A stretch of 64,000 bases of DNA, from positions 11,125,065 through 11,189,064 of the forward strand of contig CM038916.1 of NCBI GenBank assembly GCA_021904315.1, read 5' to 3'. The stretch is from Sphagnum magellanicum. Taxonomy: Eukaryota; Streptophyta; Sphagnopsida; Sphagnales; Sphagnaceae. A program made the position numbers and the translations under genes. This document shows, piece after piece, positions 1-64,000 of this stretch. The notes beneath the pieces were generated by a model that did no database searches, had not been told where the DNA came from, and saw nothing but the letters and a program-made list of their open reading frames with translations. Numbering within the stretch: position 1 is the first letter of the stretch; each line of letters starts with the position of its first letter.

Positions 1-2030
1 GGTACAAGCTTCCACACAACTCTTGATGCAAGAGGTGTTTTTTCAACTTCATTTCATATTCTATCGCATCACTAATTTGTATACATTATCATTTACTTCA
101 TCACTTCGTTTTTGAAGGCTCCTCCATGTATCAGGGAATAGTCGTTGAACATCATGTCTACCATTTTTTATTCCTTTCAATTGATGTGGCATTGTGTTAA
201 CGTTCAAGTCAATCAACGATTGAACATTTGATTCTGCCTACTTGGTTGGAATTCAGAGTTTATGCAAACCTTTGTTACAATGAAACAAAAATCTACATCT
301 TCGCTTGGAATTTGCTTTGTATAACATGCATGTCAATTTAAACAATCCAACAATCTTATACTATGCCATTTCACAAATGTCTATTTCTTAAACCGTGATA
401 AATTTTTGCTATTGTGTTTGCTTTGACATGCAACCTTTTTGGAATATCCATGCCATATGTTCTACGTTATTCAAAGGATAAACCCCAAAACTCTTCTTTC
501 AACAATGTCTTCTCACAAGTAAAATGTTGATACTAATTTCGTGCGCAACATAATGCGGAACTCACATTTCAAACAAACTCCTGGGACAAAAGTTTATCAA
601 TCCTTGACATTGAATGATTTGAATGTCTAACACTTCACTTCCTCTTTTGAGTATATTGCTTCTTCCTTCCACCAATTTCTCCCTTCTCATCAACAATTGG
701 AATACTTTCATCGTAAAATACTAGAAGTTGTCTTAGGGAATACCCATCCACAATGGTTTATGCTAATAGCCACTTCTAAATTGTCATAACCGCTGAAATA
801 TTATTTGGGCAATACAAAATACTCACACTGACATGATCTTCACCAAACTGATTATTAAGAATTGCCTCCCTTAGGTCACAAGCTATTACATGGCCACTTG
901 TAACAAACAACCCAACATCATCCACAAGTTCACATTCCACACCTCACCAAACAAACCTACCTTTTGATAAGATGTGAGAGTTCCTTCCTCTGTTTTCATT
1001 ATCACCTCGTTCCTGTGCTTCTTCGCCATTTCCTTCCTCGTTCCACCCTTCATTCATAAAACCTAAAAAAATTCTTCTCAAAGTGCCATCATTGTTAACA
1101 TGATTAGAAAAATAATACACTTATACCCATCGAACTCGTTTTGAGGAGTACCATTCATTGTATTGATAATTTCTTCATCAACATCAAATCCCTCAGATCA
1201 TAAGGAGGAGGAGAGAACGTGATCTCTACAAGACACTTTTTTTTTTCATAATTTGTTAAAACCCTCCTCTTGAATGCCTTCTTTCGGTAAAAATACAAGT
1301 TTTTCTTCTAGAAAGGAAACATCATTTGCAAACCAAAAGCAATCATTTTCCATCAAGGATCCGCAATATCATGTAACTAGAGTTAAGCAAAGGAGTTTTC
1401 GCTACTCAAACATCTCAACCACGGATACAATGGTGACAACTATACAATTTTCCACTCCATTAACGCCATAGATCAGGAGTAGCGATGGATCCTTGCACTA
1501 TCCTACTCCAATTCCTTGCTCAAATCCCATATAAAAATTGTCATAACATGCATATTTATAGTCATGTTTTCACCATTTTAAATATAATTTAATTGTTAAA
1601 CACCCAATATTCACAAAGTCAATGGATGAATATTGCTATGTTAGAATGTAAAATTGAACAAAAAATGACAAAATGCACCACCCATTCCAAAAGGAACAAA
1701 AAAAATTTCTATTTAATTCAATTGAATGTCGACCAATTACTAAATTTTTTTGAGAATATTACATTAAAAAAGATTGCATTTCACCCAACAAATTATGAAA
1801 TTTGTTTGAGAATATTATATCAAGATACATTGGATTTTACACAATTATTACAACCTAGAAAACATTTTTTAGATCACTTCATAGGGGCCATCCAAAAAAT
1901 GCCATTTTTATAAAACCATAAAAGACACATGGCAGCCATTAGGAATTTTTAGATTTTGAATTGGAAAGACTCGCAAAAATTACCTTGTGACTTTTAAAGT
2001 TTTTTATGTTTAATTTCAACTAGTATCGCC
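1..2030. other. AT-rich spacer, no gene supported
   Basis: No open frame here shows a recognisable domain or a credible exon chain. The longest frame (1593-1913, +) is Lys/Asn/Phe-rich and looks like chance translation of AT-rich DNA. The stretch from about 1915 leads into the 46-bp repeat array and may hold worn-down copies of that unit. Confidence 0.5.
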
Positions 2031-2690
2031 AAAACTCTTGGCGGTTGCCAACCGTTCTTTGGGATTGTCTCTTTCCTTTTATCTAAAAATCGTTTCGCAG
2101 TCGCCAAAACATTTTCTATGATTTCTAATCTAAAAAAAGGACTGGTTCTTGCTAGGTGTTTTTTATGACTTTTTGATCTAAAAAATGCTTGACAGCCACT
2201 TGGCATTTTCTAGCATTTTCAATCTAAAAAATGCCTTGTGGCCGTTAAGTGTTTTCTGGCATTTCCAATCTAGAAAACACTTGGTGGCCACTAGGCTTTT
2301 TCTAGCATTTCTAGTTTAGAAAACGCCTGATGGTTGCTAAACATTTTTTAGCATTTTCGATCTAGAAAACACTTGGTGGTCTCTAAGTTTTTTCTACGAT
2401 TTTGGATGCAGAAAACACTTGGCAACTGCTAAGTGTTTTCAAACATTTTTGATCCAAAAAACACTTAGTAGTTGCTAGGCATATACTAGCATTTCTGATC
2501 CAAAAAACATTTGGCAACTACCAAGCATTTTCTACAATTTTGGATGCAAAAAATGTCTGGCAACCACTAGACATTTTCTATGATTTATGGATCTAGAAAA
2601 CACTTGGCAGCTGTTAGGCATTTTCTATGCTTTTGGATCCAAAAAACCTTTGGTGACCACCAAACATTTTTTGCGATTTCCTTTAATTGG
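2031..2690. repeat. 46-bp tandem array of hairpin-forming units
   Basis: About 13-14 diverged copies of one unit sit head to tail. The A-run that opens each unit recurs near 2132, 2180, 2226, 2272, 2318, 2364, 2410, 2456, 2502, 2548, 2595 and 2641, so the step is almost always 46 bp. Most units have dyad symmetry: an arm such as AAAACACTT, a 10-base centre rich in TGGC/GCCA, then the matching arm AAGTGTTTT (unit at 2410). In the unit at 2548 both arms differ from this but still pair (ATGTCT with AGACAT). It is a minisatellite able to form a row of hairpins or cruciforms. No coding function is apparent. Confidence 0.85.
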
Positions 2691-5600
2691 TCATTTTGAA
2701 AAATCCCGGTGGCTGTGAGACGTCTTCTATTTTTATGTGGGACCATTTAAATTTTCATTGTACTATTTGATATAATATAACCATTTGAAAGTTATTAGGA
2801 TCCTATGAACATTTGGTTCAACAACTTTATACAATATTGTAGCTATAGTTTTATAACAACTATGTTGTTGTTAGTATAACATAGGTTGGAACAAACTAAT
2901 GTCAATAGTTATCGTTGTAATGAAGGAATTTTTTGTTACATTCAATTTCGAATTGCAGGAATACCTTCTAAGGGATAAGAACCACGAAAATTTTAGAAGA
3001 TCCTTTGTTATTTTTATTTCCTTGTTTTTGGTGGTTCATAGTTAAATTGATGTTAAAATTGTGATGAGAAAATAACAGGATTCTTGAACGCAAGTTGAGG
3101 ATGCATGAAAATCATGCAAATTTATTTGACTAGAATATGTGAATGTGATAGCTCTAAGATAAGAAGGATTTGAGATGATAAAAATGGTGAATATGTGTAA
3201 TCATTGTGATGTTAATAATGAATTGTGCAGTACTCACTTTTTTTGGGTCATGACTCCATCCTTTTCCGAGAGGTGGGATTGAATATAAATAATATTCCCT
3301 AGACAAGAGATGTTTTCAAACCCCGTCAACGCATCATGTTTTTAAGCATGCAAACCCATGTTTTAGAATCCTCTTTACTGACCCAAGAGAAAGGGATGAA
3401 AAATGGACTTTTTATTGGAAAAATTATTTTAGAAAACATTAGATGTATGAAATGGTAATTGCAAGATGAAAAGAAATGTGATTTTTATGGGTTGAAATAG
3501 TTGAGAATATATTTTCATGAAGAAATGTTGAATTTGAAAGCACTTTTCAAATACAAAGCAATTGAACATGTTGTCATAGATTGCTCTATACTATGGAATG
3601 CACTAAACTATTAAAAGAAGGAAACTTGTGGTGTTAATTGATCGCAAGATTGATGTGAAGATTTGAGAAAGTGAAGGAGCAATGGGTAGGAATGATAAAA
3701 GGGTTGTACCGAGAAGCTATTCGATGGAGTTTTTTGAATCGCATAATTTCACCATGAGGTTCTTTTATCTGAAGCCTTACAATGAGTATGGCATTGGTTT
3801 TGAAGAAAGGTTGAACGATTAATTGCACGTTGAAACCAAAAAAAAATTTTAAAGAAAAGTTCGATGGTGCTTTGTGTTTTCAATTTTCTTGCCCTTGATC
3901 CCTTCTGAAGCTCCATAGACTTGGTGTTCTAGATTCTTCCCCAAGACCTTAACTTCACTTCTCTCCTACATTTTTTGAAAGAGAACTTGATCACACTTTG
4001 TCTTCTTTTAAAAAAGAAATTAAAACTCATACTCTAACCTAAAGTTGTCGATTGCTTAAACCTCCCCATCATAAGATTGGTGCATGAGACTTACGTTTAA
4101 CGAATTTCCTACCCTAAGTAGTTTGTAACGAAAAATGTTGAAATAATTCTACTTTCAACATAATTTTAATTTTTAAAAAAATTACATTTCATTTGTATGG
4201 GAGATTAAAACAAATTAAATGGAAAAGGACTAAAAATTGGCTTGAAAATTAGTACACATAATGTTACCCTTTCAATTTTATAATATCCCAACAGAACCCT
4301 TCATCCACATTCTTCACCCCTTTTAATTTCAAAACTATGCAAATTTTATGGAATTTAATAGAATGGCTATTGTAATTAACATTTGCTCGAATCCTTAGTA
4401 TGGAATATTTTCATATTTGATTCTTAGTTAGTAACATTATAAGAATATTATTCCATTATTAAGGGTCAAATAGATGGGGCATGTAATAGTTATAAATAAT
4501 ATTCTCCAAGCTTATAGGAATTTTTTGAAATTATAAATTTTATTCATTTTTACACATAAAAATTATGTAATATAATTGTGTAATAATATATTTCAACACA
4601 TGTAAAATAAAATTATTTATTTTATACAAAGTATATTATATAAAATTTCATTTAAATTTACGATAAAATTTCATTGATGCACAAATAAACTATATATTTC
4701 CCACAATGTTTTACATTATATTTTAATATTAAAAAAATTTCATGATATAATAATGATAAAAATATTATTTATAATATCTCCTAGTCTTTTATCATTAAAA
4801 TTTATTTCAATATATACTATTTAATTTAGTCACATTGGATATTTAAAACATTGGATTATATATCAAGTACATTATTTAAGATATTACACCCTAAACCTAT
4901 ATGTATAATATTAATTTAAATAAGTTCTTTACATGTTTTAGTTTATTATGTTCATTTGTATTCATATTAAAATTTTATTAATATTCATTTTTATTTTGAA
5001 TGTTGTAAAATAATTGTATGACCAATTAGGGTACCACAAATTGAATAATTTAAGGTTAACAATTATATAATTATATAAGGTGCCATGTTATCCATGTAAC
5101 AACAACAATAACTTTTAAGTTATATATAAATTATTTTATAAGTTCTTTAAGTTTAGAACATATAATAGGACCCATATTCTAATGATGTAGGATGTTAGTT
5201 AATTAAATATAAAAATAGGCATGACATCATGATAATATTTTCCACATCATTTGAAGTAATCCAAATAAATTAATCATAAACAATATCTACATATTTCACT
5301 ACTTGAAAAATGATGGCAAGATAATTCACGTTGGTGTTTTATTCTTTAGCACACACCCGAAAACCATAATAGGTGAAATATGGTCAACGGAAAATGGATG
5401 AAGTATGTCAATTTTGTAAATGTAAATCATCCATCAATTATACAAATAATTTGGTAATGTATTATTCATACTTATTCCATGTAAATAATGAAGCAAATAA
5501 TGAAGTTGTAATATATGACTATGGTCATTGATATAGTCATTTAGGATAGTTAGATTTCATTGTTTCCTTGGTTGAAAAAGGACATAAATTATATTAGATT

Positions 5601-6510
5601 AGCTATGGAGTTAAAGTCAAACAAATAAATGTTTTCCTTTTTAGAAAAGGAGAGCCCTTCCCCAATAATGTTGTGATTGTAGGGTCAAACTTTAGGCACC
5701 ATTTTTTAGGCACCTCATGTTACTATGCATACACTTTAAGTGTGTAAGGTGCATTCAACTTATATTTTGTGAAAGTAGGTTTATGCACCTATTTTTGCAT
5801 TCCATGGTTCTAATTTGATTTTATTTTGTGGTATGTCCTTTGTTAATGTGGATTTGATCATCAAAAAATGTCCATTATGATGTCATTACATTATATATAT
5901 ATGACATGACAATTCACATGTGAATGATAATGGCATATGTTTGAATTAATTAATGATTATTTAGTATTTCATAATAAGTTCATTTTTAATATATATTTAA
6001 ATGTAGTTTACATGGTAAAACATCATTAGTAAGTTATTATGTAATTATCAAATATCTTACTAAATTGTCCATGATCATAAACTCAAAATTAATATTAAAT
6101 TAAAAATAAGAAGTTATTTAATTTATCATTCAAAGATACATTAATCCTTGATAAATAACTCAAAGGTAGTAAAATACTTATTAAGTGGTTCATATTTGAG
6201 ATATTTAATGTTTATAGAGTTTAATGTATAGAGATATATTTAGGGTTAATGGTTTGAATATGAATTATAGGGTTTAATGTTGAAATTTGATTTATGGGGT
6301 TGAATAAATAGTTACATAATTTTTTTTCTATTACTATGATAATATATCATGTCAGCTTTTGTTTAGAAATCATTATTGTACTAATATGTTTTAATTCATA
6401 ATTTAAATGAAATTTGCATTCGGATTAATTAAATCATTGTAAATTTATAAATTGTATGATATTTGTTTATTTATATGTAGTCTAAGTTGTATTTATGTAT
6501 AGATATATAT
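2691..6510. other. AT-rich spacer, no gene seen
   Basis: This is strongly AT-rich DNA, most extreme at about 4,300-5,300, with short TA runs (for example near 5890). I see no exon-like frame, RNA gene or clear transposon domain. Confidence 0.5.
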
Positions 6511-7352
6511 TGTCACGACCCTAATTTTGCGCTTGTGATCGAGATAAGGGCTTGCAAAGGTGTAGGTCGAGAATGAAGCCCAAGAATCACATTTCATGTT
6601 CTTGGGAATATAGGAGGGTGTGAAGGAATGAACTCACACATTCCCAAGTGGGCTCCCACTTTGGGAGTTGGAGTCCAAATGAACTTCCAAATTTTTAGAG
6701 AGCGATTATATGGGGCCAAATTTATTGGATTAAATAATTCTTTATACCATTGAAAAGATCTTAAAACGTAGATGTCTAAAATGGGTTCCCACGTTCCATT
6801 ATAGTATTTAAAACACAAGTGATGGTTGAAAAAAAGGCTGGGAATCAAAGTGTTAATTTGACTTTTTCCCATTAAAAGACGGGAATCGCCCTAATTTACT
6901 TGCGTGCAGGTTTTGTGCCACATATCATTAGAAAGCTCTTGACAAGAACTACAACTTTGTTTCGGACTTCACCTCAATAAGAGGTTTACACAAAAAGTTA
7001 TGAGCTTTCAAAATTGTAGGAGTCCTAATTTCGCGAATTTTGGGATTCCCAATTTAAGAATCCTGGGACAAAATGACATTTGGATGTAGCTTTCATGGCT
7101 AATCACAGAAAATATTACAAAGGGGAAGGTGGTGGCTTCCCTCAAATTTAGGCCGTGATGAGTTTTGTGAGTTCATGTGTGTCCATGGTTCATTCGTGCA
7201 TCAAAAGTGTTCCAACTATGCATTAACTAACTTGTTGTTTGGTTTGTGTAGGTCTTTGTGAATAATTGATCGCTTATCACTCATCTTAATCCCCATCCTA
7301 AAGCTTTAGCATGGGCCTCTACTCACGAAGTGCTACGAATTAGGGAGCGTAT
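6511..7352 (+). mobile_element. Old LTR copy (same family as the solo LTR at 60,392)
   Basis: It starts TGTCACGACCC and ends near GGGAGCG, and it is collinear with the 835-bp element at 60,392-61,226. Shared landmarks in the same order are: a stretch ending in CTTRAAACGTAGAT, a GGGARTC...AATTTGACT block, AAAAGNCGGGAATCG, GGAAAGCTCT-like and GAGCTACAACTTTG-like blocks, a 'caaaatg...catttggatgtagc' block, and a GGCCGTG block. The length (about 842) agrees with the other copy. No target-site duplication is visible at its ends, and the divergence is large, so this is an ancient copy. No internal retrotransposon region adjoins it. Confidence 0.7.
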
Positions 7353-8080
7353 CCCCATTACTTTTTCTTCCATTGTTTTCACCTTTAAACTCGTATTTGA
7401 ATTTTACAAAAAGTTTGGGGGTGCGTCATATATGGATGTGTGGTTGTATATGTTTGTATATGCATGTATGTGGATGTGTATAGGTTTATTTGTGTTTTTT
7501 ATTGTTTATATGTATAATAAAAAAATGTGTGTTGAAAATAATATATAAATTATGTTGTACACATGTAAGTCATAGATATTTTGGTGTGTGATACATATGA
7601 TAATTTTCAAGATAAAATTTGGATATGGGTTTCATTTGGATATTCTTTTAGATACCTTTTTTTTTATGTGTGAAAGATTTAATGTGTTATTTTTATGTGA
7701 ATGTGAATGATATATGACAATTTTCAAAATAAGAATCGTTTGAATATGGGTTTCATTTGGATATTTGTTTTTGTGTGCGAAGGATGTAATGTGTTATTTT
7801 TATGTGGGTGAGAGTGATACATATAACAATTTTCAAAATAAGAATCATTTGAATATGGGTTTCATTTAGAATTCATTTTTTTCTATGTGTAGAATTTTGT
7901 GTGTTTTTTTAATGTGGGTGCGAATGTAAATGCTTGTTGTTTTGTGTGTGTTTCATGTCCATATTATGTTTGTATGTTTAATTTTTTAAAAATATAACTT
8001 AAATATGAATTTTTAATTAAAATATATAGTCGTAATTTAATTAGTTAATTGGTTTTTATGTGTTTATAAATATGTTTGTT

Positions 8081-8207
8081 TTCAACACAAAAAAATGGAA
8101 TGCAATAGTATACTTAGAAAAATTGTTCCCAATGTTAAGATTTAAACATTAACATTGGAGAACAATTTTTTTGTGTACACTATTTCATTTCATTTTTCTA
8201 TGTTGAA
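8081..8207. repeat. Fold-back (MITE-like) inverted repeat 1
   Basis: The left arm, 8081-8138, pairs imperfectly with the right arm, 8149-8207, across a 10-base loop. The inner pairing is nearly perfect (CCAATGTTAA against TTAACATTGG) and pairing extends out to TTCAACA/TGTTGAA. It could be a small MITE or yield a hairpin RNA. No target-site duplication was identified. Confidence 0.7.
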
Positions 8208-8451
8208 GGCATTATACCCAACAAAGATAAAAAATGTTACGTTATAACTTGTATTTATTATTAAAATTTTCAAAAATTTGTTTATTTTCTAAATTAATTC
8301 CTTAATGGCCACCATGTCATAATTGTTTGTGTTGTTGTAAGTGAATCATATTTTGGTTTGGATGTGGTGTACCATTCAACATATTTTTATTTTTTAGGTT
8401 TTAGGGGTTTGAGGTACATGTTTAATGTTTTGAATGTTACAAATTCTTCTT

Positions 8452-8715
8452 AAAAATAACAACCTAACAACCGAACACAGTGTTGTAATGATGATTGAAA
8501 ATAAATTATAGATTGAAATGCATTGTTGAGTTAAAAATAGATCAAATCATACATTTAATGCTCTATTTCTCATAGCTGTTATTGATTCTTTTTTATCAGC
8601 AATAGTTACGAAAATAGAACATTTGCACAATTTGATTTGTTTTTAACTCAACATGTAGTTGAATCTATGATTCTTTTAATCAACATTGCAACATTCACAC
8701 CATGTTGTTATTTTC
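8452..8715. repeat. Fold-back (MITE-like) inverted repeat 2
   Basis: Two arms of about 125 bp pair imperfectly around a short centre near 8590-8600. The outer ends match (AAAAATAACAAC near 8453; GTTGTTATTTT near 8704). The middle shares TGTTGAGTTAAAAA (about 8524) with its complement TTTTTAACTCAACA (about 8640-8653). Like its neighbour it looks like a non-autonomous DNA element or an inverted duplication. Flanking duplications are not clear. Confidence 0.65.
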
Positions 8716-11700
8716 ATCATTAAACTACTCATTAGCATCATCATAAGTTCATGATTTTAATTTGTCCAGCAAAAAAAAAGTCAACTCGCAACTTTGAATT
8801 TGTTTTTCAAAGCTTGATATCATGTAGCACTAAATTTATTATATAATGTGAGTCTTGCACTTTATTTTTCAAATCAAATCTTGTTTTTGTTGTAATAAAT
8901 CATGATTAATAATCTTAAATATAATTGTTTCTAAACTTTATTTTATCGTTTATGAATGAATTTGACCACATACCCAGAAGGGTAAATTTTGTGTGTGTGT
9001 GTGTTTTTTTTGAGCTTTTCTTTTTGGTCCTAGTGTCCACTAGTGATTTATAATTGAAAGTTTGAATAACTATAACATTGTCAAATTATTGTTTGGATTT
9101 TTGGACTTTTAAAAAATTTTAAATTAATTAAATATGTGTTAAACCCTAATAACATATTAACTCAAATTTCTTATATATTTTGTGATAATAATTTATATCA
9201 TCATGTGAAAAGGTGGTTTGATGGTAAAGCCTTAGGTTGTGACAAAATAAATGAAGATTCAAATCTTGTTTGAGACATGTTGTGTATATGACATTATCAT
9301 GATGACCCCAAAACAATAAAAATAAATAAATATTGAGGTTAGATTCATGGGCTTAATGTGATTGAGGATTTGTTCATAATTCAAATATGAAATAATAATA
9401 ATTATTTAAAAATGATTTATACGATTATACATTAATATTGGCACATCAATTAATAGTTTCAGCCATCTCAATCATTTTAGATAGCCACATCAATAATTAT
9501 AATCATTTAAAATAAACTTTTCAACTTTAAAAATAATCAATTTTTTGTTATAAGAAATTGGTTCAATCTAGTTGAGGATGTTTTTGTTTATTGCGACTAA
9601 AATTTCGATCATAAAAAACCAACATTGAAACCATGTTATGTAATATTGGTGTGTTTAAAAGAAAACAACATTGAAGTTTTAAAGTGAAATTTTATATTCC
9701 AAACAATATTTTTATGTTGAATCAGAATAAAAATGATTAAAAAATAAAAGTTCAATAAATGATTATTATTTTGATGGTTCTTGTAATTGCAAAAAAATCA
9801 TATTTTATTGACATAATTCTTTCATTGACAATTTTTGATGATGTCAAACATTACATTGCACATGTTGAACTTCAATCAAAGTGCAATTAATTTTTAATTT
9901 TTGTAATTCTTACATTATTATTTCTATTATTTGACCTTTTAATTTTGAATTTTTTTTTTTGAAAATATAACAATTTTTTAGGGTCAAAAGTCATGTTACA
10001 TCTTGTCATGTAGGGAAAATAAGGCAAAATAAACATGTCTAGATCTTTGTCAATGTAAATGAAAAATATTCATAAAATAAGATTTGATTTACTAAGATTT
10101 TAAAAATTACTATTGATTTAAATGATGAATATAAACATGTTTTTAGTTTTATTAGAATGATTTAAAAAAATCTCAAGTTTAATATACATTTAAATAGATT
10201 CTCTTTTCTTACACAATGGATTTTCAAAATTTAAGTTAATGAAATTGGTAGGTATATTTATGCTCGTTCAACTTTTTCATATAATAGTAATAATATATTC
10301 AAATTTTAACATAGAAGTAAATTTGAACACCACATTGATTAATCAATTTCAAATGCATTTGTTACTTTCTTTTATTATAATAAAAAACTGCAATTTTCGT
10401 ATTTAACTTGCCATAATTTAAATGCAAAACCATATGTATTCATAATGAAATTTAAAAAGATTTTGAATTTACTTTTGTATTCATGTAAAAAATTGTCTAT
10501 TTTTAAAAACTACATTTTGTGAAAGTTATTTTATCATGCTTACACTCAACATCCTATGTATTTTTCGAATATTGCGTTGGTCAATAGGCTTCCTTTTTTA
10601 TAAATATTCACCTGACAAATGTTGCAAAACAAACCCAAAGACCTTTGAATTCACATCATTAACGAGTAATATTCTACAAAAAGAAACACACAAATATACA
10701 ACAAAATGTGTAAGTAATAATTTCCTTGTCCATGTCATAAGAGTTAGATCATAGATCATTGACCATAGGCAAAATAATTTTTAAAAAAAATATAGCCACT
10801 CGTGAGGGAAATGGAATTGGCTATACACATAAATCTTGGCATAGTTGGACTTTATGAAACTTCCCCACATCATATAGAATTGTGAGACATGGAACACACT
10901 CTTCATCATTAAAATTATGAACCTTAATAAAAGAAAGATGAAGTTTAAAGATTTAATTGCTTCAAACTTGGAGCAATTTGAAACATCATAAACATACAAA
11001 TTGTTCAAATGACATAATTATTGTTAAATCCATATATAATATACATGAGTTATAACAAGGAGATGTTGAAGACGTTTTACATGATCCAAGTCCCCTAAAG
11101 GAATAGAGATAGATGAATTAGAAGAGGATTAAGACATGGGGGGCGGGGGGTGGGGAGATTGAGTCCTCTTTTGAACAAACAAAAGAGACTCCAAAAGATC
11201 ATCCTATTTATTGACAAACTTCTTGAGACATTTCTCAATAACTACTTCAATTGAGGAAATCCCTTCTAAACTTTGTACCTTGAGATCTAGAGAGGATATC
11301 TAGTTTTGTAAAAATAGTATTACCAATATAAGAATTGACTTGTAACATTGGGTACAATTATACTCACAATCACTTGCAAGATTTTCTAGATTTTTGAGGA
11401 ACGAATAGACCTTCCAATCTCCCTATAGTTGAAGAACTCTTAAGTCAAGTGACTTCCATGCAATAAAGGGAAAGGACCAAAACTTCTTGACAATGGAAAG
11501 GAAGACAATCTAAAACACTTTTGAAGGTTTAGATCTATGCTATCGGTATAAGAGGAGACAAAGATGAAGATACCTAAATCTCTACCCAAGGAAGGATGAC
11601 TCTAGACCAGGAATCTAGTTTTCTTTGAAACTTAACATCCCATGCTTGTTGCAAGAAATTTTGAGCAAAGTTTATGCACAAAGTTTTGCAAAGCCATTCT

Positions 11701-12437
11701 GATATTCAAAGGAGATATCATGGATGCCAAGTTTCTCCCTGCAAGAAATTTTCTAGATTGTGTCTGTCTAGTTTCAATCCTCCTGTGGGATCATCAAACA
11801 AAAGATGGGCATCAGAAATCAAATCAAGGCTATGATTGCAAAGTGTGCTAAAGGATTTAGCTTCAGACCTCAGCACTTCTTCTCGATCATCATCATCATC
11901 CAGTCTTTATAGTTGTTGTCAGAAGTGTCAGCATTTTGTCTGAACTTTCTGCTCCATCTTCTCTGTCATCAACCCTTGTCACTTCTAATGTTGCTGGAAA
12001 CATGAAGAAGGTAATCTATTTTTGCTTCTAATCTATTATCCAGTTCATGAAAATTTCTCTTGCTAGAAACATGAAGAAGGTACTCTGAGTGCAAAGGAGT
12101 AATTACTGTCACAGCTTAATGTTTTGTACTAAGGCCCACACCACCACCATCATGGTTGAAGCTTCTTCTCCCTGGCTGTAATTGAAGAACCAAGGTGCAC
12201 ATCATCAGATGGGAAAGCTCAGTTGAGCTCCGTGCAACAGTAGAGTAGCATTGCACTTTTGTTCAGAAATGCAGCAGCTACTGTGAGTGGGAAGTTCACG
12301 TACCAAATGTTGACTGATGAGATCCAGATCCACCTTCGAAATCCAAAAGGGTTGCAACCTTCCTTCCTCGTGGGATCTTCCAGAAGAAAATCCATCGTGA
12401 TCTATAAGCTCATCATCATCGCAGTTTCCTCCTTCTC

Positions 12438-12440
<3 letters not shown>

Positions 12441-12472
<32 letters not shown>
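12441..12472. repeat. CTG/CAG microsatellite
   Basis: About ten CTG triplets lie roughly 430 bp upstream of the kinase start. Read on the minus strand they make a poly-Gln or poly-Ala frame, but there is no other sign of a gene there. Confidence 0.9.
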
Positions 12473-12474
<2 letters not shown>

Positions 12475-12639
12475 AGTCTCATCCCCTCCCTCCACACCTG
12501 TGTCTGACTAGAATCAAACTCTCTGTTGCTGTCTGATGCACTTGCGTACCTCGTATTCTGAAGTTGCTTGGGTTGCTTGGAATCCCAACTAAAATTTGCA
12601 AGGAGTAGATGGGTAACCGCCAACGGTTACGCATCCGGC

Positions 12640-12725
12640 TCTGGCTCTTCAACTTCAGAGAGTTCACGAAGACTTGGAGCTCTTCAACTTCAGATCATCG
12701 ACTCCTCGAATTCACGAAGACTTAC
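12640..12725. repeat. Short tandem duplication upstream of the kinase
   Basis: The block GCTCTTCAACTTCAGA followed by TTCACGAAGACTT occurs twice (about 12,641-12,675 and 12,679-12,722) with a short insertion in the second copy. It lies just upstream of the putative TATA box. Confidence 0.6.
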
Positions 12726-12764
12726 TGATTCAGTACTCCTGGCATCTGCGGCTCATGCACAGCT

Positions 12765-12772
12765 TATATAAT
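12765..12772 (+). promoter_or_regulatory. Putative TATA box of the kinase gene
   Basis: TATATAAT sits 132 bp upstream of the chosen kinase ATG. A transcription start about 30 bp downstream would leave a 5' leader of roughly 100 nt. This rests on motif and spacing only. Confidence 0.45.
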
Positions 12773-12903
12773 AGATAGCGATTGAGAACTGGACAAGGTG
12801 CAGCAGATCCACGATTAATTACGCCCTTGAATTTGATCTTGTACACTGATCCTTGAAGCTGCTGTTGTAGCCAGGAGAGACTTGATAACAGAAGTTTTGA
12901 GCA

Positions 12904-14892
12904 ATGGCAGGAAAACCCAACAAGAAAACCTGCAAGAATGATATAGGCGATGGAAGAAGAAGCATGGCGTCGAATGACCATCTCGTGCAGCAGCAGCAGC
13001 ACGCCTCCAAGCTGCTGCCGGAGGACTGCAGTCTGCATGATGAAGGAACCAGCAGCAGCTTGCCAGCTGAGTACTACCGCAGAAGAGCTGATCGTCACCA
13101 TGATGACGACGATAAGAAGCTGTCTGTGTCGTCTCTGCTGTCTGTGTCTCCTCTGTTGTCCGGCGGCAAGTCGAAGCTGTCGAATAGAAGAGCTGCTGCA
13201 GCTTTGAGGAGAAGTGTCACTCCGCAGCGGATTCGTACTGAACCGAAGTCGACAAAGCAGCTGCAACTGGCGCAGTCCCCAGCTCGACCAGGCGAGAGGA
13301 ATACTCTTCTCGGGTCGAAGGAGAAGAAGAAGAAGAAGACTGGAGCATCCTCGTCTTCTACTCCTGGAGCTGCTGGTGACTGCAGACTTGTGATGAGATC
13401 AGCGAGATCCTTGGGCAGTACTACTACTACAGCAGCTACAAGTGACGGCTCATACGGTCGGACTCCAGGAGTTGTTGCAAGACGCAAATCGCTGCTTGAG
13501 GACTGTGATGATCGCGGCTGCACTTGCGCGAGCTATACTACATCTGGATCCGGAAGTGACGATATCAGCAGCAACGACTACACTGACGAAAGCTCGGACC
13601 CAACTGATGATCACTCGAGTACAGACAATCACAAGTCTAGCGAGGGTTTCGAGTATTCGGACAAGTACAGTGCATCATCTCATGACTGCAAGGGCAACAA
13701 GATCAGCTATGATGATCATAGTAGTGATCTCGTTGTCATCAGTCCCGGAAGCTCCTTCAAGTCCGGTCGCTACATGGTGCTTGAGAAGTTGGGACACGGA
13801 AGCTCCTCGAGTGTTTGGCTTGTTTGGGACTCCATCCAGCATCAGTATGTCGCATTGAAATTGCTGCTGCATAAGAGTGTGGAATCCAGAAAGTGGGCAA
13901 AGGAGGAGGAGATTCAGATACTCAAGCATATTGTGAAAGAAGATGCTCTCAACTGCGAGAATGTGGTGAAGATGTATGACCATTTTGAGCATGAGAAGCA
14001 TCAGTGTATGGTGTTTGAGCACCTGGGTGTCAATCTCCGTACGCTGCTGACACAGAACAGTTCTTCCCAAGACTACCCAACAGCTGCAGCTGGTCTTCCT
14101 CTTCAGATTGTGAAGCATCTTGCAAGAGAAATCCTTTCAGGACTCGATTTCTTGCATCATCAACTGTCTCTGGTTCATAACGACTTGAAGCCGGAGAACA
14201 TACTGCTGATGATTCCTTCTGCCAGAAATTCCAAACTCCCTTTGGATGATGATGCTTGTCTTCTTCCTGCAAAGTCCTCATATTCAAGAGGACAAAAGTC
14301 TCTCAGTATTAGTAGTAGTAGTGCTACTGTGATTGCTTGCTGCAATGACCCGAAATCTGTTCAAGCTGCCTTTGGCTGCAAGTTAGCAGATCTGGGTTCA
14401 GCATGCTATGTGAAGAGTCTGCCCAGCAAAAGAATTGTCCAAACTCGGCCATATCGATGTCCAGAGATTCTTCTGGGAGCTGCACTATCACCTGCAGCAG
14501 ATATCTGGTCCTTTGGGTGCATGGTTTTTGAGCTTGCAACAGGCTGCATTTTATTCGGTAGCACAGGTGCAGGAAGGACATGTCATCACAAGGATCTGCA
14601 TCACCTTGCCTGCATGTGGGAGATTCTTGGCCCAATTCCCCGCAAGGTCTCTTCCACAGGGAAGTATGCACGACACTACTTCAAGTCAGATGGAAAGCTT
14701 CGTCATTTTGAGAAAGCATCACTGAACCAAGTTGGTACTGGACATCTGGAAGAACTGCTGCAAAAGCAACATGGGCTTCCAGGGAAGGAGGCACATGAGA
14801 TTGCACAATTTCTTTACCCATTACTAGACTTTGTGCCAATGAAGCGACCATCCACTTCACAATGCCTTGTTCATCCTTGGCTTTCTCTCTAG
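12904..14892 (+). CDS. SRPK-like serine/threonine protein kinase (CMGC group), intronless
   Basis: A single 662-codon frame. Residues 1 to about 285 are low-complexity, rich in Ser, Asp, Lys and Thr. The kinase domain runs from about 289 to the end: glycine loop GHGSSSSVW, catalytic Lys319 (VALK), catalytic loop HNDLKPEN with Asp427, DLG at 496-498 in place of DFG, an activation segment with TRPYRCPE, and DIWSFGCM. The YVALKLL context, the DLG, the 'YRCPE' segment and a roughly 55-residue Ser-rich spacer between HNDLKPEN and DLG favour the SRPK family, which phosphorylates Arg/Ser-rich splicing factors. CLK or DYRK relatives are the alternative. The first ATG has a sensible context and a TATA-like box upstream. 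An intronless copy could be lineage-typical or retrocopy-derived. Regulation is unknown. Confidence 0.85.
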   Translation: MAGKPNKKTCKNDIGDGRRSMASNDHLVQQQQHASKLLPEDCSLHDEGTSSSLPAEYYRRRADRHHDDDDKKLSVSSLLSVSPLLSGGKSKLSNRRAAAALRRSVTPQRIRTEPKSTKQLQLAQSPARPGERNTLLGSKEKKKKKTGASSSSTPGAAGDCRLVMRSARSLGSTTTTAATSDGSYGRTPGVVARRKSLLEDCDDRGCTCASYTTSGSGSDDISSNDYTDESSDPTDDHSSTDNHKSSEGFEYSDKYSASSHDCKGNKISYDDHSSDLVVISPGSSFKSGRYMVLEKLGHGSSSSVWLVWDSIQHQYVALKLLLHKSVESRKWAKEEEIQILKHIVKEDALNCENVVKMYDHFEHEKHQCMVFEHLGVNLRTLLTQNSSSQDYPTAAAGLPLQIVKHLAREILSGLDFLHHQLSLVHNDLKPENILLMIPSARNSKLPLDDDACLLPAKSSYSRGQKSLSISSSSATVIACCNDPKSVQAAFGCKLADLGSACYVKSLPSKRIVQTRPYRCPEILLGAALSPAADIWSFGCMVFELATGCILFGSTGAGRTCHHKDLHHLACMWEILGPIPRKVSSTGKYARHYFKSDGKLRHFEKASLNQVGTGHLEELLQKQHGLPGKEAHEIAQFLYPLLDFVPMKRPSTSQCLVHPWLSL

Positions 14893-16579
14893 CCACAGCC
14901 TGCAGATCTCATGGCTGCAACTACCTAGAATACTACCCACTCTGCTATCTTGAAGAACAAGATCCATATCTCAGACACATCATGCAACAAGAGATCCATA
15001 ACAAAAGCTTTCCTCCACAAAATTCCTCAAACGAATATGTTTCTATCCAGAATTTTTTACTGTCAAATAGAAGACTATCATATCAAGGATGAAAACCATT
15101 CTAGTAGCAAGGATTAACTACACTCTTGAGAACATGAAAAAGATCTAGCAAGCAAGTCAACTAGCATTTAGCATATTGTCTTCTTCTGCAACAGAGTTCT
15201 TCTCCATCGATTCACCAAAATGTTTGCATAAACACAGCCAACATGAATGGTTCAACAGCCACTGTTATAACAGATAGTAGAGACAAGAAGTGCAGGTTGT
15301 TTGCTTGCAAGAAAATGACAATAATGCAGTCACAATTTCTCATCACAATTTCTAATCATGATCATGAATAGGTGTTGTCACCTTGCATGAAGATTTTGCT
15401 TCTCTCACTGCAAACTCAATCAAAGTTTCACCTCTCACTGACTGAAAACTCAATACATGTTTCTTATCCTCATGTCAAATCATCATGGAGAAAAACTTTC
15501 TAAAAAGAGAAATTGGATTTCATGGTAACTCCAATACCTGAATTTCTAGTAGGGGAAAAACACAGGGAGAGAGCTTGTTCTATTCTTCATTTAATCGGAG
15601 AGGGTGACTGCCACATATAAGTGTTGTCAGGATTTCATATGAGAGACCCAAGGCAATCCATGACATATAACTACTCCTAGTAACCAGTCTTTAAGAATCC
15701 AGCATTATATGTTTCTGCAATGTGGGAACCCAAAGGATCATTGACCACCAGCAAGTTGCCTCTACAGAAGGAGAGCTTGGCCAATTTGAGCCAATATAAA
15801 ATATACACTCTATCCTTTCCCTATACCCATACAATGTGATGATAAGGTAGACATTACAGAGCTCATATGACTGATGTTCTTGTGGGAATTGAAGCCCAAG
15901 CTCTATGGATGGGTAAGCTTCCAGAGAGCAAAAGAAAAAGAAATGAGGCTCTGACAACACATCCTTTGGATATCCAAATAGAAAACTTGGGCATCATGTC
16001 CCTTTGCTGCTGGATACCTCAACATTATCTCAGTTGCAAACTCCAATCTTTGCAGTCACAATATGCATCACTCAATCTCGAGTGTTGTAATAAACCCTTA
16101 CAGTTTTTTACCACATCTAAGGGGAGACCCCTTGTATACAAAATGAAAGAGCTGCAAAAAGAACTGCCTGGTGGTCTGGCTTCCTTAGGAATGAAGCCTT
16201 GCCATACTCCCTTTGCTGGTAAATCTCTTCCTGTAGTAAGGCAAAGACCCATCCAAAAGTAGGATTTGACATCAGATCTTCTCAAGGAGAAGTGAAAACC
16301 AAACACAAAATCAATATAGACTTTGACCATACACTATCAAGAGAGCATTTAAACCCATCAACCATGTGCTTCAACTCTCAGAAGAACACCAATTAGAAGG
16401 GTTGTATCAGCTCAACCTTGTCCATCACAAGTTATGAGACATTTGTGCTACATGCCATTGATATCCACATCAAAGGATATGACTCTAATGACCTGGTCAT
16501 ATTTTCCCTGTTAGGACATCAGGAAGACCACTAACTTTCAAGTGCTCAACATTCTCAAGCTCTTATAAGTACTTTCTCA
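14893..16579. other. Kinase 3' flank and spacer
   Basis: This holds the 3' untranslated region of the kinase and spacer DNA. Frames on both strands (for example 15867-16262 + and 16025-16330 -) show no domain. Part of the right side could be 3' flank of the COG1 remnant, which reads leftwards into it. Confidence 0.4.
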
Positions 16580-18361
16580 CTAGGACAATTTATTGTTGAG
16601 GGCACTAACTTTCCAGGAGTTCATGATATGACTTTCAGCACAAAATAGATTAGGACTCCTGGCTTGAGCTGGAGAGGAGAGGCCTGCTGCCCAAACTGGC
16701 AGCGTATAACCAAATGTGGATATGGCTCCTGCGGACTTGTCCTTGAGACATTCCACAAGCCTGTCACTGAGAATTGACCCCAGCTTCGATGTTCCTTTGT
16801 TAAATTTGGTTCCCACCTGCATCAACAAAACCAATTGTATCCACAACTGCAGATTTTTAACGATTAGAAGTCTTCATGGTGCAATCACCTGTAACTAACT
16901 CACCCAACATAGGCCAACAAAACAGTTCTAGCACACCATCATCACTTCACTGGAAGCTCTTTCAAACCCCCTATAAAATGTGTGGCATCCCTTTCCATGG
17001 CCAGGATATGAACAAGTGAACATTAGATGTCACAAGCATGATATATCCAGGTTAGAAATACACAGACCTGACCCAGCAAGTTGACTCTACCTCCATGGAA
17101 GAGTTTCTTCCATGGAGTTTCTGAGAGGAACTCTGAAAGGAACTCTGAAAGGATAAAATAATTTGTTCCTGTGGAGGTAGGGTCAACTTGCTGCTGGACA
17201 GCAGGGATGAGCTGCAATGACCCCCCACTGATTTCATCAGCTCCTGACAGCAGCTGTAGACAAGTATATAATAGTCTGCCCAAATTTTTTCCCACAAACT
17301 ATTATATGAACATCTGCATCCTGAGTTTCTGTTGCATTTCTAAAAGAAAAACTCAGCCATGATATTGGCAACAAACTCAAGAGACATAGCTAAGTCAACT
17401 ATCCATTTGTTACACCCCAACCAGAGCTAGAGCTTTTAGCTCAGCATTGAGACTTCCAAAAATGGTTTACAGAGGTGCAGAACCAGGTCCTTGATGTTCA
17501 CAGAATGTTCATCCTTTCATCAGCTTGATAGAGATACAACAAATGGGAACATTATCATGGACAGCCGCCTCACCAATTTAGAACAAGCCAACACACTCTC
17601 TTTCAGCACAAGACATTGGATGGACTCTCCACAGGTAACTGCTTAGAGACTGAACTCATATGACTGTACTTGGTCAAAGATCTGATGACCAGTTTGGATG
17701 GAGCTAGAGGACTGATTAGAGAAAGAGAATAAGAGGGAAAGAGTCACTCACATGGCCCAGTCTATGGGGTCAAGACAACTTTGCAATTTAGATAGCACTG
17801 GTACAACCCTCTTCTCATGGCCAGGATCTGACTTTGCTGTTAATAGTTTCCATTCCCCAACTGAAGCAAGCAGAGACCCTAAATACTTCTGATTCTCCAC
17901 AATATCCAGAACCTCCAAGCAAATGTCTCAACCACCCAAAAGGACATTACGAATAACTTCAGATCAAATAGCAGCTGCAACAAACCCATCTCTGAAACAT
18001 GCAAATACATGAATGTAGGATTCAAAACCAAAGCATCATATACCACCATGACCTGTATGCAAACAGAATTGCACAATTGCTGTCAATTTCATACTATGTG
18101 GTCCTAACCTTACTCGGATAATCCGCAGCCCTAAGAATTCTGAGTTTGGATTATGAGTCAATCACCTTTTCAGAAAGTTCCCAAGCAAATAGCTGCAAAC
18201 CAGCTCTGTCAAGGACATATACCCCTGACTCAGTGTATTTCCGGGCAATCCAGCAAAAGAAAGGCAACTGCATATGAAGTGGGCATGGCAGGTAGTGGCA
18301 TTTGCAGCTCCACCTCTCCACCACCTTCTACAGGAGACTTCAGAATAGTCTCTTTGCATCC
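16580..18361 (-). pseudogene. COG1: COG1 (Golgi COG complex subunit 1) 3' fragment, degraded
   Basis: Several minus-strand exon-like pieces resemble the C-terminal half of plant COG1, in order. At 18361-18230 there is a piece with MPLPAMPTSYAVAFLL...EIH. After a frame shift comes VLDRAGLQLFAWELSEKVID (about 18220-18154). Then VSEMGLLQLLFDLK (near 18000), a second frame shift, IRNVLLGG, a TGA stop, and a stretch ending SCLDPIDWA (to 17752) with a good GTGAGT donor. Near the end, from 16816, a CAG acceptor precedes VGTKFNKGTSKLGSILSD...LKDKSAGAISTFG. COG1 is part of the tethering complex for retrograde Golgi vesicles. The N-terminal half is missing and the frame is broken at least three times, while introns persist. 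I infer a truncated genomic duplicate, not a retrocopy. Identification rests on recalled family motifs. Confidence 0.6.
17071..17200. repeat. Nested inverted repeat in the COG1 remnant
   Basis: A perfect 12-bp palindrome with a 3-base loop (CTCCATGGAAGA at 17091-17102, TCTTCCATGGAG at 17106-17117) overlaps a wider inverted repeat. The sequence CAGCAAGTTGACTCTACCTCC (17073 onward) is matched by its near-perfect complement around 17172-17195. It would fold into a hairpin of about 125 nt, and lies in what would be an intron of the COG1 copy. Confidence 0.7.
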
Positions 18362-19090
18362 CTGCATGACAGAGAAAAGCCTGTCAATTTTTTGTTTTGT
18401 TTTAAATGAACAGCCCAAACCTGATTGTGTCAATCAACTCGCGCAAATAAAAGGACCAAGAAGAGACAGGCTATGGTTACACAAGAAAGAATGAACGTCT
18501 ACACATAGATTGAAGAGTTTGTGACATACATATACAACTGTACTCCATTCAACTTCATGACCCACAACTAAGGATCTAGCCCATATGGAGACAACAAGTC
18601 CAAAAACATGACACAGGAAAATCTCCTTTCGTAGTCATTAAAAAGCCAGAAAGAGGGTTCATGTATCTCTCAAAGGGAGAACTCTCAGAGTCTAGCTAAG
18701 AATTTTGGAATGATAAAAGCCTTTGCAATGTTGCAAAAACCCAAAAAACTCGGCATTCGGAATTTTGACACGTTCATTTGAAACCCTGCCACCTCTCATC
18801 TCTTTGTCTTGTCTTTCCTCACGCAACCCTTTCCGGATCCCCTCGAACTCCCATCCCTAAGTCTAATGCAAATGGTGAGGGGATTGAATGGATTCTCAGG
18901 GTTTTGTTTTTCTCGCTGTTTCCTAGTCCTTCCGAGCTGCGAATTTGTGTGTTTAAAGACGAGATGCTTCATTAGATCGATAGGAGACCTTTTGAAGTTT
19001 TAGGTTTTGGTATAGTTTCTTAAACCCTCTCCTTGGAACTGAAGCTCTCCGAACGGTTGTGGGTTTTGAAGGAGAAAAGCTTTGTGAAGA

Positions 19091-19099
19091 TTAGGGTTT
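19091..19099 (+). promoter_or_regulatory. Telo-box-like motif upstream of PNPase
   Basis: TTAGGGTTT, the complement of the plant telo-box AAACCCTAA, lies about 40 bp before the PNPase ATG and is followed by a pyrimidine stretch and a GA run (about 19,117-19,133). Telo-boxes are common in leaders of plant genes for translation and organelle gene expression. Function here is inferred from position only. Confidence 0.35.
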
Positions 19100-19136
19100 T
19101 CTTTTCCTGTATAGAGCGAGCGAGAGAGAGAGAAGC

Positions 19137-21933
19137 ATGGCACAGAGGAGAAGATGGGCGGGGGCTGTAATGAGAGGAGCGTTTGAAGCTGCTAGGGGAG
19201 CGTCAGGAAGGTCTGGGGCATGTCCATGTGCTCAGTTTCACATGCTGGCACCATCCCCTGTGTCAACTCCTCCTTCTCAGCTTCTACCCTTGTGGCAGGG
19301 AAGAACTCCGGTTTCCCAAAGGTATGTTTCCAGCGTCTTGAAAGCCTTGCAGCAGGTGAATTTTCAAGAGCCTCCTGCTCCCTGGCGTCAATTTCCAACC
19401 AAGGGGCAAGTCTTTGAAGAAAAAGTTGAGGTCGGGATGGAGACAGTGACATTTGAGACTGGAAAGCTTGCTCAATTTGCTTCAGGTGCTGTTGTATTGG
19501 GAATGGGAGATACCAGAGTGCTGGTAACTGCTGTTGCAGATCATAGTGTGGATGAGAGGAGAGACTTCTTACCTCTGCAAGTGGATTACAGAGAAAGGCA
19601 ATATGCACAAGGGAAAATACCTAATACGTTCATGCGGCGTGAAGGAGCACCAAAGGAACGTGAGCTTCTTTGTAGTCGACTCATTGACAGATCAATCCGT
19701 CCTCTCTTTCCAAAGGGTTTCTTTTATGATACACAGATCATGGCTAATGTAATATGCTCAGATGGAGACCAAGATCCTGATGTGCTTTCTGTGAATGCAG
19801 CATCAGCAGCATTGATGATTTCTGACATCCCTTGGAATGGACCTGTTGGATGTGTGCGCATTGGTCGTGTAAAAGGTCAGCTAGTTGTGAACCCTAACAT
19901 GGATGATCTGACTGAGAGTGACTTGAATTTGGTGTATTCGTGCACAGCAGAGAAGACAATTATGATTGAAACCCAGGCACGTGAAATCACAAATGAAGAT
20001 TATGTTACTGCTCTCCATCTGGCACATGCAGAGGCAGCAAAGCTCATCCCAGCGCAGATCAGTTTGGCTGCACAAGTGAAGAACCAAAAGCGGCCACTGC
20101 AAGCTTTGACAGTGGACCCAGAAGTGATTGAGAAAGTCCGAATCCTTGCAGAGGATGCGATTCAATCTGTCATGGGGAATCCTGCATTTGGTAAATTTGA
20201 GCGGGGGAAATCTCTTAGCAGAATCGAGGAAGAGGTGAAGGGAATACTTGAATCAGAAGGGGATGAGGCAGCCGTCAAAATTCTGCCTTATGCATTTGAT
20301 GCAGTGAAGAAGCAGATCTTGCAGAGGAACATTTTTGAAAAGGGAGTTAGAGTAGATGGTCGAGCTCTACATGAGGTTCGAGATTTGTATTGTGAGGCAG
20401 GGACATATCTCCCTCTCCATGGCTCGTCACTTTTCTCAAGGGGAAACACTCAAGTCTTGTGCACTGTCACAATGGGAGCTCCAGATGATGCACAAAAACT
20501 TGATTCTCTTGTTGGAATGTCAAGAAAGCGGTTCATGGTCCATTACAGCTTTCCTCCATTCTCTATAAATGAGACTGGTCGTCTTGGGGGTTTGAATCGT
20601 CGTGAAGTTGGTCATGGAACCTTGGCTGAGAAAGCATTAGTTGCACTTCTTCCACCAGAGGAAGATTTTCCCTACAGTGTGCGAGTAACATCAGAATGTC
20701 TTGCATCTGATGGATCTTCTTCAATGGCGACTGTATGTGGGGGTAGTCTTGCATTAATGGATGCAGGGGTCCCACTACGAGAGCATGTGGGTGCAGTCTC
20801 TGTAGGACTGGTCAGTGTAACTGACCCTTCAAATGGGAACATAACAGATTACCGTATCCTGACTGATATTTTAGGATTAGAGGATCACCTCGGGGACATG
20901 GACTTCAAGATTGCTGGCACCCGAAAAGGCATTACTGCAATTCAGCTTGACATCAAGCCAGCAGGTATTCCATTGCACATCATCTGTGAGGCTCTGGAAC
21001 CTGCACGAGTTGGTCGTTCACAAATCATAGAGTTCATGGAGCAAACTATTTGCAGCCCCCGAGATGCTCAGCGAGAGAATATGCCTCGCAGTGGCACCAT
21101 GACTATTCATCAGGACAGTATTGGGCGACTCATTGGTCCTCAAGGGTCAAATGTAAAAGGCATCCAGGTAAATATTTATATGACTTCATGGCAAAAGCTC
21201 ATATCTATGGTAGGAATAGTTTCAATAGTGTTATTCTTGGGCTTCCATTCTTGGGTCTTTGGGTGGGTATGGGCAATCACTGAGATCAATACTCTGGCAT
21301 TGTTAACCTCCAATGTGGAGATGATCCCCATCCAAAGATTTCAGAATTTCAGAGCTCCAAGTTCTAAGGTCTTCATATTCTGCATCCAGGGGACTTTGTG
21401 TTTTGTGGTTGCATCAATGTATTGAATGGTTTTTAAAAATTGAAAGCATTCTTTTATTGGGATGGCTTTTGGAACAGAGGGTGACAGATGCACGGGTAAG
21501 CATTTCAGAAGATGGTGTGGTGACCATATTTGCAAGAGACCAGGCATCTTTTGATCAGGCAAAATCAATGGTGGAGGCTTCAGTTGGCAAAGAGGTTGAA
21601 GTGGGTAACACATATGTTGCCAAAGTGGTAGCTATCAAAGACTTTGGGGCATTTATGGAGCTTGATGGAGGCTACCAAGGCTTGCTTCACATTTCAGAGA
21701 TTGCCCATCAACGCATCGAGCGTGTCACTGATTTTCTAACGCTTGGGCAGCAGCTTTCTGTTGTCTGCATAGGTCGGGACTTACGAGGAAACTTGAAGCT
21801 CTCTCGGAAAGCAATTTTGCCTCCACCTCCTGCTCTGCAAACAGTCCTTGAAACTGATGCTGACACCTTGCAACCATCAACAGCAAGTTTGTTGAAAGCT
21901 GCTCAATTGAAACGTTTGATGAATGATTCGTGA
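19137..21933 (+). CDS. PNP2: Polyribonucleotide nucleotidyltransferase (PNPase), mitochondrial
   Basis: Two exons, 19137-21167 and 21478-21933, join in phase 0 to give 828 residues. The enzyme degrades RNA 3' to 5' by phosphorolysis and trims and removes mitochondrial transcripts in plants. Residues 1 to about 90 are basic and Ser/Ala-rich like a transit peptide. Two RNase PH cores follow. The first includes ETGKLAQFASGAVV and PNTFMRREGAPKERELL. The second includes FSRGNTQVLCTVT, GLNRREVGHGTLAEKAL and the active-site stretch DILGLEDHLGDMDFKIAGTR. The KH domain (GPQG) is split by the intron, and an S1 domain lies at about 719-790 (VGNTYVAKV...GLLHISEI). Motifs such as FETGK, QYAQGKIPNT and LDSLVG favour the mitochondrial over the plastid paralogue. 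The intron is stop-free for 86 codons (see findings). Confidence 0.93.
21168..21477 (+). other. PNPase intron, open in frame for 86 codons
   Basis: The donor GTAAAT follows CATCCAG and the acceptor is AACAG before AGGGTGACAG. Exon phases match (0/0), and the joined protein has the expected KH spacing. Read through, the frame stays open to a stop near 21,425 and encodes a hydrophobic stretch (VGIVSIVLFLGFHSWVFGW). Confidence 0.8.
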
Positions 21934-22540
21934 GACGCATGGCAAAGAGCCTCTACCTGAGCATGATACTAGGGAGTAGTCTTAATACAAGGGTTTGTAG
22001 ATCGTTTTCTGTTTAATCATTCATGGAAACTGCTTTAGAAGGTTCCTCAAAACCTTTTTGCAAGCTGCTTTGCTTGCTTGCCAGAATTTGATGCAGTGTC
22101 CAACAAATTTTACAGGCAACAACTTACTATGAGTGAGCTTGCACCCAAAGAGAGTAAGTAAACTTTCAAGATGCAGCAAAATAGCATGATTCAGGAAAAT
22201 AGATTGTTGGCTTCTTTGCACATCTTGTGCTTCTAGCTGCCTTTTGCAGGTCAAGGCTAGTAAGAGCATAACCCATGTGTTGCTCAACTCATGACAATGG
22301 GAGCACATTAATGAGAAAGGTTTAGCGTCTCAGGCATCTGCTTTATTGTTTCTTTGTTCCTTTGAAGCAAATTGATTTTTTCTGGGACCTTCACTAATGA
22401 TTTTCTGGGTTGACAACTTTGAGCTTTGTAATCCTATTTACACGCAGTCCTATTTTACATACATTTAGAAATGTGTATTCCTTAAATTTTCTCATATTTG
22501 ATTTTGATGAGCTTCTCTCTTTGTTGTTGATATTGTGTAA
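21934..22540. other. PNPase 3' region
   Basis: Probable 3' untranslated region and flank. No exon-like frame was seen on either strand. AATAAA-like signals occur further right (about 22,649 and 22,770) inside a tandem duplication, so the true 3' end is not fixed. Confidence 0.45.
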
Positions 22541-22795
22541 AACATGTTACTATGGGGTGGACACTGAACAGGCGCAATGAGTTCAATGCGAATTGAGCTC
22601 CTCCCTATGTAATGCATGTATGTAGCCCAGAGCAGTCCAACATTCTTGAATAAATTAAGGATGGAATTAATGTTGTTGGACGGATGCTGAATAAGTGCAA
22701 CAAGTTGAATGTGAATTGAGCTTCCTATGTACATATGTATGTAGGCGCATGGGGGAGTCTTAACTTTCTTGAATAAATGAAGGATGCTAGTGTAA
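22541..22795. repeat. Diverged tandem duplication, about 120-bp unit
   Basis: Two copies share, in order: a 'ggatgctgaa...gcaa...agtt' block, AATTGAGCT, CCTATGTA, ATGTATGTAG, and a 'ttcttgaataaat...aaggatg' block. They start near 22,550 and 22,675. No coding content is evident. Confidence 0.65.
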
Positions 22796-23044
22796 GAACT
22801 GATTTAAAAGCCTTGACAAAAAGCCCTTTTCCTCCATTTGTAACTAGATAGCTAAGGTAACAAGTTGGAGTCTTACACATGGCTACATTCCATATTACAT
22901 AACTCATGCATGGCAACTTTGTCCTTTATTGGCATGACTAGAGTGGCAAAAAAAGACGCGGATCATGAAGAATAGTACAAGGTATAGTGCATGGCAATGT
23001 GGAAAACATGAAAGGAAAGGCCTTTCCCACCTGGGTACCAATAT

Positions 23045-23460
23045 ACATATATATGTGGGTGCCATCCAATTAGGTCAAGAGGCTCATTCTCATTGCTAGA
23101 ATGTTTAATTAAGGCTCTTTCCACATATGTGTTCCTAGAAAGTGTAAGGCCCTTTCCACATATTTGTTGCTAGAAAGTGTAAGGCCCTTTCCACATTGGG
23201 TTCCAAAACGTATACGTGGGTGCCATCAAAATAGGCCAGGAGGCTAATTTTCATTGCTAGAAAGTTTAAGACCCTTTTCACACGGGTGTCCCAACATTGG
23301 TCCCAACACATGTACATGGGTGCCATCACAATAGGTCAAGAGGCTCATTTTCGTTGCTAGAAAAGGTTAAGTACCCTCCTGTCCTCCCTACATGGGTCCA
23401 TCCCAACACATAGGTGCCATGCAGATAGTTTTGGGAGGCCCCAAGTGAGTTGCTATGAAA
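23045..23460. repeat. Diverged tandem repeat with GGTGCCAT...TTGCTAGAA units
   Basis: Four diverged copies begin at about 23,056, 23,217, 23,318 and 23,412. Each runs from a GGTGCCAT motif through an AGG(A/C)GGCT-like block to TTGCTAGAAAG and a CCTTTCCAC tract. A shorter duplication of the last part sits at 23,110-23,195. Non-coding. Confidence 0.65.
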
Positions 23461-24400
23461 GCTTGTGGTGACATACGTTGTTGTCCTTGAAGCCCTCATC
23501 AATTGCCACCAATTAATTGACCAAAAACCATGTTATAGTTCATATTATCGTGTTACACGAATCCCCAAAATGCAAATAGTTGACAACATATGGACAACAC
23601 GCATAAGAAAGAGAGAGAGAAGAGCGTGTGACCTTATCCTCCTATCCTTCTCCTTTGAAAGTGCAAAAAGAAAAGTGATGCTTTTGATATTGCCTTGTGC
23701 TTTGATACATCAACCCCACAGGTTGCCGGGATTTCCCCTATATTCCCCAACCTTGATAAAGCTGGTCACCCGGCTTCCTAAACCCTAAACCAAAGGGGAG
23801 CTCATGATACCCAAGCATACCCACACCTATTCAACAAAAGTCGTAACAATTATATTATCGGATATGCGAAAATATTCAACTCCACCATGTGATAGAGCAT
23901 ATAACAAGAAGGAGTTATTGTACACGGCATTGTTTGGTGGAAAAAGTGAAGCTTTATTTATTTTTGGTTGGGTGCTTGGCCATGTAATTAATGTAACAAT
24001 CCAACAACTGAACTCAATTTTCACACCCCATTTTGGAATTCTCACTTATTATTCAATTAAAAAAAATACTCCAAACCATATCTTCCTCTTAACCCTAAAG
24101 CATGCTCATCCATCCACATGTGCACAAAAACACACACACACACGCGCGCGCCCACACGGCAAAGCATTCTTGGATTCTTTAAGTGTTAGAGGAAGGGACC
24201 TTCTCTACCACCAATAATGCCTCCTCTAGGTGCAAAGATCCATTATGCCTATGCCTACACATGCACTAGAGGGATGACCGCGGCATGATCTACACATCCA
24301 TCATCACCTCGTGGTTTACATTGGGTTAACCACCTATGTGAGAGTGCTATTTCTGAAAATAAGGATGTACATGAGCCTATAGCCTCAAAAATAAAGGGGC
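23461..24400. other. Spacer, no gene seen
   Basis: Frames at 23465-23788 and 23804-24217 (+) have no recognisable domain and no exon context. A short CA/CG-alternating tract occurs at about 24,130-24,150. Confidence 0.4.
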
Positions 24401-24640
24401 TTAGGTAAAAAGCCTAACCCCTTATTTCGGAAATGCACCCACCCTACACAAATGTGTTGACACCATTGAAGATATGCTCCCGTGAATACAAGACCCCCCA
24501 CACCTAGTTTCAAATTTTTATTAGGTAAAAAGCCTAACCCCTTATTTCGGAAATGCACCCACCCTACACAAATGTGTTGACACCATTGAAGATATGCTCC
24601 GGTGAATACAAGACCCCCCACACCTAGTTTCAAATTTTTA
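24401..24640. repeat. Near-perfect 120-bp tandem duplication
   Basis: Bases 24401-24520 are repeated at 24521-24640 with a single difference (C at 24481, G at 24601). The near identity implies a recent duplication. Because 120 is divisible by three, a minus-strand frame stays open and repeats a 40-residue peptide, but nothing else suggests a gene. Confidence 0.95.
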
Positions 24641-24969
24641 TTAAGCGTGTTATTGAAAGTGGTCACAACCTTATGCTAGATTCACATTGAGGTGGGAAAT
24701 GGGGGTAAAGTAAAAGAATAAACCAACCCTAATGCTATTCCATTCTAACAAAATGGCTAAAAGATGACTTGGCAAATGACATGGCATTGAGGTTAAGGCG
24801 GGGGTGTTGGCATATATCTTAACCCCAGGTATAAATATCTTCATTTTTTCTAGATTTGGGATCAAGTTAGTGTGGAATAAGGAAGTTAGTTTGACCCCTT
24901 TATATTTCAAACCCCTTCATGTTCACAAGAGCTTCTAATGTTGTTTTTCTTGCCAACATACTCTCTTTC

Positions 24970-25540
24970 ATGTGAGAGAGCACCCCAAAATAATGGGCAG
25001 CAACAAAAACTGTTTTCAACTTTTACAATCTGCCCATATAAAATTTTGAACGTGCCCCACAGTTTTGGAGCTTAAGGATTTTTCCAGAGTGCCCAAAATG
25101 TTTGAGTATAAATGAAAACATTTTTCAACGTTTCTAAGGCATCCAAAATCCCTAAATGCCAAAATTTTTTAGAGCATCAGGATTTTTCAGAAGTGCACAA
25201 AACGTTTGGGCAGAAATGAAATTATTTTCAACCTTTATAATATTTTTTGGCAAAATAAGATCCCAAAACTGCCCGAAATATTTGAGCATCCCCAATCTTT
25301 TCAAGCATTTTCCCCCAAATTTTGAGCAGAAATGAAATTTTTTCACCCTATGCAATTTGCCCAAAATTATCGGGCAGAATAAAAATTCGCAGTCTGCCAA
25401 AGAAAAACAAATTCTACCATACTGAAAAACATTTCTCTGGAATTCTCTAAAGTGCCCAAATGTTTGGGGCAGAATGGAAAAAAAATTCCGAAGTTTCCCG
25501 AAGCTACCCAATTTTTTTTATTAGTTTGGGAAACCCCTCA
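24970..25540. repeat. Degenerate repeats with 'TTTGGGCAGAAATGAAA' theme
   Basis: A loosely repeated phrase (AAAATGTTTGGGCAG, AAATGAAATT, TTTTTCAACNTTT, TTTGCCCAAAA) recurs at irregular spacing. It looks like an old, decayed tandem array or transposon remnant. Confidence 0.4.
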
Positions 25541-26900
25541 ATGTGGGCCAGTTAACCGAAAGGGTTAAATTAACCCAAATATTAAAATACTATTTTATTG
25601 GGGATTAGTTTATTCCTTATATTTTTAGTTATTTTATCCCCCAAATCAAGAGAGGGATAAATGGAATAAAATATCCCTACTAACCCTTGGTGTGAATCAA
25701 TGGTTTTTTTTTTTTTTCATTTTTTTGATATCCAAATTATAGCGAAATTTAACCAAAAAATATCAAAATTAGTTCTACTTCCACTAGAAAAACAAAAAAA
25801 AAACCAAAAATTTCTCAATTTCTTTGTCGAAAAATATCGAAATTTTGACAGGAAAAAAAAAACATTGGTCTGAATCCAGCATTAATTAGGGGGCGAGTCT
25901 AAATATCTGGGCCTATTTGGTGCTTCTATTAACTAGGTAGTTGGGGGTTGCACCCAAAGTTTTGAACTGTAATTGGCCCATCACAAATGTTTTTTGAAAC
26001 ATTGGGCACTCCCCAAAATAGAAGCACATGGGTATTTATTCCCTTTGGGCCCCCTTTAATAGTTATATATATATATATATTTCTAAAATTTTAACTTTGG
26101 GCAAAAAACATATGAGACAATAGTGTGATGCCATTGGGAACATCTTGGGGAACACATTGAAACTTGATGGAACAACTTGGGAATTCAATGGGAACTCATT
26201 GAGGACAGTTAAAAAAAAATCCCTCCCCCCCACCCCATTGGCCCCAAACCCAGAAAAAAAAATTGAGCTCTTTTTGAGTGCCTATTGAGTCTTCTTCTCA
26301 TTGGCCGTATGAAAATTATGTGTAGGGTAAAAAAGCCGACCCTTGAGGGCTTTATATGCTGTAAAAACCACCCGTCATTATTTATTTATTTTTCTTGTGA
26401 TACGTGGATACCCGTTTGGGTAGCATCCGGAAAAAAATGATGACGGATGTTTCGGAAAACAAAAATGCCTGTCTCTGCCACTAGCATTATGTTTTTCAAA
26501 ACACCCATCGCCTCATTACGCCATGTAAGGCGACCTGCAACTTCACTACAAAAAAAACTTATTCGGCTCCGGCCCCCTTCCCCCATACGCCCAACCAAGG
26601 TGAACAAGCACGGACGATGATGTACCTTGACCTTTCCGAGTGAGGCCTCTTAGTGGCCATATTAAGCCCCCCAAAAATTGTTAGATTTGAATTTAGAGAT
26701 CATGATTTAGTCTAAGCATGGAATATTTGTAATTATACTTAGAAATTATTTAATATGAAAATTTGGTATTCTTTTACTATGGTACACCAATGTGGGTGGG
26801 TTCTGGTTAACCCAAGGCCCATATCCAACCCCCCCACCAAATCAAATAAAAGAAAAAAAGAAAAGAAGGGGGTAGAAAAGACTGAAAACTAAAAAACCGG
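25541..26900. other. Spacer upstream of the DCD-polymerase gene
   Basis: AT-rich with poly-A/T runs and a TA run near 26,057-26,075. No exon or RNA gene is supported. Confidence 0.4.
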
Positions 26901-27568
26901 CCAATTGAACAGTGACAAGTCAGCTGCCGGATGTCAAACCCTGGGGGTGGAAGCGGAGCGCCGCCTACTAACCTGTCCGGCACAGTTCGGCACCCGGAGA
27001 AATCGCGGGCCCCATTCCCTTACCCGCGCGACGCCCGAAGCGCCTCCACGGTCTCTCCTCCCTCTTCTTCCTCCTCCCGTTGCTGCCGCTACTGCTGGCT
27101 CTGCAGACCTCGCGCTCGCTCTCTCTTCTCTCTCTCGCAAACATCAAGCTGTTCTACAACTGCGCGCTTTTCGTTTCGTTTCCTCATTCTTCTCTACTAG
27201 TTTTTCCCAGATTCCGCTTTTACGCGCCACCCACTTCCCACAAACCGCGCACACCAGTGTATTGTGTATGTGTTTTTGTGTGGGAGGTTGTTGTAGGGGT
27301 GAGACTCTATTGCTGTTTGTTGTTATTGTTGTGGTGGTGCATTTCCTTGTTTGTTAGTTTTCTCGCTCGCTCGCTCATTAGTGCTGCAATCAACTCTTCT
27401 GGTTTTCTTCTGTCAGGTCGAGTCTTAATTCAAGGGCAAGGCGTCATTGAGTATGGTGTGACTGACCGAGAGGGTGCCCAAGGGGGCCCGGGTGGGGGGA
27501 GTGGGTGGGTGGGGAGAGAGGAGAGGAAGGGAGAGTGGAGCTTCTGTGGCCAGATTGGAGAAAACAAC
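26900..27568 (+). promoter_or_regulatory. Probable promoter and 5' leader of the DCD-polymerase gene
   Basis: Composition turns GC-rich with pyrimidine-rich CT tracts (about 27,050-27,140), typical of plant core promoters and leaders. A good 3' splice site (TTCTTCTGTCAG, ending about 27,417) suggests a leader intron. A three-codon upstream ORF (ATG GTG TGA at 27453-27461) precedes the main ATG if the leader starts upstream of it, and could dampen translation. The frame of the main ATG is open back to 27,080, but those residues look like untranslated leader. Confidence 0.4.
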
Positions 27569-28132
27569 ATGGTAGCCACCAAACGGAGCAGTACCCATGT
27601 GGAGTTCAATCCGAAGCAGAAAGGAGGAGGAGGAGGAGGAGGAGCAGGAGCAGGAGGAGGAAGTAGTAGTAGCAGTAGCGTTGTCAGTGAAGGCGGGGTG
27701 GTGGCTGCTTTGATTGAACCGCTTGGAGGTTTCATCTTCGTGTGCAACAATGATACCATGAACGAGGATTTCGAGCGCCATCTATTTGGTAAAGAAAGCC
27801 TCCCAGAGTTCATCTTTGCCTTTGTTGTGCCTTCGTCCCCTTGCAGCAATTCCGTTTGTTTCCTTCCCAGCTTCTTTTTCTTCTTCTTGTTCTCCTCCTT
27901 GGGTTTCTATATTGAGCTTTTGTTCCTGGATCCAACTATTGTTGGGTGGCAAGGTTTCTGCTTGAATTCTGTATGTGGGTTTTGTAATTCTGGAACCTCT
28001 GCAAAGGTATGTGTGGGGGTAATGTATCTGGATGGCATGACTGTGATGTGGATTCTGCCATTTGCAGTTGTGCCAGAACAACTCTTTTGCAAACATTGTA
28101 TGAATGAATGAAGACAGACCCTGAAAGACATG

Positions 28133-28195
<63 letters not shown>

Positions 28196-31100
28196 CTCTT
28201 TTTTAGACTGTTATTTCTTCATCGAGCAAAGGCTAGGGTTTCATTGGAATCACACTCGGAGGAGAACAGAGAGAGAGAGAGAGATTCTCATTTGGAGACT
28301 GTTATTCTTTCATTCTGCAGAGGGTAGGGTTTCATTGGAATAACACACAGAGGAAAACAGAGATAGAGAGAGATTCTCTTTTGGAGACTCTGTTAATCCT
28401 TCATCGTTCAAAGGCTAGGGTTTCATTGGAATCACTCTCAAAAGAAAAAAGCTCAAGCCCTTTGTTTTTTGTATCAAAACAGATTCACCCATTGTATCTG
28501 TCTGTCTGTCTGTCTGTCATTCATTGCACATCCCTTCTCTTTCCTCCACTGAGAGAAAAAAGTTTTTGACAAAATTTTCATCAATCTAGGGTAATGGAGT
28601 TTCTGCATTTGTCTCGTCAAGCTTGCTGCCAGCCTAGCAAGCCCTATTTCCAGGCACCCTAACCCTCGGGATGCTGTTTACTCTATCTCCACTTTGTTTG
28701 ACTTCAGCCCTAGCCCTTCAATCTTCATGACATAATGAGGTACACATTTGCAATCGTGCACAAGCTGGCACTTTTGAAGCTTCCTGTATTGTGGTTTTAG
28801 GAGGTAAAATCCAAAAGATATCTCTGGGGCCATCTCCAGGCCTCCCCTTTTGCATGCATATGTTTGCTAGGGCTTTAGGAGGGCATTCCTTGCACACTTA
28901 GGGTAAACTAGGTTGGTGAGGTTCTGAAGCCTAGAGTCAGTGTAGAAACCTGTGTTTGTGAGGAGGTACAAAATGGCTGGAGTTCTCCATGGAAATTGGT
29001 AGTGTATTATGTTCCACTTTTAAGATGTGCTGATTCTCCAAAACCGACAGAGGGTACCATTTTTTATGGAGTTTGTTTTCTGAGTCCTTGCATTTCTGTA
29101 ATACCCAGTTTTGTGTGTTGAATGAATGTATACAGGGCTGCCTCAAAGGTATCAAGATACTGTGCGGGCCATACAACCAGGGCTACCTCTTTTTCTTTAC
29201 AATTATTCAACTCGGTGTTTGCATGGTGTATTTGAGGTTCCCTTCTCTGTTGCCACCACTCTCCTTCCACTTCCCTCTTTGAGCCTTGCTTTCTTGGAAT
29301 ATATGGTTTGGTGGAATGTATGTGCAAATGTATAAGAAGAGTCTACAGACGGCAAGAAAAAAAAAGCTCACAGCAGATCTGAACTGTTTTCCTCGAAGTT
29401 TGTGAGGAGTTGGTTATTAAGATTTTGTGTCTTATGGTGCGTCCCGTTTGTAGGCATCAAGTGACGGGGGCTTGAACTTAGAGCCAGGTGCTTGGGAAAA
29501 CAAAGACACTCGCAAAAATGGTCGGCAACAATCATCTCGGTTTCCTGCACAGGTTGTTGACTTACTTTTTCCATCATTTGCATGGTCATGATGAACTTGT
29601 GAATGTGGGAATGTTCAAGCATGATCGGTTATGCATTGCCTGAATTCACGAATTTTCAGGGATCCCCTCTAAAAGATTGTTGCAAACTAGTGAGATAGCA
29701 ACGTGGACCTGATGAGCAAAGGGTTTTTCTCTCTCTCTGAGTTTTCTTCAATGTTACAGGTCAGAGTGCGGTGGCGAGAACAGAGACCTCCTCTGGAAGA
29801 GGAGACATTCCGCCCATTGCTGTATCACTATGATGGGCCAAAGTTCCGACTTGAGCTTTCCAAGGCTGAGGTAAGCATCATATCAGATGGGTTCTTTATG
29901 AACTACTGAATGTCTGATGGCAGTCCAAAAGAAAAGAATTCTGATCTAAGTTGCAAAGTATATGACTTCTTGGTTCTTGGTGGATGAAGCAATTGTAGAA
30001 GTGTGTTTCTTGGTTAAACTTCTCCTGCGCTGCTGTTTAATACAAATAATGTCTGGTGCAGGCAGATGATTTGTTGAAGCTGTTTGGAACAACATCCCAT
30101 CACCACCAGGAGATGGTGGAAGCTGAAGAAGATTTTGGAGGGGAATGGGAGAAGGTGAAATCCAAGAGTAAATTGACTCGGATAAACCGTCCCCCTCCTT
30201 CCAAGAGATCCACTTCCCCAAATTCACCAGCAGCAGGGCGAAAGCGGTGGGGCCCACTAGCCAATGGCTCCGCCACCACCAGCAGCACTGCTGGAGCAGC
30301 TCACTCTAGTCACAACACTCCTGTAAATGGTGATGCTTTCATTCATGGCAGGGAGTCCAGGGCAGATATTGCCCAAAGGTGGAGATCAGATTCGGACTCT
30401 TGGAGTGGTTCTTCGAGTGCAGGTATATCTTCTTCTAGTTGGGTTTCACAGGATGATGATAATAGTAAGCCTAAGAAGGGGAGCAGCAGAGAGGACGGAG
30501 GGTCACTTGCTCACACAAGTACGACTGGCGAGTTTTGTGAGTCCCATGACGAGACGATTTTGAAAGGTGAAGAAGAAGAGCAGGCAAATGGGTGCCTTGA
30601 GGATGGCAGTGAAAGGGACTCCAGAGCTGATTCTGAAGAGCTGTGCGTGGAGTTGAATGCTGTGAGAAGTAACAAAGGTTGGGATCCCCAATTGGATCCG
30701 CAAGCACCTGTGCGTGGAGAATTTATATCGTACAGTGCAGCCTTGAAAGCTGGCACAAATGTTTCTGGCACAGAGAGTTGTAATATTGATGGCCTTAGTC
30801 CTAATGCAGGTTCTGAAGGTGGAGATGGTGGGCAGATTGCCAGCACCATTGTAAGTGCAGCAGGGAGCAATAGAGCTTCTTCTTCCAGTACAGGTGGTGC
30901 CCTGACACCATCCACTCCTGGAGATGTTAGGATAGGTGTGTCAAAACAAGCAATAGAGCCTAGGGCAAGAAGCAAAGGCTTGAATGTGGATGGAGGGTAT
31001 TCACAACCAATTTTGGATGGTGTGAATCTAGGTGTGCAAGGAAGGCAAGAACAGAAAGAGGATGTAGTGATTGGGGAGGGAGAGGTGAAGAGAGGAGATA

Positions 31101-34100
31101 AGGTGCCAGCAGCATGGAGCAACAGCAAGTCAACTTTGGCTGCCAGGTTAGCAGGTGCAGAAACTGAGTCTGCTCCATCAGGAAGGTTACATGGAATCTG
31201 CAAATCTGTTGTGAATGTGGGTTCTGTGGACTCCAATATAGGGAGGAAAAAAATAGATGAGGATGGGTCCAGGAATAGGTTGCAGGAGAGTGAGAGAAGA
31301 GTAGATAGATGTGGTGGCAGCAGCCCTCAAGCAAGGCAGGTGATTGTAGGTGCTAGAGATAACACAAGCAAGCCACTGGATACTGCTTCCAGGACAGTTG
31401 CCTGGCAAGGAAATGATGCAGCTGTCCTTCGCCGATTGCATGAACCTCTGTTGGCAGTGAGTGATAATAGCTTAATGAATGGTAGTTCTTCTGGGCACCC
31501 ATCATCTCCTCATCTTGATGCTGTCAAGACTAAGCCAGTTGTTGTGGCTACAGCTGCCCCTCTGCAGCTGCGGGCCCCGCTGGCAGTGGCAGCAGATAGT
31601 AAGCAAAATGCTCAGACTACAATGTCTGATGAGCTGATGCAGAGTGCTTGGCCTGTGGATGTCTTGGCTGAAGTTCCTCAACTGTCTGCAGTGTTACCCT
31701 CCCCGAAAGGACTGCATTCAAGAAAAGGTGCACAGACACCACCGTTCCAGCCCAGTTGTCCTGTCCATGAGCCGTGGAGGGGCCAGCAGAATGACCAGTT
31801 AAAACAAGAGGAACAGGCAGAAGAGAAGGTGCATGTTCAGAACATGCAATCACATCAGTACCGACAGCTTGGTCAGAATTTGATGCCTCTTCGAATACCG
31901 ACACCTACTCCATCTTCTTTGCAGCAGCAACAACATCATCGTCACCCACCTGTCTCACCTGCCCCTTCCAACACTTACTACCGTGACCGTGCACAGGCAC
32001 GCATGCGCACAGGTGCAAGTTCTGTTGATGCAGGCCCTCATTTAGTAGCCTATCGACCTATCAGCCGAGTTCCACCAGATGGAGGCACAGGATTCCAGAA
32101 TGGGTACATACAAGGAGGTTGGGGATTCCCTTCCCCAGTGCCATTGTTGACACCAATGTCCCCGATTGGGGATGATGGGTTCTTTGCACTTCCACCACCT
32201 CAGTTATTGGGTAATGTGGACATACTGCACATGGAGATTGCAGAGTTTGCTGCAATTGCAAGGCCATCACCTGATGCCAGGATTCGTGCAGAAGCTGCAG
32301 TTGATTGTGTCCGTGAGGCTGTGAAACAACTTTGGCCTGGCGCAGATGTTGAGGTGAGAGCACCAGAACTGTTCCACTCATTCCCAGGCAATTGGTTTCT
32401 CCATAGCATCCTGGTTCTAACTCCTGTTATATGAAGTTCCTCCTTTCATGCCTTATTAGCTTTGCTTTTGTGGTGCACCTGATTTAGCAAAAATGTGGGT
32501 TCAAACTACCAGATGTACAATTTCAAACTCTGTGGTCACAGTTTCTATTGAAATCCTGAATCTTATAAGTGTACTGATCTTTGTGATATTTGTCAGGTAT
32601 TTGGCTCTTTTGCGACTGGTTTATGCCTACCCCACAGTGATGTGGATGTGGTGGTAGTGGATTCACCTCCTCTTCCTGATACACCTGAAACTGCTGCACT
32701 GTCGGGTGCACGAGCTCTTGCTCCGTTGATTCGAGTCTTGGGTACAGCTTTAAGAGGGTATGGATGGTGTGAAAGTCTCAACACAATTGATTCAGCATCT
32801 ATGCCAGTGATTAAGCTCCACTGCAGGCCCTCCATCACATCTGTGGAGGGCTGCCAACCCACTTCTCCAACCACTTCTGTTGCCATTGACATAACAATCG
32901 GAGGGAGAAAGACAGGGAGCCCTGGAGGAAGAAATCAGGAGGCAGCAGAGAGACCTGGCAGTAGTGGTGGTGGAGAAAGTCTGCAAATAAATGCAAAGTT
33001 TGAAGCAGCAACAAAGTCTCACAATGGTGCAGCAGCAAGGGAGTATGTGATTGAAAGGCTTCGGCAATTCCCTGCATTAGCACCCCTGGTATAGCTGTGC
33101 CCAATCAAATTTGCTCATGCATTCATTGCTGCTATTTCTCTTTCATTCAGTATGCTGTTGCATGATGGACAATCATCATTTCTAGTTCTGATGGCAGGTG
33201 CTTCTACTGAAGTCGTATCTACACCACAGAGGTCTGAATGATGTCTACACTGGAGGTCTTGGATCATTTTCACTGACACTCATGCTAGTGTTCTATTTGG
33301 AGGTAAATTTTTTTCTTCTGATACCAGGTTTGTTGAAATGTTTCTGTGTAGTTGTTTGTTCATTTGTTTCTTTTTGGCAGCAGTTAGATTACATGTTCCT
33401 CCACTGTCTGTAAGGCCACAACTTGTCTGTCATGAATCTTACCATTTCATGCCTGTGGCAGCGAGCACCTGTTTCCTGTGGCATCTCCCAAGGTTCATTG
33501 AGACCCCAAGAAGCTCCTCCTCCTCCCTCAGAGTCGGCTCTGGCTTCTTCATCTGTGAGCTTGTTGCCTCTGAGCAAACCACCTGTTGATTGTTCACTGG
33601 CATCTGTATCATCAGGCACAGATTCCTTAGACTCTTTTGATGAAGGTGCTTCCTACTCCTCGGGATCAACTGACACAACAACCTTGGCATCAACTAGAAC
33701 CTCTGCTTCTTCTTCTTCTTCTTCAAGTTGCTGTTCTGAAACATCTTTATCACATGGTGGGTATTTTCATACCGAATTGTGGCATTTTGGTGTTTGAAAG
33801 TCTTTTGCATGTAATGCTTGAAGGGGTGCTAAAATGCTTTGATTTTCTTTTTACGGGTTTAGGGCAAGAGCTTCAAGGTGTGGCCATATAGCCAACTGAA
33901 CCCCGCAGCCCCCCCTGATTTTGAACATTGGGTCTGAATCTTTTCAGCTACAGTTCCATGGAGTGACACCATCACCTGATGGGTTTCAACGTGGAATTTG
34001 ATTTCAAGCTTTTTGGCTTGCTTCATGTAGGAAATGATGATGATGTGCAAAGTGGGTGGGTCTCACTTGGGAGGATTCTCTTTTTCTCCTGTAGTAGTGA

Positions 34101-35381
34101 GCCTGGATTCTTGAGATGAAAGAAACCTTGCAGTTTCTTGTGATGTGAGAAAAAGGGTTTCTCTAACCTAGCATTGAAGGACGCCCACTACCCTTCTTTT
34201 TGGATTCTTTTCTCTGCCTATGTTTCATTGCTGCAGCGTATGTTAAAATCAGTCTCTATGAATCTGATATGAGCAATTGATGGTTGGACTGTCTGCAGGA
34301 GGGACACCAATTACAATAAATTTGTCGACACCTGTTCTTTCAAGCAGTGGTGAGCCTGCCATCCGAAGGGCAGGAGGCATTGTGGAGGAGCTGCTCATAT
34401 CTATGCAATCAGTGCCACCTCCCAATCTGGGGCTGTTGTTAATTGGCTTTCTGCAAAGTTTTGGGAGAGAGATTGACTTTTCACATGTCCGCCTTGTCTT
34501 GAAGGTACTACACATTGCAGTCCATTGTGCTAGTGTAGAGATAGGAGGATGTATCTTCTCATGTATCTGAAGACTTTCTGTCAGCTTCTTATGTGCCTTT
34601 TGTTTGGGAGGATTACAGGGAAGAAATGGGACCAGTGGGGTTTTAGGGTTTAAGGTTTACTACACATACAGTCGATTGTGCTAGTGTAGAGATGGGAGGA
34701 TCTAACTTCTTGTGTGTCTGAAGACTTTCTGTCAGCTTCTTATGTGCCTTTTTGTTTGGATGGATTGCAGGGAAGAAATGGGACCGGCGGGGGTTTGTTT
34801 TGGGCTGACAAGGTTTCACGACCAATGGCACTCTGTATTGATGACCCTCTTCGTCCTGGTGCCAACATTGGCGCTGGCTCATTTAACATGTTTCATGTCC
34901 AAGTAAGACAACAATAAAAACACCCCCTCTGTTTCATTCTATTGCAGCATGTGGGTTAAAATCTGGCTGTTGGTAGACACTTTTCAGCTCTCAAGGTTTG
35001 AATAGAAAATCAGATTTGCTTTGGGGATTTATCTTCTTGTATGTCTATTTCCAGAGCTAGTAATCACAGGTGAAGCTACTTCATGCATAACAAGGGGTGC
35101 AATTGAATCGCTCTTTCTGAGCATTGAAGAGTGCAATCTGGTCGAGTGCAGTTCTTTCATGGCATGTTGTGCGCCAGGTGGTGTGTGAGATTCTAACTTG
35201 TAGTTTGCTTCCCATATTCTATACTCAGGTGGCAATGCAAGACATGCTTCAAATGTTGACAAGGTCTTTGGGAGTGACAAGCTCTGAGAGGGTTGATAAT
35301 ACGGACCCCAGCTGCAGGCAACCCTTACGGTTATTGGATCAACTGTTTGTAATGGACAACTTGTCAGCTGCGACTCAGTAG
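27569..35381 (+). CDS. DCD domain fused to TRF4/Cid14-type non-canonical poly(A) polymerase
   Basis: Eleven exons give 1401 residues: 27569-27788, 29136-29236, 29454-29552, 29760-29870, 30062-32353, 32597-33088, 33198-33302, 33462-33756, 34299-34504, 34771-34902, 35229-35381. All phases close. The N-terminus is Gly/Ser-rich. A plant DCD domain covers about residues 52-185 (GFIFVCNNDTM, FLYNYSTRCLHGVFEA, KFRLELSKAEADDLLKLF). A 700-residue disordered linker follows. The nucleotidyltransferase begins near 900: GSFATG...SDVDVVVVD (Asp956, Asp958), third Asp in AIDITIG (about 1039), then YTGGLGSFSLTLM, NLGLLLIGFLQSFG and ALCIDDPLRPGANIG. Enzymes of this type add short A tails that mark nuclear RNA for exosome decay. 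The catalytic triad is present. DCD domains act in plant stress and cell-death proteins. The exon that ends the DCD domain continues into the linker, so this is one gene. A Ser-rich stretch of roughly 100 residues interrupts the polymerase part. Confidence 0.82.
28134..28193. repeat. GA microsatellite in intron 1
   Basis: An uninterrupted (GA)n run of about 58 bp lies in the first intron of the DCD-polymerase gene, just left of a 90-bp minisatellite. Confidence 0.95.
28184..28450. repeat. About 90-bp minisatellite, three copies, intron 1
   Basis: Three copies start near 28,184, 28,275 and 28,363. Each runs GAGAGATTCTC, GGAGACT-like, a TTCATC...AAAGG-like block, TAGGGTTTCATTGGAAT and a final AACAGAGA-like tract. 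It seems to have grown from the edge of the adjacent GA run. A TCTG run follows at about 28,498-28,518. Confidence 0.75.
28520..29135. other. Remainder of intron 1 of the DCD-polymerase gene
   Basis: No further exon is seen. The phase-1 donor at 27,788/27,789 and the acceptor TATACAG before 29,136 restore the DCD reading frame directly. Confidence 0.6.
34503..34795 (+). repeat. Tandem duplication spanning a splice acceptor (intron 9 / exon 10)
   Basis: The block from about 34,503 to 34,645 is repeated at about 34,655-34,797. Both copies share TACTACACAT, TGTGCTAGTGTAGAGAT, GAAGACTTTCTGTCAGCTTC and GGGAAGAAATGGGACC. The copied unit includes the acceptor and the first bases of exon 10, so a decoy acceptor lies at 34,617-34,618. 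The decoy frame hits a stop about 60 bases in. Confidence 0.8.
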
Positions 35382-36000
35382 TGCAATAATGCATGTAGAT
35401 ACAATTTGTCTGTTGATCAGGTTTTTGGAATGGACCACTCAAGGACCCTTCACAACCCCAGTTAGTGGCTGTTCAAATTCAAGTAGTCAAGCTTCTGGAG
35501 GGGGGAGCAGCAAAACATGGGTTTGCAGTTTTTTGTCACTGTTGGGCAATATCCAACTTTGTGACAACTGTGAATGGGTTCAATTTTTTTGCAGATTGTT
35601 TTTTTGTCGCTACAGTAAGAGAGTGTTTTCTTAGACAGTTTATCTGGGATGCATAGATACTTGACAAATGTTAACCAGCATGAAGTCAGAGATTTGGAGG
35701 ATAATCCCATGGCAGACAGATGAGGCAGTGAAGATTTTTTTAAAAAGATGGAAATATGGCCCACCACCAGATTGAAGAAATAAAGTATTGCAGACAGCAG
35801 GCAGTGGAGCTCCACTTATGCAGGAGCAGTGATCCACTGCTTTGAAGTAGTCACTCACTTCATGGTTGTTCTTGTGGGGTTGTAGAATCTGCAATGTTGT
35901 TTGCTTTGATGCTCACTTTGTGTGCTGTCCATTTTGCTCTTTTTGTGTCCTCCATCTCTGAGCTTTGCAAGCACTGTCTCACCTCTTGTGGTGGCAGTTT
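35382..36000 (+). other. 3' region of the DCD-polymerase gene
   Basis: Likely 3' untranslated region with an AATAAA-like signal near 35,778. A further basic, Gln-rich frame at about 36,110-36,290 is not needed by the model, since exon 11 ends in a clean TAG. It could belong to an alternative 3' end. Confidence 0.4.
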
Positions 36001-38800
36001 CTGGTTTTCTCAGGCTTCTGTTTCTCTATTATGTGAATTGGTCCTTGATTTTTAGCATGAAAATTGTGTGTTTTTTCCTCAATTTCTGAGTATGCTCCTC
36101 AGCAAATATGCGTTTTACCTCCTCCTCTGTGTGTTTTTGTTCCAAGCAAAAGCAGCAGGATGAGCTTAAGCAACCAAAACAGCTTCTGTTTTGTGGCAGA
36201 ACTTCCCACCGGTGCAAGCACAAGGAGCAACAGCAACTGGAGGAAGGAGAAAGAAAACTTGATTTGTGGTGCCATGATTTCAGGACCTGACTTTAGGTCT
36301 GGTCTAGGTTTGAAATGGGATACCAGGGACTTGTTTCAGGTCTGGGATAGGGTTCTTGATTTGGTTTTAGGCCCTCTCTTCAGGCATTAGGTTTTGTAAT
36401 CAATATCTGCACCTCATTTTATGTCTGGGATAGGTTTGTAGTCTAGTTACATGATGTCCATTTAGGTCTTGGGCTGGAAAGGTTTGTGTTTCCAACTAAA
36501 GAGGTTACTTTTAGGTCTGATCTTTAGGCTCATGGTTTAGTACAGGACCTTGTTTTGGGTCTGGGTGGTTTTGAGGAGAGTTTGAGGAGAGAAGATGTTG
36601 ATCCCTTTAGGAAGCACCTGGTTGAGGTCCTGAGCTAGAGGCCAGTCTTGCCCTTCACCCTTTGCTATTCATCTTTTTGCAAGGTTGTATTGTCAAGAGT
36701 TGTCCTTTGTTCGCAGTGTGGCCTATCTGTTGGCAAGGGCCTTGCCTACCAAGGCAAGGATATTGTGTTTAGATTCATTATAGAGTATAGTAGCTTAAGG
36801 AATTTTGGCCCCTAGGTAACAGCTCTATTTTTATACAAGGACTTTTGAAAGATGATATCTTGGCTTGTGTTGATAGCTTATATATAGAGCTATAATATCT
36901 TGAAGGATTTTTGGTTTCTTTCAGAGGATTTTTTGAAGATTATATTTTTGCATGGTGAAATATTTTGAGTTTCCATAATTCTTCTTTTGTGTTAAAGTAC
37001 TTTAAAATGTAAATGGCAAGGCGACAGTGTGACACACCCCTTGTTTCACATGCTTATCCCAATTACTTCATCTTCTTGATTGGTTGTAACTCAGTTGATT
37101 CAAACCAATTCTTGTTTAAGATCCTTCTTTGATTATCTTGCCTAACTTGGTGAAGTCTAGGTTTAACCACATTAGGACGATATAAATGTCCAATTGGAGT
37201 AACTCTTAAGTGTTCTTCACAATTTTAATGCAACCAAAGTAGGGGACATCCATAATAAAATGAGTGGCAATTATCCTTAGGAAGATTTAGCCAAATATTA
37301 GGTATAATATAGATATGAAGGACAAATCTTTAGGATCCTTCTAATTTATGGCTATTTACTGAAACCAACTATAGAAACTTGGATTTTTTTTCCCTTATGG
37401 ATTGAAACTCTTTTAAATAACTTCGTTTTGGAATTATTGATTTAAACTTTTTCCTTCACCAAAATTTTCCAGTGAAAATAAGGTTGAATTCATGCCTATT
37501 GTTTATGGGTTCATTGATTCTAGATTCCTTAGTACATTATCAAAAGCGGCTTTGCCCACACCCCCTATTTGGGCCTCTATAAGTATTTACTAAATTTTAT
37601 ATTCATTATTTAGGTTAATCGTTTCCCCGTCCCCACCCATAATCATGAAAGGGTGGACAAAACAAAGTGAGAGACTATGTAAAGTAAATGTCACCACTTG
37701 GGCCAACAAGTTTTGGCAACATACTTGTGCACTATTTATAAAAATCTGATTATTATTCTCGAATTTCTTTTGAATTTTGCCAGTTGAAAATCTCAACAAT
37801 CACTTCATTTTAGCATTTATAATTTATAATTTCAATTTTTGGCAAAAGTAGAGAACAAGTAAGGGGATGGTTTGAGGTTGGAATGGTCAGAAATGGGTTC
37901 AGCCTTCCACAAGAGCTGTTCCCAGAAGTTGCAAGATGACGGGAATGTTTGAGCTCCCTCATTTTGCACTAATTTTGCTTCTATCAACAAAATCAAGCTT
38001 CAAATGACTTGGGTGTTGCTGAAGAGTATTACAGTAGCAGTACAAAAAGTATTTACAACCAGCTTCACTGGTGCTCAGTATGTGGCACTGCAAATTAAAA
38101 TTGGATGAAGAAGAGTCAAATGCCGGTTTGGGTAAAGCAAAATGGTTTTGGTCCAACATTTTTGTACAGTTTGCTGAGGCTGCTAAAAGGCATAGATGAT
38201 AGCAGAGCCTAACACCTGGCATAAAAGAAAGTGATAAATAATTCTGACCAGCATGAGGATCCGTGGTCAGGGCATAAGCCTAACACCTGCCAGAGAAGAA
38301 TGTAATAAATATGATCTGACTACTGATTCCTGTTGTCTGATTGGCCAATCAGAATGATTAGTCAAGGTGGTTTGCTATTAGTAATCTCCCACCTATTTGC
38401 AGTCCTAGGTTTAGTTTGATGGGCGAGTTGGAAAAAAAAGTAAGTAACTAAACTTGGATGTGAGAAATGTTTGTGCAAGGGTTCACATACTGAGCATTGC
38501 TGGAGATGCTTTAACGAATGCGGCAGCTTTGCTTATTACCCCAACATTTCCAGTTGGCCCCACCCAGTGGGAGGAGAGACAGCTAGCCTAGTTAGGGTAC
38601 TAGTACCAACCAGTGTTGTCCAGTACTTGAGTTTGATAGGGATCTTGGGTTTTGGCAAAACTCTGAACCTCTGGTCTGCATAACCTTGAGAACCTGACCT
38701 AAAACCTGCAGCTGATACCCTAAACCTGCCAACACTGGTACTTCAAGTCAGCCAGGAGGGAATCCTGGAAGAAATTCAGACTCATCTGTGGCATATACCT
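36001..38800. other. Spacer, no gene seen
   Basis: From about 36,290 to 36,620 there are loose repeats of AGGTCTGG/GGTTTAGG phrases. The rest is plain AT-rich sequence. No domain-bearing frame. Confidence 0.4.
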
Positions 38801-38821
38801 ACACTATCACCTCATCACTCT

Positions 38822-38823
<2 letters not shown>

Positions 38824-38851
<28 letters not shown>
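38824..38851. repeat. GT microsatellite
   Basis: About 14 GT units followed by a T-run and a G-run. Confidence 0.95.
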
Positions 38852-38855
<4 letters not shown>

Positions 38856-38859
38856 TTTT

Positions 38860-40190
38860 TTGGGGGGTCAATTTACTTATGTAGCCAAAGTGGCGATGGT
38901 CTGCAAGAGTCAGATTTGGCTACAAGTTAAATATGAAAGGAAAATTTCACAAACATCTTTCTATGTTATTGGCTACCTACTTGAACCATATATTAAAGTC
39001 TGGTGATTTTTCTTAAATTTTGATCAAATTCTGACTATTGATAACCTTGAAAAACACTTGATTTTAGAACTTAGCTTTTTGGCTATGTACTACATATAGC
39101 CAGCCAAGAAAAGGCTGTAACTACTAATGAGTAGCTCAGCTTCTCTCTGTCTCTCTCTCAGAGTGGTATCTTCTCTCTCTTTGTCTCTTTGTTTCTCTTT
39201 TGTGTGTGTGTCTTTGTGTGTCTCTATCATTGTTTCTGGAGAGAATTATATTTAATAATTGCACAGCTTAGCTATACAATTTGGATTTCCTCATACATGA
39301 CTTTAAAAAAAAATTGTATATATAATTTTAAGAAGATCTAAAAGGAGTTTGTTGTCTTATTGATGTTTAAATTTTATTTATTTATTTTTCCTTCCATTAT
39401 ATGAATAATTTGTGGGGGTCATCTTTTGCTTTACAGAGAAGAAAGAATTTTGCACGCTCAGACAGAAGATGAAGCCAGAGAAGAATCCTGCAAAACTATC
39501 TTTCTTGGTTATGCTCCAAAGCTGAACCCTAAAACCCTGCAGAAAGGAAGAGGATATGAAATAGCTAAGGTAGACTGGCCAGTGACCAAACACTTAAGCT
39601 CTCTGCCAGGGGAGGGCTCCGTTGTTTCTGGTGTCCAACCCCTCCTCTTGGTGCATCTGACAAACTAACAATCGTCAAAACTGGATTTGAAATGAGAAAG
39701 TTAGGCCTCTCAAAGTAAAGAGGTCAAGAACTTCAAAAAAACAAACCACTGAACACTACAAAGGCTGGTTCCCAAACACCCAAAACATTCCTTGTATGTT
39801 GCTATGTTGCTATTAGAGTTCCAAGATGATTTGTAAAACTTCAGGTGGCATTTCTGTAGCACTTTAAATCATTTAAACTGAACAAGAATGAAGAAAGTTA
39901 CAAGGTTTGAAAATAGGAGGAGTCCAAAGAAAAGGAAAAAAAAAAAAGTGAGTTTTGTAAGTTGGAAAGCTTTTTTTTTTTTTCTTATTATTTTTTCATT
40001 ATTCCTTGTCATTTGCACTTCCAAGATGATTTCTAGAGCTTGAGGTAGTGCTTCCATTACATTTTAAATCACTCAAAATGAAGCACATATGATAAGATAT
40101 AAATAAATGTTCCGTCATCATAGGCAGGCAATTGGTGCTGGGCCAGTCTACGCTAGCACCTTGCATGATTGCAATACAAGCTGCCTGACC
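38860..40190. other. Spacer with pyrimidine tracts
   Basis: CT-rich simple sequence occurs at about 39,138-39,240. The frame at 39426-39668 (+) shows no known domain. Two stretches near 39,805-39,880 and 40,015-40,090 share 'ccaagatgatttntanaactt.aggt' and 'catttaaatca' phrases, an old duplication. Confidence 0.4.
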
Positions 40191-41010
40191 GGTGGCCCTC
40201 ACAGTTCTTTGCTGAGAACCGGTGGTTCTTTGAGGGGTTTTGAAATACCCAGAAAATGGTTTTTTAAAATTCCCGGAAATGGCTGATTCTATGATTTGGA
40301 TTCTTTAGAAATACCCAGGACCAGCCGGTTCTCTAATTCCGATGTTTTTTCAAGCACCTGAAACTGGCAGTTCTTTGAAAATTTAAAGAACTGCCCAACA
40401 CTGGTCTCTTCTTCCAGTGTTGGGCAGTTCCAGTTTCAGTTCCTAGTTTGTTTTCCTGGGCTGCCTGCCGGTTCAAAATTTTGATTTTTTTCTTCCCGAA
40501 CTGGAATGGGAACAGGGAACCGACTTAAAACCACAACTGAAACCAGAACTGGCAAATGCCCTTCGGTTAGAACTGAACCTGGAACTGAAACTGGCCACAA
40601 ATCCTGGTTTATACAGGTTCCGACTCCTGAAAGAAATTAGTTTTAAACTTTTTTTTTGGAATGGGTTTAGGTAGGTAGTTGATGTAGGTGATCACATTTT
40701 ATTGGTGGTACAATGCCCCCCCCCCCCCCCCCAACAAAAAGAAAAAAGTTTTGGGCTATGCATTGGGTAACCGGATCAGGTCTGGAACCAGACCTGCATG
40801 AGAACGGTTTTTCAAAAACCCAAAACCGGTGGTGTTGAAATGTGAACAACTGGGTCCAAAACTGGACCAGAGGTTCCATCAATTTAAAAAAAATCCTTGA
40901 ACGAAAACTGGAGGTTCTTTCAAATAAAAATAAAAATAAAAATTGGATCGGGTAACAGTGATTCTCTTGAAAATTGAGAACCGGCCAAAACTGGTTTTAA
41001 GGTTTAGCCA
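40190..41010. repeat. Degenerate ACCGGTTCT/CCAGAACTGG-rich repeat block
   Basis: Short phrases on the theme ACTGG, ACCGG and GGTTCT in both orientations are packed together, as if from a decayed tandem or inverted array. A run of 17 C residues lies at 40,716-40,732. Confidence 0.45.
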
Positions 41011-41316
41011 GACCAGAGCCAACAATTGCCCATATATGTGGTATATGAATATACATATCCCTAACCATGGAATGGAACGTACAGTAACCATGGTTCGCTG
41101 AATTTCCAAGGACTTGGCAACAACAACCAGAATCCAGATGTAAGAAATTGAGTCATTTATGTGCATTCAGGAATAGGCTATCTAAAAGATTGAGATGACA
41201 CAAGGAACATGGGAACTAACTTAGATAGATGCCAGTCCCTCCCAAAGCACAATAATGTGATTTATAGCCCTTGTTGTGAGTACAAGATAAACACTAGTCC
41301 GTTGTCAAAAAACAAA

Positions 41317-41627
41317 GTCATACAACAAATGCATAATTTTCCACTCATAAGAGCACAAATGCAAAGGCAAAAAAAAGAGTCATACAATAAATGCATAATT
41401 TTTCACTCATAAGAGCACGAATGCGACGGCGAAAAAAGAGTTGTACAACAAATTCATAATTTTTCTTTCATAAGAGCATGAATGCAAAGGCAAAAAAACA
41501 GAGTCATACAACAAATGCATATTTTTTCACTCATAAGAGCACGAATGCAAAGGCAAAAAAGAGAGTCATACAACAAATTCATAAATTTTCACTCATAAGA
41601 GCACGAATGGAAAGAAAAGCTGATCAG
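41317..41627. repeat. 62-bp tandem array, five copies
   Basis: Units begin GTCATACAACAAAT at 41317, 41379, about 41440, 41503 and 41565, then run TTTTTCACTCATAAGAGCAC, GAATGCAAAGGC and an A-run. Divergence between copies is modest. Non-coding. Confidence 0.9.
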
Positions 41628-41629
41628 CA

Positions 41630-42222
41630 TAGCAAAAAGCCTTATAAGCTTCAACTAGTGACAAAACCTATAAGGTTGGGTCCCCCAACTTAAAAGAGTT
41701 ATTCTTGTGTGTTTTGGGTGGATGACAAAAACCCATATTTTCCTTCTTTGTTTCGGGTTGGAACTTGGGGAATGGGTTGGTGTGATTTGAAGGCAAACAG
41801 AACAAGCTCCAATAAACATGCAAGTAGTAGCTGCATTTCTCACAAATCGAGGGTCAAACTTGCATTATCACCACATAAGTCCGTGTTTGTGTGTGTGAGA
41901 CCAAATAATGGTGGGTGGGGATGATGGGATGTTGTGGGCTCTTTTGTTGGAGAAGAAAACAAATTAACTAGTTTCCAATAGAACTTTAATATTATGGTCA
42001 TCAAAACTCTGTTTGATTCCACTACACTTGTGGTCATCAAGACTCTGTTTCAGTGAGACTTGTTAGATAGAAGAAACAACTCAAAAGTCACAACTAATTC
42101 ACTAATGTTGTTGAAAGATCATGGCATTTTCAAATAAGGTGCCTTGTCAAAAATATATAAAGAAGACACAATCTACAATTGGCTTGCAAAAATTGGAAAC
42201 ATTGGGTGGTGGGTCCTAAAAT

Positions 42223-42225
<3 letters not shown>
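41630..42225. other. Spacer, no gene seen
   Basis: No exon-like frame. A short repeat, GTCATCAA(A/G)ACTCTGTTT, occurs twice at about 41,997 and 42,032. Confidence 0.4.
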
Positions 42226-42267
<42 letters not shown>

Positions 42268-42268
42268 G
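42226..42268. repeat. GA microsatellite
   Basis: A (GA)n run of about 35 bp with an imperfect AAGAGAGG tail. Confidence 0.95.
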
Positions 42269-42269
42269 A

Positions 42270-45200
42270 CTAAAAGCAAAAGAAGGAAGTGGATAGGAGT
42301 TCCAAGGTCTCCTCCAGGTATGTGCACAAGCTACCACCCTCCCTCAACTTGCCAATTATTGATCCCAAAACTAGTGATAGAATTCAGTATTTTTTTCTCA
42401 TACAATTTGTCGTTTTTGTGACCAAAAAAACTAGGAATTAATTAATTTTTTTCCTTCTAGTGTAACTTCAACTACTTTTGATAGTTTTTGGGGGAAAATT
42501 TCATCAAATTCTTGATATAAAAAAAATTCAAAAAAAAGGAACCCATGTATGGAAACTTGATGCAAAATCATAACTGAAATGGAGATGTATCATACAAAAT
42601 GCTGAGTCCTCCACTGGAAGCCAAGCCTGAGCCAAATTCCATCACACCCTGTGATACATGGTCTACATTATGGTGACCAGGATTTCTTTCTCCCCTCTAA
42701 TGGATTGATAAAGCTGATAGCTCTACAACATATCTTGGTGAAAGGGGGGCTCAAGCATTGTTTGCACATAGACAACTGGTTATATCATCAAACTCTCTCA
42801 GATGCTGATCATCTATCTGTCATCATATGGGTCTGCTGCACAAGGCAACGGTGTTGTGACATCTTCAGAGCAGAGACTAGATTGAGTCTGAAACTACAGT
42901 TACAGTTTGTTGTTGTATGGTTGTATGATTGACATGGTTTGTGACATTTTCGGTGTGCTAGATAGTTAACTAAAAACAAACATGTCTCATAGTTGTAGTC
43001 GACCTTGTACTAGGTGGAAGGACTTAGAGCATGTCCACACACACCCTGTGATACGTCTTTTTCTGCTTGTCACTTTGCATTTCAAGCGTCTCACCAAGTT
43101 TTTCTCACGTTGATATTTTTAGCTCTTAGTTACGTGCGCATCTCATGGCACACTTGGTTAGTCTCAAAGTCTCGACCGCTTAGGACAGACTCATACTCTC
43201 TACTTAGATTTGTTAGACTTTGTTATTGAGATTAAGTTCTAGTCTAACTCAGAGTCGGCCCAATTGGCCTTAAAGTTGAGCCAACCCCAACCAAGTCGAC
43301 TCGAGGGCCTCGCAGAACGAACTCTACGAGTTGGTCCAATGAGGACTTCAACTGGGACAACTCTAGTTGTCTCGGGGCCAACCCTCTTGTGACAACATCA
43401 AAACTTTAAAGGGATAACTTCTTGAGGCCCACTCCCACTTAAGACATTTCTTAAGTGGAAGGGCATGTCAAGGTGTTTGTGGGGGCTGTTACCAATGTCT
43501 CGATCACATCCAAAATAATGTACAAGTAATTTTTTCATCCACACCTATAGACATGACATGTTGGCGAGTGAAGAGTGAGAGACTAGTTAAATGACATATG
43601 ATGATCATATGAGTCAATCATTGTGTCTGACTCATCAAAGAGAATCATTTTATTTTTCTTGACTAGGCTTTTTTGGGAGAGCCTTGTTATCTTGTGCACA
43701 TTTAAAGTTCCTAAATTTGATTTTTTTCAATGCAATTTAGTATCTATACTTCATCCAAATTCTTGTGGTAAATAAAATACCATTATTATTAGTGATGCCA
43801 ATGAAGATGCTCTTAGAATAAGTTACCTAAGAGCATCCCGGAGCCCACTTTGTGGGTAATGTGAATTGAGGGCGCCCTTATATTGATGGTGGCCACATTG
43901 CATTGATACCTACCTCGATAGTGCTTTCTTTTGAGCTGTTTTCCTTAAAAAAAAGAAAAGAAAGACTAGAATCAATCATGTTTATGCCCAATTATCCATG
44001 ACTTATGATTGATTATAAACATCCGGTTGCATTTGTAGCTTCCATTATGGGAGGTGGTTGATGCCAAACTCCAATCACATTGTAGGAGTCCCCTTGAAGA
44101 TGAAGGTAATGAGCTGGAGAATTTGGAGGAAAGAAAAAATCATGCCCCATGGATAACTTTTTAATACAAAACATCCAACCCTATAATTTGTACCTACAAG
44201 TAGGAAGACAATTCTTTGTGTAATTGATGAGGTGAAATACGTACAATGCCCCGGGCACCACATATTCAAAGCCCAGAATAATTCGGTAGTAGCTTACTAC
44301 TTGTAATCCGCAACCCAACTACAAGTACTAGGCTACTAGGTCGGTTTTCATCCTAAACCCTAATGGCTTGCCCTCGGTTACCTAGTTACCTGGGTCATTT
44401 TTCAATATTTAACCAACAACCCTTCACTCCAACATCAAACCTTTTAGAAAATGAAATGGCGATTGCTTTGGTTTCCTAGTCATCTCTCAATTTTGCATTT
44501 GAGGTTGTGTGATTAACTTGACACCATTTGTGGAATTATTAGCAAACATGGATGGGGGGAAGAATGAGGGCCATTATTGCTCCATAATAAACATTAATCA
44601 AACAATTATAAAAGCTGAATCTTGTTTAAACAAAAAAAATCGATGGGAAGTACTTGTTTGCAAACAAATGAAGTAGGTAAGGTGGGCACAAATTGTTGTT
44701 GGTGTGAACAAACATCTCATCCACTAGACGGAATCAACCAACCAAACATCTCATCTATTAGACGGAAACAACCAACTGAAGTGTCATTTCATCTATATGA
44801 TGGGTCAAACAACCTACACCAACCGACCGACGGACTCATGAATCGAACCCAACCGATGTTTCAAATATCAGATTGTTTAAGAACAATTGACTACAAAATA
44901 AAGGATTTTAATTTTAGTGACAATGTTTCATTGGAACTGGTTTATTATGTAAGATGGGTACTTTGGTGATCACTGTGACAATTTCAGCGTCATTTCGGAT
45001 TATGATTCATCATAAAGCAAATTTCATGTTAGAATCATTTTGTTGTTGTTTCTTTTGCACCTTTTCAATGCTTTTGTTTGTATATAATTTGTTATTTTTT
45101 AAACATATTTTCTATGTTCTTTTTTTTTTGGGGTCTATTTCTACCTTGTTGTGAATTTATTTATTGAATCAAACTTTCATTGACGTATATTGATTACAAC

Positions 45201-46515
45201 AAAATTATTATGTCCACAAAAAATAATTTAATCATTGTCTCTGGTAGTTTGAAGCAGCGTGGAGCCCAAATATATATATTAATAATTTTGTACAAAAGCC
45301 GGCTGAATGAAATTCACAAGACCAAACCAAGCAAATCAAACTGAACCAAACCAAACCAAACTAAACCGAAATATCTTGACCCTTTTCTACTTGGATAGGA
45401 AACCAAATGCACGTTTTCAGCATTTTTGCCTTACAGACCTGCAACCTCCAAATGCCTTGTCGACCTGACCAAAATGTCAGCTGGACGGACAATTGGGTAA
45501 GTAGGAATCAAAAGTGCAAAAGAACACGACACAAATGAGGTCAGGTCCTTACTTAATTTATTGCGTTTGCTATGATGAGGAAGATGAAGGAAGAATCCAT
45601 GGCATCCAATAAGTTGGTTACTTAAGGATGAACAAAGTACCTTAGGAAGGAAGCCCAAAGGAATACATACTTGTAGGTTATTTATGGATGAAGAAGTCCT
45701 TACATTCGGACAGAGGAAGCCCCAAGAGAATTCAATCTCTTGCCACATTGCCATTGATTCTTGGCAACTGGGAAATTAGGGTTTTTTGTATTGACAAATT
45801 ATCATGAAGCTTCAGGTAACTAGGCCACCAATGCAGCATGAGGGATGTTCTAAAGGAAACATTTTTCGTTGGGTTTCAGTTCCCTAGCTAACTACGGTGG
45901 TTAGTTAGCTAGCTAACTCCGTTTATGCTTCATTATTTTCTGTCCGGGTTGGTGAAAAAGTCATGGGCCATCCCTAATAAGACAGTTTGAAGACCAGATT
46001 TAGGTACCTAAATGTCGGAATGGGGCCCCTTTCAAGGCCGATCCCTCACAAGGCTGAGTCCATGAGAAAAGTCACCTACTGAAAACCAGAGTTAACCTAA
46101 ATGCCAAAATGGGGCCACTTTCACAGGCCACCAAATATAAGACCAGGTTGGTGTTGCGGAAACTTTAAAGAGCTACATCCTTCCAACCGGATGTGTTTCT
46201 TTGTGTAGTGTAAAGAAAGCCTTAGGGCGAGGAGGGTTGTACCAAAATAAGGGCCCAAGTGAGGTGATAGTCAAGTGTAGGCCCAATTTCAGTTATGCCC
46301 TTGCCCCTCGGGCTTTAGCCCATGTAAAGACAACCCCCTGAAGGAGAGAAATTTTCCGAAACAAAATTGCCCACTGAGAAAATGAAATGTGTCTCCTCTC
46401 CTTTCATGGAAATTTTTTGCTCTATAACATTACTTCCATATACACTAAAAAAAATTCATTTTGGGTAGGTCGGTCTTTATGGGTACTAAAAAGGTGTAAG
46501 GGGAGGTGGCGATCC
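42270..46515. other. Spacer, no gene seen
   Basis: Mostly AT-rich. A short duplication of about 35 bp on AACATCTCATC(C/T)A(C/T)TAGACGGAA is at about 44,713-44,770. Frames in this region (42651-42932 +, 45431-45754 -) show no recognisable domain. Confidence 0.4.
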
Positions 46516-46517
46516 CT

Positions 46518-46760
46518 TGAGACCTGTTTACACTTGAGAATTTAGATTAGGCCCTTAATTGCCAATTTCTTGCAACCGGTCTAGAGTTGAGAGTGTGATT
46601 ACATCCATTATTAACTGGCAACCCCCTTGAGACCTGTTTACACTTGACAGTGTGATATTAGGCCTATAATTGACAGCCAAGCTAGACTTGTTTACACTTG
46701 AGAGTGTGATATTATGGCCCATAATTGGCAATCCAGCAAGACCCATTTACACTTGAGAGT
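46518..46760. repeat. About 55-bp tandem repeat, four to five diverged copies
   Basis: Copies carry GAGACCTGTTTACACTTGA, GAGTGTGAT(A)TTA and a 'ggcc.ataattggcaa' block, starting near 46,518, 46,578, 46,629, 46,684 and 46,738. Non-coding. Confidence 0.75.
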
Positions 46761-47790
46761 AAACTTTTCTTTCTTTTTTTCCTTTTTCTTGGGATGATTG
46801 CATTAGTGGCTATCATCTCAAAAGGGATGTAGCATTAATGGCAACAAGTTATTGGAAAACTCTCAAAACAGTACAAAACCTGGCAGAAAAACCTGCCTTA
46901 AATTACTAGGAACCTGCCTAAATCTGGCGATACTCTTGTTTGGGGGTGTGATCAAATTTGGCGAAAACAATTTTCAAGAATGTGTAAAAAGAATATTCAT
47001 CTTTAAACTTTTTTGGGCTCCGATGTTGCATCAGTTTGCCAAAAAATAAAAAATACAAAAATACAAAAGGCTGCTTGAGAGTGTGAGTTTGTGAATGAAT
47101 GAGTGGGTTTGCTATGAAGCAGTTTTGCCATGGCCTTTTGTTTTTGGGTGCCCATCCAGGGATGAAACTTAGAAGCTTGGCAGACAAAAAGATTTTAGTT
47201 TGGTTGTAGATCCAGATGCAAGATCAAGTTGTACATTGATAAGCTGATTAGTAAGTAGTAGTAGCTAGCACAATGCTGCTGGTTCAGCATTCTTACAACA
47301 ACATCTGGAGAGCTTGATCCTGCATCCAAGCTTGACATGGGGATTTTGATTGCTCCTACCTACCCACAACAGCTAGCTAGCTTGAGTGGAAATGACAGTT
47401 CAAGATGATCTAGTAGATGTAAAGCAGCTTGTTGGGTGATCATCTTTTCTTTCTTTTTCATAGAGAAACCAAAAAAAACAAAAACAAAAACAAAAACAAA
47501 ACAAAAAACAAAACAAAGCTTGTGGGTTGCAGGTGTTGCACAGGAGCCAAGAAGTCTAAGAAGAAGAAGACTTGAAGAACTTGAAGAAGTCTGAAGAAGA
47601 AGGCTGAAGAAGAAGAATAGTTTGCTGTAGGGAAGAATTGTTGTTCTTTGAAGCTACACAATCTGGTTTGATCGAGTGGTACATTTGTTGGCAGAGGTGA
47701 ATCTCCAGCCGAACAGCCAGAGCTCCAGAGGATTGTTGGCCAGCTTCCCAAAGAGGAGGAGGACGACGACGACGAGAACCAGATTCTGGA
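46761..47790. other. Promoter side and leader of the IQD gene
   Basis: No coding exon. An AAAAC/AAAAAC run lies at about 47,468-47,516 and a GAAGAA-rich stretch at about 47,560-47,620, which is probably transcribed leader. Confidence 0.4.
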
Positions 47791-47793
47791 CTT

Positions 47794-47942
47794 GTGAGTT
47801 TTTTTGTAAGTCTAGAGCTTGGTGAGAACTTGCAAGTTTTGCAATTGTGTGATTTGTCTCTGTTTGTGGTTTTGTGGAGGAGGCTCAGTCTCTGGGAGAT
47901 GATTTCCAACTTGATGGCCATGATGGCTTCTGAATCTTGCAG
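47794..47942 (+). other. Probable 5' UTR intron of the IQD gene
   Basis: A strong donor (GTGAGT at 47,794) and acceptor (TCTTGCAG ending 47,942) flank a T-rich stretch 43 bases before the IQD start codon. This is inferred from consensus only. Confidence 0.45.
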
Positions 47943-47984
47943 GATTCAGCTTGTGCAAGAAAACATCAACCTACTGCAACAACC

Positions 47985-50900
47985 ATGGGGAAGGCAAATC
48001 CTAGCAAGTGGTTGAAGGCTGTGACAAAAGCATTCAGATCTCCCGCAAAGCTTGACAATGCTGCTGATACCAGAGATGATGATGTTGATGATCAGGTAAA
48101 TGATGGGGCTTGGAGCTTTGGAAGAAGCAACCTCTCTCTCTCTCTCTGTCTCTCTCTCTGTGTCCAGATGTCCCTGTCTCCATCTCCATGTCTGTCTCTG
48201 CCTGTCTGTGACTCTTTTCTCATGATCTTTTGTTTCTGATTGTTGTTGTTGATGATGATGATGTTTTGATGCTGCTGTAAATGGGTTTTATTTTATTTTT
48301 TGCAATGAAGACGAAGGGGGATACAGCCAAGGTGAAGAACAACAAGTGGCGCTCAAATTTCAGCTTGTCATCCACTACCACCACACCAGTGCCAACTCCA
48401 CTCCCACTACCGACGACGGTAGTAGATCACAAGTCTAATACCATTCCAAAAGTGGTTGAACAGGAGGAGGAACAGAGTGAGCGAACCTTTTCAGATGCTG
48501 AACTCACAGCTGAGGGTGATCAAGCATTCAATGTTGTAGATGGATTTCACAAGGAAGACAGTTCACAATTGAAGGCTGGTGGTGGTAATGTTCAGCTTCA
48601 TGCCAATGGCAAGGTTCTTGGTGCTGCTGCTGCTGTGAGCAGAGAAGAATGGGCAGCTATCAAAATCCAGCAAGCCTTCCGTAGTCACTTGGTAAGGGTA
48701 GAATCTGTGGTGGTTGGTTGTTTCTTTCCTTTTGGTATGCCCTTGGGTGAATTTCCACAAGAAGAAGAACATGGATTGAATCTCATGACACTCTCTCAGC
48801 AGTTTTCTCTCTCCATCTGTGTTTTGTGGGCATCTCTCATGTACCCACCGGAACACCTGTTTCGTGGGCACGATCTCTCTTGTAGCCACCAGACCATTTG
48901 TTTTGCGAGCATGATCTCTCTCATGTACCCACCAGACCATCTGTTTTTGTGAGCATGATCTCTCATATACCCATTTTTCTTTTGCTTACCCCCAGGCTAT
49001 GAAAGGTCTGGTAAGACTTCAAGCATTGGTTCGTGGACACACGGTGAGAAGACAAGCTGCCACAACACTACGAGCTATGGAAGCTCTTGTGCGAGTGCAA
49101 GCTCGTGTGCGAGCACGCCAGGTACGCATGTCAGAGGATGGGCGAGCTGTACAGCAGCAGCAGATGAGACAACGCCGCCAGCTTCTTTCTCGACCTAGTA
49201 AAACTGGCACTGTATGTCCCCATTCTCATACTGAAATTGTTGTTTGCTGCCAGCTACCACTTTTACTACATACAGATCATCCAGCTTGAATTATCCATTC
49301 ACATCATCATCGTCATCAGAAACTGCAAAGACAAGAAAGAAGTGAGTTTTGGTTCTGCTCTTTTTTACAGGAAGGAAATTGGACAACAGGGCAAGACAAT
49401 AAGGCAAAACAACAAATTCGAGAAGAGGCAGCTCGAAAGCGTGAGCGAGCCATGGCGTATGCATTCTCTCAACAGGTAGGTTTCCATAACTGTTTTAGCA
49501 GCTCTCAATGTGTGGACAGCAGCAGATTGTCTTTGGTTGCCAGATGGTTCTGCTGTCAGCTGTCATCATTTTTTTGTGCTGAAATTGAATGACATCATCT
49601 CTCTCACTGCAGGTGGCAGTGGCAGCAGATTGTCTTTGGTTGTCAGATGGTTCTGCTGTCAGCTGTCATGTTGTTGCATCATTTTTTTGTGCTGGAATTG
49701 AATGACATCTCTTTCTGAGACTCTCTCTCTTTCTCTCTCTCACTCTCATACATGTGTGAATTTGGAACAGTTGAAACGGAGCACACCACAGAGGAACATG
49801 CTGTTTATTGATTCGGAACCTGATCAACCGCATTGGGGTTGGAGTTGGATGGATCGCTGGATGGCTGCACGTCCATGGGAGAATCAAAACCTGGATCCTC
49901 TGAAAGATGGTTGTTCTCAAGCCATTCCATCCATGAAGTCCTCCCTTGAGGCCAGGACAAAACATGTTGACAAGCATGTTGTTGTTGACTCGGGCACTGG
50001 TGATATGCGCCTCAAGGTCGGTGGTGGTGGCAAATCTTCAACAAAGAAAGGTGAGGAAAAGCAACACAAGGATTCTTTGGCATCTCAACTGCCAACAGTA
50101 CAATGTACTGGGAAAGCTGACGCCATTCCTTTGCCCCTTCCATCTCCACCATGCCTTCCTGCTGCTGTTTCCACGGTTCCAAAGGATCCCACATCCACAG
50201 AGCAGACAACAACACTACCCATGACAGCAGTTCAGACACTGCCATTGTCTGCAGATGCATCCTTTTCCTTAGCTGTGGATGAGAACACTGGTGTGACATT
50301 GCCAGCACCTCCAGAACATCTATCCTCTCTGAAAGTCCCATTGCCTTCAGATGATCTGCTGCCTAGTGAAACTTATGCATTGAAAAACATGACAACAAAT
50401 GGTGTGACGTCGGTTCACATTTCAATGGGCTGTAATGGTGCTGGTGAGCGTCAGGAAGACAAAAGTGCGGGCAAAGTTAGTCTGCAGCAATCCCCAGCAG
50501 GTAACCAACCTCTTTGTCTTAAAACCCACCACTTTTTGATCTTTACTCAAGCATTGAATTTGTGGGCGTCAGTCAGAAAGAGTTAATATTACAAACTTCT
50601 GTCACCTGACTCTTGTTCTCCAGAAGAAGTGTGAGTTTCATAGGTTCAGAATTCTTATCTCCATATCTACCACCACCAGCCTTTGTCCAGGAGGCAGGCA
50701 CAATGGAAACTGTTTTAAGAAGCTTGCACGGCTGCTCTTTGACAGAGAAAACACAGAGCTACAAACAGAGATCTCTGAATGACATAGCAAACAATGCAAA
50801 GGTGTCAGTGGTGGTGGAGAATGGTGAAATTGATCTCCCTGCAAGTTTCAAGCCAACAACTAGCCGCTACATGGCACCAACAGAATCTGCAAAGGCCAAG

Positions 50901-51352
50901 TTCCGCTTGCTTGGTAGCTCTCAAAATCAGATTGAGGGAGGTGAGGAAGCATCAGCATCACCAAGAAGACATAACAAACAGTTCTCATTTACTGATCAGG
51001 CTAGCTCCTCCCCAAGGACAGCAGCAACAACAACCCCCATCCCTCGTACAAAATCCATATCTCAGGTAACCACGATGGCTGAGCCCGTTGCTTGCTCTAA
51101 TAGGAAATCAAAGCTCAGGTTTTGTACTTGCCTTTTGACTACCTATTCATCTGGATTTTGATCTGATAGTTTTAAACCCAATCCTAAACCCTAAACTCTT
51201 TACAATCATGCAATCAGGAACGAGCAAGTCTGCCTGGGGTGGTCCTTTTCAAAGAGAAATTGGATGACTTTACTGGCAACTTCGAGTCACAAATTCGGAG
51301 AAAGTCTTTGGGAGCTGGTGATCAAGCAAAAGGTACCATGAAATGGAGGTAG
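47985..51352 (+). CDS. IQD protein (IQ67 domain, calmodulin binding)
   Basis: Seven exons: 47985-48095, 48311-48691, 48996-49211, 49371-49475, 49771-50500, 50680-51065, 51218-51352, giving 687 residues in frame. The start [20 protein letters not shown] is typical of the family. The IQ67 region spans about residues 149-207: [16 protein letters not shown], then, after the phase-0 intron conserved in IQDs, [18 protein letters not shown] and [34 protein letters not shown] and [16 protein letters not shown] follow. The C-terminal [13 protein letters not shown] is the DUF4005 block, and the protein ends MKWR. IQDs bind calmodulin and act as scaffolds at microtubules, membrane and nucleus in cell-shape control. 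About seven residues normally found at the exon 2/3 junction are absent. The exon 6 acceptor at 50,680 was chosen because it alone fits phase and family alignment. Confidence 0.88.
48835..48985. repeat. About 55-bp repeat in IQD intron 2
   Basis: Three partial copies of ATCTCTC(A/T)TGTA(C)CCACC, GACCATNTGTTT and GCGAGCATGATCTCT-like phrases fill the second intron. Confidence 0.6.
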
Positions 51353-53248
51353 TAGCCCTGGTTTCAGCATCATCATCACGGTCCTTTGGAAAAGAGGGAA
51401 GAAAATTCAACGCTTGGACAAATATTCCCTTTCAAGCTCAGATCTCTTTTGGACTTGGACCCAAGTCCAAATGCAATTTGCTTCATTTCATGGCCATTGA
51501 CATATGCCAAGCTCAAAAATGCCATCACTGGATTGGCATTTTGAGGTTCTTCATCATTTCCTCCTGATCAGGAAAAAAGATGGAAATGCCAGTAGATCTA
51601 CTTTCATGAGCATTCACGTTCTGAAGAAATCTATCCCAGCACTAGATATCAAACTTCAAAGGTGTGATCTCAATGTGTAAGTTTTGAGGAGAGATTTCCT
51701 CTTAGTACGAGGCAATCTTGTGTATAAGAGATGATATAAGCACACTAATTATTTTCTTGTTTTTGTAACAACCCGTTTTTCAGCTGCTTGTTCTTTTTTT
51801 CTTTTTTTGGGCTTTCTTTGTACATGGAAAAATACTGAATTGTGAAATCAGCTTTGAAGCTCTTGTAAGCTCTAGACTTTTTATGCTTAAAATTTTAGTG
51901 TTCATGGTGATGCATCAATCAATCCTCGTCTCAATTCTTGTTTTCAACTATTTTTTGTCACTTTGGATAATTGATTTTCTTCTTGATTTTGTTATTTGGT
52001 GATTTCATTGGAATCAACTGCATGAGCCTCACTACACTATCTTTTAGGTTTTGGAAGTTGGTAGAGTTTTTGGAATCTTTGAAGTTTGTGGAATTTTCTT
52101 CATCTTAATCTTGTTGAGTGAACTTAATGCTCAATGTGATCCAAGAATTTTTTACAATTTTCATTTGTGTTTTTTCTAAGGAAAATAATGAATCTGATAA
52201 AATATTTGGCAACATATCATTTGTTGAAATGAAATTCTCAAAATCAATTAATTATTTGACAAACATGTGTTGAACTGGCCAAGGTCCTATGTTAGTTGCA
52301 TTCGTTTCATCATTTCTTGTAGGTTGTAACTTGTGATTTGGGACTCAAAGCCTTATTGTAAGCAATGGAATGGATGGTGAGGTTGTAATGCATTGTGCAC
52401 ATTTGCTTCTATTTTGTAATTTGATCACAAAAAAAGTATTTGCTTCGTACAAATCCCAAGAATCATTATTAACTAGTCTCTTGTTATTGCATTATAAAAT
52501 CAAATGTACTCCCTTTGCAATAACCATCTATCCAAATACATTTGCTTAGCAATGCACATGTTGTCAATGTTTTCAATCACACTTACTATGATGTTATAGT
52601 CACTCTATATGTAGTTGCAAATGACAACTCACCACCATAGCACCCTTCAATAAAAATTAATCAGCAAATTAGCTTCACTTCACACAAATATTTAGCTGGC
52701 TATGCTAATCGAAGCCTTGGTTATATAGCCACATTAGCTACTAACTAGACTTGAAAAACAAAAGACTTAAACTTCATAGGTCACCCATCCAAATATTACT
52801 TTTGGATCAAAGGACTTAAAGTTTCATTGTTCATCCCAAGACTATTTGCAAAGTTTCATGCTTAAACCTTATAGGTCACGCATCCCAACATTAATTTTCA
52901 GAGTAGGTTGATATCTTTTGGGGATTTCATGTTTGATCTTGCATTCCTAGCAATGTCCACGAAAAGAGAAAATGGGTAAGATCCATGGTCATGGTTCACA
53001 AGAAACATCTTTTTGTGAAATGATTCAGCAAGCTTTTCATTGCACAACTATCTTCATGTGTAATGATTAATCAATACACTCTTCTTATATAGTTCACACA
53101 ATTTATTGAAATGTGTTGATGACTAGTTCACTTAATTTTCACTAGTTTCTCCATGTCACACATAAGACCCACACAAATTCCTTGAATTACTCCACACAAT
53201 ATGAATCCCAACTTGCAAGTGTGGTTCATGCATGTTGGTGTGTCACCA
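51353..53248. other. IQD 3' region and AT-rich spacer
   Basis: The first few hundred bases are probable 3' untranslated region. The rest is AT-rich without a supported gene. The retrotransposon begins at about 53,249. Confidence 0.45.
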
Positions 53249-54227
53249 AAAAGGAAGGGATCTAACAATAACACGACCCCTCTATCGAACTCACTCAGAC
53301 AGAATGTGACTGGGTATCCGCCTATCAAACCAGCAACATGACAATGGCATTAATCTGAGTCCAAAGCTTTTGTCCTCTAGCTCCACTAAACCCCAATGAG
53401 AGGCACACATCGCCAATGCAAACTCCCCTCTCTCTGAACTTCCACAGATCCAACTCTTACTCAGACAAATCAACAAGACAGAATTTTAGAGATCAAACTC
53501 ACTAGCTCAAAATTTACAGAGTTCCCCGACAACACAAACTTTCTTCACTCCAGAGTACTCATCAAAAATCTATCAACCCTACTTAGCCAAATCACTGGCG
53601 CAGCAGAAAGTTACAACAAGTCAGCCAAGTTATCCAAAAAACAGACATACGGAGCGATGTGTCTATACATTTCTGAGCTCATCTGATATCTTCAGCTCTA
53701 CCCTTCCAACTTCAACACAAAATCTAAGAAGAATTTCATCCCTAGTACGACCTCAACCTCCTGCTATACTCTTATCTCCTCTCTCTGAGCAGTGTTCATC
53801 AAGAATCAAAAACACAATCTCTGGATTCTAACGCTCTCCTCCCCAAATCAAAACCTCCTAGTTTGTCTCTTCATGCATTCCTAAGCTCCTCTCTCCTCCT
53901 TAGCTTCCTTCACAAGCCTCCGTCCTTCCTTACTTTTTCTGCCGTCATCTCCTCAACAGCACATCAATGCAGTGCCATCCCCCTTCATCATTCATGTCGC
54001 CTTTCTCCTATAGTTCCCACCCCACATAGCCAGAGAGTAACACTTCCCATGCATCCCATGCACGACCAACATTAACCACCTTCCAAAATGATAAAATCCG
54101 TCGCCTTCATCAATGAAGGTGACGGGTGGATTAATTCTAGAACCCTGATCAATGAATCTGGCATTCACACAAAATGCACAACCATAGAATCCTTGTTCAG
54201 CCACTCCCTTTCTGGTTACATATGTCA
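53249..54227 (-). repeat. 3' LTR of the Ty3/gypsy element
   Basis: Collinear with 60195-62012 apart from the nested insertion there. On the minus strand it begins TGACATATG directly after the purine tract. The other end is set by the start of shared sequence next to the PBS in the partner LTR, and does not end in a clear CA, so it may be off by several bases. Confidence 0.85.
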
Positions 54228-54237
54228 CCCCTCCCTT
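54228..54237 (-). other. Polypurine tract (PPT)
   Basis: On the minus strand AAGGGAGGGG abuts the TG that opens the 3' LTR. This is the expected primer site for plus-strand DNA synthesis of an LTR element. Confidence 0.75.
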
Positions 54238-54266
54238 GTTGAGAAAATTGAGTCCTTCAGCTTCAC

Positions 54267-55589
54267 TTAATCTGGTGGAGTGTAATAGATCTGAAGATCT
54301 CTACGAGACCTCTCCCACTGACGTCTATTAGCATCTTGGATGATGCATATTCGGCAGCCTTCCTTGAAATCAAAGTTGCCTTTGCCATCAGTATGGCCTA
54401 CAAACTGGTATGGACCTTCCCAGCTTGCAGTAAGCGTTTGCTTCTTCCCTGGTTTCTTCATCTTTACCATGGTCTCCCCTGCAACCAAACCTTCAAACAG
54501 ATGTTTACCCTTCTTGGTGGCATAAGTGTTTCTATGTTTCTGTTGTGCATGCTCCACATTGAGCAGGACGCTTTCATGAATACTTGCTATAAGCCTCACC
54601 TTCTGCAAGAATTGTGCTACAGCAACTTCGACATCATCACTATCATTAGCTACATTAGTCAAAGCATTCAGGTAGTTATCAGCCCTGAGACGTGGTGAGC
54701 GACCAGTTAGAATCATGCATGGAGAGAACTTTGTACTAGCTTGGATCCCACATCTGTATCCAAACAAGATTTTGGCCAGGTGCTCGTCCCAACAATCCAC
54801 ATTTGCAAGATTCGCAGCAAGAACAATGATACCATGCTTGATGGTTTTAATCATGCGTTCCGCCATCCCGTTGCACTGGGGCCATTGGGGTGCAGTGCGC
54901 TGATGTTGGATGGCATAATCCTTGCACATCACATCAAACTCTGCAGCCCACTCTCCTCCATTGTCAGTCAGTACAAATTTGGGAACTCCATACGTACAGA
55001 CTATGTCATCTTCCAAAAACCTGGCGGCAGTTTTAGCTCCATGATCAGCCACTGCCTTTGCTTCGCACCACTTAAAATAATGGTTGATGGCCTCCAGAAT
55101 GTATCTATTGCCTGACTTAGTCTCAGGCAATGGTCTAGCAGTGTCCATAGCGATTCTATGAAACAAATCACAGATGGGTATGGTCTTCAATTTTTCATCT
55201 CTAGAACGGACGCTACCCACACTCTTCACCAGCTAGCATTGCTGGCATCTTCTAACCACTGTCCGGACATCTTCAGTTCGATTGTGCTAGAAGTACCTTT
55301 GACAAATCTCAGTCAATGTTCTCTATTCTCCAAAATGCCCGAGATCTTCATGCATTTGAATCACCAGTGGAATCCTCTCCTCTGGTTTGGGCACATATAG
55401 CCCTTTGAAATAGAGCTTCTGCCCTTTCCAGCAGTAATTGTTTACCCTCTTCCTAGCCCTTTTTCCTTCCTCAGGGTCCATAGTATCAGGTAACTGACCC
55501 TCCTTCAGCAACTCCAAGCATGTGGTGTCTTGCCGGATGTCAACACTCCTTGCCTCCACACCATATATCTCGCCCTCATTTGATTCCAT
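54267..55589 (-). pseudogene. Ty3/gypsy integrase, interrupted
   Basis: The N-terminal piece (55589-55323) ends with the first half of an HHCC zinc site (HEDLGH). The other half (CQQC) lies about 100 bases on, in the same frame but beyond TAG stops. The core (55229-54267, 320 codons) has the DDE residues: Asp in AMDTARPLP, Asp in LTDNGGEW and Glu in GMAERMIKT. The C-terminal part includes WEGPYQF. Three in-frame TAG codons separate the pieces. Confidence 0.88.
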
Positions 55590-56090
55590 GAGATTCGACT
55601 CATGTTCCCCAAATTCAGACAGTTGCTAAGCTGCTAACACAAGCTCCAGCTGCTGTTGTCTATCATAGTATTGGGTCCTCCTCTCCTTGAGAGCTCGCTT
55701 ACCATCGGGAGGTCTCGAATTCTAATCTCCCTTACTATCTGCTCCTTCCACATCTTCCATATGTGAGTTATCTTCTTCATCCTGGCTTTCCTCAGTCACA
55801 ACATCAAGCATGAACAGTTGGTGATCAGCTAAGTAACGCCAATGGTTGATGCCAAAACAACACCAACAGTGCTCCATGAGCTTCCTTGCATGCCTCCTGA
55901 ATTCGAACCATTTCGAGTCCTGACCATATTGAACAGAGAACATACTTTTTGTCGCCTCAGTTGGATCATCAGGTATGGTCCCAACATCTTGGACCTCTTC
56001 ACTGAAATCATCATCATCCGTGGCCTACCCCACTGGATTTCTGCTCAGCGCATTAGCGTTGCCATGCCTTATTCCTGGTCTGTGTAAAAT
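55590..56090 (-). pseudogene. Degraded linker between RNase H and integrase
   Basis: Two overlapping minus-strand frames (55722-55943 and 55829-56017) carry acidic, Asp/Glu/Ser-rich fragments consistent with a decayed pol linker. No domain is recognisable. Confidence 0.4.
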
Positions 56091-56465
56091 TTAAAAGCTG
56101 AAATTTTGCACCATGTCAATCCACCTACCTCTTCTTCCATTTGCATCTGACACTGTTGCTAACCATTCAAGTGGCTTGTGGTCTGTCCTCAGGATTAAAT
56201 GCGTTCTGTGAAGGTATTGTCTGAAATGCATGATGCCCCAGATCAATGCATAGCACTCTCCTTCCATTGGGTGGAACTTCCTTTGCACCTCAGTCAAACC
56301 CTTGCTGGCATACGCCACGACTTTCTCACATCTGCCCTCCCTTTGCGATAGGATGGCACCAACACCCTTCGTCGACCAATCAACATCAAGACATAATGGT
56401 TTTTTGAAGTCAAGACGTACAAGTATGGGAGCTTCCACTAGTGTTTTCTTCAAGGCATCAAACAC
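56091..56465 (-). pseudogene. Ty3/gypsy RNase H fragment
   Basis: It contains the catalytic landmarks LCLDVDWSTKGVGAILSQ, EGECYALIWGIMHFRQYL and LRTDHKPLEWL. It is separated from the reverse transcriptase by a disrupted stretch (56466-56612). Confidence 0.88.
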
Positions 56466-56612
56466 TCACTGGCAGTCCTGATTCCATACAAATGGCACGT
56501 CCTTTTTCGTCAATTCAAATAAAGGACCAACCAACCTTGAATATTTTCTAATGTATTTTCGATAGTACCCTATCAGTCCCAAAAAGGATCTGACGTTGGT
56601 AACCATCTTTGG

Positions 56613-57377
56613 TTATGGAAAACGTAGCACTACATCAATTTTACCAGAATCTGGTTTAGTACCCTCCTTACTGACCACATGTCCCAGGAACACAATGCTT
56701 TCAATAGCAAAACAACATTTACTTGGGTTTAGCTTCAAGTTTACCTCCCTGAGCCTGGACAGCACAGCACCCAAGTGTCGGAGGTGGTCCTCCCAATTCT
56801 CACTGTGGATGTTAAGATCATCAACAAACACCTTCAGGAACTTGTCTCCCATCTCCTTGAAAATTGACGACATTGTTCTTGTGAATGTGTTGGTCGCATT
56901 CTTGAGACCGAAAGGCATGACCGTCCAGTCATAGAGCCCAGTCTTGGTGACCAGGGCCGTTTTCTTCACATCTTCAGGAGCCATGCGAATTTGCCAGAAT
57001 CCTGATTGCAAATCAAGTGCAGAAAACCAAGCTGATTTCCCCAGTTGGGAAATTACATCATCAACAAGAGGCATTAGAAATGAATCCCGTCGTGTCTGCA
57101 AATTTAGTGGCCGATAATCCCCATAGAAACGCCTACTCCCGTCCCTTTTTGCTGGCTGGGTCACACGACAGGTGTACTTAGAATCACTTGGCTTCATCTT
57201 ACCCAAGTCCACTAACGCGTCAATCTGTCTCTTTACCTCAGCCTCCTCCCAATATGACAATCGTCCAAGTGACACTCTGCAAGGTGGATAGCCTTGCATA
57301 TCTATGGAATGCTCTCTAATAGTACAATAGCCTAGATCCTTTTTGTTCCAGGTGAATACATCTTGATAATGCTCCAA
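56613..57377 (-). pseudogene. Ty3/gypsy reverse transcriptase fragment
   Basis: It contains DYRPLN, SALDLQSGFWQIRMA, MPFGLKNATNTF and the catalytic FVDD box (FVDDLNIHSENWEDHLRHL), then FLGHVVSKEG. The frame is intact for 254 codons, but both edges are broken. Confidence 0.92.
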
Positions 57378-57938
57378 GACTCCCCATAGCTCTTGGCCCT
57401 TTGCTTGGTCAAGGTTCTAATCAACTCGGATCTTCTGGGAAATCTCTGCCCACCTTGAGTTTGCTCGACAGTTGTCAGATACTGATAGCTGCTCTTTGAA
57501 CTTATTGGGAAAGAGATTATTGTTCACCTATTGGAGTTGCAGCAATACAGGCGCTTTTTCATGCTTCGAAGTTGTAGAGATGACTTATTTCCCTTGCTCT
57601 GCATCAGACATCCACTGAATCCAATCAACATAATCGTCAGAATCAATGATTTCTTCTTTCATGAAATCATTAGCCTACTCCTGGATTGTCAGTTGCAGAA
57701 TCTCTTGCGGTCCTTCTGACTTCACCAGCTCCTCCAATTCAATATCTCCAAACTCATTCTCACAATTAATTTGTTTCAATTGATTGGATTCTGAATCACT
57801 GCATTCACTATCATCAGTATCCGCATTTAAGGCCGATGTGGACGATCCACCTTCCTTGGTCATGATTGCACGATTCTGGTCTGATATCCAGTCAGAATCG
57901 CCATCATTGTGCGTCTCCGTCCAGATGGATGTGGTATC
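57378..57938 (-). pseudogene. Degraded protease-to-RT linker
   Basis: Short acidic minus-strand frames (57675-57863) without a recognisable domain lie between protease and reverse transcriptase. Confidence 0.4.
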
Positions 57939-58706
57939 TTATATCAAAGATCCTGAATTCATTCTCTGCAACAAATTCACCATTGTCAAGGGTAACACCT
58001 CCACATCAGTTCCCGGTTCCTTTCTTACTTGTATTAAACCCCGCTCCACATCTACGATGGCTCCGATCTTCATCAAGAAATCCAATCCTAGTAGCACATC
58101 GTAACTGTCTGTGTCTACCACCATGAAGGTCATGGTACACTGAACACCTCCAACCTTTACGGGTACCTCATCGATCCAACCTAGAGCCTGTGTGACAATT
58201 CCTGATGCAGTCTTATAGGTCTTGGATCTAGCTATCAAATGCATCATCCCTAACTCTCTAACTACAACAGCAGCCATGACGGACATGGATGCCCCTATGT
58301 CCACAAGTCCTTCTACCACATATCTATTTATCTCCACCGACAAATGGAGGGTTTTGCTCCTGTTGGTTTTGTTAACACAGATTCGTCGAATTGCCGGAAC
58401 TGGTGAAATGATAGACACCTTATCATTTACAGTTTCGGCATCCTTCTTCCTACGAGCTAGCTTCACTAGACTCTCCAGATGTTCCAATTTTCCTGGGATC
58501 ATCAAAACTGTTTCCATTGGGCTAAAGGAAATCTTTCCCTTAATAAAATGTGAGAGAATCTTCGACTTGACTGTGGTCTCTCGACTCACTCTTGTGCCCT
58601 CTCCTTGGACTTCAAGAGATGGTACATTACATGTTGGTGCCACTTCGACAAGCATTCTCCTCCGTGGTACCCGAGTATATGAAAATACCTTTTCATTGTT
58701 GCACAA
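57939..58706 (-). pseudogene. Ty3/gypsy aspartic protease region
   Basis: A 255-codon frame includes the retropepsin-like fold: the active-site loop reads VDIGASMSVM, later VLLGLDFL. The usual Thr/Ser after the catalytic Asp is Ile here, which would probably impair activity. Upstream residues are a basic gag-pro linker. Confidence 0.85.
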
Positions 58707-58718
58707 CTTGTTAAGTTG

Positions 58719-59350
58719 CTACAGCAATGCCTCTTCATCATTCAGCAAGACTTCTACGAAGTTTGCTGCTCCAGAATGCGATCCTCCATCCTTGGGTTTC
58801 TTCCAACATCGGTCCTCCGAGTGTCCCAATCCTGCACAGAAAGAACATTTGACCCCACAATTTTCTGTCCTATGAGACATTCCACATTTGGCACATTTTG
58901 GCCGTGGTTCATTAAGTCTCGGACATGCTGTGGCTATATGGTCGCCTCCTTTGCAGATCTGGCACCCGGTGGACATCGTGGAAGAGGATGATGCTACAGA
59001 ATTCAGCACATTCCGCTTGAAAAAGTTAACTCCTGCTTGATGGCATCCAACTTCATCCGGATGTCATCAGCATCAACATCGCCATATTTTTGCATTATCA
59101 AATTTCGCAACTCAGTCCAATCTGCTAGCGCTGGTTGTAATTTCTTGAACCACTCTTTGGCTCTTCCCCTCATATTCAACTTCGCGATCTTGAATAACTT
59201 GTCAACATTCAAGTCGCGCACTTCAGCTGCCATAGTGAGCCGTTCCGCCCAGTCATTTACATCTTTATGGTCTCTTCCCCAGAATAATTTGTCCATTCCC
59301 TGGGGACTAGTCATCTTGCAATTGTTCAGTTGCAATTCAAATTGCAACAC
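58719..59350 (-). pseudogene. Ty3/gypsy gag with zinc knuckles
   Basis: The frame 59350-59003 matches retrotransposon gag (WAERLTMAAE, RGRAKEWFKKLQPAL, LRNLIMQKYGD). The following frame, 59009-58719, carries three Cys/His knuckles: CQICKGGDHIATAC, CAKCGMSHRTENC (one residue short) and CSFCAGLGHSEDRC. The two are out of frame with each other, so a shift separates gag core and nucleocapsid. Confidence 0.87.
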
Positions 59351-60120
59351 TTCTCACAACACACGGTTCCTTAGACCACAATCAGGTGATAACAAAACTT
59401 GACCAGCTTCTCAATCTCTCTTGTCCATGTCTGATCTTTAAGAACAAATGTTATCCGTGTCACTCTGCAAATTCAGACTGAACTCCCTCTGCTACTGGTC
59501 TCAAAGGTGCAAAATTAGATGGAAACATGGAAAAGCTTTGCTCATCTGTGGATTCTTGTTGAAACTACCACACTCCCTCCTGGTTTCGCCATATTCTCCA
59601 GCTTATGAGGCGAAATCTTGATCCGCCATGCTCCACCTTGAGTAGCCAATTTCCAACTTGAAACAAGTCTTCCACACTGGGAATATATAATCTGACAAAA
59701 TGATTAGGCGACACAGCAAGTTTGGCAACCCAAATGTCTCCCAGCCCAGGCACACTACTCTGCCTCTCAACGAATAAAGGTGTTACTCTACGCAAGATAG
59801 GAGGAGTGGTAGAATTGCATCTGTAATTCTGAGGTTGATGCCCATCCCCTTGTTCCATTTATCACCTTCAACCATATTTGAGCGCGAGTGTAAAAACCAC
59901 TATGCGCTACTTCTACTACGATATCTCCAACTCGAGCTTCATCTGGATCTATTCTTACAATCCTCACTACTCCAAAACCTAGAAAACAAAGAATTATTGC
60001 TCCCCTCTGTGGTCCGCTTTGAACAGTAAAAAAATCGAATCTGTTGACAAGCTGTTGTTCACGAATCTCTTAAGTCACTTCTTCCACATGAACTTCCTCT
60101 CCACTAGACGACGACATGAT
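59351..60120 (-). pseudogene. Degraded 5' part of gag and leader
   Basis: A minus-strand ATG near 60,115 opens a short acidic frame that ends at a TAA after about 15 codons. The frame reads on beyond the stop. A further piece (59858-59565) is open for 97 codons. No domain recognised. Confidence 0.5.
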
Positions 60121-60182
60121 CTTTAATAATCATTCTACCTAAGCATCCACAGGTTCTACCAAGGCTATAAACACAGAACCAT

Positions 60183-60194
60183 GCTCTGATACCA
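60183..60194 (-). other. Primer binding site for initiator tRNA-Met
   Basis: On the minus strand the sequence TGGTATCAGAGC lies immediately inside the 5' LTR. It is the standard plant LTR-retrotransposon PBS complementary to the 3' end of initiator methionine tRNA. It fixes the orientation of the element. Confidence 0.92.
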
Positions 60195-62012
60195 AAAAGG
60201 AAGGGATCTAACAACAACACGACCCCTTTATCGAATTCACTCAGACAAAATGTGACTAGGTATCTGCCTATCAAACCAGCAGCATGACAATGGCATTAAT
60301 CTGAGTCCAAAGCTTTTGTCCTCTTGCTCCACTAAACCCCAATGAAAGGCACACATCACCAATGCAAACTCCCCTTTCTCTGAACTTCCACTGTCACAAC
60401 CCTACTTTGGCCAAATGTGGGGGTGAAGCCCAACACTTGGAAAAAGTGAGGATTTAGAGTCCTCCGGGACTCCCGAATGTTTAGAGCTCGACAGCAAGGC
60501 CCAAAACATCTCACATTGAGGTGTTCTTGGTGTCATTGGAAAGGTCTTGAAACGTAGATATCGAAAATGGCCTCGCATTGGCCATTCGGACATCTGCAGC
60601 CCAAGTTATGGGCAAAAGAAGAGCCGGGAGTCAAATTGGCAATTTGACTCCCGACCACTAAAAGTCGGGAATCGACCTCTTCCCGATGTCGCCTTGAAGA
60701 GTGCGACACGGCGTTGGAAAGCTCTCGACGAGAGCTACAACTTTGATTCAGGATTCGTCTCGATCCGAGCTTGGGGCGAGGAGTTATGGCCGTTCAAAGT
60801 TCCGGGAGTCCAGCCGGGACACTTTCGAGACTCCATTTCGGGAGTCCCAACAAAATGTGCCATTTGGATGTAGCCTTGGCGACCAGCCATAGAGAATACT
60901 ATAGGGAGTAAAGAATACTATAGGGAGTAAAGTGGTTTACTCCCGAGTCCGGGCCGTGGTGTCTCGTGGTCCAAAGTGCCCGTGGCTTGTCCCATCACCC
61001 AAGGGTGTCCCGGAATGCGAACTAACCACGTGGGTGGTTTGTTTTGATGCAGATTCATGCTTGATCTACTAAATCTTCTTCCTAGTCTAATCCCTGGGCT
61101 CTCAACTCGACCCTCTACCCCTTTTTAGAGTTGGAAGCCGGGAGTGTGCCTCCAAGTCTCAACTTCCGCAACTTGACTTTGTGAGACCCTCAAGTGGGTT
61201 TCACCCTGTGACTTGGGAGCGCGTCATCCACAGATCCAACTCTTACTTAGACAAATCAACAAGATAGAATCTTAAAGATCAAACTCACTAGCTCAAAATT
61301 TACAGAGTTCCCCGACAACACAAACTTTCTTCACTCTAGAGTATTCATCAAAAATCTATCAACCCTACTTAGCCAAGTCACTAGCGTAGCGGAGAGTTAC
61401 AACAACTCAGCCAAGTTCTCCAAAAAACAGACATACAGAGCAATGTGTCTATACATTTCTGAGCTCATCTGATATCTTCAGCTCTACCCTTCCAACTTCA
61501 ACACAAAATCTAAGAAAAATTTCATCCCTAGTACAACCTCAGCCTCCTGCTATATTCTAATCTCCTCTCTCTGAGCAGTGTTCATCAAGAATCAAAAACA
61601 CAATCTCTGGATTCTAACACTTTCCTCCCCAAATCAAAACCTCCCAGTCTGTTTTTTCATGCATTCCTAAGCTCCTCTCTCCTCCTTAGCTTCCTTCACA
61701 AGCCTCCGTCCTTCGTTATTTTTTCCGCCGTCATCTCCTCAACAGCACATCAATGCGGCGCCATCCCCCTTCATCATTCGTGCTACCTTTCTCCTATACT
61801 TCCCACCCCACACAACCAGAGAGCAACACTTCCCATGCATCCCATGCACGACCAGCACTAACCACCTTCCAAAATGATAAAATCCGTCGCCCTCATCAAT
61901 GAAGGTGACGGCTGGATTAATTCTAGAACCTTGATCAGTGAATCTGGCATTCACACAAAATGCACAACCATAGAATCCTTGTTCGGCCACTCCCTTTTTG
62001 GTTATAGGTGCA
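60195..62012 (-). repeat. 5' LTR of the Ty3/gypsy element, split by a nested insertion
   Basis: Net length after removing the 835-bp insertion and one 5-bp duplication is about 978 bp, equal to the partner LTR. The shared sequence stops at about 62,012. The insertion lies between the blocks matching 53,249-53,445 and 53,446-54,227. Confidence 0.88.
60392..61226. mobile_element. Nested solo LTR with perfect target-site duplication
   Basis: The 835-bp insert starts TGTCACAACCC and ends GCGTCA. It is flanked by TCCAC on both sides (60387-60391 and 61227-61231), and the partner LTR at 53,441-53,446 has a single TCCAC as the empty site. TG...CA ends plus a 5-bp duplication are the marks of an LTR. 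With no internal region it is a solo LTR left by recombination. It carries an internal duplication of AATACTATAGGGAGTAAAG at about 60,893-60,931. The relative at 6,511 shows this is a dispersed family. Confidence 0.9.
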
Positions 62013-63453
62013 TGTCTAGGTTCAATTGTCTACATGGACACCATGATTTTAGTGACTTGTAGCAAATTTATTGGAACACTAAAAATTGTTATCTAAATAA
62101 TAGATTTAATGTAACCAACATCAAGGGAACACTAAAGACTAAATAGTGCCCAAATGCCTACAAGGGGTTCATAGAATAAATAGGACATCCCAAAATCAAT
62201 GCATGAGAAAAGAAATCCCTATTCATTGTTTGTTCATGACAACTAATGTAGCTTGTGCTATTGGCCCAAGTGTGAATACATTCTTTATTTTTCACATTTT
62301 CAGAATTGAAAATTTTAAAATTTTGCAATGTGTACACATCGACAGCTCAATTGATTTTTCCTTCTAAACCCAATTTTTGCAATTTTTTTGAATTTTCACT
62401 AACAAAATCCACTAAAATATCAATATCTTTCACACCTTAGCTTTGAAAGTTGTGAAATAAACTCTATTTAATCTGACCCACAGAGAGCGTTCCAACAACA
62501 CCAAGAACACCCCCAAATTTCAAATACCGTTTCCAGTTTCAATTTTATTTAGTTTTCATTGAGAAAATGGTTCAATAGCTTCCACATCATAGCTCCAAAC
62601 AGTCTCAAACCAAATCAGTGCACCCCTACTCATCACAAGCTTTCCAAACATACCAAGAACATGGCATCAAGCAGAGTGATTTGGGAGATTTCAGCATGAC
62701 AAACAAAACAAAACAAACTACCTTGCTTCATAGATAGAAATTAAGTATGTTTTTATAAATACTAGTGAGCCTATATTTTGCAACAAATAAAAAGAAAAAA
62801 ATTGTCAAATTTTCACTTTAAAAGAAAATTTTCAAAATTTTCCCAATTTCTTTATTAAAAAAATAGCAAAATTTCACTAGAAGATAACCACATTGCCCCC
62901 AAAATTGGGTCCTTTCACATGGTCAATTGGGTCCCTCAACTCATTTTGGAGTACCACCTTCCAATATTTGCAAACCGTGTCATCAACAAAGAAAACTTGT
63001 GTACAAATACATAACCTAATATATTATGGAAAGTTTCATAAAATCATTTTTTTGAGTTAAATCAAGATGAAACGTCCTATTATGAATTATAGTTTCCCAT
63101 TCGATAAAACAAGTGCACCCAATTATTAGCCCTTATGAAAGAAAGGCAATACTACAAGATCTCAAATTTTAGATATAGCACACAATGTGATCAATTATGG
63201 CTCCTAAAATCATCCCAAAAAGGTGTGGAAGCACAACTCCCTCGGTTAAAAATTCAAGCCACTCCAAAATCATAAGTCGCATGGCTTTGCTCTATCAGTT
63301 GTGCAATTCAATTCTAAGTTTTGACGGAAACTCGCAATCGTTGTTTTACATAATTTCTTCACACCAAGCCCCCTCCTATCTCACCAATATCTACATTACA
63401 AAGTGACTGAGATTGGAGATCATGTAGGTCACAATGTTGTACAAATTGCGTTA
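62013..63453. other. Spacer, no gene seen
   Basis: AT-rich. Frames at 62146-62367 and 63197-63406 (+) lack any recognisable domain. Confidence 0.4.
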
Positions 63454-63536
63454 AAACCCTAAAAACCCCGAAAACCCTAAATACCCTAAATACCCTGAAA
63501 ACCCTATATACCCCAAATACCCTGAAAACCCTAAAA
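63454..63536. repeat. Degenerate telomere-like 9-bp repeat
   Basis: About nine units on the theme CCCTAAATA / CCCTGAAAA follow one another. This resembles the plant telomere unit CCCTAAA lengthened to 9 bp. It is too irregular and too short to be a chromosome end. Confidence 0.75.
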
Positions 63537-63888
63537 GCCTGGGGACAATAAACACAGTGTACAATTTGGGGCTCCCTCTGAATCTCAGGTAGTGGGATAT
63601 TATGCCTACTCCTTAAGAGTGCGAGGGATCTTATGATGCCTACAATATATATAAATAAGCATCCGATATGAGAGTTCTATAGTACATGGGCTGGTTTGGC
63701 AGCTTGGTGCCTAATAAATTTTATTTACTTTTTAATTTACTTTTGGCAATAGAAATAACAATTTTTTTCAATTTTTTTGAAATTTCTTAAATAATTAATT
63801 AGTGCCTAACCAGCAGAGGTACTATGATAGGTACTTGTAGATGTAAAGGGTAAAATAGGCGTAAAATCATACTCCTTATATCTGACGC

Positions 63889-63891
<3 letters not shown>

Positions 63892-63922
<31 letters not shown>
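63892..63922. repeat. AC microsatellite with TA tail
   Basis: About 15 AC units followed by an alternating ATATGTGCATATATATATG tract. Confidence 0.95.
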
Positions 63923-63926
<4 letters not shown>

Positions 63927-64000
63927 GTGCATATATATATGTAAGCATTAGGTTCCTCCCACTCTTAGCTTAGGAATAGGTGTTACAACCCTCCCCTCAA

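Follow-up and report, generated by a model that had tools for sequence, protein, structure and literature searches.

The interval 27569-35381 on the forward strand of the window (a 64,000-nucleotide stretch of Sphagnum magellanicum contig CM038916.1) is one 11-exon gene, in which a DCD domain is joined to a TRF4-like terminal nucleotidyltransferase core. This fusion is conserved across streptophytes, from Closterium to conifers. With confidence evenly divided, we propose that its product is a tethered enzyme that tails RNA 3' ends: the DCD domain would bind an RNA and the TRF4-like core would tail it for the exosome.

The gene is CY35_10G065600, and its deposited protein, P0001, has 1176 residues. 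The protein described here is a splice prediction from the genomic sequence; it has 1401 residues, all its introns are GT-AG and its frame stops at 35381. When residues 456-501 and 541-719, both lying in frame in exon 5, are taken out of this model, it equals P0001 at every residue. The layout is a DCD domain at residues 53-185, a 700-residue linker and the core.

Exon boundaries below are from the gene model, and all features are on the forward strand. Exon 1 (27569-27788) contains the start codon, a low-complexity N-terminus and the first part of the DCD domain as located by Pfam, with Phe73 of the FGLP motif at 27785-27787. The domain continues in exon 2 (29136-29236; GLP, LFLYN and GVFEA), exon 3 (29454-29552; Trp121, from the DCD comparison, at 29493-29495) and exon 4 (29760-29870). 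As an earlier note on this DNA had claimed, exon 4 ends with KFRLELSKAE at 29870 and exon 5 (30062-32353) begins with ADDLLKLF at 30062; its 2292 nucleotides, or 764 codons, close the DCD domain (residue 185, 30085), encode the linker and run into the polymerase core, which according to Pfam starts at residue 900 (32228). Exon 6 (32597-33088) encodes the catalytic palm, with Asp956 at 32639-32641, Asp958 at 32645-32647 and Asp1039 at 32888-32890. The core comparison places GGLGSFSLTLMLVFYLE in exon 7 (33198-33302), PNLGLLLIGFLQSFG in exon 9 (34299-34504) and IDDPLRPGANIGAGSF in exon 10 (34771-34902); between them, exon 8 (33462-33756) is a Ser-rich insertion of low pLDDT within the core. Exon 11 (35229-35381) provides the C-terminus and the stop. 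A chance origin of the open frame was rejected, as with all four bases equally frequent an uninterrupted run of 764 codons has a probability of about 1e-16. When part of the window was searched against plasmids there was no match, as expected for a plant.

That this is a true fusion, as the earlier note proposed, is supported by several observations. The DCD profile is completed by residues from exon 5, and therefore the domain cannot end before that exon. Further, P0053, a protein that is Sphagnum-like by similarity, has no intron where exons 4 and 5 meet and reads through this point in a single frame, LELSKAEAEDLLKLF; the frame continues through the linker to ADVEVRVT, beyond the counterpart of the exon 5 donor. 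P0053 comes from a JGI source whose longest contig is 9361 bases. Two proteins of 1347 residues each, P0010 and P0013, carry both domains. Their contigs, no longer than 4918 and 5252 bases, leave too little room for a gene with introns such as CY35_10G065600 and are probably transcripts. By sequence both appear to be from Physcomitrium: P0013 because it matches P0011, from which it differs in one long piece (among pieces of more than nine residues), and P0010 because of its likeness to P0013. An erroneous joining of two neighbouring genes is hardly credible against these observations, and at the level of the family the two-gene model is rejected, as the same domain pair is found in 49 of 66 distinct proteins and exon 5 finishes the DCD domain.

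The linker is mostly below a pLDDT of 50 in the predicted model of P0001, where it is shorter than in the 1401-residue form. Motif search locates GEWEKVK immediately behind the DCD domain (30140-30160) and WQGND at 31403-31417, the latter without a counterpart in the deposited S. magellanicum model. Mosses and liverworts share such islands, namely GEWExVK, RWRSDS, SYSAALK and WQGN(D/E), although not in every row, and WQGN(D/E) is also found in zygnematophytes; the SM rows show GDWEPVR, SYSAILK and WQGND. In ferns and conifers the linker patterns mostly fail. Exon 5 includes in-frame stretches bounded by GT and AG. One of 138 nucleotides (30894-31031) is removed in the deposited models of all three Sphagnum species compared. 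Another, of 537 nucleotides and containing WQGND (31155-31691), is removed in that of S. magellanicum and kept in the other two. A third, of 387 nucleotides (30423-30809), contains SYSAALKAG (30728-30754) and matches the piece missing in the S. fallax and S. jensenii models; the SYSAALK-bearing piece is also missing, at a similar place, in shorter forms from Ceratodon and Physcomitrium. Judged from gene models, these differences look like alternative in-frame splicing.

The core is recognized by PF22600 (MTPAP-like/NTP-transferase palm; residues 900-1040, 51.6 bits, cut-off 27) and PF01909 (residues 927-967, 39.8 bits, cut-off 21). PAP_assoc, PF03828, falls at the expected place (residues 1281-1335) with 15.3 bits, below its cut-off of 22.6. 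The catalytic triad is intact, again as the earlier note had read it: Asp956 and Asp958 are present in 28 of 28 family members counted and Asp1039 in 27 of 28, with P0004 showing a gap at this third residue. By motif the triad is found in 51 of 54 members, the misses being P0004, P0047 and P0060.

In sequence the core is far closer to Trf4 than to Cid1, GLD2 or TUT7, and both sequence and Foldseek give yeast Trf4 (3nyb) as the nearest solved structure. This closeness argues against a core that is tethered in the same way but tails RNA with U, C or a mixture, in the manner of URT1, HESO1 or CutA, instead of with A. The weak PAP_assoc match favours such a core, as do URT1 and Cid1, which are among the top VIA rows with a Z equal to that of Trf4. 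A uridylyltransferase is in turn tentatively disfavoured by the histidine rule: at the column presumed to be that of the UTP-selecting His336 of Cid1, the gene has Ala (in exon 10), and none of the 38 members, out of 54, that match the pattern has His (A in 23, V in 8, S in 3 and M, I, Y or F in one each). Of the other 16, nine have A, V or I by eye, P0065 has L or Q and six are unreadable. Taken together we consider U, C or mixed tailing unlikely.

The DCD domain gives a full-length match to PF10539 (residues 53-185, profile positions 1-126, 136 bits against a cut-off of 27.8, E-value 8e-40), and all the motifs listed in the available text of the 2005 DCD paper (PMC1182354) are present: FGLP at 73, LFL at 92, PAQV at 138 and PLEE, for PLxE, at 151. 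The DCD domain was modelled on its own, and the fold predicted for it is the EVE/YTH-like (PUA-like) fold, over the whole domain. By sequence, the best E-value against EVE/YTH is 0.023, and Pfam at E-values up to 10 returns PF10539 only. The predicted fold favours a nucleic-acid reader, of modified bases.

The earlier note had suggested that a stress-responsive DCD module may target or control an RNA-tailing enzyme and so link ER or cell-death signalling to RNA decay. The TRF4-like core bears out the enzyme; the stress link, although it may exist in some form, is not supported as stated, since it derives from the NRP/B2 proteins, which have a related DCD domain without the enzyme. On this view the DCD domain would serve stress signalling or protein interaction, as in the NRP/B2 cell-death proteins, bringing the tailing enzyme to signalling complexes and making no contact with RNA. 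The closest DCD domains that the DCD search found outside the fusion belong to three proteins of flowering plants that have no tailing core; they are 55-61% identical to the Selaginella domain, and one is named a B2 protein. According to the available part of PMC4943007, the cell-death signal of ER stress is transduced by NRP proteins, and protein interaction is the role suggested for DCD in that of PMC1182354. Still, the predicted fold is the one seen in nucleic-acid readers and the joined enzyme belongs to a kind whose substrate is RNA, and we see such a signalling module as a possible explanation with a minority chance of being right. That nature has joined the domain to an enzyme of RNA 3' ends, and conserved this fusion widely, strongly hints at RNA as the DCD ligand.

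Within the fusion the DCD domain is strongly conserved: its identity exceeds that of the core in nine of ten comparisons (10 proteins), where the core identities are lowered because the Ser-rich insertion was counted in. This speaks against the idea that the domain has drifted from base binding and now caps the polymerase in a structural or regulatory role, as does the position, in the predicted P0001 model, of a linker modelled as disordered between DCD domain and core. In favour of a cap, neither the two conifers nor the two Closterium rows retain Trp121 (7 of the 54 DCD pieces being left out of this comparison as incomplete), and the domain is absent or degraded in a few family members. On balance a cap seems improbable.

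A search with the core only returned 55 proteins, of which 46 match PF10539 as well as PF22600, and a second one with a conifer core as query gave 56 rows and added three two-domain proteins; together they make up the 66 distinct rows, 49 with both domains, in counts that include isoforms and near-copies and so are not of independent species. Both searches required shared five-residue words; in the first the 7986 candidates sharing most words were scored, and in the second candidates of 464-1475 residues were accepted at E-values up to 1e-10. Fourteen of the 66 rows come from 'lgn', which we take to be SRA assemblies (c29277_g2_i1 being presumably a Trinity transcript name); the others include jgi, ena and eukprot rows. 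Among named bryophytes the fusion is found in Sphagnum (three species), Marchantia, Riccia (two), Calypogeia, Ceratodon and Physcomitrium, among vascular plants in Diphasiastrum, Selaginella, Adiantum (two), Ceratopteris, Cryptomeria and Taxus, and among algae in Closterium (two strains). We further assume that the SM000 rows are Spirogloea and that Mesen1 is Mesotaenium. Klebsormidium P0058 has the core and no DCD domain. The only named flowering plant among the 55 rows of the first search is Digitaria (P0051), without a DCD domain, and there is none among the 56 of the second; no two-domain protein named as flowering plant was seen in these or in the DCD search. None of the 66 rows is named as a hornwort.

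Alignment A1 contains 47 of the 66 proteins, and 45 core sequences were used in the tree. A branch with support 100/98 separates the family from eight outgroup rows, on which the tree is rooted; they do not include plant TRL, and several are long branches. Bryophytes (94/80) and zygnematophytes (91/74) each group together. The tree departs from accepted plant relationships in that conifers come first after P0065 and the named vascular plants, for which two changes are needed instead of one, do not form one group. P0065, from JGI, has a DCD domain of 39 bits, PF22600 and a sub-threshold RRM, and is the most basal family member in the tree, but its branch is 3.08 long; it may represent one older fusion or an independent one.

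For the tethered tailing enzyme that we propose, the sequence of events would be as follows. The N-terminal DCD domain, with its predicted EVE/YTH-type fold, would bind an RNA (not a protein), most likely via a modified base held near Phe73 of FGLP and Trp121, the putative counterparts of YTH/EVE cage residues. The long, flexible linker would let the C-terminal core reach the 3' end of the bound RNA, to which it would add a short, mainly adenylate, tail, and this tail would mark the RNA for decay or trimming by the exosome. More broadly, and with somewhat less than even confidence, we suggest an undescribed, ancient class of plant RNA-modification effectors, where one protein reads a modified base and writes a 3' tail on the same RNA. 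Its origin would lie in streptophyte algae or further back; bryophytes, lycophytes, ferns and conifers would have retained it and flowering plants would have lost it. Alternative splicing at FGLP may even switch the reader on or off in mosses.

If true, this would add a one-chain link between a base-mark reader and RNA tailing. The fusion makes the question of the DCD ligand testable in Physcomitrium or Marchantia, where gene deletion is possible. Work on plant tailing enzymes rests largely on Arabidopsis, and since no flowering-plant copy was seen in the searches, such work would miss this enzyme.

The earlier note knew of no described fusion of this kind, and within the literature searched this is borne out. 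Full-text searches, which covered few subscription papers and in which broader matches were judged by title, gave no description of a DCD-nucleotidyltransferase fusion, the one match for this pair being a paper on BREX (PMC12839542), and 'DCD' had no match together with TRF4 or with Marchantia. A query for DCD, nucleotidyl transferase domain and moss matched the 2005 DCD paper, whose available text (PMC1182354) does not describe the fusion. In the accessible portions of two reviews of plant tailing enzymes, PMC13030794 (ten Arabidopsis NTPs) and PMC11518768, 'DCD' has no occurrence. Of the earlier note's alternative, an architecture already described and common, only the second half stands: there are many database copies, but those that carry a name are called 'DCD domain-containing protein', 'hypothetical', 'unnamed' or 'uncharacterized'.

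Compared with known systems, the moss protein resembles yeast Trf4 and Arabidopsis TRL/NTP10 (TRF4/TENT4 ncPAPs) in the core, with GS...SDxD, the third Asp and GSF near the C-terminus. It differs from them in its N-terminal DCD domain, long linker, Ser-rich core insertion and sub-threshold PAP_assoc, and the 100/98 branch sets its family apart from the outgroup. Arabidopsis TRL adenylates rRNA by-products for the exosome, according to the available text of PMC11518768. With the flowering-plant DCD proteins (NRP-A/B, B2, DCD-Kelch and ParB-DCD) it shares the domain and its four motifs; for these no tailing enzyme is described, the partners named in the accessible part of PMC1182354 being Kelch and ParB. 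The EVE/YTH readers PH1033, MJECL36, YTHDF2, Mmi1 and CPSF30-YTH are 11-19% identical to the moss DCD domain, for which modified-base binding is putative. In heterokonts, a DCD domain occurs in an RNA 3'-end processing protein, the DCD-YTH-zinc-finger orthologues of CPSF30, with no nucleotidyltransferase named in the available text of PMC7641849. The logic proposed for the moss is that of fission yeast, where the YTH protein Mmi1 requires the poly(A) polymerase Pla1 and the exosome, reader and polymerase selecting RNAs for decay together with MTREC (PMC7018101, in the part available). There, however, the functions lie in separate proteins with the canonical Pla1, while in the moss they would be united in a single chain with a TRF4-like core.

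The fusion gene of the window (CY35_10G065600) lies on the forward strand, and upstream of it on the same strand is a polynucleotide phosphorylase (19095-21933) with RNase_PH, PNPase and S1 domains, likewise an RNA 3'-end enzyme. The adjacency of the two genes is probably due to chance. Further forward-strand features are a protein kinase open frame at 12904-14889, judged by eye to be SRPK-like, and frames at 48281-51161 with sub-threshold matches to the IQ motif and DUF4005, which on these matches may represent an IQD-type gene. Pieces of an LTR retrotransposon are found on the reverse strand at 54267-58718, with reverse transcriptase, aspartyl protease and an integrase match slightly below its cut-off. 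The GC is not uniform: positions 1-12000 are markedly AT-rich (24-34% GC), and the remainder of the window has 34-50%.

In two other mosses, isoforms of the fusion protein differ at the FGLP motif of the DCD domain. Comparing the Ceratodon isoforms P0008, P0007 and P0017 with P0006 and P0016, the difference is a 15-residue insert within the motif, after the F; the same holds for P0012 and P0013 of Physcomitrium (the latter assigned by similarity). The insert falls at the exon 1/2 junction, and since it looks similar in the two genera, it possibly reflects conserved splicing. Such an insert might disrupt the presumed DCD pocket. For the window gene no form with the insert was seen, as the 45 bases preceding the exon 2 acceptor carry two in-frame stops.

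Both P0004 from Sphagnum jensenii and P0053 from Sphagnum-like JGI DNA are second, diverged copies of the fusion, so the genus seems, judging from these proteins, to hold at least two. More distant is P0065, encoded on a JGI contig of 52,704 bases, which combines a divergent DCD domain and a tailing core with a weak C-terminal RRM. This protein goes back either to a fusion of far greater age or to a separate, second fusion event.
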